Shown: positions 1-32,396 of the stretch, piece after piece
How the letters are laid out: the number at the start of each line of letters is the position of its first letter
Position numbering within the stretch: the stretch's first letter is position 1
From: Prevotella sp.
Lineage (GTDB): Bacteria > Bacteroidota > Bacteroidia > Bacteroidales > Bacteroidaceae
Length of the DNA: 32,396 nucleotides
Direction of reading: 5' to 3'
Assembly (NCBI GenBank): GCA_017428805.1
Contig: JAFRQC010000044.1
Span: 1-32,396 of the forward strand
Notes under the pieces: model-generated
What the model was told of the DNA's origin: nothing
Database searches by the model: none
The model's input: the letters and a program-made list of their open reading frames with translations, nothing else
Translations under genes and position numbers: made by a program

Positions 1-1845
1 GAACTCCTCATAGTGGGTAGAAGCCGTCAGTCCCGTACCGGCCATCCAAGTGTTCATATAACCTGCCGCGGCTGCACTCTCGCTGCTGCGTGTCCAGTAG
101 GTGCTGTTGTCTGTCCACGCCTCAGAGCCTGTATAGACATCCGGCTTGGCTGCCTGGAGCCAGCTGTACTGCTGACCGATGCTGGGCAGATACCAGCCGC
201 TGGTGCAGTCGGGAGCAGCCACCTCGGTCTCATAGCCGCTGATGGCGGCATAGATGGCGGTCAGGTCGGAATAGTTGCCGCCATTGGTGTCGATATAGGC
301 ATAGGCCTCCTTGCAGTGCTTCAGACCGTCCTTGTCAGCCCTCACGTCGGCCAGCGTGGTCACGAGCGTGCTGGTCACCTGCGTGCTCTGCAAAGAAGAG
401 GCACACCAGTTGGCCACATTGTTACCACTGTTATAGCGTTTCAGAGCCATGGCATAGCCGTGGGTCCAGCCCAGGGCCTGGTCATAGGTAGAAGTCGTGG
501 TGGCGAAGACGATGGCGATGGGGTCGCCGTGGGTGGTGGCGAAGTCGCCATCGTAGGTCGTGTTCCAGTAGCCGTCGGCATAAATGATGCTACCCACGGT
601 GATGCCCGTGTAGTCGGGAGCCGTCGAAGCATAGTGATAGCCGGAGTTGTCGATGGACACGGTCGTGGCCTCCTCCGTCCAGTCAGCGGCGTTGACGGTG
701 GTGGTCAGGTTCTGGATATTGGGGATGGCCCCGTCGACGGTGGCAGCACCGTCGCCCTTGATCACGGCGGTCACGATGTAGTGGTAGTTGGCCTCCACGC
801 TGTAGTCGGCGGTAGTGCCGAGGTTGATGGCGTAGTAGGCATCATGGCCCGTGGCGTCGCGGTTCTTGTCCTCGGTGTACTTGCCCTTGATGATCAGGCG
901 GGTACGGTTGACATCGGTGAGCGAGGTGCGTCCGGCCTTGTTGGGCATGGTATAGAAGGTGTAGGTCGTGCCGTAGGCATCATTGTCGTCGAGCGTGGTG
1001 CCGCTCAGTGCCGACGTGCCGAGGTAGTCCTTATAGTTCGTGGCATTCGTCGACTCACCCTGGTAGTATGTGCTGACGGTGGGCCTGTACTGGTAGGTGC
1101 CGTCGGCATTGACACGGAGGTCGATCTGGTCGGGCACGTTGTAGAGGAACACCTGTGTCGGCGTGAAGGCAGCATAGTTGTCGTGGGCGTCGTCACCTGT
1201 GAAATCGACGGAGAGCGAGGCGAGCGTCACCTTCGCCACGAGGTGGTACATGCTCACCGTGGCGTTGAACTGTCCGTTGACGTTGGCGTCGGGGCTGATG
1301 GTCGACTTACCCATCATAGGCAGTTTCTCAGCGGCCATTGTCTCACCAGTCTCATAGGTCAGTGCATTGTCGATGGAGAGTGTCACCTGGTCGAAGGCGT
1401 CCTTGGTAGTAGCAGCAGCCAGTGCCGCATAGGGCGTGGTGGGCATGTTCACGGCCACGAGGATACTGTCGCCGTCGGCAAAGGTGGTGGCACCGGAGGC
1501 GAATTCCTGGGTGTAGTCTTGCACCGTTGCGGCCGCCGGGTCGGCGGGGGCGACCTGTTTGACATCACCCACGAGGGTGGTCGATGTCCCTTGGAAGATG
1601 CCGATGGAGATGTTCTGGATCTTCTGCTCATCAGCGGTGGCGGTGGTGTTACCTGCGTCGCCCGTGATATCGGTGACTGTGCGGGTGGTCTGTCCCACGC
1701 AGCCCGTCTGGAGGTTGAGCACAAGGGCGCCACCCTCCTGCGGGGTGCCGGCATCGTCGTTACGGTCGTAGACGCACGAGGTCATGGCCGCTGTCAGCAG
1801 CAGACCGGCCGCCAGACATTGTATTTGCTTGATTGTCGTATTCAT
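1..1845 (-). CDS. Fimbrillin-like lipoprotein with C-terminal lectin-like domain (3' end outside window)
   Basis: Likely a tip or minor pilin of an Mfa1/FimA-type fimbria, carrying an adhesive domain. I translated the minus strand from the ATG at 1845 and found 615 open codons up to the left edge without a stop, so the gene continues outside. The N-terminus is a lipoprotein signal ending in MTSC (Cys24) followed by VYDR, the same motif as in the fimbrillin encoded just upstream. Residues about 30-390 resemble that neighbour, with shared blocks such as YLGTSAL and TFYTMPN. The last part visible has GWYLPS, a W-rich stretch and YWTRSSES, typical of FISUMP/DUF1566 lectin-like domains. The family is recognised by motif only; the adhesin role is inferred. 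The long open frame on the opposite strand is a shadow. Confidence 0.85.
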   Translation of the reverse strand, partial: MNTTIKQIQCLAAGLLLTAAMTSCVYDRNDDAGTPQEGGALVLNLQTGCVGQTTRTVTDITGDAGNTTATADEQKIQNISIGIFQGTSTTLVGDVKQVAPADPAAATVQDYTQEFASGATTFADGDSILVAVNMPTTPYAALAAATTKDAFDQVTLSIDNALTYETGETMAAEKLPMMGKSTISPDANVNGQFNATVSMYHLVAKVTLASLSVDFTGDDAHDNYAAFTPTQVFLYNVPDQIDLRVNADGTYQYRPTVSTYYQGESTNATNYKDYLGTSALSGTTLDDNDAYGTTYTFYTMPNKAGRTSLTDVNRTRLIIKGKYTEDKNRDATGHDAYYAINLGTTADYSVEANYHYIVTAVIKGDGAATVDGAIPNIQNLTTTVNAADWTEEATTVSIDNSGYHYASTAPDYTGITVGSIIYADGYWNTTYDGDFATTHGDPIAIVFATTTSTYDQALGWTHGYAMALKRYNSGNNVANWCASSLQSTQVTSTLVTTLADVRADKDGLKHCKEAYAYIDTNGGNYSDLTAIYAAISGYETEVAAPDCTSGWYLPSIGQQYSWLQAAKPDVYTGSEAWTDNSTYWTRSSESAAAAGYMNTWMAGTGLTASTHYEEF

Positions 1846-1881
1846 AATCTGAATGTTTTAATTGATGGTTAATAGTGTTTG

Positions 1882-3156
1882 TTAACTCTCTGAGGCTGCG
1901 CCGCCGTTACCGCCGAACGTGGTGGTCTTCGATCCGTCGCTCCAGTTCTGGACGTTGACGGTGGCATGCACGGCATTCTGCGTATTCAGGCCGTTGTAGG
2001 CACCGGTGGCGTCGTCGGCCACGTTCAGGGCGCCGATGCGCTTGATGTCCACGTTCACCTTGTAGTGGCGGTTGGGATAGAGATTCTTGCTGAGCGCACC
2101 GTTGGAAGCCACGTTATTCAGCTCGATAGTGTACCAGCAGGCTGTAGAGGAAGAACCGCCGTCATCCGACCAGTTGCCGGCGATGACCAGACGGGTGTCG
2201 TCGGTATTGCTGTTGTTCGGCATGGTGTAGAACGTGTACGTACCGGCCAGCGGGTTGCTGGCGTCGACGGCGCTGAGGGTCAGCGCACCCGTGCCGAGGT
2301 AGTCGCGGTACCCACGGGTGGTCAAGTTGCCCGTAGTCACATTGGTGGAAGATGCCACAGCAGCCGACTCGCCCTGGAAGAAATTCGTGGTCACGCCGTT
2401 GAAGCCATAGGTCGACTCGTCGCCGTCGGTGGTGAAGGTGAAGTCGAGCTTCTCAGGCACGTTGATGAGGAAGATGGCCGTGGGCGTGAACTGGCAGGAG
2501 GCCGGCGCTGACACGGTGAGGGCGTTGAGCGTCACCTTCGACACCATATGGATCACGTTGACGTCGACCTCGAAGTTACCCGTTGTACCGTCGGTAGCGG
2601 CTGCAATAGTGCCGCTGCCGTACATGGGCAGCTTGGCGACATCGATGGTCTGGGCTGCCGTGTAAGTGTCGGCAAAGATCAGCGACTGGTCGATGGTGTT
2701 CAGCACAGCACGGAACGCCGCGGCGGTGGTCGTTGCTGCAAGGAGGCCGGACACGGTGCTGTTGACGTTGACGACGACATAGACCTTGTCACCGGCGGCG
2801 ATGGCGTTGGTCAGCGCCTTGTGCTCAGTGACGGTGCTCCAGTCGCTGGCAGTGCCGGTCAGGCCGCTCAGGTACTGGTAGTCCTTCTTCGTGGCACCGT
2901 CGCTGCTGAAGATGCCGATGGCCATCGTGGTGATGGTCTCCTCTACGGTGGAGTTCTCACTGCTCGAACCGTCAGTGATGACTGTCGCACGGGTCTTGGA
3001 CCCCACCGGCGAACTGTTGATGTTGATCACCAGCTTGCCATCGCCGCCTGACGGGGTGACGACATCGCTGTCGCGGTCATAGACGCACGACGAGGTGAGT
3101 GCGCCAATAAGCAGCGCCGTGGCTGCCAAAAGGCCTTTGTCAAAAAGATTCTTCAT
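1882..3156 (-). CDS. Mfa1/FimA-family fimbrillin lipoprotein
   Basis: Predicted structural subunit of a Bacteroidales type V-like fimbria, exported as a lipoprotein and assembled at the surface. The 424-residue protein starts with a lipoprotein signal ending in LTSSC (Cys24). It then has VYDRDSD, a Gly-rich linker, and an Arg in SKTRA that could be the site of protease maturation by analogy with FimA/Mfa1. The body is beta-rich and Thr/Ser/Asn-rich, with the fimbrillin-type block TFYTMPNN. It lies between a short TPR gene and a longer lectin-tipped fimbrillin, an order like a fimbrial operon. Its 5' leader is AT-rich (3157-3217) and I see no clear promoter there. Maturation by Arg cleavage is inference; the family assignment is fairly firm. 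Confidence 0.85.
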   Translation of the reverse strand: MKNLFDKGLLAATALLIGALTSSCVYDRDSDVVTPSGGDGKLVININSSPVGSKTRATVITDGSSSENSTVEETITTMAIGIFSSDGATKKDYQYLSGLTGTASDWSTVTEHKALTNAIAAGDKVYVVVNVNSTVSGLLAATTTAAAFRAVLNTIDQSLIFADTYTAAQTIDVAKLPMYGSGTIAAATDGTTGNFEVDVNVIHMVSKVTLNALTVSAPASCQFTPTAIFLINVPEKLDFTFTTDGDESTYGFNGVTTNFFQGESAAVASSTNVTTGNLTTRGYRDYLGTGALTLSAVDASNPLAGTYTFYTMPNNSNTDDTRLVIAGNWSDDGGSSSTACWYTIELNNVASNGALSKNLYPNRHYKVNVDIKRIGALNVADDATGAYNGLNTQNAVHATVNVQNWSDGSKTTTFGGNGGAASES

Positions 3157-3217
3157 AACCGAAAAGTTTTAATTAATACTGAAATATATAAAGGAATTTT
3201 TCCTTGTTCTCTCTTCT

Positions 3218-3784
3218 CTATCTGCTGCCGAGGGCCGGGGCGCCGGGACAGTTGCCGTTGGCACGGGCCAGCTGCATATAGACCTCGGCCTTGTCGCGGT
3301 TGCCCTCCAGCACGTACATCAGCGCGATGTTGTTATAGGCACGGCGGTCGGTGAGCAGGTCGTTCAGGTACTGGTGCGCCAGAACCGCGTCGCCACGGAG
3401 CAGCGCCACGCCGGCGGCGTTGATGCAGGCGGCAGGGTCCTTGGGGAACAGGCGGCCGGAGAGGGCGATGATCTCGCAGAACTCGTAGGAGCCGCGGGCA
3501 AAGCCCATCGCCACGTTGTAGAGTCCTTCGAGCGAGGCGTTCTGCGGCGCCATGAACTCCACCCACTCCACGCGGATGGCAGACGCCGGGGCGGACGTCG
3601 CACTCACACCGGCCACCGGGACGGACGTCACGGCGGGTTTGTTGGCGGGTCTGGCCGTCTTGGCGGCCTCGAGGCTGGCCTGCCGCTCGGCGGCACGCTC
3701 ACGCTCCTTCTCCAGCTGGCCCATCACGGTGACCGAGGCGGTCAGCAGGACAATCAATAGAATCAGTTTCCGTTTCATTTTCAT
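3218..3784 (-). CDS. Short exported TPR protein, possibly a reduced DUF3868 relative
   Basis: A 188-residue exported protein of uncertain role in the fimbrial operon. Residues 1-22 form a signal peptide ending VMGQ. Residues 23-70 are a charged then Ala/Pro/Val-rich linker. Residues about 75-185 are helical with TPR-like periodicity: NAAGVALLRGD, AHQYLNDL, then AYNNIALMYVLEGN with KAEVYMQLARA. In related fimbrial clusters a DUF3868 protein, which ends in similar TPR helices, sits next to a DUF3575 protein. This one keeps only the TPR part and is much shorter than what I know of that family. It starts 7 nt after the DUF3575 stop, so the two are probably co-transcribed. The DUF3868 link is an inference from position and motif. 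Confidence 0.7.
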   Translation of the reverse strand: MKMKRKLILLIVLLTASVTVMGQLEKERERAAERQASLEAAKTARPANKPAVTSVPVAGVSATSAPASAIRVEWVEFMAPQNASLEGLYNVAMGFARGSYEFCEIIALSGRLFPKDPAACINAAGVALLRGDAVLAHQYLNDLLTDRRAYNNIALMYVLEGNRDKAEVYMQLARANGNCPGAPALGSR

Positions 3785-3791
3785 CTTTATG

Positions 3792-4361
3792 TTATTTAAT
3801 AATGTACACGAGATTCAAGCCGAGGTCGAGCGGGCCGATGTAGTTCGCCCGCCAGTGCGACACCACGACGTCGCTCCGGGGAGAGTCATAGTGGTCCCAC
3901 TTCAGGTGCGCCCAACCCACGAGCAGGCTGTACTCGATGCTCCAGCGCGTGGTGAGGATGTGGTGCCACCCCAGCGTCACGCCCCCTCCCTGCATGTGCC
4001 CCTGGGAGCGGCTGTCCTTCAGGTGGCTGAACGACAGGCCGCCCAGGTTGAAGCCACGGTACTGCCAGGCCACGCCCACGAAGGGACCCGCCAGCGGGAC
4101 GGCAGGCCAGTAGCGGAATTCAGGCTGCACGGAGAACGTGCGCCAATAACAGTCAGGGTTGATTCGCAGGGGCATCCACGATCCGGTGAGGTTCAGCGTG
4201 GCGTGTGACGACACCACGCCCTCCACGCTCAGCGATGGCGTCAGAAGCATGTCGTAGAGCATGTTCGTCTTCAGCGCCAGCGTCTGTGCGCCCGACCGCA
4301 GCGGAACTACGGAAAGCAGCAGCAGGACAAGCCCGGATATGAGGTAGAACGTCTTAGCCAT
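3792..4361 (-). CDS. DUF3575-type outer-membrane beta-barrel protein, fimbrial operon
   Basis: First gene of the fimbrial operon. I chose the ATG at 4361 because it begins a proper signal peptide (MAKTFYLISGLVLLLLS...SGAQ). An upstream GTG at 4445 would read through the promoter and the poly-T tract. The mature 160 or so residues are alternating amphipathic beta strands rich in Trp, Tyr and Gly. They begin with ALKTNMLYDMLLTPSLSVE, a signature of DUF3575 proteins in Bacteroides and Prevotella fimbrial clusters, and end in LNLVYIIK. Such proteins are predicted to lie in the outer membrane and their exact job is unknown. The following TPR gene starts 7 nt downstream. Confidence 0.8.
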   Translation of the reverse strand: MAKTFYLISGLVLLLLSVVPLRSGAQTLALKTNMLYDMLLTPSLSVEGVVSSHATLNLTGSWMPLRINPDCYWRTFSVQPEFRYWPAVPLAGPFVGVAWQYRGFNLGGLSFSHLKDSRSQGHMQGGGVTLGWHHILTTRWSIEYSLLVGWAHLKWDHYDSPRSDVVVSHWRANYIGPLDLGLNLVYIIK

Positions 4362-4387
4362 TCGTATCTTAGGTTCATATTCTGGCG

Positions 4388-4395
4388 CAAAGATA
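4388..4395 (-). promoter_or_regulatory. Bacteroidetes-type promoter (-7 box) of the fimbrial operon
   Basis: Read on the minus strand this is TATCTTTG, a perfect match to the Bacteroidetes -7 consensus TAnnTTTG, 26 nt before the ATG at 4361. Candidate -33 TTTG boxes lie just upstream (about 4407-4413), directly beside a run of 14 T (plus-strand A at 4413-4426). It is the only clear match of this type I found next to a gene start in the window. Confidence 0.6.
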
Positions 4396-4412
4396 CGACG
4401 AAAACTGCAAAC

Positions 4413-4426
4413 AAAAAAAAAAAAAA
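4413..4426 (-). repeat. Homopolymer A14/T14 tract beside the -33 box
   Basis: Fourteen consecutive A on the plus strand (T on the transcribed direction), immediately upstream of the TTTG/TATCTTTG promoter of the DUF3575-fimbrillin operon. Tracts of this length slip during replication, so promoter geometry could vary between cells. The tract is seen directly; phase variation is inference. Confidence 0.65.
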
Positions 4427-4502
4427 CACAAAATATGTTAACCACGTAAAGAAAGTTTAAGATTTAAGGTCTTTTATCAACAAATAAAAGGCAAAAACGA
4501 AT

Positions 4503-4563
4503 GAATCCCTGCCAGACTGTGGCAGGGATTCACCTCACAAGGGGATAGTCCCTCTGTGAGGTG
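4503..4563 (-). terminator. Two tandem hairpins ending the T6SS transcription unit
   Basis: Hairpin 1 is a perfect 12-bp stem (4503-4514 with 4520-4531, 5-nt loop). Hairpin 2 is a perfect 9-bp stem (4531-4539 with 4555-4563) with a further GGGA/TCCC inner stem. They share base 4531, giving a double-hairpin structure. On the minus strand hairpin 1 is followed by ATTCGTTTTTG, a weak U-tract, so an intrinsic terminator for the right-hand operon is likely. The rest of 4362-4712 holds the fimbrial promoter, this element and a micro-ORF. Confidence 0.65.
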
Positions 4564-4573
4564 AGAGGACAAT

Positions 4574-4648
4574 CTAGATCTCCTTCGGCGAGGCGTGCGT
4601 CTCCCGCCACGGCACCTTGTGTTCCTTCTTGTTGTCTTTGTTGTCCAT
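4574..4648 (-). CDS. Candidate 24-residue micro-protein before the terminator
   Basis: The minus strand from ATG 4648 to TAG 4574 encodes a 24-residue hydrophilic peptide, MDNKDNKKEHKVPWRETHAS followed by PKEI. It starts 65 nt after the BACON gene stop and ends 11 nt before the tandem hairpins, so it is the last open frame of the transcript. It has a Lys/Asp-rich half and then a compact PWRE...SPKEI half using GC-rich codons. I do not recognise a family. It could be a real small protein or chance; only conservation in relatives would tell. Confidence 0.35.
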   Translation of the reverse strand: MDNKDNKKEHKVPWRETHASPKEI

Positions 4649-4712
4649 GTTGTCGTTTTTACATCAAAGATTTCCTTGCCCAACTATGGCAGGCTTGTTA
4701 AGTTATTGTTTG

Positions 4713-7232
4713 TCATCTTCGGATTCTATTGCGCGTCCTCGCACCGGAACTCTTATCGGAGCCACTGTCATCTTTCGAGCCATCGGCAGATTCATCTTTA
4801 GTTTCGTCTTTGGCTTCGTCTTTGGTTTCCTCTTTGGTTTCTTCGGTAGATTCCTCAATCTCGACGGTGATGTTACAGGTGTCGGAATACTTACCATCGG
4901 AAGACTTCACGGTGACGGTACACGTGCCATTGGCAACGGCTCTCACTTTGCCCGCGTTGACGGTGGCGACACTCTTGTCGGAAGACGACCAGGATACAGT
5001 CCTTCCCTCCGTGTTCGTGACGGTCAGCGCAGAGTCTTTTCCAACCTTGGTCAGCGTGACGTCCGACTCCTTGATGTAGAGCGTCCGCTTCTGCGTCACA
5101 GTGACGGTCTTCGACTCGTTGCCGGCGGCATAGAGGAACTTCACCTTGCCCTGGCGCTGATCGGTCTTGTTGGAGAACGACGACACGTTGATATTCTGGG
5201 TCCAGTAACCGTCGCCTACGTCGGTCTTACCACCTACGGTCAGCCAGCTAACCTGTGGTTGGACACTGACGCTGACGTTGGACACCACATTGACGCCAAA
5301 GGTGCCTCCCAGCTCATCTACCTCTATCGCCGTGGTGTCGACGGAGAATGTGGATTCAAACTTCTGCTTGAAGGAGATCGCCTTGCTGACGTTCAAACTG
5401 CTGTTGCCGATGGTGACGGTGGCGCTGCGTTCTTTTCCAGTGGTGTTCTTTGATATCTTGAAGAGCAGTGCCGTGGTCTTCGAGGAACGTGTCCTGGCCC
5501 TGCTGTTGCTCTGCAGGGTTATCCAGTTGCAGTCGCTCGGGATCGACACGTTGTAACTGATGTTACTCTCCACGTTGACCGTTTTCGTGCCTCCTTCCAT
5601 TGCCACTTCGAAAGAGGTGGAATCGACATTGAAGGTGGTCGTGAACGGCTGGTGGACGTAGATCTTGGCTTCGGCACCGGCGTCCTTATTGCTGATGGTG
5701 ATGGTGGCCTCACGTTCCTGCTCAGTGGTATTCTCACTGGCCCGGAACACGATGGCCGTGGTATCTATGCCTTTGGAAGAGCCGCGGGTCAGACCACCCC
5801 TGCCCCTCCTACTCAGGAGGGGAAGCCTACGGCTGGTGGCCTTACGGGTTCCTGTGGCCTGAGAGAGCCAGTCGCAGTCGCTCGGGATCGACACATCATA
5901 GCCGATGTTATGCCTCAGCTTGATGGTGAAGGTGGCTCCACTCATCGAGACTTCATGAGAGGTGGAATCGACACTGAACACCAAGTTGAAGGGCTGGCTG
6001 ATGGTGATGGACTCAGAAACACCGGCTTCCTCGTTGCCGACTTTTATGACGGCCTCGCGAGCCTTATAGGTCGTGTTCTCTGCCACTCTCAGCAAGATGG
6101 AGGAGGTCTCCACGCCCCTGGTATTCCGGCTGGCTGCACGGGATATCCAATTGCAGTCATCGGGAATCGTCACATCGTAACTGATGTTACTTGTCATCTT
6201 GATGGTGACGGTATCACCATACTGTGACGCCTCGACGTATTTCTTGTCAGGACTGAATACTGCCTTGAAGGGCTGATGGATATTGATTTGGATGCTGGCA
6301 CCTGCGTCTTTGTTGCTGAGCGTGACGACACCGTCGCGATCGTGATAGGATTTGTTCTCCTTGATGAAGAAAGTGAGTGTCTTCGTATCCGTACCACGGG
6401 TAAGAGCCGCCTGTCCTCTGGCGCCTGACGATGATTTCTTGCTGATCCAGTTGCAGGTGTCGGGGATGGTGACATCGTAGGAGATGTTGGTTGTCAGGTT
6501 GACAGTGATGGTGTCACCATATTGGTCCACCTCGAAGTTGGTGGAGTCTGCCTTGAACTCGGTGTTGAACGGTTGATGGATTGTCAGCTTGTCGGTGAGC
6601 TTCTCGTCTTTGTTATAGACGGTAATAACGGCGTCACGGGCCTTATAGGTCTTGTTCTCCTTGACATAGAACTTGAGGGTGGTCGAATCCAGGCCTCTGG
6701 TCTTACTGGCACTAGCCTGCGTCACCCAGTTACAGGTGTCGGGAATCTGCACCTCGTAGGTGACATTGTGCTTCAGCTTGGCGGAGATGGTATCGCCATA
6801 CATCGACGCCTCGGCGTAGGTCTTGTCGAGGAACAATCCAGTATTGCGGGCCTGCTTGACGGTGAGGTAGCGCGACGACTTGGAGATGGTGTCGGTGAGC
6901 GTGACGGTGTCTGTACGGGCATCGTAGGTATTGTTGGCCTTCACAGAGACAACCAGCTTACAGTTGTTGACATCAAGGGTGGATGTACACCATGACTCTT
7001 TGTTCGACACTTTGTATACCGACAGGTCCTCATGACGGTACACCTGTTCCTGTGTACCCCCCTCGCACGTGAAAGACATATCTTCCATGAGCAGTTCCTT
7101 CAGACGACTCTGATAGCCATCGTCGTCGCTACTACAGGACGTGAGGAAAGGAGTCAGGAGAAAAGGAGTAAGGAGTAAGTAGAATACCCTCACCACAGGA
7201 AAACACCTCAATTTTGACACTATATTTACCAT
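4713..7232 (-). CDS. Surface lipoprotein with seven BACON-like repeats and a Big2 Ig-like domain
   Basis: Last large gene of the T6SS operon. It has a lipoprotein signal ending in FLTSC (Cys33), whose core repeats LLTPF. About seven BACON-like units of 85-110 residues follow (roughly 45-128, 132-222, 226-322, 325-413, 418-529, 532-624, 628-715), most with SYDVTIPDxCNWI and a final HQPF. A Big2 bacterial Ig-like domain follows at about 717-792 (VSWSSSDKSVATV...NGTCTVTV). The tail (793-839) is Glu/Lys/Asp/Thr-rich and ends in basic RTRNRIRR. BACON domains are linked to carbohydrate or mucin binding and to spacer roles. A role in gripping a surface or neighbouring cell is inference. Residues 461-484 in repeat 5 are an insertion encoded by a palindromic repeat. 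Confidence 0.85.
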   Translation of the reverse strand: MVNIVSKLRCFPVVRVFYLLLTPFLLTPFLTSCSSDDDGYQSRLKELLMEDMSFTCEGGTQEQVYRHEDLSVYKVSNKESWCTSTLDVNNCKLVVSVKANNTYDARTDTVTLTDTISKSSRYLTVKQARNTGLFLDKTYAEASMYGDTISAKLKHNVTYEVQIPDTCNWVTQASASKTRGLDSTTLKFYVKENKTYKARDAVITVYNKDEKLTDKLTIHQPFNTEFKADSTNFEVDQYGDTITVNLTTNISYDVTIPDTCNWISKKSSSGARGQAALTRGTDTKTLTFFIKENKSYHDRDGVVTLSNKDAGASIQINIHQPFKAVFSPDKKYVEASQYGDTVTIKMTSNISYDVTIPDDCNWISRAASRNTRGVETSSILLRVAENTTYKAREAVIKVGNEEAGVSESITISQPFNLVFSVDSTSHEVSMSGATFTIKLRHNIGYDVSIPSDCDWLSQATGTRKATSRRLPLLSRRGRGGLTRGSSKGIDTTAIVFRASENTTEQEREATITISNKDAGAEAKIYVHQPFTTTFNVDSTSFEVAMEGGTKTVNVESNISYNVSIPSDCNWITLQSNSRARTRSSKTTALLFKISKNTTGKERSATVTIGNSSLNVSKAISFKQKFESTFSVDTTAIEVDELGGTFGVNVVSNVSVSVQPQVSWLTVGGKTDVGDGYWTQNINVSSFSNKTDQRQGKVKFLYAAGNESKTVTVTQKRTLYIKESDVTLTKVGKDSALTVTNTEGRTVSWSSSDKSVATVNAGKVRAVANGTCTVTVKSSDGKYSDTCNITVEIEESTEETKEETKDEAKDETKDESADGSKDDSGSDKSSGARTRNRIRR
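5794..5839. repeat. Palindromic element inserted in frame in BACON repeat 5
   Basis: Perfect 8-bp inverted repeat CCCCTCCT / AGGAGGGG (5803-5810 and 5815-5822, loop ACTC), flanked by CCACC (5794-5798) and GGTGG (5835-5839). It encodes the Arg/Gly/Leu-rich segment RRLPLLSRRGRGGLTR, which the corresponding linkers of the other BACON units lack. It looks like a small dispersed palindromic element tolerated in a flexible linker. Confidence 0.55.
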
Positions 7233-7249
7233 ATTATTTTTTAAAACAA

Positions 7250-7333
7250 CGAATTACACGAATTTCACGAATTATCTATTGCGGCAGCAAATTTTTCACT
7301 TTTTCACCTTTACACCTTTTCACCTTTTCACCT
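7250..7333. repeat. Spacer with tandem CGAATTnCA and CTTTTCAC-type repeats
   Basis: The 101-nt gap between the vWA/RING/FHA gene and the BACON gene is mostly simple repeats. At 7250-7274 there are nearly three copies of a 9-nt unit, CGAATTnCA. At about 7293-7333 there are about five copies of an 8-nt unit close to CTTTTCAC on the plus strand. Related octamers occur in other gaps and inside several signal-peptide regions of this operon. Confidence 0.7.
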
Positions 7334-9784
7334 TTACAAGTCTTTTTCTATATAGGTGAATGTCGTATGGCCGATGGTGAAGCTCTTGCCGTGATAGAGC
7401 CACACCTCCTTGCCGACGGGCAGGGGCTTGCCATTATCAACCGTCACACCCTCTTCCAATGCCTTGAGACGCAAAGAGTCGATATGACGCTTAATCTCCG
7501 CATGCACAGGAGATACCTGGCCCATGACATCCCACGACAGTTGGATGCTGCAGTCGACTGACTTTCCAAGGGTGACAGCCTGGGTCGGAGAGGCCTTGAA
7601 CCACTTATAGAGTGCGATGTCCATCTCCTTGATGGCACCCTCCACATGCAGGAAGAACCGTTCCGAACGCGGTGTGACGTGGGCAATGCACAGGGCGATG
7701 GCCACGGCATAGACGATGAAGCCGATCAGCAGCGACACCCGGTAGTCGAAGAACGTGTTATAATAGACAAATGCCCACATAAACATGGTGAATACGGATA
7801 TCAGGCATGCCAGGATGAAGAACGAGCGGCGGATGGGGGTGCGCGTCTTGAAGGTGACTGCCAGCATGATGAAGCCACTCAGCAGCGCCCAAGGGATCCA
7901 TTCGGTGAGGAACGTGCTGTATTCGAAATGGAGAAGGATGGAGATGAGACAACCTAACAGGCAGAGGAAGCTTCCTACTGCTCCGGCAATGATGGCACGG
8001 AGCAATATCTCAGCTAAACGATAGAACCACTCACGGTGACGGACGGTGAAGTTCGACAGGAAGAGCGTCAGCAGGAAACCTACAGCCTGACCAAAGGCCG
8101 GCAGGTCGTTCAGGCCTGAGCCATAGTCGAATTCAAAGTTTTCCGCATCGACAGAGTTATGGTGGAACACCGTTTGCAGGTACTCGATGATCGATGTCGA
8201 CATCGGATGGTCACGAGAGACGAATACAATCCAGGCAGTAAAGCCCGCCAAGATGGCGACAAGAATCCACTTCATATAGTACAGCGGATTACGCTGGTCC
8301 AACAGATTATGGCTATTGTAATAATGTGAACCTTCCTGGCAATGACGACCATGTTCGGGACAGTGGTACTCGTTGTCGTCCCAACATTCCTTGTGCATCG
8401 TATGCTTACATTTCACAACAATCTCATCACCTTCCTTGAAAGGAGCCTTGCAGAGATAACACGACTCGGATACCGGTTCCCCCCGGAAACTCATCTTACT
8501 GCCCAAGTACTTAATGACATACTTACGCTCGAAGAAACGATAGCGGATGTAGGGTTCCAAGAACTGGAAAATGCCCCATACCAACAGGATAATGATCAGG
8601 GTGATCACGATGCCGATGGTGATGAACTCAATCATGGGGCCGTCGTCTATGATGAGAGGACTATAGACCGAACCGAGTGAGAATTCCGTCTGTCCCTTGG
8701 CTATCAGGTCGCCGGTTTTCTTGTCGTTGAAGGAGATCTCGAGAATATGACGATCGCCACGGAAGACCTTATGCTCTGGCTGTTCCAAGGTAATCTTGTA
8801 GTTGGAGAGGTCGATATGGTAGTCATGAAGGATGTCTTCCTCCATCTCCTGCCAGTTGAACGAAGGCTGGTACAGACCTCCCAACGACTTACAGAAATAC
8901 TGCAGGATGTTGCTGTCGCTGGTATTGTCTGACAGAGCCATGAGATCCAGACTTTCGGGAGTGCTGGGAGAGAAGTTTGCATAGTAGGCCTGTATCATGC
9001 CCTGATAAAGCTGTGACTTGTCTTTCAGCAACTGCTGAAGTTCAAAGTGTTTGGGATCTACAGGCTGTTCACCATCATAGGTCTTTCCTCCAGAGAGGAT
9101 CACCATCACCTTGTGGCGTGCGCCTCCTATCGTCGTACTCTCATCCTGCATCTCCGCCAATTTTGTCACGACCGAACGGTAGAGATAGATGGTTGAAGGA
9201 TCTTGGTGAACGAAATAATTATCAATGACGTAGTCCGTTGCCTCATAGGTTTCTGTGACGTTGTCATTCTGCATGAAGGCAACGAAGAGGTTTTGTCCGC
9301 CAAAGAGAGCCTTGATATCCTTGACAGCCTTACGCTCAGCGTCCACCTGTTGCTGGGGGATACTCAGGTCTACCAAGACAAGTAATTTGATATCCAGTTT
9401 GTTGAAAATCTCCCTGCTGGCATTGCTTACCTTCGTAATCTTTGGCTGACTCTCCCGGCCCAGTCGGTTCAGTATGCGCTTGATATGCTGATAGGGTTTT
9501 GCGACCACGGCTGAGGAGTCCGTCAGGTCTTGCCCTCCTACTTCATGCAGCAGACGTGCGGACAGTTCCATCACCTTATGATCGTCGGAGAATTCGATGC
9601 TCGTGATCTGCAGGGCATCGCCAACCACTTCCTCCTTATCGTCTGACGACAAAATGTCGTCAATATCCGGAGCAGTCTCCTCATCACAGGAAGTCATTAA
9701 CAGTGAAAAGGTGAAAAGGTGAAAAAGTAAACAACTCATCACCAGCCACCTGTTCCACATTGTCGTATATCTCTTTGTCATCAT
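7334..9784 (-). CDS. Membrane protein: lipobox, vWA-like domain, RING-H2-like finger, seven TM segments, FHA-like domain
   Basis: Candidate E3-like and envelope-anchor protein of 816 residues. The signal ends in LMTSC (Cys33). A periplasmic vWA-like domain spans about 130-300; its metal site is degenerate (DLSIP at 139-143, and GG where a D is usual at 232). TM1 lies at about 386-409. The cytosolic part then has C442-x2-C445-x13-C459-x1-H461-x2-H464-x2-C467-x7-C475-x2-H478, the exact spacing of a RING-H2 cross-brace finger. Six more hydrophobic segments follow (about 504-522, 564-580, 592-618, 629-646, 653-675, 684-702), which places the C-terminus in the cytosol. Residues 735-816 look like an FHA domain (LGKSVDCSIQL, VSPVHAEI, GKSFTIGHTTFTY). 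FHA proteins regulate other T6SS. E3 activity is inferred from the E1, Ubl and E2 genes nearby. It may also fill the place of TssN or TssR. Confidence 0.75.
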   Translation of the reverse strand: MMTKRYTTMWNRWLVMSCLLFHLFTFSLLMTSCDEETAPDIDDILSSDDKEEVVGDALQITSIEFSDDHKVMELSARLLHEVGGQDLTDSSAVVAKPYQHIKRILNRLGRESQPKITKVSNASREIFNKLDIKLLVLVDLSIPQQQVDAERKAVKDIKALFGGQNLFVAFMQNDNVTETYEATDYVIDNYFVHQDPSTIYLYRSVVTKLAEMQDESTTIGGARHKVMVILSGGKTYDGEQPVDPKHFELQQLLKDKSQLYQGMIQAYYANFSPSTPESLDLMALSDNTSDSNILQYFCKSLGGLYQPSFNWQEMEEDILHDYHIDLSNYKITLEQPEHKVFRGDRHILEISFNDKKTGDLIAKGQTEFSLGSVYSPLIIDDGPMIEFITIGIVITLIIILLVWGIFQFLEPYIRYRFFERKYVIKYLGSKMSFRGEPVSESCYLCKAPFKEGDEIVVKCKHTMHKECWDDNEYHCPEHGRHCQEGSHYYNSHNLLDQRNPLYYMKWILVAILAGFTAWIVFVSRDHPMSTSIIEYLQTVFHHNSVDAENFEFDYGSGLNDLPAFGQAVGFLLTLFLSNFTVRHREWFYRLAEILLRAIIAGAVGSFLCLLGCLISILLHFEYSTFLTEWIPWALLSGFIMLAVTFKTRTPIRRSFFILACLISVFTMFMWAFVYYNTFFDYRVSLLIGFIVYAVAIALCIAHVTPRSERFFLHVEGAIKEMDIALYKWFKASPTQAVTLGKSVDCSIQLSWDVMGQVSPVHAEIKRHIDSLRLKALEEGVTVDNGKPLPVGKEVWLYHGKSFTIGHTTFTYIEKDL
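9703..9729 (-). repeat. Tandem CTTTTCAC octamers inside a signal-peptide coding region
   Basis: On the coding strand about three copies of CTTTTCAC (one with an extra T) encode LLFHLFTFSL, the hydrophobic core of the signal sequence of the vWA/RING/FHA protein. Gain or loss of one 8-nt unit would shift the reading frame. The repeat is seen directly; variability is inference. Confidence 0.7.
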
Positions 9785-9807
9785 AATTCCTAATTTCTAA
9801 TTGCTCA

Positions 9808-10686
9808 TTATATCGTGGGATAATTATGTTGTCCATTCATCATCTCCTTCATCTTCTTGGCCTGGTCACGAGCCTGCTTGACCTGTGCAAGCTTCGACTT
9901 CAGCAGATTAAGGCCCATCAGCAAGATGGCCACACAAGCCAGCCCCATCAGATAGTCCTTAACGCGCTGGATAAAGGGTTTATAGGCCATCTCCTGGATC
10001 TTCGCGGAGACCGTCTGCAGTTCGAAGACTTTATTATCCATCGCCGTCATCCGGAGTTCGAGGCCTGGGAATGTCGTCGCCGCTTCCTTGGCCTGACCGT
10101 AGTATTTATTGACGTCGGCCGTCAGTGCCTGTTCCTCAGCCTTAACTTTCTCCAACTGGGCCGCCAGCTTCGACGACACCGAGTATTGTATAGCTTTTTT
10201 GTACAACTGACGATAATTCTTATCCTGACTCCAGATGAACTTCTCTGCCGTAGAGAAAGCCACCAACTGGTCGCGCTGCTGTTGACGGGCTGCCAGCGTG
10301 TCGGTGACGGCCTGCCGCATCTGCTGAATGATAGCCACGCGGTTGAGGAGGCTGTCGTCGTCGGCAATATACACTTGTTGGGCGGCAGAATAGGTGTCCC
10401 AACGTGTGGAGAAGGAGGTCAAGGCCGACGACAATGACTTGAGGCGCTCGGAGACCACATCGATAAGCGGCTCGTTCAGTGGCATATCCATGTCGATGTC
10501 CACACGGAACTTACAAAGGGCATTCAACTGTATCAGTTCCTCCTGAAACAGCTCCATGTGCTCATTGATGTCTGTAAAGGTGGAATCGAGTTCCTCCTCA
10601 GCAGACATTTCCCCCTGTGCCCATACCACCGAAGGCAGCATGCACACGAAGATGATGAGTCGCCATAAGTTCCTTTTTATGTTCAT
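9808..10686 (-). CDS. Exported coiled-coil protein with C-terminal membrane anchor
   Basis: A 292-residue protein of no family I recognise, probably part of the envelope assembly of this T6SS. I use the ATG at 10686, which gives a clean signal peptide (MNIKRNLWRLIIFV...VVWAQ) and overlaps the previous stop as TAATG; a TTG at 10698 is possible but less likely. The periplasmic part (about 25-240) is almost wholly helical and coiled-coil-like, rich in Gln, Ala, Lys and Glu. One TM helix lies at about 245-265 (LMGLACVAILLMGLNLL), followed by a basic cytosolic tail. The topology, a periplasmic coiled coil joined to the inner membrane, recalls TssO-type proteins of Bacteroidetes T6SS, but that comparison is only by shape. 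Confidence 0.65.
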   Translation of the reverse strand: MNIKRNLWRLIIFVCMLPSVVWAQGEMSAEEELDSTFTDINEHMELFQEELIQLNALCKFRVDIDMDMPLNEPLIDVVSERLKSLSSALTSFSTRWDTYSAAQQVYIADDDSLLNRVAIIQQMRQAVTDTLAARQQQRDQLVAFSTAEKFIWSQDKNYRQLYKKAIQYSVSSKLAAQLEKVKAEEQALTADVNKYYGQAKEAATTFPGLELRMTAMDNKVFELQTVSAKIQEMAYKPFIQRVKDYLMGLACVAILLMGLNLLKSKLAQVKQARDQAKKMKEMMNGQHNYPTI

Positions 10687-11879
10687 TATCTGTTGCAATT
10701 GTTTCTAAAATAACGTTCCGCCTCACGGAATACCTGCACGGCCTGTTTCTGCTCTGTGGTATAGATACCCTGACTATGGATGGTCTCATTACAGGTCTTG
10801 ATAAGAGTTTCCATCTGGAAGATGATGTCACGACGCTCGACAGGATCATTCGACAGCAGATAACGCGACACTGCCGCGTCTATCTGACGGGCTTTTGTCA
10901 ACAGCGACCTGGAACTCAGGCCATCGCCGCCGCCTGGGATGATGGACTTTGCTGCAGCGACAACCTTGCAGTTCATACTGCTGATGGAGTCAGTGTAGGC
11001 GTTATAGGCGTCCACAGCCTCCTGGATATCCGGACAGAGACTTTGGTCGTTCTTGCGAGGATACTGTTCTGCGAGCTGACTCTTCAGGTCCTGGAAGGTC
11101 TTCAGACTCTCCTCGCTATCGACGGTCCCGCTGCCAAAGCTCTTACGCAAGCTGTTATAACTCTTGCGGACACCGTCAAGAGCAGCCTTTGCCGAGGCGA
11201 TGTCTTCATCCAGACCGAAGCAGGGATTGCGCTGGATTTCCACATGATACTCTGTGTAGAGATCACGGCCGAAGGGGATCTCAAACCGCCGTTTGTTGAT
11301 ATGCTTGCTGACGTCGTTCATCAACATCACGTCACGAAGACGAACAACGACAGAATTGCTTTTCTTCAAAATGTCGAAGGTCTGGGTGATGTAGTCGTTC
11401 ACCATGGCATACTCCTGCGGTGCAGGCTGCAATCCCTCGTAGTCAATCCAGCGATGGAAGACATACTTTTTAGTGGGTCTGGGCACCGTGTTCTTGAAGA
11501 GCTTGGAGATGCGGTACTGATCCTTTGGTTCATAGGTGACCACGTAAGGCAACTGGTCGGGACGGAGCTTGCGGCCCTTGATGAGCGGCTTGAACCGTAC
11601 ATCCTCCCTGAACACGAAGATCATGCGGTGGGAGATCAGCGTCACGGTCAGCTGGTTAGCCGCCTCGTCGAACACGAACTTCACCATGATGTCCTTGTCG
11701 GTGACATCGCCTTCCAGGCTGATATGGTCGGTATAGGATTGCTCCTGGCTGACCGCAATGTTCTTTACTGTCTGGGCAGATAGAGGTAAAAAGGTGAAAA
11801 GGTGAAAAAGTAAAACACTTATCACCAACCTTTTACCAATACTCTTATTATATAGTTTCATATTCATTTGCATATTCAC
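10686..11879 (-). CDS. Exported protein of unknown family, T6SS envelope module
   Basis: Secreted to the periplasm or outer membrane; function unknown. The start is ambiguous because ATG occurs at codons 1, 3, 5 and 7 in a small ATG-rich repeat (MNMQMNMKLYNK). Any of them gives a signal peptide whose core (SVLLFHLFTFLPLSAQ) is made by CTTTTCAC octamers. Residues about 35-165 are beta-rich, then about 215-390 are helical. The Cys residues at about 217, 283, 304, 364 and 395 could form disulfides. No lipobox is visible. It follows the E2 gene and overlaps the next gene by 1 nt (TAATG), so it is translated in step with the coiled-coil anchor protein. It may be part of a trans-envelope complex, by context only. 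Confidence 0.65.
   Translation of the reverse strand: MNMQMNMKLYNKSIGKRLVISVLLFHLFTFLPLSAQTVKNIAVSQEQSYTDHISLEGDVTDKDIMVKFVFDEAANQLTVTLISHRMIFVFREDVRFKPLIKGRKLRPDQLPYVVTYEPKDQYRISKLFKNTVPRPTKKYVFHRWIDYEGLQPAPQEYAMVNDYITQTFDILKKSNSVVVRLRDVMLMNDVSKHINKRRFEIPFGRDLYTEYHVEIQRNPCFGLDEDIASAKAALDGVRKSYNSLRKSFGSGTVDSEESLKTFQDLKSQLAEQYPRKNDQSLCPDIQEAVDAYNAYTDSISSMNCKVVAAAKSIIPGGGDGLSSRSLLTKARQIDAAVSRYLLSNDPVERRDIIFQMETLIKTCNETIHSQGIYTTEQKQAVQVFREAERYFRNNCNR
11786..11811 (-). repeat. Tandem CTTTTCAC octamers inside a signal-peptide coding region
   Basis: Three slightly imperfect CTTTTCAC units on the coding strand encode LLFHLFTFL in the signal peptide of the 397-residue exported protein. It is the same octamer and the same peptide as in the vWA/RING/FHA gene, although the two proteins are otherwise unrelated. 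Confidence 0.7.
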
Positions 11880-11905
11880 CTTTTCACTTTTTCACCCTTT
11901 CACCT
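11878..11905. repeat. CTTTTCAC-type octamers in the gap after the E2 gene
   Basis: Three to four octamer copies fill the 26-nt space between the E2 stop and the next start. On the transcribed strand they read AAGGTGAAAG-type sequence, so they could act as a purine-rich ribosome-binding region a few nt before the ATG cluster. Confidence 0.6.
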
Positions 11906-12481
11906 TCAAAACACCGTCCATTCCTTCGGTTCTCCCTGACGGACAACCCAGGCTGCAACCTTGAGGTCCTCTGGATACGGTGGTTCGGATATGGCATGAT
12001 AGACCTCATAGCGCAGATAGTGCGCCACCCGCTCCACGGCCCAGGCCAGGTCGGTATAGGTGTCGGGCATGTTGATGCACACCCTCCCGGCAAAGTCGCC
12101 GAAATACCGGATGTTGGGATGCCAGGGATGAGGAATGGGCTGTCCCTGCTCATCGTGGGTCAGGAAACGGAATGCCGGAGCCGCGTCGACAGACGGGTAA
12201 CCGTCGGGCAGATCTATCCGCATCTGGAAACCTGTGGAAAAGACCGGTGGATTCTCTGCACCGGGTTCTCCGAAATGCTCCAGGTTCTCCACCCCACTGA
12301 TGCTCCTCAGCTGATAGTCGACCAAATAGGCCGTGGGCAGTCCGTCCTTGTTACGGCGGACGGGCTGACACGTGATGTCATGCCGATGCTCCAGCCGTTG
12401 GTCTAACTGCTGCCACTCATACAACAGGCGTCGGTTGCGTCCCTTGTACTGGCTTATCTCATATCGGTCGCTCTCTCTCAT
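11906..12481 (-). CDS. E2-like ubiquitin-conjugating enzyme (UBC fold)
   Basis: Predicted to take an activated Ubl from the E1 as a thioester on Cys135 and pass it to targets in the cytosol. The 191-residue protein carries the order of motifs of true E2s: LPDGYPSVDAAPAFRFLT (91-108), HPNI with intact HPN at 121-123, G-R-V-C-I with Cys135, a Trp at 147, a helix with RVAHYLRYEV, and a final helix with EDLKVAAWV. The N-terminal 40 residues form a charged helix, as E2 helix 1 should. Its start codon overlaps the stop of the Ubl gene (ATGA), so Ubl and E2 are translated together. Length and motifs fit a catalytically competent E2 rather than a degenerate UEV. The substrate is unknown. Confidence 0.85.
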   Translation of the reverse strand: MRESDRYEISQYKGRNRRLLYEWQQLDQRLEHRHDITCQPVRRNKDGLPTAYLVDYQLRSISGVENLEHFGEPGAENPPVFSTGFQMRIDLPDGYPSVDAAPAFRFLTHDEQGQPIPHPWHPNIRYFGDFAGRVCINMPDTYTDLAWAVERVAHYLRYEVYHAISEPPYPEDLKVAAWVVRQGEPKEWTVF

Positions 12482-12795
12482 CCTGGGAAGGGATCTGGCA
12501 TCAGGAACACTTTATCGCCGCTCTGCACACCGTAGTCGAGCAGCGTCTGGTCTGTACGTCCGATTCTCGGACGGAGCACACGTATCTCGTGCACGTCAGG
12601 ATCCTCACGCCCGAAGAAATAGTCAAGGGGCGCTCCCGTTCCGTCGATGGACGGGAAGTCGAAGATCAGTTTGCCGTCTTCGCCGATGGCATGCGTCAGG
12701 TTAGTCATCAGCGTGCTCAGCGGAGCTTCAGGGTTTACTACCCTGAAACGCACGGTCTTGTTCTTATACACAATGTCTAAAAAGAAATCTTCCAT
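12478..12795 (-). CDS. Ubiquitin-like modifier (beta-grasp) with C-terminal Gly
   Basis: Predicted protein modifier for the E1 and E2 of this operon. It has 105 residues, longer than ubiquitin (76) because of an insert around residues 40-75. The N-terminal strands (FLDIVYKNKTVRFRVV) match a beta-grasp hairpin. The C-terminal part TLLDYGVQSGDKVFLM (84-99) aligns without gaps to ubiquitin TLSDYNIQKESTLHLV and continues six residues to a terminal Gly105, exactly where ubiquitin ends. The tail is PDPFPG, with one Gly instead of GG and no extension, so no protease is needed to expose it. It also resembles YukD-type Ubls of type VII secretion. The following E2 ATG overlaps its stop. Conjugation is inferred. 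Confidence 0.8.
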   Translation of the reverse strand: MEDFFLDIVYKNKTVRFRVVNPEAPLSTLMTNLTHAIGEDGKLIFDFPSIDGTGAPLDYFFGREDPDVHEIRVLRPRIGRTDQTLLDYGVQSGDKVFLMPDPFPG

Positions 12796-12796
12796 A

Positions 12797-12823
12797 AACT
12801 TTGAACTTTGAACTTTGAACTTT
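12797..12823 (-). repeat. Four tandem AACTTTG heptamers just before the Ubl start
   Basis: The 48-nt gap between tssF and the Ubl gene contains AACTTTG repeated three times plus six bases, ending 1 nt before the Ubl ATG. On the transcript it reads as repeated CAAAGTT. Change in copy number would alter the leader of the Ubl and E2 genes but not any reading frame. Confidence 0.75.
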
Positions 12824-12843
12824 AATCTTTATGATTTCTCTTT

Positions 12844-14553
12844 TCACTTCTTCTCAATATTCAATGTGACGATCACCGGATAGATGTTGGTGCTCCTCAC
12901 TTCGATCATCTTCTGCATGAGGATTCCCACCCGCGAGGCCTTCTCCGCAAAGCTGCGCTTGACGAACGGATTGTCGGCCAGCACGATCTCCACCACAATC
13001 TCATAGCCGCAACCACGACGGTCCAGCTGTTGACGACGGTTGACCGTCAGGCTCTTCACCATATCCCGGACGATGCCATAACGGGTCAGCAGCTCGTTGT
13101 AGCAGAACAGTTTGATGTCTGCCAGTGTCACGATGCGGTCGCTCGTGGCGATATAGTAACGTGAGAGGCTGGCCAGGGCGGCCTCTTCCGTCATCTCGTC
13201 CTTACCCATGACGGGATTGGCAATCTGGCGTGTCTGGGCGGCACTCAGTCCTCCAGGTACGGTGAAGGTGCTGTCCACATTCAGCGAAGCATTGACACCT
13301 GCCCCTGCTGTCGTGAGATAGCTCACATCGACACTCCCCTTTCCACTCTCAATGATGCGGGGATTCCGCAGCAACAGGTAGACGCCAGGCACCTGTTGCA
13401 ACTGATCTTTCTTGGATATCTCCATCAGTCGTGTCAGTGTCTCCTGCAGTGACTGCATGGTCTTGTCGCCCGAGAAGCCCTGCAGTCCCTGGAAAGCATA
13501 GAAGTCAGAGTGATATCTGGCGATGAGGGCGTTGAGCAGACGCACCAGCCGTCCTTGGTTGAAACGGTCGGCGGCCACCTTACGCACCTCAATCAGGCTG
13601 TTACCGTAAAGCTGTTCCTCTGAAGGACGCACAGCATGGAGGAACTGCAGGTTCACATGATCCTCGTCCTTGTCATAGCCTGCCACACGGGCGATGGGGG
13701 TCTGATTGCTCAGGGTCGTCTGATGCAGCTGGGCATTCACCAGCACCACCGGATTCAGGGAGAGATGCTGCTTGTCGAAGACAAACTGGTCGGTGACTCC
13801 TGAGAACTCGAAAATGAGGTCTATGACATCTGTCTCTGTAGAGAGGTACCGCACCGAGCCGTGATGACGGAAAACGAACAGACGGATGTTCTGGCGAGCA
13901 AACAGGTCGAGACAGGTGGCGGAGGCCTCATAGGTCTGCGACCGGTTGTAAAGTATCGTGTCCAGTCCGAAACAGTCCTGCAGGGGGAGTTCGGAATAGT
14001 CCCACGGTCTGATGAGGGGCAGCTGATGGTCCTTGATACTGACGGTGAGATCCTGGAAGTCCAGGCTGTCCACCACAAAGGCAAATCCCGACAGATCCTT
14101 GATGGGGGTGCTAAAATGGAGGGTCACCTTGAAACGACGACCGTCCATCCTTATGATAGATTTGATCTTTGCATTCAACAGACGGGTTTTCAGCAGGGGT
14201 ATGAACGCATAACCGGTGCCATTGAGCATGAAGTTACTTTGGGCATTCATCTCCAACTCTGGCACGGAGTCCTGAAGGGCTGTCTCCACCACGGCTGTTG
14301 CAGGTACGGCATGTCCCACCTCGAAGGGTGTCAGCAACTGGGCGAAGTCCTCCATCACCTCAGTCTTCATGGCCTCTAGGTCGCTGGCACTCTCATTTGC
14401 CTGATAGGCCATGGCTGTGATCATCAGCTTGAGAACGGGGTCATTCTCAAGTCCTTCAAGCTTGTCGTTGTCATCGCTCTGCCGCCAGATGTTGAAAGCC
14501 TCGCGCAACAACTCCTCTGCCCTCTGTTTGGTTTCAAATATCGTCTGTTTCAT
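12844..14553 (-). CDS. tssF: T6SS baseplate protein TssF
   Basis: Baseplate wedge protein that, with TssE, TssG and TssK, forms the platform on which the sheath and tube assemble. At 569 residues it is close to TssF size. The N-terminal helix region has ENDPVLKLMITAMAYQANE (about 35-55), like the DPxVxRLL...A...A motif of TssF. This is followed by LTPFEVGHAVPATAVVE (about 75-90), the usual TPxxxxxxPSxxVV-like turn before the beta-rich body. The C-terminal part contains RYGIVRDMVKSL and ends in a beta strand, YPVIVTLNIEK. It sits after tssE and before the Ubl gene. The family is fairly sure; details of wedge contacts are from known relatives. Confidence 0.85.
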   Translation of the reverse strand: MKQTIFETKQRAEELLREAFNIWRQSDDNDKLEGLENDPVLKLMITAMAYQANESASDLEAMKTEVMEDFAQLLTPFEVGHAVPATAVVETALQDSVPELEMNAQSNFMLNGTGYAFIPLLKTRLLNAKIKSIIRMDGRRFKVTLHFSTPIKDLSGFAFVVDSLDFQDLTVSIKDHQLPLIRPWDYSELPLQDCFGLDTILYNRSQTYEASATCLDLFARQNIRLFVFRHHGSVRYLSTETDVIDLIFEFSGVTDQFVFDKQHLSLNPVVLVNAQLHQTTLSNQTPIARVAGYDKDEDHVNLQFLHAVRPSEEQLYGNSLIEVRKVAADRFNQGRLVRLLNALIARYHSDFYAFQGLQGFSGDKTMQSLQETLTRLMEISKKDQLQQVPGVYLLLRNPRIIESGKGSVDVSYLTTAGAGVNASLNVDSTFTVPGGLSAAQTRQIANPVMGKDEMTEEAALASLSRYYIATSDRIVTLADIKLFCYNELLTRYGIVRDMVKSLTVNRRQQLDRRGCGYEIVVEIVLADNPFVKRSFAEKASRVGILMQKMIEVRSTNIYPVIVTLNIEKK

Positions 14554-14572
14554 TCAATTCTCTAATTCTTGA

Positions 14573-15028
14573 TCAGTTCCACACTTTGATAGTTTGGTCG
14601 TAGATATAATCCTCTTTCGTGCTTATGATGACGCCTTTTACGGTAATATATATCAGTCGTTCCTCCCGGATGTAAGTCATCGACACGGATATCTTCTCCA
14701 GCCGATCCTCATATTTGGAGATGGCGGCCTTCAGTTCTGCGGCAAAGGTGTTGATACTCTTTGAAGAACCGGAGATCTTCTTGTCGTATGCCCCTTGGAT
14801 ATTGCTCATCGTATCGGTGTCGCCAGAGTCGAAGACGACGCCCTCGTTCTCATTGAACATCTCAAACCGCAGGTTATTGAACACGAAGCCAAACTGCGGG
14901 TCAGCCGGTGTACTGAAACGCTCGGTCGTGATGATGAGGTACATGTTAGCGTCGATCGATCTTTTCAGGCCGTCTTCACGCTGCAGTCCCTTGGGGGTCA
15001 GTAGGAGTGGTATGCTGATGCTGGTCAT
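14573..15028 (-). CDS. tssE: T6SS baseplate protein TssE (gp25-like)
   Basis: Homologue of phage T4 gp25, the lysozyme-like-fold baseplate wedge protein that starts sheath polymerisation. The 151-residue protein has the gp25 core at about 90-130: FAAELKAAISKYEDRLEKIS with YEDRL matching the usual Y-E-x-R-L, then VSMTYIREERLIYITVKGVI. Its N-terminal half has GFVFNNLRFEMFNENEG, which is longer than in Proteobacterial TssE. It begins 12 nt after tssK and ends 19 nt before tssF, consistent with co-expression. Confidence rests on the YEDRL block and position. Confidence 0.75.
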   Translation of the reverse strand: MTSISIPLLLTPKGLQREDGLKRSIDANMYLIITTERFSTPADPQFGFVFNNLRFEMFNENEGVVFDSGDTDTMSNIQGAYDKKISGSSKSINTFAAELKAAISKYEDRLEKISVSMTYIREERLIYITVKGVIISTKEDYIYDQTIKVWN

Positions 15029-15040
15029 CTTATTTACGAT

Positions 15041-16246
15041 TTAGATTAGCGGCACGAATTTCTCTTCTTCCGGTTCTGGCACATAGAGCGCCTTGAACAG
15101 GTTCTCGAACAGTTCGAAGTACAATTTCTCATAGAGAGACTCATTGAGCTGCTTACCAAGTTCATCGAACTTCGCTGTCAGCATCTCGCTCATCTTGGTC
15201 TGACGGTCGTTCATCTCCGTTGTCAGCTGTTCGAGGATTGCCGTCTTCAGCGTCTCGTTGATATAGGTGGTCAGCTGCTCCGTCTGCTGCCTCATCTCCT
15301 CGCGCAGCTCTTCCTTCATGTCAGCCAGCAGCTTCTCAATCAACTCCGGATGCAGTTTCTCGTACAGTTCTTTCTTGGCCTGGGCGAGTAGCGCCTCGTA
15401 ATCGATGGTGTTGTCTTCAAGTACCACTCCGTCGAGGATGATGGCGGCTCCCTTCATATAGTCCTCAAGCCATTGCAGCCAAGCCTGTATATCTATCTGC
15501 TGGGGTTGTGGTATGTCGATGGGCTGGTCCCTGTTGGGCGTCACGACATAGTAGTCAATGGCCTGGGCCATCTCCTGAGTGAGCAGGATGAAGTTCTGCA
15601 TGGAGTTCTTCATGTTGTAGCTCTTGAGCAGGAAGACATAACGCAGGAAGGCCCGTTTGCCTTCTCCCTCGGCCAGGTTGGGATGGGTCGACAGGATGGT
15701 CATCTGTTCCAAATAGCTGCTAAGATACTCCTTAAAGCGGATATTCTCTGTCAACAGCAGACAGGGAGGCATATAACTGGTATCAGCAGAGAAGATGCCC
15801 TCGGCCACATGGAAGCGCAACAAGGGGAACAGATCATTCGCCTCTACCTCTTCCTTGGTATGGATGCCATAGACGTAGTGGGGTCTGACGAATGCCACGC
15901 CCTTCTTCTCAAACTCCACCTGATCATTGCCGAATCCTACCGTCAGATAATATTTGTCGCCGAAGAGCATAGGAATGGTCACCTCTATGTCCTCGTCGGC
16001 ATCGATCACTCTTCCTGACGGCAGCACAGCCTGACAGCGGAAGCCAGACACTTCGAAGCGGTTCTTGACGAAGATACCGTTACAGTTGAAAGGAGAGCCC
16101 GGCACCAGTCCCATGCGGCTGTTGCCTACTGCCGCACGGATGGCCAGCATCTGACGGAAATCCCACTGTTCTGAGATTCCTGAGAACGTCTCGGCCGTCA
16201 GCTCCATGCCTGGCACCCAGTTGATTCTTGAATTAATATCGACCAT
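15041..16246 (-). CDS. tssK: T6SS baseplate adaptor TssK with long C-terminal coiled coil
   Basis: TssK links the baseplate to the membrane complex. The start INWVPGMELTAETFSG (residues 8-23) is the family hallmark, and the N-terminal shell domain (1-190) and helical middle (190-280, RAFLRYVFLLKSYNMKN) follow. From about residue 280 to 385 the protein is a long charged helix with heptad-like spacing (EALLAQAKKELYEKLHPELIEKLL and onward), ending in FENLFKALYVPEPEEEKFVPLI. In better known TssK proteins the C-terminal head contacts TssL/TssM or TssN. The coiled-coil end here fits the lack of those partners. It is placed between tssG and tssE with gaps of 5 and 12 nt. The altered membrane contact is inference. 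Confidence 0.8.
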   Translation of the reverse strand: MVDINSRINWVPGMELTAETFSGISEQWDFRQMLAIRAAVGNSRMGLVPGSPFNCNGIFVKNRFEVSGFRCQAVLPSGRVIDADEDIEVTIPMLFGDKYYLTVGFGNDQVEFEKKGVAFVRPHYVYGIHTKEEVEANDLFPLLRFHVAEGIFSADTSYMPPCLLLTENIRFKEYLSSYLEQMTILSTHPNLAEGEGKRAFLRYVFLLKSYNMKNSMQNFILLTQEMAQAIDYYVVTPNRDQPIDIPQPQQIDIQAWLQWLEDYMKGAAIILDGVVLEDNTIDYEALLAQAKKELYEKLHPELIEKLLADMKEELREEMRQQTEQLTTYINETLKTAILEQLTTEMNDRQTKMSEMLTAKFDELGKQLNESLYEKLYFELFENLFKALYVPEPEEEKFVPLI

Positions 16247-16251
16247 TATAT

Positions 16252-17055
16252 TTACAATTTACTGATTTTCGATTTGCTTACCTCTGTATTATACCCTAAT
16301 GTCAAGCGGTTGTCGGTCTGCGGGGGTACATCATACTCTTTGATGACAATCTCGCACCATACCTCGAGAGGGATCATCCACTCACACAGGAATTCCCGCA
16401 GCGGCTGAATCTCTTTGTCTTTCTCCTGAAACTCTTCCGGTGTCAGACCTGGGATGACCAGATCATATCTCACCATAGGCAGCCAGCTTCTGGTTGTGTC
16501 GCTATGACTATAACGACCAGTCATCATATTGACCTCACATTTGATCAGTGTCCGGAGCAAATTAGCGATAAAACCGAAGTCTCCCCGGCGACGGTTTACA
16601 TATGGGAGCAGAATGGCTGCCTCACGGACATAGGGGTTCTCAATCTTGTCGAGATCGACACCGAAATAGGTGTTCAGGATATAAGCCAACTTACCCTGAA
16701 GCAGACTGTCCATCTGATGCTCCACGTAGAGACTCTCACGGAAGCGGTAAGTGTCGATGGGTTTGAAGGTCTCGCGGAGGAGTCTGAGTTTCAACTCCAA
16801 CTGCTTGAACTTCTCTGCAGCGTCCTCACCCTTCAGGTCTGTCTCCTGGGTGAGCAGTCCCTGCGGCAACAGTTTGATGAAACTGTCACGTGCCGTCTGT
16901 GCCACCATCTTCTCTTCGTCGATGGTGAGCAGGTCGCTGTTATAGTTACGGAAAAATGTTCCCTCATTCTGGGAAGTCCACTGGTTGAACATCTCAGGAT
17001 AGAGATAGTTCAGCAGCAGTTCTGCACGGATTTCGGGTATACTATTCTTTATCAT
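16252..17055 (-). CDS. tssG: T6SS baseplate protein, probable TssG
   Basis: Probable TssG, which binds two TssF copies in the wedge. It has 267 residues. The N-terminal part is helical with an early LLLNYLYPEMFNQW motif. The centre has LPYVNRRRGDFGFIANLLRTL (about 150-170), similar in layout to the TssG segment before its ferredoxin-like part. The C-terminal part has LREFLCEWMIPLEVWCEIVIKEYD, a helix then strand. Similarity to known TssG is weak and the call leans on position: it sits in the tssG-tssK-tssE-tssF order, and no other gene in the window fits. Its ATG overlaps the E1 stop codon (ATGA), coupling baseplate translation to the E1. Confidence 0.6.
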   Translation of the reverse strand: MIKNSIPEIRAELLLNYLYPEMFNQWTSQNEGTFFRNYNSDLLTIDEEKMVAQTARDSFIKLLPQGLLTQETDLKGEDAAEKFKQLELKLRLLRETFKPIDTYRFRESLYVEHQMDSLLQGKLAYILNTYFGVDLDKIENPYVREAAILLPYVNRRRGDFGFIANLLRTLIKCEVNMMTGRYSHSDTTRSWLPMVRYDLVIPGLTPEEFQEKDKEIQPLREFLCEWMIPLEVWCEIVIKEYDVPPQTDNRLTLGYNTEVSKSKISKL

Positions 17056-18191
17056 TCTTCACGTCTTATTTCAAAATAAAAACTTTCATCGTCTGCTGTC
17101 ACTTGCACGATGTCGTGCTGTGGGATGCCGAGCTGTGCCAATGTCAGTGACGGATAGGGGAATCCGGTGTCTATATGACGGTACTCATGCTGGTAGAGTG
17201 CACTCAGAGGCTGTCCGTCCAAGGACTTTTCACCAGCCACCTTGTCTGCCACCGAACGACCGGGAGCCATGATGGAGATACGCTCGTCATTATCACGCCT
17301 CGAGACATAGTCCACGAAACAGTCATTTGCCAGACAGAGTGTCAACTTCTCACTTTTCACTTCTCCTTTTTCACTTAATTCCTGAGCCCAGCACCGAAGG
17401 GCCTCGCCGACGGGTGTGGCAACACAGACCGCCGTCTGACGGACAGGTGCCCACAGTTCATGTTCGGGACACTCGTCATCGTAGGCCTGATAGCCGGCGA
17501 TGCGGACCGTCGTATGCTCCCCGTCGTAATAGAGCATCCGGCCACAGAGCGAGGTACCGAAGTCCTGCTGTATCAGTTTCAGCGCCTCCTGAACCTCGAT
17601 GGCTCCGATGATGGAGGCGATGATGGAAGTCGTGGGGGCAGAGCCAGCCTGTTCCTGCCGCCGGATGATACCTGAACAGGGCATCCGTCTCGCCAGATCC
17701 TTCAGTCCTTCGGGACCTAGATTACAGGCATAGCAGTTCTTTCCCGGTGCGAACACGCGCACTGTTCCTTCCAGTCCGTCAATACCGCCGTCCACCCAGG
17801 GGATGCCAGCCCGCATACAGAGACGATTGATGCAGAACCGTGCCCAACGGCTGTCCACACATCCAATGACGACATCCATCTGACGGATGAGTCCCAAGCC
17901 GACATCATAGGCGATATCGCCACAGATGGCTGTCACTTCTACAGCATCGTTCATCTGCTGCAGTCGTTCTGCCACCACTTCCACTTTCAGCCGTTTCCTC
18001 TCGGCATCGCTCTTTGAAAAGAGGACGGAACGGATGAGGTTACCCATTTCCACGATGTCGAAGTCAACGACCACGATATGAGTGACACCCATCAGCACCA
18101 GGTTCTTGAGCACCTCGTTACCCAAGGCGCCACAGCCGACCACCATCACATGGGCGGCACTTACCTGATTCTGTCTGATGTCCATACTCAT
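17052..18191 (-). CDS. E1-like Ubl-activating enzyme (ThiF/MoeB/UBA fold)
   Basis: Predicted to adenylate the C-terminal Gly of the Ubl and hold it as a thioester. The Rossmann part has GCGALG (19-24), D43-x-D45, N51-x-x-R54 and K69 for ATP, and D113 after VVIG, as in active E1s. Zinc ligands are C153-x2-C156 and C241-x2-H244. C172 in MPCSGII lies where E1s carry the catalytic Cys and is followed by a Thr/Ser-rich helix (APTTSIIASIIGAIEVQEALK). Residues 250-379 form an extra C-terminal domain that ends in LTLAQLGIPQHDIVQV, a beta-grasp-like motif. Residues about 272-283 are encoded by an octamer-type repeat and probably form a flexible joint. It overlaps tssG by 4 nt. A sulfur-carrier role (MoeB/ThiF) is less likely given the E2 nearby. 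Confidence 0.85.
   Translation of the reverse strand: MSMDIRQNQVSAAHVMVVGCGALGNEVLKNLVLMGVTHIVVVDFDIVEMGNLIRSVLFSKSDAERKRLKVEVVAERLQQMNDAVEVTAICGDIAYDVGLGLIRQMDVVIGCVDSRWARFCINRLCMRAGIPWVDGGIDGLEGTVRVFAPGKNCYACNLGPEGLKDLARRMPCSGIIRRQEQAGSAPTTSIIASIIGAIEVQEALKLIQQDFGTSLCGRMLYYDGEHTTVRIAGYQAYDDECPEHELWAPVRQTAVCVATPVGEALRCWAQELSEKGEVKSEKLTLCLANDCFVDYVSRRDNDERISIMAPGRSVADKVAGEKSLDGQPLSALYQHEYRHIDTGFPYPSLTLAQLGIPQHDIVQVTADDESFYFEIRREE
17343..17376 (-). repeat. CTTTTCAC-type repeat inside the E1 gene
   Basis: Four or five degenerate octamers on the plus strand. On the coding strand they read SEKGEVKSEKL, a charged stretch between the E1 catalytic part and its C-terminal domain. Here the repeat is in the opposite orientation to the signal-peptide copies and has lost the TGA that a perfect copy would create. 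Confidence 0.55.
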
Positions 18192-18194
18192 TAT

Positions 18195-19640
18195 TTATTT
18201 CTTTTTTCTTTTTTTCAATTCCAGTTTAACGTAAGTCAGGTCATTCCCGACCACTTTGACCGTCTTCACAGCTCGAGAGAAACCGGCTTTCTCCAGCCTC
18301 ACCTCACAACGGCTGTCTCCAGGCAGGTCTTTGATCACACAGGGCGTCGTGCCGACAAGCTTGTCGTTGATGTAGACGTTTGCGCCTATCTCATTACATT
18401 GCACGTTGAGCATCCCGTAGCTGTCCATCGGGGGGAGGAGCTCTAATTTCACAGGTGTCGCATCGTAGACCCAAAGGGGCTTTGACTTCGACTCCAGACC
18501 GTCTTTCTCGGTGCTGATCAGGTAGAATCCCGGTTCCAGCTCTCCTTCCCAACTGCCATAGCCTTTCAGTTCCCTGTTGACCCAGATGCTCGTGAAGTCA
18601 TCGACTGCCTTAATCGACACCGGAGCCTTGATCGCAACGTTGGGAGACTGGAGACAGGAGTCAGGAGTCTGTAAATCACCGTGGAGGGATGAATCCGCCG
18701 ACAGCGAATCTGTCTTCACAGAATCCCTCGCTAACTGCGCATAGTACCATTCCAAGCTCTTCTTGGTGCTGACAGGATGCAGGTCGGCGGCGGTCAGCTC
18801 TATCGTCTTCTTCTCCTTCCAGCCAATATCGAAATCGGCATCGTAATAGCACAGGCTGTCCTTCATGACGATGAGCCGGTGACTGCCTTCCCGCAGATGG
18901 CCGCTGGTACCCTGTGTCTTGCCAATCCACTGACCGTCGACTATGATATCGCAGCCCTCCAGCTCGGTCTTGACGGCCAGATACGAGTAGATCGGCTGTA
19001 AGGCGATCTTCACGATCTTCCGCTCCTCGTCCGTCAGTTCGACAGTATCCTTTTCCTCCTGATGGAAAGGTGCCTCTGCCAACCAGGCATGTTTGCCAAT
19101 GGGCAGGTACATCTGTTTCCGTCCACCATGAATCGTCATCATGGTGCTGTCGATGGTTAGGATGGCATCCTGAGGCTGTATTTCAAAGATCACCCACTGC
19201 TCTTTCAGCTTATATTCCTTATCAGGACTGAATGTCTGCAGGGTTGCCGTATAATGCTTCTTCCTGCGCAGTCCTTTTTTCTGAGGCACTTTCCACGTCA
19301 GCTGACCATAGTCGGCATGCTTCACCACGATGAAAGCTGTCTTGTCGGGCGCCTTGAGGGTGAGGATCCCCTCCCCTTCTTCGGCCGCGACCTCCTGTTT
19401 CCCGTCGGCCATGAACGAGAATCCCTTCTCGCTGGTCTTCAGGTCCAGGATGGCCTCCTTCTTGCTGGTCACCACGTGGTTCATGTTCAACGGCCCTTTC
19501 TTGAGTTTCTTGAACTCAACGATATGCATCTCCTGGGCCGTAGAAGTGAGAAGGTGAAAAGGTGAAAAGGTGAAGAGTAGCAGTAACATTCGATGCCACC
19601 ACTTACTGTAACCTCTCATCTTATGACGATCATTTCTCAC
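18195..19640 (-). CDS. Exported PEGA-domain protein of the T6SS envelope module
   Basis: Exported protein with several PEGA-like beta-sandwich units, which are common in surface-layer and cell-wall-associated proteins. The most plausible start is the ATG at codon 8 (MRGYSKWWHRMLLLL), giving a signal peptide ending TSTAQ whose core is encoded by CTTTTCAC octamers. Residues about 40-220 are beta-rich with no family I know. PEGA-like units lie at about 225-290 (CDIIVDGQWIGKTQG), about 340-400 (SIWVNRELKGYGSW) and about 405-475 (GANVYINDKLVGTTPC). The last is the clearest. The C-terminus is very basic (LELKKRKKK). A GGAGACTGG-type simple repeat at about 18642-18670 encodes LQTPDSCLQSP between units. 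It starts after the PAAR gene and ends 3 nt before the E1. Peptidoglycan binding is a guess. Confidence 0.7.
   Translation of the reverse strand: MRNDRHKMRGYSKWWHRMLLLLFTFSPFHLLTSTAQEMHIVEFKKLKKGPLNMNHVVTSKKEAILDLKTSEKGFSFMADGKQEVAAEEGEGILTLKAPDKTAFIVVKHADYGQLTWKVPQKKGLRRKKHYTATLQTFSPDKEYKLKEQWVIFEIQPQDAILTIDSTMMTIHGGRKQMYLPIGKHAWLAEAPFHQEEKDTVELTDEERKIVKIALQPIYSYLAVKTELEGCDIIVDGQWIGKTQGTSGHLREGSHRLIVMKDSLCYYDADFDIGWKEKKTIELTAADLHPVSTKKSLEWYYAQLARDSVKTDSLSADSSLHGDLQTPDSCLQSPNVAIKAPVSIKAVDDFTSIWVNRELKGYGSWEGELEPGFYLISTEKDGLESKSKPLWVYDATPVKLELLPPMDSYGMLNVQCNEIGANVYINDKLVGTTPCVIKDLPGDSRCEVRLEKAGFSRAVKTVKVVGNDLTYVKLELKKRKKK
19546..19575 (-). repeat. Tandem CTTTTCAC octamers in a signal-peptide coding region
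   Basis: About four copies on the coding strand encode LFTFSPFHLLTS in the signal peptide of the PEGA protein. The frame relative to the repeat differs from that in the other two genes, yet the peptide is the same cyclic series (LFTFSPFH), because 8 nt times 3 is 24 nt. Confidence 0.7.
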
Positions 19641-19668
19641 CTTTTCACTTTCTCACCTTTTCACCTTT
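19635..19668. repeat. CTTTTCAC-type octamers in the gap before the PEGA gene
   Basis: Four octamer copies fill the 30-nt space between the PAAR stop and the PEGA-protein start. On the transcript they read GGTGAAAAGGTGAGAAA, which could serve as a purine-rich translation initiation region. Confidence 0.6.
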
Positions 19669-19670
19669 AA

Positions 19671-20060
19671 TCACTTTCCCTGAGTCGTCATGCTTCCACT
19701 GGGATTGGTGACAGAGATATTGCCACCCCAGGTACACATACATTTGGCGTTGTTGATGAGTGCAGGCATATTCATGACCTTCACCTGTCCACCAGGACTC
19801 CACGGTGCCGGAATCACAGGGACACAAGGCATCGGTGTGAGTACACCCATAGCAGCGGCAGTGGCTGAGGCAACCGTCGGATTAGCCATCGACTGACACA
19901 TGCCGAAAGGCATAATGTTTACCATCGGAGCAAAGTCGGTGATGTTGGCCATCAGCATGTTACCACATTTGGGACGCAGCGGCACAATCACGTTCAGCGT
20001 GGACGGTGCCATACCGAAACTACATTGGAGCATAGCTCCCTGACATACAAAATTTCCCAT
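19671..20060 (-). CDS. PAAR-like spike tip protein (DUF4280 type)
   Basis: Small protein that sharpens the tip of the VgrG spike. The 129-residue sequence starts with MGNFVCQGAMLQCSFGMAPS, the DUF4280/PAAR-like hallmark CxGAxxxCSxG, and continues with repeated hydrophobic beta turns and Pro/Gly-rich loops (MPCVPVIPAPWSPGG, ALINNAKCMC). Cys6, Cys13, and the later Cys in KCMCTWGG could bind a metal, as PAAR tips do. There is no C-terminal effector extension, so this is a bare tip. It follows the outer-membrane barrel gene and precedes the PEGA gene. Confidence 0.85.
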   Translation of the reverse strand: MGNFVCQGAMLQCSFGMAPSTLNVIVPLRPKCGNMLMANITDFAPMVNIMPFGMCQSMANPTVASATAAAMGVLTPMPCVPVIPAPWSPGGQVKVMNMPALINNAKCMCTWGGNISVTNPSGSMTTQGK

Positions 20061-20083
20061 ATACCTTATTATATTATAAATGA

Positions 20084-21043
20084 TTAAAAAATAGTCTTCG
20101 CAAATCTAACACTTAATACCGGATACACCTTCAAATAATTGATGACCTTGACATAGTTTCCCAAGGCGCCGGGGATATTGGAAAGGTCCGACATGCTGGT
20201 GCCGTCGTGCATCCGCTGTTTGGGAGCACCGCCCCAGATCCAGAAGCCCAACTCTGCCGACACTTTCCAGTCATCGCGGGAACTGATCAGCCTACCTGTG
20301 TAGCCAAAACCAAGATAGGGCTTGATGGCATTCGTCTTGACACTGATAGAGACCGAACCGTCATCTGCAGGATCCACCAAACAAGGCTTTCCGTTCTTGT
20401 CTCCCGGATAGAGCGTCAGCCGTCCATAGCTCTTGATGGCATCGCTGGAACTCGTTTCTTCATACTCCTTGTTATACAATTCCATCAGCGAGAGAGTGTT
20501 TGCCGACTCATCATTATCTTCAGTCTTAGCTATTTGTGCCGGACCGTAGTAGATACCCGCCGTGAAATGCCAATGCTTGTCATCTTTAAAGGGATAGACG
20601 TCAACCAGCGCCTTCAGGTTGTGCATGCTTAACTGACCTGTCAGCAGGATATGGTCATCAATCTCCATTCCTGTCTCCTCATACAGATACTGCTGGATCT
20701 TGTCAAACTTCGTCTTGATACGGTTACCCTGACCGTTATACTGCCTGGCAGCCTCACCGCCGCCAGCCAGATTCATGCGGAACTGCTTCTTGAACTGTGG
20801 CATGTAATCATAGCCCAGCCTGACCTGCACGATCTGACTGACAGGAACAGCCACATCAAGGCCGACACCCGATGTTCCGAGTGTCAATGATACCTCCAGA
20901 TGCTTGAACAATTTGTCTTTTTTCCAGTAGTCTGTTCCTGGGTCTTTCCAAATGGCAGAATCCGTCCGGAAAGCCGGAATATACTGGGCTTTCGTCAATC
21001 CTGCAAAGCAGGCCATCAGACAACATATAATAATCCTTTTCAC
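20084..21043 (-). CDS. Outer-membrane beta-barrel protein in the T6SS operon
   Basis: Predicted outer-membrane barrel of about 319 residues. I choose the GTG at 21043, which gives a normal signal peptide (MKRIIICCLMACFAGLTKAQ). An upstream GTG at 21058 adds five residues. No ATG is available, and the start lies inside an octamer repeat. The mature part alternates polar and non-polar residues in strands (LEVSLTLGTSGVGLDVAVPV, VRLGYDYMPQF, HFTAGIYYGP, IKPYLGFGYTG, VSAELGFWIWGG) and ends in VLSVRFAKTIF with a terminal Phe, the usual barrel-insertion signal. A barrel is not part of the standard T6SS. It might anchor the envelope complex or form an exit, which is inference from position between the spike and tip genes. 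Confidence 0.75.
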   Translation of the reverse strand: MKRIIICCLMACFAGLTKAQYIPAFRTDSAIWKDPGTDYWKKDKLFKHLEVSLTLGTSGVGLDVAVPVSQIVQVRLGYDYMPQFKKQFRMNLAGGGEAARQYNGQGNRIKTKFDKIQQYLYEETGMEIDDHILLTGQLSMHNLKALVDVYPFKDDKHWHFTAGIYYGPAQIAKTEDNDESANTLSLMELYNKEYEETSSSDAIKSYGRLTLYPGDKNGKPCLVDPADDGSVSISVKTNAIKPYLGFGYTGRLISSRDDWKVSAELGFWIWGGAPKQRMHDGTSMSDLSNIPGALGNYVKVINYLKVYPVLSVRFAKTIF

Positions 21044-21070
21044 CTTTTCACTCTTCACTTTTCACTTCTT
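21036..21070. repeat. Octamer repeat providing the start codon of the barrel gene
   Basis: Four CTTTTCAC-like units lie between the RRF-like gene and the barrel gene. On the coding strand they are GTGAAAAG units, and the GTG of the last unit (21041-21043) begins the best signal peptide. The first unit overlaps the leader just after the previous stop codon. Confidence 0.6.
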
Positions 21071-21773
21071 ACTCATCATTCTGACCGACACGATACTGCG
21101 TTTTGGCGTTGTCTCCCCGGGCTGCAGCACGCTCATCGGCAGCATCCTGCCTCTGTTTCCGTTCGTCCAAGTAACGCTGGTAGGCCTCTTCTATCTCCTT
21201 GACCTTCGCTTCCTTGTATTGCAGACAAGTGTCATCGTGCATCTTATAGACCTTCTCCAGTTCGTCTTCTGCCTCCTGAACGTCACTTTCCGAGGCGCCC
21301 ACCAATTTAGCCGTCAGGCGGGTCTTATAGGTGGCATGGTTAGCGTCAAGCTTCGCCTTACACTGGCCGTAGAGTATATCCACACCGTCAATCAGAACAT
21401 CATGGCGATCCTTATTCACCTCAGGCATGGTACAGACAATGACCACTTGGTTCTCTTCTGACTCCCCATCACTTTCTTCCGTCCTAGTGTCCATCTTAAA
21501 CTCCGGATGAGCCGTTTTGATGCCCTTACAAATGGCAAAGACCATCTTCGGGTCATGGGGATAGATTTCAAACTGATAGTCGTTGGCCAGACTTGCCGAG
21601 GCCACCTCCTCCAGATTAGTCTCTTCCCCCTCGTCATCGGTGACTGTGAAAGACAAGAGAGCAGCAGGTTCTGCCTTCACACAAAGATTCATATACCGAT
21701 ATTGCAACATAACGGCATAACCGCTCATCTTGGACTTCATCTCATTAATCAGTGCTCCTATACTCTTTCTCAT
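21069..21773 (-). CDS. Ribosome-recycling-factor-like protein within the T6SS operon
   Basis: The 234-residue protein follows the order of RRF along its whole length. It has an N-terminal helix, then AEPAALLSFTV (35-44) like the RASPxLLxxIxV of RRF, NLEEVASASL (53-62) like PLxQxASxxV, and FEIYPHDPKMVFAICKGI (68-85) like LxIxPxDxxxxxAIxKAI. These are followed by VIVCTMPEVNKDRHDVLIDG (111-130) like VPLPPLTEERRKxLxK and two long C-terminal helices (SESDVQEAEDELEKV; YKEAKVKEIEEAY). The conserved RRDAND segment with the Arg essential for ribosome recycling reads NHATYKT here, so the normal activity is probably lost. It also has an acidic insert (98-108) and a charged tail (205-234). Its start overlaps the spike gene stop (ATGA). 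Its role in the T6SS is unknown; chaperone or adaptor are guesses. Confidence 0.65.
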   Translation of the reverse strand: MRKSIGALINEMKSKMSGYAVMLQYRYMNLCVKAEPAALLSFTVTDDEGEETNLEEVASASLANDYQFEIYPHDPKMVFAICKGIKTAHPEFKMDTRTEESDGESEENQVVIVCTMPEVNKDRHDVLIDGVDILYGQCKAKLDANHATYKTRLTAKLVGASESDVQEAEDELEKVYKMHDDTCLQYKEAKVKEIEEAYQRYLDERKQRQDAADERAAARGDNAKTQYRVGQNDE

Positions 21774-23782
21774 GATTCACTATCATTATTATCTTCTTCT
21801 TTAGGCAGTTCCACATCCTTCGCCTTAGGCGCATCCGCCTCTTTCAGTTTGGCAGAGAGAGAGCCGCCACCAGCGGCAGGAGCGGCGGGCATACCATCCT
21901 TGATGTTCGGTGATTTGAACTCTGACTTGGCCTGGAGGCTGTCGATGGCAGCCTTCGGAGCCGTAATCTCGCCCTTGAACGTTGTCTTGCCATTGACGGT
22001 GTTGTCGCCATAGAACTCAGCTTTCGAACCACTGACGGCTACATTCCCGCCGGTGAGCTGAACCACAGCCTTGGCCTCACCCTGCTGCATCTCAGCAGTC
22101 GTCTTGCCATAGACGCCCGTCTCTTCCGACGACAGCGTCAGTTCCTTGGCTTGATTGTCTGCGTCCATACGACCCACGTACATCTTCTCGGCCAGCAGCG
22201 TCAGCGAGCTGCCTGCGGCCATATTCTGGTCGGTCAGCTTCTCAGCATCCACATCGGTGGCCTTCACATAGATATCCTTTGCATCGAGGCTGATCTGGCC
22301 CTTCGCCTTACCATCCTTGTCAATAGCAGCCACACTGGCCAACTCGGTTACAAGAGTGAACTGTCCCGTGGCGTTCTTGTCCTTGTCGTAAGAAGAGAGC
22401 GCCATATTGTTGACCTGCACGCCAAACGTGCCCGTCGTATTCTTATCCTTATCAGCAGAGCTGAACATAGTGTCAGCAGCATTCACAGAGAATGTTCCTG
22501 TGCTGTTGCCTTCCTTGTCAATGGAGGCCATCGCGATATTCTCTGCCCGGAAGGTGATACTACTCTCGGCAGCCTGATATTTCTCCTCTAAGCCGTCTTC
22601 TGTGATATCATAATCTACAGCAGCCACAGAGAAATCCTTGGTCATAATGGCCACCGAACCTCCAGAGGTGATACTGCCGGTTGTTTCGTCAGTCATCTCA
22701 GTATTCGTCGTTGAAAGTGCTATCGCTCCTGATGCAAGCGAGATATTACTGTCATCGATCAGAGTACCGTCGGCATTCAAGGTATCTGCCACAAGATGAC
22801 GGGCACGCAGACGGATAGCCGACTCATCGTTGGTACGGATATTCCCGTCGCCATCAACAGAAGAGAAAAACATCTGCTCGGCCTCAACTGTCAGGCTTGA
22901 GCCTGTGGTCTTGTCCGTAAAGTCGGTCTTGGCGTTGCTAATCCTATCCTGTTCTGCCTCGAGGGCTGTGATACGCCTGTTGGTCTCTGCCAAGCGAGAA
23001 AGGGTGTCTATACAGTTCTGCACGGCTCCATAGAGGGCTGGTATCATACTATCAAACTGATTCTGCAGATCTACGAGATCGACAACGTTGGTGCGGACAT
23101 CCATCATTTCTTCGTTCAGGTCTTCCTCAGCGTCAAAGATATCCTGGATATCAGAGATGACATCATTGACTTGTGACATCTTCTTGGAGGCCTCCGAAGT
23201 CAGGTCAGACTTGACGCTATTCAACTCGCTCAGCCTGTCAGATATGATACTGCCGAGTTTCTCGACAGAGCGGCTGGCACTGATCTCAATCGTCTCGTCG
23301 GCATGGATAAGCACACCGGCACCTCCTGTGGTAGGAGGCTCATAGAAGAAGTCGGTGGAGTCGTTGCTCTGGATGGCTATCTGACGGGCCTGACTGACAA
23401 TCTGGGAGTTAGGCCATACCACCTCTTCCACGCCGTCAGGGCCAGGATCGGCAGCTATCTGGGAGATGAGCGAAGCATGCGTATCTACCTTGCCAGACTG
23501 TCCGACACCTTGAAGGCTCACATTGTTGCCCCTGACCACGACAGCACCACCATCGCCCCAGAGGGCACCGCTCTTATCTACGTCGCCGATGATGATTTCC
23601 GGCGCAGAGATCACAATGCGCTTGTCATCGCGGAAGTATTTCCCTTCATCCAGACGGTTGAAGATGTCTGTCTTAATCTGCTGCACCTCAGCCTTCTGCT
23701 TGCGTATCTCTTCCAGATCCTTCGAGACACAGTCCTGTAGATTCTGAAGGGCTTCTTTCCAATCGTCGAATACTGTATCCAT
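21770..23782 (-). CDS. Spike- or needle-like repeat protein
   Basis: A 670-residue protein with no signal peptide, probably a trimeric fibre or spike accessory of the contractile machine. Residues 1-45 are helical. Residues 55-170 are beta-rich (VISAPEIIIGDV...VSLQG). Residues about 172-285 form a long coiled coil. Residues about 295-600 are short repeated strands, the clearest being four exact 22-residue tandem units at 422-509, each starting DKxxN/K and containing TGxF or KGQI. This resembles the beta-helix of phage gp5 C-termini and tail needles. The end (605-670) has TFKGEITAPKAAIDSLQAKS, then a Pro/Ala/Gly stretch and an acidic tail. It starts 7 nt after vgrG. Its place in the particle and any cargo role are inferred. 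Confidence 0.6.
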   Translation of the reverse strand: MDTVFDDWKEALQNLQDCVSKDLEEIRKQKAEVQQIKTDIFNRLDEGKYFRDDKRIVISAPEIIIGDVDKSGALWGDGGAVVVRGNNVSLQGVGQSGKVDTHASLISQIAADPGPDGVEEVVWPNSQIVSQARQIAIQSNDSTDFFYEPPTTGGAGVLIHADETIEISASRSVEKLGSIISDRLSELNSVKSDLTSEASKKMSQVNDVISDIQDIFDAEEDLNEEMMDVRTNVVDLVDLQNQFDSMIPALYGAVQNCIDTLSRLAETNRRITALEAEQDRISNAKTDFTDKTTGSSLTVEAEQMFFSSVDGDGNIRTNDESAIRLRARHLVADTLNADGTLIDDSNISLASGAIALSTTNTEMTDETTGSITSGGSVAIMTKDFSVAAVDYDITEDGLEEKYQAAESSITFRAENIAMASIDKEGNSTGTFSVNAADTMFSSADKDKNTTGTFGVQVNNMALSSYDKDKNATGQFTLVTELASVAAIDKDGKAKGQISLDAKDIYVKATDVDAEKLTDQNMAAGSSLTLLAEKMYVGRMDADNQAKELTLSSEETGVYGKTTAEMQQGEAKAVVQLTGGNVAVSGSKAEFYGDNTVNGKTTFKGEITAPKAAIDSLQAKSEFKSPNIKDGMPAAPAAGGGSLSAKLKEADAPKAKDVELPKEEDNNDSES

Positions 23783-23789
23783 ATATCTT

Positions 23790-26700
23790 TTACTTTACAC
23801 TATTTACCTTCTTCTTCAACGTTTCCGAAAGATCGGTGGTTATTACGTCAATAATGGCATGGTTTTCCGCCAGCTGGTTTTTATCGATATGGAGCGTTAC
23901 ACCTGTTGTGTCGGACAGTAGGATACGACCTTTCTCGGCTGATCTAAATCGATTTGTGACGGAAACGGCATCAATCCAATTATTAATTTTTCCATCCATA
24001 AAGTAGGACCTCGCCCATTTAGCGGCAGCGTTTGGTTTTGAGAATGTATAATCAGCTGCTTTAATTTTTTCGGCGAATGACATCCAATCATTAACACTTC
24101 CGTAATCACCTGGCTCTGCGGTATCATCCATTTTGAATATTTTTTGATAGTCAGCTTCTCCTTTGGCCTTAATAAGAAATTGATAGACAATTTTTCTGCG
24201 GAGCTTCGTCATCTCCTTTGCAAAGTCATCGAAAGACTGGTTTTCTGGAACAGTACCTTTACTGGCATTGTCGATAAAATTAGTATAGATGTCAAGTGCT
24301 CGGATTGAGGTATAAAGGGCATCAGAATGATAACAGTCTAATTTCTCGATTTTGCCAATTTCAAAATTTTTCCAAGCATCTGCAGCTTTGAAAAGAACTT
24401 TCAGATTATTGCCAACAGTCCTGGCAAGAGAAACAATATCGTCTCTCCTTTTCTTAGTATTTGTATCATTTTCCTTCCTTATACTAAAAAGCAGTTTTGC
24501 GAAATCCACCCTATCATTGTAATCATCTTCGCGTTCTTCTTCGTTCTTTTCCGGGGCGGTAAATTTCGCATCTGGACCACCCACCCTATAGGCGAGCGCC
24601 GCAATTTCGTCGAATCCGAAATCAGTATCCTTGATGGTATCTTTTATCGATTTGTCACGATTATCAAAGACTTTCTTTATCAACCCGTTTGCACCGTTAA
24701 CAAGCTTCATATCGCCCAAAGAGTTGTAGTAAACAATGGCTTGCCTATTATTGTCGAGACCTTGATAATTTTTATACTCAATAATGCTGGCCTTTACCTT
24801 CTCGTAAGCAGTCTTGATATTATTACAAAGCTCGTCGGCCTTGGAAGTATATATATCAATGCCTCTTGTCAGATCGCCCAAAATACGACCTGCCTTATCG
24901 CCACTCTTAATCTTCTCCCTCCTTGGATGTGAGAGATTGTCGACCGGAATCTGAGCCTTACCCTTGCCTGCCTCAATCAGGACATAGGTGTTGGACTTAA
25001 TCTTCAGCGTGCCATCAACAGGACGGGTGAACACCTCCAATATAGTACGGAAAAACGACAGGTCGAGCCATTTGCAAACCGTCCTGTTCATCACATCTTC
25101 ACCCATAGTAATGAGACCACCTAATCCCCAATTCGCCCAGGATCCCAAGGAATTCAACTTATCTGGCGGATTCACAAAATGGTCGCCGACTGCTGTACCC
25201 GAGGTCAGTGAGAGCTTGTTGCTGGCAGAGATCGACACATTCTTGCCTTCTATCTTGACATTGCCATTCGGTGCGGAAATGGTGATGCCTGTAAAGGCAT
25301 TCAAACTGACGTTACCCAGGGGTGAAGCGATATTCACCGAACGTTTGTCTGACGACATATTAATCTGATACAGGCCATAACGGTCAGTGATATTGATGCC
25401 GCCAGTAAGATCGACCATGTTCTGGTCGGTGATTAGCGGTTTGTAAAGAGGGATTACGCTCCTGATAAACGAGGCCGCAGGAGACAGTCCGATCAGGAAA
25501 TCTACGCCGTCAGTTTTATCATTAAAGGTAATGGAATGACCATTTTTCGACCGGATGACACGGTCAGGCAGAGGCAGCCACGGATCCGTGACATATCTTG
25601 ACTGCAAGGAGCCAACAATATAGGGCCGTTCGATATTACCGTCCTCATAGTTGAGCAACACCTCATCCCCAGTACAAGGCCTGAAGATGACACCACCGCC
25701 GGCAGTGGCAAAGGGTGTCGCCATACGGACCCACGGCGACTTGTCGCCGTCCTCTGGCTGCCAAGGATACCTCACACGTACCCGTCCAAAACGGTTCGGG
25801 TCGAGATTGTCCTCCACAAAGGCCACCTGAGCCTCCGCTGTCCTGACGGTCGGAATCTCCGGCATCAGCGGCGGACACGGGATGGCTTTCTGTATTTTTT
25901 GGTCAGTACCCACTTCCTTATATAAAGGAGGTATGGCTTCAACAATATAGTTTCCGCTCTCATCCAGTTCCACCTTGATGACAATGTAGAAGCCACCCCC
26001 CACCTTGATCACGTCACCTAAGCACAGGCCTTGATCATCTGCTCCGTAGTTCAATCTGACAAGTAACTGACTGACTGTCTGAGAGGCACGACGCATCTTG
26101 GAATAGAAAGCGGCCGTCAGCAATGACACAACATTACCTTTTTGGTTGACGGTCAGGCTGCTGTCAGAAATGAGGGATTTTAAGGTAGAGAACAGATTGA
26201 ACGTTGTGCCGTCGGTCTGGTCAGGGTTTTCATCCTTGTCCAGAGTCAGGTTCTTGTCATTGTTCTGGTCGTTCTTTTTCTTCATGGCCACACCAGCATC
26301 CTTCGCCGTTTGAGCGACAGACCAGACGATATCTGAAATGATGTCGTAAAGACTAGTATCATTCAAGGCCGTATAAAAGAGATTGAGCAACATTAACCTG
26401 TAATCGAACGACTCATTGGAGAAATTGGTGTAGCCGTCCTTTTTAAGTTCCACGAAATTGGCATCGTTTGCTTCTGGCTGGTTATAAACAGCCTTGAATC
26501 CCTGACCTGTAAGCACCTTAGTCGTTTTGGATGTTGAGACATGTTTACCGTCTTGCTTCTTATACTTTGTAGAGCCGTCTGTATCTTTTGCTACTTTGTC
26601 ATCTGTATCTTTTTCCTTTTCATATTCGTAAACTACTGTTTCCGTCAACTTCCACAATTCCTCATTCTCGCTGTTGGTAATCGTAGTTGTTGTCACGACC

Positions 26701-27761
26701 TTACTGATCTCACCATTCAGTTTAACTACTTCTTTGTCATCACTGTTATAGTAAGAGGTCTCAACGATGACCGTCTTTTTTCCTTTCTCATAATTATAGA
26801 TTGTTGTTTCCGTCACCAAACCATTTTCCACTTTACTTGTCGTAGTTGGATCATCCTTCGGCTTATATTCACCAAGTAGCGACGTGGGAGAATCGACATA
26901 ACGGTTGTCGTTTTCCGATGAACGCATGGTAAAATCATAGTGACAACCTTCCACATCGAGCACATGATCGACAGATTCCTCATAGTCCACAGAGTCGGCC
27001 ACACCCGCCTGGTCTTTTGATGCCTTCTCAAGATCTGGTTTCATGCCTAAGTTCAGTGATCCCCCCTCAAAATACAACATCTCGCCACAACGGATGGCAC
27101 TACGAGCCAGGAAGTCATAGAAACTTTCATTATATTGCACAAGATACGGCTGTCGGATCTCTACCGTATTGTCCTTATTTTTATAGTTCAGGAACTGAAG
27201 ATTCACCTTGCCCTGAAGCTGCGCAGGGTTTGGAGTGAGAATGAATTTCTTGATGCCTTCTGTGAAGATCTCACCGCCCAATTTACGTGCTGTATAGGCG
27301 TAACAATACTTGTCGATGGTTGCCAGTTTGTCCATGCTATAGCAGAACAGCTCCACATAAAGGCTTGTTGCAGCAGAACTCTTTTTTTGGATAGGCTTCA
27401 TCTTATAGACGAAGTAATTCTCTGCCACTTTAAGATCTTCTGTATCATTATTATACACAAGGGTCACCAACTGTCTGGAAAATTTCTCCTGCAAAGCAGA
27501 GAAACTAGGAAATTCACTGGAACTATCTGTATCACCGGAACTACCGGAACCACTGGAACCATCTGTGCCACCAGAATTATCAGTTTTACTCACTTTAGTC
27601 AAGTCCAACTTTACATGTATATAACCTGGCGCAAAGATTCTTTTTTGATAGTCCAGTTTATCAATTGACACGTTATATTCGACAGAACCGATGGCGACTA
27701 CAGTGTTATCTTCCGCCTTAATATCACTAATAGAACCAACTGTCAATTTATATTTTCCCAT
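23790..27761 (-). CDS. vgrG: VgrG/TssI spike protein with long C-terminal extension
   Basis: Trimeric spike that caps the tube; 1323 residues, about twice the length of a minimal VgrG. Residues about 1-630 are the gp27-like part, with a Thr/Lys/Glu-rich insertion at about 314-415. The gp5-like OB fold is at about 640-740 (VEDNLDPNRFGRVRVRYPWQ, GDEVLLNYEDGNIERPYIVGS). Residues about 760-880 carry repeated strands (NGHSITFND, ISAPNGNVKIEGKNVSISAS), the start of the needle. Residues about 900-1300 are a mostly helical, charged extension of no known family. Its DNA (about 23900-25000) is visibly richer in A and T than the neighbours. The final residues return to VgrG-like strands (GVTLHIDKNQL). 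The extension could be a cargo domain; no immunity gene is obvious next to it. Confidence 0.85.
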   Translation of the reverse strand: MGKYKLTVGSISDIKAEDNTVVAIGSVEYNVSIDKLDYQKRIFAPGYIHVKLDLTKVSKTDNSGGTDGSSGSGSSGDTDSSSEFPSFSALQEKFSRQLVTLVYNNDTEDLKVAENYFVYKMKPIQKKSSAATSLYVELFCYSMDKLATIDKYCYAYTARKLGGEIFTEGIKKFILTPNPAQLQGKVNLQFLNYKNKDNTVEIRQPYLVQYNESFYDFLARSAIRCGEMLYFEGGSLNLGMKPDLEKASKDQAGVADSVDYEESVDHVLDVEGCHYDFTMRSSENDNRYVDSPTSLLGEYKPKDDPTTTSKVENGLVTETTIYNYEKGKKTVIVETSYYNSDDKEVVKLNGEISKVVTTTTITNSENEELWKLTETVVYEYEKEKDTDDKVAKDTDGSTKYKKQDGKHVSTSKTTKVLTGQGFKAVYNQPEANDANFVELKKDGYTNFSNESFDYRLMLLNLFYTALNDTSLYDIISDIVWSVAQTAKDAGVAMKKKNDQNNDKNLTLDKDENPDQTDGTTFNLFSTLKSLISDSSLTVNQKGNVVSLLTAAFYSKMRRASQTVSQLLVRLNYGADDQGLCLGDVIKVGGGFYIVIKVELDESGNYIVEAIPPLYKEVGTDQKIQKAIPCPPLMPEIPTVRTAEAQVAFVEDNLDPNRFGRVRVRYPWQPEDGDKSPWVRMATPFATAGGGVIFRPCTGDEVLLNYEDGNIERPYIVGSLQSRYVTDPWLPLPDRVIRSKNGHSITFNDKTDGVDFLIGLSPAASFIRSVIPLYKPLITDQNMVDLTGGINITDRYGLYQINMSSDKRSVNIASPLGNVSLNAFTGITISAPNGNVKIEGKNVSISASNKLSLTSGTAVGDHFVNPPDKLNSLGSWANWGLGGLITMGEDVMNRTVCKWLDLSFFRTILEVFTRPVDGTLKIKSNTYVLIEAGKGKAQIPVDNLSHPRREKIKSGDKAGRILGDLTRGIDIYTSKADELCNNIKTAYEKVKASIIEYKNYQGLDNNRQAIVYYNSLGDMKLVNGANGLIKKVFDNRDKSIKDTIKDTDFGFDEIAALAYRVGGPDAKFTAPEKNEEEREDDYNDRVDFAKLLFSIRKENDTNTKKRRDDIVSLARTVGNNLKVLFKAADAWKNFEIGKIEKLDCYHSDALYTSIRALDIYTNFIDNASKGTVPENQSFDDFAKEMTKLRRKIVYQFLIKAKGEADYQKIFKMDDTAEPGDYGSVNDWMSFAEKIKAADYTFSKPNAAAKWARSYFMDGKINNWIDAVSVTNRFRSAEKGRILLSDTTGVTLHIDKNQLAENHAIIDVITTDLSETLKKKVNSVK

Positions 27762-27775
27762 ATCTTTCCTCTTTA

Positions 27776-28276
27776 TTATCTGGATACTTTCCTCGAAATT
27801 TCAATATAGCGGTCACCATTCACACCTATGTAGGTGATGTTGGCCACCAGCAGCTTCACGTGGATCAGCATCTGCTCCGTACTACCTTCAGAGGTTGGCG
27901 CATTCGTAAAATCATCCTCCACGTCGATCACATAGCCATTGACGACCATCGCGTCTTCATAGCCTGTCACGTACTGCCTGTTGAATAAGGTGGCATTAAA
28001 GAGGAATGTGAAGAATTCCGGTTCGTTCTGCTGCATCTGATGATAGAACGGCTTGCCATCCTCCGGACTCATCAGACGGATGGTGAAATCAAGGATGGTT
28101 GTGGTGGTTTTGCCGAACGGATAGCCCGACTTGTTACGTTCACGCTTGCACTCATAGCTGAAATGAAGCACCGTAAAGCACCTGTCACAAGGTATCCTTA
28201 ATCTTCTCTCGTCTAACAATCGGACATCGTCAGTATAGAGCATTGCCTTGAGATGGTTGGAAAGGGAAATTGCCAT
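27776..28276 (-). CDS. Divergent TssD/Hcp-fold protein, possible tube-spike adaptor
   Basis: A 166-residue protein that probably has the Hcp/tube fold in a divergent form. After an N-terminal segment unlike Hcp, it has CFTVLHFSYECKRERN, then TILDFTIRLMSP, FFTFLFNATLFN, VVNGYVIDVEDDF and MLIHVKLLVANITYIGVNG. The strand order is like TssD, where FxDAYCxxxEE is replaced by VVNGYVIDVEDDF. It lies just upstream of vgrG and 14 nt after the previous TssD-like gene. In phages, special tube-initiator proteins lie between spike and tube; a similar job here is an inference. The fold is uncertain without structure prediction. Confidence 0.55.
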   Translation of the reverse strand: MAISLSNHLKAMLYTDDVRLLDERRLRIPCDRCFTVLHFSYECKRERNKSGYPFGKTTTTILDFTIRLMSPEDGKPFYHQMQQNEPEFFTFLFNATLFNRQYVTGYEDAMVVNGYVIDVEDDFTNAPTSEGSTEQMLIHVKLLVANITYIGVNGDRYIEISRKVSR

Positions 28277-28290
28277 AGCCGTCGGAGGAT

Positions 28291-28710
28291 TTATTTGGGT
28301 GTATTCTTATAGACGACGCCATCCACAATGACACGCTCCGCCATCAGCGAGAGCTTGAGATAGCGACGGTTGGAACTGTCAATATGATAGTCCTCGGCCA
28401 GCGAGAAGCAGTAGGCATCTTCGAACAGCAGCTCTGACGAAGCAGTGAGATCACCGCCATTCGCGACCATCAGGTCGAACAGCACTCGCCCGTTAATCGG
28501 CTCGCCACTGATATACCAGTCATACAGGTTCAGGTTCTCTTTGCCTGGAGCCACGACAACAATTTCCACCTGCTCACACCGGGCATCGGCATCTGGACGG
28601 AACTGGTTGTGGTGACGTGAAAAATGACAATGGCAGTCTGCGACGAGATACTCGGACGAATAGACCTTGGATTCGTTATTGCCAAACTGAAGACGAGCTA
28701 TTAATGCCAT
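28291..28710 (-). CDS. tssD: TssD (Hcp)-family protein, third copy
   Basis: A 139-residue member of the Bacteroidetes TssD tube family. It has the typical end of that family: LLFEDAYCFSLAEDYHI followed by RRYLKLSLMAERVIVDGV and a final KN. The start MALIARLQFGNNESKVYSSEYLVA also fits. The middle is unusual, with a His-rich run (CHCHFSRHHNQFR) in place of the usual TDxxGRPSGxxxGG. Because the typical TssD motif has changed, it may be an effector-carrying or adaptor tube ring rather than the bulk tube. It is separated from the two regular tssD genes by a structured spacer. Confidence 0.75.
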   Translation of the reverse strand: MALIARLQFGNNESKVYSSEYLVADCHCHFSRHHNQFRPDADARCEQVEIVVVAPGKENLNLYDWYISGEPINGRVLFDLMVANGGDLTASSELLFEDAYCFSLAEDYHIDSSNRRYLKLSLMAERVIVDGVVYKNTPK

Positions 28711-28762
28711 AGGAATTGCTTCTAAAATATAAACAGTTCGTGAGGTTCGCTTTTACACGGTT

Positions 28763-28872
28763 AATCAATTGACCCAGTCCGAAGACTGAATCAATTGATT
28801 GATAGAGTGGAACAATTCTCGGATATTCAAATTCATTTACTTGATGCTTCGCATCGAGTAGGAATCGCCTAC
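28763..28872 (-). promoter_or_regulatory. Structured spacer with three hairpins after the second tssD
   Basis: The 158-nt gap between tssD copies 2 and 3 has a 10-bp inverted repeat AATCAATTGA / TCAATTGATT (28763-28772, 28791-28800) enclosing a 4-bp stem AGTC/GACT with a CGAA tetraloop. It also has a GATGC-TTC-GCATC hairpin (28843-28855) and a GTAGG/CCTAC stem overlapping the stop of tssD copy 2. There is no T-run, so it looks like an RNA-processing, stability or partial-termination element that separates the highly expressed tube genes from the rest. TTAATCAATTGA also occurs, inverted, at 29305-29316 beside the stop of tssD copy 1. Confidence 0.5.
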
Positions 28873-29267
28873 TTCCAAGGATTGTCGTAGCTGACGGCAC
28901 CGTTCTCGAGTTTCTGGCACACAATCTCGATTTCCTCGTAGTGCTGCTGGCCATCCTCCCACTTCTCAACATAGTTGATACAGTAGCAGTTGGTACCTTT
29001 CAACTCCTTCATGGCTGCACCGTCGACGGTGTTCACAAACTTCACTGATACGTTCTTCGGGCTCGTCGGATCGAGCATCCAAGCAATCAGCTCATTGTTG
29101 CCGTCGTTCATGGCCTTCACACGGATGGTGACCTTACCACCACGGGGGATACCTGCGATCTGGCCCTCACGGTCGGTAGCCTGATCGAACTTATAGTCAA
29201 CCATCATTACTTCTCTCGCTGCGAACCCATCAATTTCGAGGGTTACCGGGGTTACATTCACTGCCAT
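28869..29267 (-). CDS. tssD: TssD (Hcp) tube protein, second copy
   Basis: Inner tube subunit of the T6SS. At 132 residues it shows the Bacteroidetes TssD pattern: VMMVDYKFDQATDREGQIAG then IPRGGKVTIRVKAMNDGN, a helix with LIAWMLDP, and the strand NCYCINYVEKWEDG with EEIEIVCQKLENG and final DNPWK. It is a close paralogue of the tssD gene before it, sharing the same block order at near-identical length. Two regular copies next to each other may give mixed tubes or different cargo preferences. It follows tssD copy 1 after 46 nt. Confidence 0.9.
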   Translation of the reverse strand: MAVNVTPVTLEIDGFAAREVMMVDYKFDQATDREGQIAGIPRGGKVTIRVKAMNDGNNELIAWMLDPTSPKNVSVKFVNTVDGAAMKELKGTNCYCINYVEKWEDGQQHYEEIEIVCQKLENGAVSYDNPWK

Positions 29268-29313
29268 AATATTTTAATTTTATGGTTCAACTTACTTCTT
29301 AACTCTCAATTGA

Positions 29314-29706
29314 TTAAGCCCATTCGTTCTCATAAGCCACGTTACCGAACTCGATCTTTTTGCAGGTGATGACGATCTCCTCAAAGTGACCCATCTTGTC
29401 TTCCCACTTCTCCTCGAAGTTGATGCAGTAGCCATTGGTGAACTTGATGGTCTTCATCTCCTTGTTCGTCTTCGTCTCGAGGAACTTGATCGTACCGTTC
29501 TTCGGCAGGCTGCGCTCGCACATCCAAGCCATCAGGTCGGGCGTACCGTCGTTGAGAGCCTTTACACGGACAGTAATCTTACCACCACGGGGGATACCGG
29601 CCATCTGACCTTCTACGTCTGTTGCCTGAGTGAACTCATAGGTCACCATCAGGACTTCTCTCTCCTTGTAATCGTCAATCGCGATACTTACAGGTGTTTT
29701 AGCCAT
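29314..29706 (-). CDS. tssD: TssD (Hcp) tube protein, first copy
   Basis: Inner tube subunit of the T6SS, 130 residues. It has MVTYEFTQATDVEGQMAG, IPRGGKITVRVKALNDGT, the helix LMAWMCERS, then NGYCINFEEKWEDKMG and EEIVITCKKIEFGNVAYENEW. This is the classic TssD layout, ending NEWA where most family members end NNW or NEW. It follows tssC after 34 nt, which is the usual tssB-tssC-tssD order of Bacteroidetes T6SS. Likely the main tube protein. Confidence 0.9.
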   Translation of the reverse strand: MAKTPVSIAIDDYKEREVLMVTYEFTQATDVEGQMAGIPRGGKITVRVKALNDGTPDLMAWMCERSLPKNGTIKFLETKTNKEMKTIKFTNGYCINFEEKWEDKMGHFEEIVITCKKIEFGNVAYENEWA

Positions 29707-29740
29707 AATAATTTGTTTTTAATTGTTGATATAAAAAAAT

Positions 29741-31105
29741 TTAAGCACTTGCCATTGCAGCTTCCTTAGCCTTCTTGTCGGCAGCCACCTTGATGATGAA
29801 GTTCTTGGCGGCATAGAACGGCGTCAGCGTGATGTCGCAGGTAATCTGCTTGGTGACAGGATCCTGACGGGGCTCACCGATCTCGTAGTTCTGAAACAGG
29901 TTGCCATAACCCTTGTACTGGTTAAGGAACTCCTGGATCTTGGCCTTCAGGTTCTTCGGGCTGTTGTACGGATCCCAGTTCTCGAGGGCCACCTCATGCA
30001 CGAAGTTCATCAGCACCTTCTTCACCCAGTCGAACACACGCACGATAGGATACTCCTTCATGGCGTCGAGGTCACCGTTGTAGAGTGTGGTATTGTTGAA
30101 TGCCATCACACGGCCTTCTGAATAGACCATCGGGATGACCTGGTTGTCCATCAGGGCAGCAATCTCCGACTTCAGCAGGTCGCTCTTCACGCCCTTCACG
30201 CCGTCGAGGGTACCATACTTCTTACCACCGGCACCCTGAGCCATGTTGGCGGTCTCGTCGTAGAGTTTACCGCAGAGGGCTGCAGACGGGGCGATATAGA
30301 ATGCCTTCTGGTCCTCCTCGTCGCTCGACATCTTCTCTGCCTCACGGCCGACGATCCAGTTGGCGGTCATCACCACGTTCATCAGCTCCTGATCACTGTC
30401 GCGGTAGCCTTCGGTGTTGGCCTGCAGGTCATCAAACGAATACTCATCGGCATGGTCGGTCAGCAGCATCACCTTATACTTGAATGCCATCTTGGCCCAC
30501 TGCAGCAGGTCTACCTTGTCGGTGAACACAGCACCAGGTACGCAGACGAGGCTGTAAGCATCCTTCAGGCTCAGACGGTCGAAGCCGTTGCGCAGGATGT
30601 TCTCCACCTCACCGGCGAAACCAGAGTCTGCATCAGCGATGTCTTCCTTCAGCACGTTGATGATACGAAGATTCTTCACCTTGTCAGTACCACAGGTCTT
30701 GAAGAAGGAGTCGAGCTGACGATAGCTGCGCTCCAGGTTCTGTGTGGCATAGAGGGCATCGGTGATACCCTGCTTCAGCACGTTGGTATATTTCTCCTCT
30801 TCCTTCTTGCAGGCGTCTGCAAAACCGGTGGCGCTGTCGATGCCATCCTGGTCGAGCAGTTCCAGCCAGCGGCTGATCTCACGCTTCAGGCTCTCTCTCT
30901 TGTCCTTAAAACGCTTGTCCTTCAGGAACACGTCCTTGGCGGCCTTGCGGGCGGGGTTCATATTGTCTGCGTCGGGCATAAAGCCACGGATGGCATTGAA
31001 GCCACCGAACTGTGACAACAGTTTACTGACGTCTTTACCTTTCTCTTGAAGCTCGGCACCAGCCTGCTGGGCCTCTTGAGCTTTCTGTAATTCTACATCT
31101 GCCAT
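29741..31105 (-). CDS. tssC: T6SS contractile sheath protein TssC
   Basis: Large sheath subunit; with TssB it forms the contractile sheath around the TssD tube. The 454-residue length is normal. The sequence has the expected core, for example SYRQLDSFFKTCG-like LERSYRQLDSFF (about 115), FKYKVMLLTDHADEYSFDDL (about 208-227) and AFYIAPSAALCGKLYDE. It also has GRVMAFNNTTLYNGDLDAMKEYPIVRVFDWVKKVLMNFV in pieces along the C-terminal half, and a final PFYAAKNFIIKVAADKK. It lies between tssB and tssD. The gap to tssB is 37 nt. Confidence 0.92.
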   Translation of the reverse strand: MADVELQKAQEAQQAGAELQEKGKDVSKLLSQFGGFNAIRGFMPDADNMNPARKAAKDVFLKDKRFKDKRESLKREISRWLELLDQDGIDSATGFADACKKEEEKYTNVLKQGITDALYATQNLERSYRQLDSFFKTCGTDKVKNLRIINVLKEDIADADSGFAGEVENILRNGFDRLSLKDAYSLVCVPGAVFTDKVDLLQWAKMAFKYKVMLLTDHADEYSFDDLQANTEGYRDSDQELMNVVMTANWIVGREAEKMSSDEEDQKAFYIAPSAALCGKLYDETANMAQGAGGKKYGTLDGVKGVKSDLLKSEIAALMDNQVIPMVYSEGRVMAFNNTTLYNGDLDAMKEYPIVRVFDWVKKVLMNFVHEVALENWDPYNSPKNLKAKIQEFLNQYKGYGNLFQNYEIGEPRQDPVTKQITCDITLTPFYAAKNFIIKVAADKKAKEAAMASA

Positions 31106-31142
31106 TTTATTTACGATTTACTTATTTAAAATTTTCGATTTA

Positions 31143-31607
31143 TTACTCTGCGCCATTCAGTTCGTCGAGCATCGACTGAAGCATGGCCTTCATCTCCTCA
31201 CGGCTGCCAGCCTCCTTGAGGATATCGCGCAGCTTGCGGTTCTGCTCAATGCTCTTGCGGATCTTGGTGTTGGTCTCGATCTTCATCTTCGTGCCGGAGA
31301 GGAACGGGCTGTTCTCCACCAGACGGCCCTTGCCGCCATTGGCCTCGAAGTCACGCAGCTCACCGAACTTCAGAGTCTCTTCCACTGCACCGCCTTCCTC
31401 ATCGGTAAAGGTGACACCCACCTTCGGCTTGAAGTGCTCAAAGGCATCGTTGATGTTCTGGATGTCCTCCACGAACTCAGGATTACCTGCTTCCACATCG
31501 GTTGTGTACTGGTCGATCATCAGAGTCTTGTTCTGGTCGATCAAACTAACTTTCGCGTTGCTCTCCTCATCGGGAGCCATCGAAATGAAATTCTCTTTCA
31601 TTGCCAT
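31143..31607 (-). CDS. tssB: T6SS contractile sheath protein TssB
   Basis: Small sheath subunit that pairs with TssC. The 154-residue protein has FKPKVGVTFTDEEGGAVEETL, then LRDFEANGG, matching the TssB core in which a PxVxVxF-like strand precedes the F-xx-L-xDFxP segment. The C-terminal helix region is IRKSIEQNRKLRDILKEAGS followed by MKAMLQSMLDELN, typical of the TssB end that ClpV acts near. It follows clpV after 33 nt. Confidence 0.9.
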   Translation of the reverse strand: MAMKENFISMAPDEESNAKVSLIDQNKTLMIDQYTTDVEAGNPEFVEDIQNINDAFEHFKPKVGVTFTDEEGGAVEETLKFGELRDFEANGGKGRLVENSPFLSGTKMKIETNTKIRKSIEQNRKLRDILKEAGSREEMKAMLQSMLDELNGAE

Positions 31608-31640
31608 AGTCGTAATGGTTTTAAATTGTTATACACTAAA

Positions 31641-32396
31641 TTATTTCTTCTCTTTTTTCTCTTTTTCTACTTTTTCTTCCTTTTTGCCGTTGATGACGAA
31701 CACAGCCTGACCGTCCTTGTCGGCCTCGACCAGGATCTTGTCGCCGGTCTTCACCTTGCCGGCTATCATCATCTTCGAAATCGGGTGACGCAGTTCCTTA
31801 CGGATGATACCGAGCACCGGACGGGCACCGTACTGCTGGTTGTAGCCACGCAGGGCGATCTTCTCGCGGGCCTCCGGTGTCAGCGTCAATTCGATGTTCT
31901 GCTCCTCCAACAGCTTCAGCAGACCCTTCAGGTGGATATCGAAGATCTTGGTCACCGTCTTGTCGGTAATCGGCGAGAACGGCACGATCTCTGTCAGACG
32001 GGCGAGGAATTCCGGACGGAAGTAGCCCTGCATGATGTCCATCAGTTCATTGTTCTCGGGAATGATGCCAGCGTTAAACTTCTCCACGATGGTCTGTGCA
32101 CCGATGTTCGAGGTGAAGAGGATGAGGGCGTTCGAGAAGTCACCCACACGTCCCAGACGGTCGTGCAGCTTACCTTCGTCGAGGATCTGCAGGAATAGGT
32201 CGAACACCGACTTATGGGCTTTTTCGATTTCATCGAACAGCACCACGGCATACGGGTTCTGACGAATCTTATTCACCAGCAGACCACCTTCCTCATAGCC
32301 TACATATCCCGGAGGCGCACCATAGAGGAGTGCCACCGAGTGTTCTTCCTTGAACTCAGACATATCGAAGCGGATGAGTGCACTCTCGTCGCCGAA
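31641..32396 (-). CDS. clpV: ClpV/TssH sheath-recycling ATPase, C-terminal part (5' end outside window)
   Basis: C-terminal half of a ClpB-type AAA+ unfoldase that disassembles the contracted sheath. The reading frame is open to the right edge (FGDESALIRFDMSEF precedes the first internal Met), so the gene starts outside. Visible D2 features are GAPPGYVGYEEGG, the Walker B motif VVLFDEIEKAH, DGKLHDRLGR-like EGKLHDRLGR, the sensor 1 LFTSN, RPEFLAR with the Arg finger, and sensor 2 GARP. The protein ends with a Lys/Glu-rich tail (KKEEKVEKEKKEKK), longer than in plain ClpB. As the likely first T6SS gene of this stretch it suggests that the promoter and any earlier genes are beyond the window. A general ClpB chaperone is excluded by tssB and tssC directly after it. 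Confidence 0.9.
   Translation of the reverse strand, partial: FGDESALIRFDMSEFKEEHSVALLYGAPPGYVGYEEGGLLVNKIRQNPYAVVLFDEIEKAHKSVFDLFLQILDEGKLHDRLGRVGDFSNALILFTSNIGAQTIVEKFNAGIIPENNELMDIMQGYFRPEFLARLTEIVPFSPITDKTVTKIFDIHLKGLLKLLEEQNIELTLTPEAREKIALRGYNQQYGARPVLGIIRKELRHPISKMMIAGKVKTGDKILVEADKDGQAVFVINGKKEEKVEKEKKEKK

Follow-up and report, generated by a model that had tools for sequence, protein, structure and literature searches.

Ubiquitin-like systems of bacteria are discussed mostly as anti-phage defence, and phage tails are homologous to the T6SS. Prokaryotic Ubl operons uniting E1, Ubl, E2, JAB and RING-type E3 genes were reportedly described by Burroughs, Iyer and Aravind in 2011, and Bil systems are not known to have RING or FHA domains. 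In Pseudomonas, the T6SS is under threonine-phosphorylation control by PpkA/Fha1. As set out in the accessible text of the papers concerned, BilA of the Bil system contains a pair of Ubl domains and BilD a pair of adenylation domains (PMC11354881), and a RING-bearing prokaryotic Ubl system has a Ubl-E2 fusion with adjoining vWA-MoxR/FtsH genes (PMC7159879). On the secretion side, the accessible text on T6SS subtype iii of Bacteroidota describes a TssNQOPR membrane complex, in which TssN, with five TM helices and a cytoplasmic domain binding TssK, is the baseplate hub and TssR is a lipoprotein with a vWA-like domain; a word search of the same text returned 'ubiquitin' solely for an EccD-like fold (PMC10781749). 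The main text of Coyne 2016, in which two T6SS loci fall outside its three architectures, contains none of 'ubiquitin', 'ThiF' or 'FHA' (PMC4714493), and our text search of the openly licensed literature recognised no description of a T6SS locus that contains a Ubl cascade.

The window, meaning the whole stretch of DNA analysed, is Prevotella sp. contig JAFRQC010000044.1 (GCA_017428805.1; 32,396 nt), and its T6SS operon holds genes for an E1, a Ubl and an E2; all features given here lie on the minus strand. Family matches over cut-offs identified the TssC sheath protein (29741..31105; PF17541, E=1.2e-100), Hcp (TssD; two genes, 28869..29706; PF17642, 2.5e-23 and 4.8e-30), a VgrG-like spike protein (23790..27761; PF04717, E=2.1e-17), gp25-like TssE (14573..15028; PF04965, 28.1 bits over cut-off) and a fragment of ClpV. 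A DUF4280 protein (19671..20060; PF14107, 2.3e-30) is presumably PAAR-like in role. Other T6SS calls were below cut-off or indirect: the TssK-like baseplate protein (15041..16246) matched TIGR03353 weakly (E=0.0016, below cut-off), and the TssF-like baseplate protein (12844..14553), itself without a direct match in the family scan, was called through a relative in genome G082 (1e-10) that had a Pfam TssF match over cut-off. TssB and the TssG-like baseplate protein (16252..17055; no match in the Pfam scan) were called from relatives and location only, TssG being the least secure of the T6SS calls. Common to this locus and the accessible description of subtype iii (PMC10781749) are TssB, TssC, TssD, ClpV, VgrG, gp25-like TssE and the TssK-like and TssF-like proteins.

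An earlier sequence-only reading had placed E1, Ubl and E2 genes with intact catalytic residues inside this operon, which domains, predicted folds, gene order and co-occurrence bore out. The E1-like activating enzyme (379 aa; 17052..18191), whose ORF shares an ATGA overlap with tssG, has a ThiF/adenylation domain (E=1e-52) with a GxGxxG motif, a candidate thiol at C172 and zinc-site residues (the C153/C156 pair plus C241/H244), the key residues being invariant in relatives; at a guess, its C-terminus (~130 aa) could be a ubiquitin-fold/E2-recruiting domain. The solved chains closest to the E1 profile were UBA7, UBA2, UBA6 and MoeB. A plain MoeB/ThiF cofactor gene cluster was dropped as an explanation because neither an E2 nor a RING is expected in such a cluster. 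The E2-like conjugating enzyme (191 aa; 11906..12481; Pfam UQ_con, 5e-4) has a WHPN motif at 120-123 and its catalytic Cys at position 135, with HPN and Cys invariant; a profile built from 10 diverse rows reached UBE2K at 1.1e-5, and one built from 18 close rows had no match in the PDB at E<=1. Predicted models returned the anticipated folds, UBC for the E2 and one beta-grasp domain for the Ubl (105 aa; 12478..12795). The Ubl ends in ...PDPFPG, so C-terminal trimming would be unnecessary. Its profile search of the PDB gave a best E of 0.022, and its best fold matches included EccD domains, a fold thus also found in non-conjugated domains. All complete T6SS-linked copies that were read had kept the E1 thiol, the E2 Cys and the terminal Gly of the Ubl, and loss of Cys172, Cys135 or Gly105 (window numbering) was seen in none of them; in genome G278, no E1 was seen in the stretches read. 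In a comparison of 18 window proteins, each set against 2-13 more distant sister loci, the median identity of the Ubl (81%) was surpassed by TssC alone, with lower medians for E2 (66%), E1 (65%), TssE (57%), TssF (54%), TssK (53%) and TssG (51%).

The earlier picture of a three-part module wired into a T6SS was right about the identities of the proteins and the T6SS link; it had overlooked a candidate E3, an 816-aa membrane protein (7334..9784; FHA, 28.0 bits over cut-off). This protein starts with a signal/lipobox (C33) and a vWA-like periplasmic region (the vWA match being found in relatives, not in the window's own protein), followed by a TM helix (388-406), a RING, 5-6 TM helices (TM scan) and a C-terminal FHA domain. 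The RING residues are C442, C445, C459, H461, H464, C467, C475 and C482. All eight zinc ligands of the cross-brace were present in 20/20 window-type rows, the ligand pattern recurred in 9/9 further full-length relatives, and seven of the eight ligands were invariant across nine diverse rows. The RING profile matched the RINGs of RNF126 and RCHY1 at 0.0011-0.0016, and matches to Pfam RING families were below cut-offs. We conclude that this RING/multi-TM/FHA protein is likely an E3 ligase. Between it and the E2 lies a 397-aa exported or membrane protein (10686..11879) that was invariably part of window-type loci, and a 296-aa protein with a C-terminal TM helix (9808..10698) adjoins the RING protein and neighbours it in all such loci. 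We considered whether these two derive from an N-terminal portion once belonging to the JAB protein that other lineages encode, and rejected the idea because profile comparison gave no support (the best pairing, at 66% probability, matched the 397-aa protein with a G278 protein of 388 aa).

We evaluated the frequency of the module using TssC as the T6SS marker in genome counts. Among 301 genomes of the window's family, E2 was present in 10 of 23 TssC-positive and 0 of 278 TssC-negative genomes (Fisher p=8e-13, relatedness ignored), sharing a contig with TssC in nine of the ten, and an order-level draw returned E2 in 5/18 TssC-positive versus 1/375 TssC-negative genomes; the association is not due to chance. 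Across 37 TssC-positive genomes, RING-FHA was found in 13/13 with E2 and 0/24 without. In the window, as in all 18 sister loci having both genes, the gene immediately upstream of tssG was E1, and the arrangement recurred in 8/8 additional loci where both were recognised; the position of Ubl-E2 in the operon differed in some loci despite this constant order. Long-kept gene order and co-occurrence with the T6SS in several Bacteroidales families, the pattern sought by the survey of Bacteroidetes that had been proposed, support the three proteins belonging to the T6SS. The TssN model of Pfam matched in 15 of the 24 E2-negative genomes and in one of the 13 E2-positive genomes, which also has a second, canonical-type TssC; the other E2-positive genomes gave 0/12. 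No TssN was found in G001, the nearest genome compared, nor among 27 window proteins scanned against Pfam. The module is a marker of a T6SS subtype without TssN. In TssC trees this label requires three changes, not one, and G910 has a TssC of the module-bearing type without E2 or RING-FHA, on a T6SS contig of just 11 kb.

To this extent the idea of a module built into the T6SS stood, but E2 and JAB-RING genes without nearby T6SS genes occurred in three genomes (G052, G492 and G586), which means that the module is not inherently tied to T6SSs. In the standalone relatives of G492 and G586 the RING region is present, with zinc ligands mostly lost. Other lineages also encode a JAB: a JAMM (JAB) protease gene was found in 7/13 E2-positive, TssC-positive genomes and in most other lineages sits directly upstream of the RING gene. 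It was absent from G001 and from the scanned window proteins, and seems to have been lost in the window's clade.

As in PpkA/Fha1 control, the T6SS membrane would carry an FHA protein, and G424 encodes a Ser/Thr kinase close to its T6SS baseplate genes; unlike Pseudomonas Fha1, the FHA here is fused to a RING and a TM bundle, alongside a Ubl cascade. Unlike subtype iii, TssN (Pfam) was absent in 12/12 single-system module genomes, and E1, Ubl, E2 and RING-FHA are extra; the 816-aa protein unites TssR/TssN-like traits (vWA-like region, TM bundle, cytoplasmic FHA domain) as those proteins appear in the accessible text (PMC10781749). Compared with the RING-bearing system as far as its accessible text goes (PMC7159879), Ubl and E2 are separate here, and the RING forms one protein with TM helices and FHA, within a T6SS. 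Ubl, E1 and E2 are separate genes as in Bil, with JAB in some lineages. Membership of Bil (BilABCD), as defined in the accessible text, was rejected, the Ubl being a single 105-aa domain and the E1 having one ThiF stretch in 379 aa (PMC11354881), and no JAB that could serve as BilC was found in G001 or the scanned window proteins. Membership of CBASS type II or 6A-MBL was likewise rejected: a ThiF-type E1 is common to both, whereas E1 and E2 are separate genes here with no fusion, a nucleotidyltransferase is absent, and the E1-E2 fusion models (CBASS Cap2/6A-MBL; PADLOC, NCBIfam) matched over their ThiF part only.

From sequence and predicted models, we consider it probable that a dedicated Ubl-conjugation module is a constituent of one Bacteroidales T6SS subtype, in which a membrane E3 tags a component of the machine. 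Gene set, E2 and Ubl folds, conserved catalytic residues and zinc ligands, gene order and co-occurrence with the T6SS subtype are directly supported, and from them we infer catalytic activity, the path of transfer, the ligase role of the RING protein, RING sidedness, target and effect. E1 would adenylate the C-terminal Gly of the Ubl, load it onto C172 and hand it to C135 of the E2. The RING/FHA protein would act as E3 at the inner membrane, the site of baseplate docking, joining the Ubl to a T6SS component, with proteins of the baseplate or membrane complex as the likeliest targets, and tagging would gate assembly or firing of the T6SS. FHA could make this dependent on Ser/Thr phosphorylation. 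The JAB of most other lineages would take the tag off; as the window's clade has no JAB gene, tagging there would be one-way, or reversed by another enzyme. More tentatively, and in our view less likely than not, the 816-aa protein may replace the TssN hub as both baseplate dock and ligase, with phosphorylation-licensed Ubl tagging as the assembly/firing switch.

Alternatively, the Ubl might mark effectors linked to Hcp, VgrG or PAAR for sorting or loading as secreted cargo, or be delivered itself to work inside the target cell, leaving the machine unmodified. VgrG, four Hcp-like genes and a PAAR-like gene do share the module's gene run, but the VgrG-PAAR cargo region was variable across sister loci while E1-tssG and Ubl-E2 stayed constant, the RING protein is membrane-located and E1 is coupled to genes of the baseplate, making this unlikely. 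We regard as very improbable a Bil- or CBASS-like anti-phage module that lies in the T6SS operon by chance and tags phage tails, for which the homology of tails and T6SS speaks. Defence operons with E1, E2, Ubl and JAB are indeed described in the accessible text of two papers (PMC11354881, PMC7159879), but the strictness with which the module accompanies a single T6SS subtype across families and the E1-tssG order argue against this, as do E2, Ubl and RING being without a match in the defence library, the E1 matching just the ThiF part of fusion models, and the E1 profile scoring 9e-12 against solved BubCD versus 1e-30 against UBA7. Least credible is a non-conjugated scaffold (YukD/EccD-like) or sulfur carrier, with E1 and E2 as relics or otherwise employed: EccD domains rank high among Ubl fold matches, the G052 Ubl weakly matches Pfam YukD and TssN is likened to EccD in the accessible text of PMC10781749, but the Ubl has kept its terminal Gly and both enzymes their Cys, the three genes remain together, JAB proteases accompany them in 7/13, and a sulfur carrier would have no use for an E2 or RING.

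If Ubl tagging of the T6SS machine is true, a Ubl system forms part of a contractile weapon of an abundant gut/rumen group and has been retained across several families, and a tag type best known from eukaryotic cells would help build or control the T6SS. This opens a test of Ubl conjugation as a bacterial control over a large nanomachine, and the bacterial E1-E2-RING-JAB set, whose E1 is near eukaryotic sequences, bears on the origin of ubiquitin signalling. Bacteroidales T6SSs would also divide into TssN and TssN-less subtypes. The C-termini of T6SS-linked Ubl proteins differed with JAB, ending in IAG where it was present (7/7 genomes) and in PG where it was not (6/6). The split is not a rule, because G492 and G586, whose standalone modules include JAB, have Ubl C-termini of VPG and VPGGK, respectively, and it may reflect a single event in the tree.

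The sequence-only reading had placed E1 (17052-18191), Ubl (12478-12795) and E2 (11906-12481) genes in a T6SS operon, and comparison with related genomes confirmed this arrangement. A scan of genome contigs recovered 19 sister loci, all from uncultured Prevotellaceae or Prevotella; the Ubl, E2, TssE, TssF and RING-FHA genes were adjacent in all 19, and E1 lay directly before tssG in 18, the remaining locus (L015) beginning inside the operon. Ubl cascades and T6SSs are known kinds of system; text searches of openly licensed literature found no description of their combination. Median percent identities between the window and the more distant sister loci were 93 for TssC (3 loci), 81 for Ubl (13 loci), 66 for E2, 65 for E1, 57 for TssE, 54 for TssF, 53 for TssK, 51 for TssG and 40 for RING-FHA. 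Ubl exceeded the baseplate proteins and is thus under stronger purifying selection than they are.

The interpretation can be extended by a candidate fourth component, an 816-aa RING-FHA membrane protein (7334-9784), and by JAB in other lineages. FHA was matched over cut-off and RING under it, the RING profile also matching RNF126 (0.0011) and RCHY1 (0.0016). Zinc ligands C442, C445, C459, H461, H464, C467, C475 and C482 were kept in all 20 aligned rows, and the same pattern occurred in 9/9 full-length proteins from other loci (two more were cut by a stretch edge). A hydropathy scan placed one helix upstream of the RING and six (12/20 rows), five (7/20) or four (1/20) downstream; six helices would put RING and FHA on the same side of the membrane. 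Lipobox Cys33 was present in 20/20 window-type rows and not kept in other lineages. A vWA domain was matched in relatives from genomes G052 and G082, and the domain scan gave no such match for the window protein.

In published work on B. fragilis (PMC10781749), TssN, whose gene lies between tssK and tssG, is a membrane hub that binds TssK; TssR is a lipoprotein that bears a vWA-like domain. In comparison, RING-FHA, present where there is no TssN, is predicted to unite a vWA-like exported part with a transmembrane bundle and an FHA domain on the cytoplasmic side; it is therefore proposed to sit at the baseplate docking site, where its RING could bring E2~Ubl to the baseplate. Its FHA may take a phospho-Thr input. 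Genome G424 carries a Ser/Thr kinase gene (2e-43) near the baseplate genes.

E2 was found in 5 of sixty relatives. At order level it occurred in 6/393 genomes and TssC in 18 (one a fragment), together in five, with E2 lacking TssC once (G052). At family level E2 occurred in 10/301 and TssC in 23/301, TssC being present in all 10 E2 genomes and on the same contig in 9; the phylum draw gave E2 in 3/395, namely G001, the nearest to the window among the genomes searched, and the close pair G492 and G586. Among 37 genomes with full TssC, RING-FHA was present in 13, exactly the E2-positive set, and TssN passed cut-off in 16 (15/24 E2-negative, 1/13 E2-positive), counts that shared ancestry makes less independent than Fisher tests assume. 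The sole E2-positive genome with TssN, G1034, carries two TssC proteins, one of which falls among the canonical ones on the tree; in G1056 a TssN match under cut-off lay on another contig. Nine of the 24 E2-negative genomes had neither E2 nor TssN.

Two gene orders were seen: E1-tssG-tssK-tssE-tssF-Ubl-E2-397aa-296aa-RING-FHA in the window type, and Ubl-E2-x-x-JAB-RING-FHA-(x)-E1-tssG-tssK-tssE-tssF in the G424 type, in which an unassigned gene of 295-302 aa sometimes takes the place of tssG. E1 was not seen in the examined stretches of G278. In all 7 JAB-bearing T6SS loci, and likewise in G052, G492 and G586, the gene immediately upstream of RING-FHA was JAB. Genome searches found no JAB in G001, G1108, G1034, G1032, G846 or G821; as these and the window form one clade of the TssC tree (95/96), one loss of JAB suffices. 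T6SS-linked Ubls ended in IAG in 7/7 JAB-bearing and PG in 6/6 JAB-less genomes; there is no general rule, because the standalone Ubls of JAB-bearing G492 and G586 end in VPG or VPGGK.

The TssC tree (40 systems) set apart a clade of 21 (100/100), 17 from TssN genomes and four without TssN; the rest held all 14 module rows, G910 and a third T6SS group of the family (G294, loci L060/L061; G853, G979, G1007), whose TssC is nearest to module-bearing systems and in whose genomes searches found no TssN, E2 or RING-FHA. Since the module label needs three changes and the program flagged long branches, a single origin followed by loss is only possible. In G052, E1, Ubl, E2, a JAB-TM protein and a vWA-RING-FHA protein adjoin SrfB (1e-213) and a Virul_Fac GTPase-like gene (1.8e-139), and G492 and G586 carry E1-Ubl-E2-JAB-vWA/RING-like/FHA; no T6SS gene was recognised in 40 kb of sequence at each of these modules. 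Given these standalone copies, the module looks older or wider than its T6SS link; it may have been incorporated into a single T6SS lineage, or the process may have run the other way. The RING region of G492 and G586 (L072:347-2728; L073/L074) keeps its sequence frame with most zinc ligands lost, in our reading reminiscent of a U-box. Near the G052 module, locus L038 (L038:5811-6881, L038:4939-5793, L038:3181-3924) encodes a protein of 357 aa in which two Ubl copies stand in tandem beside a further region, another JAB protein that itself begins with a Ubl-like part, and a Ubl-TM protein.

Elsewhere in the window, the operon ends with a gene (4713-7232) whose 839-aa product contains seven BACON stretches as well as a Big_2 domain; G424 also has a BACON protein at the operon end, beside its kinase gene. 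A 234-aa protein (21069-21773) in a VgrG-PAAR cargo-like region matched ribosome-recycling factor over cut-off (42.6 bits) and has relatives in many sister loci. Four Hcp-like genes, two of them divergent, stand in a row (27776-29706), the first (27776-28276) with a weak zinc-knuckle match.
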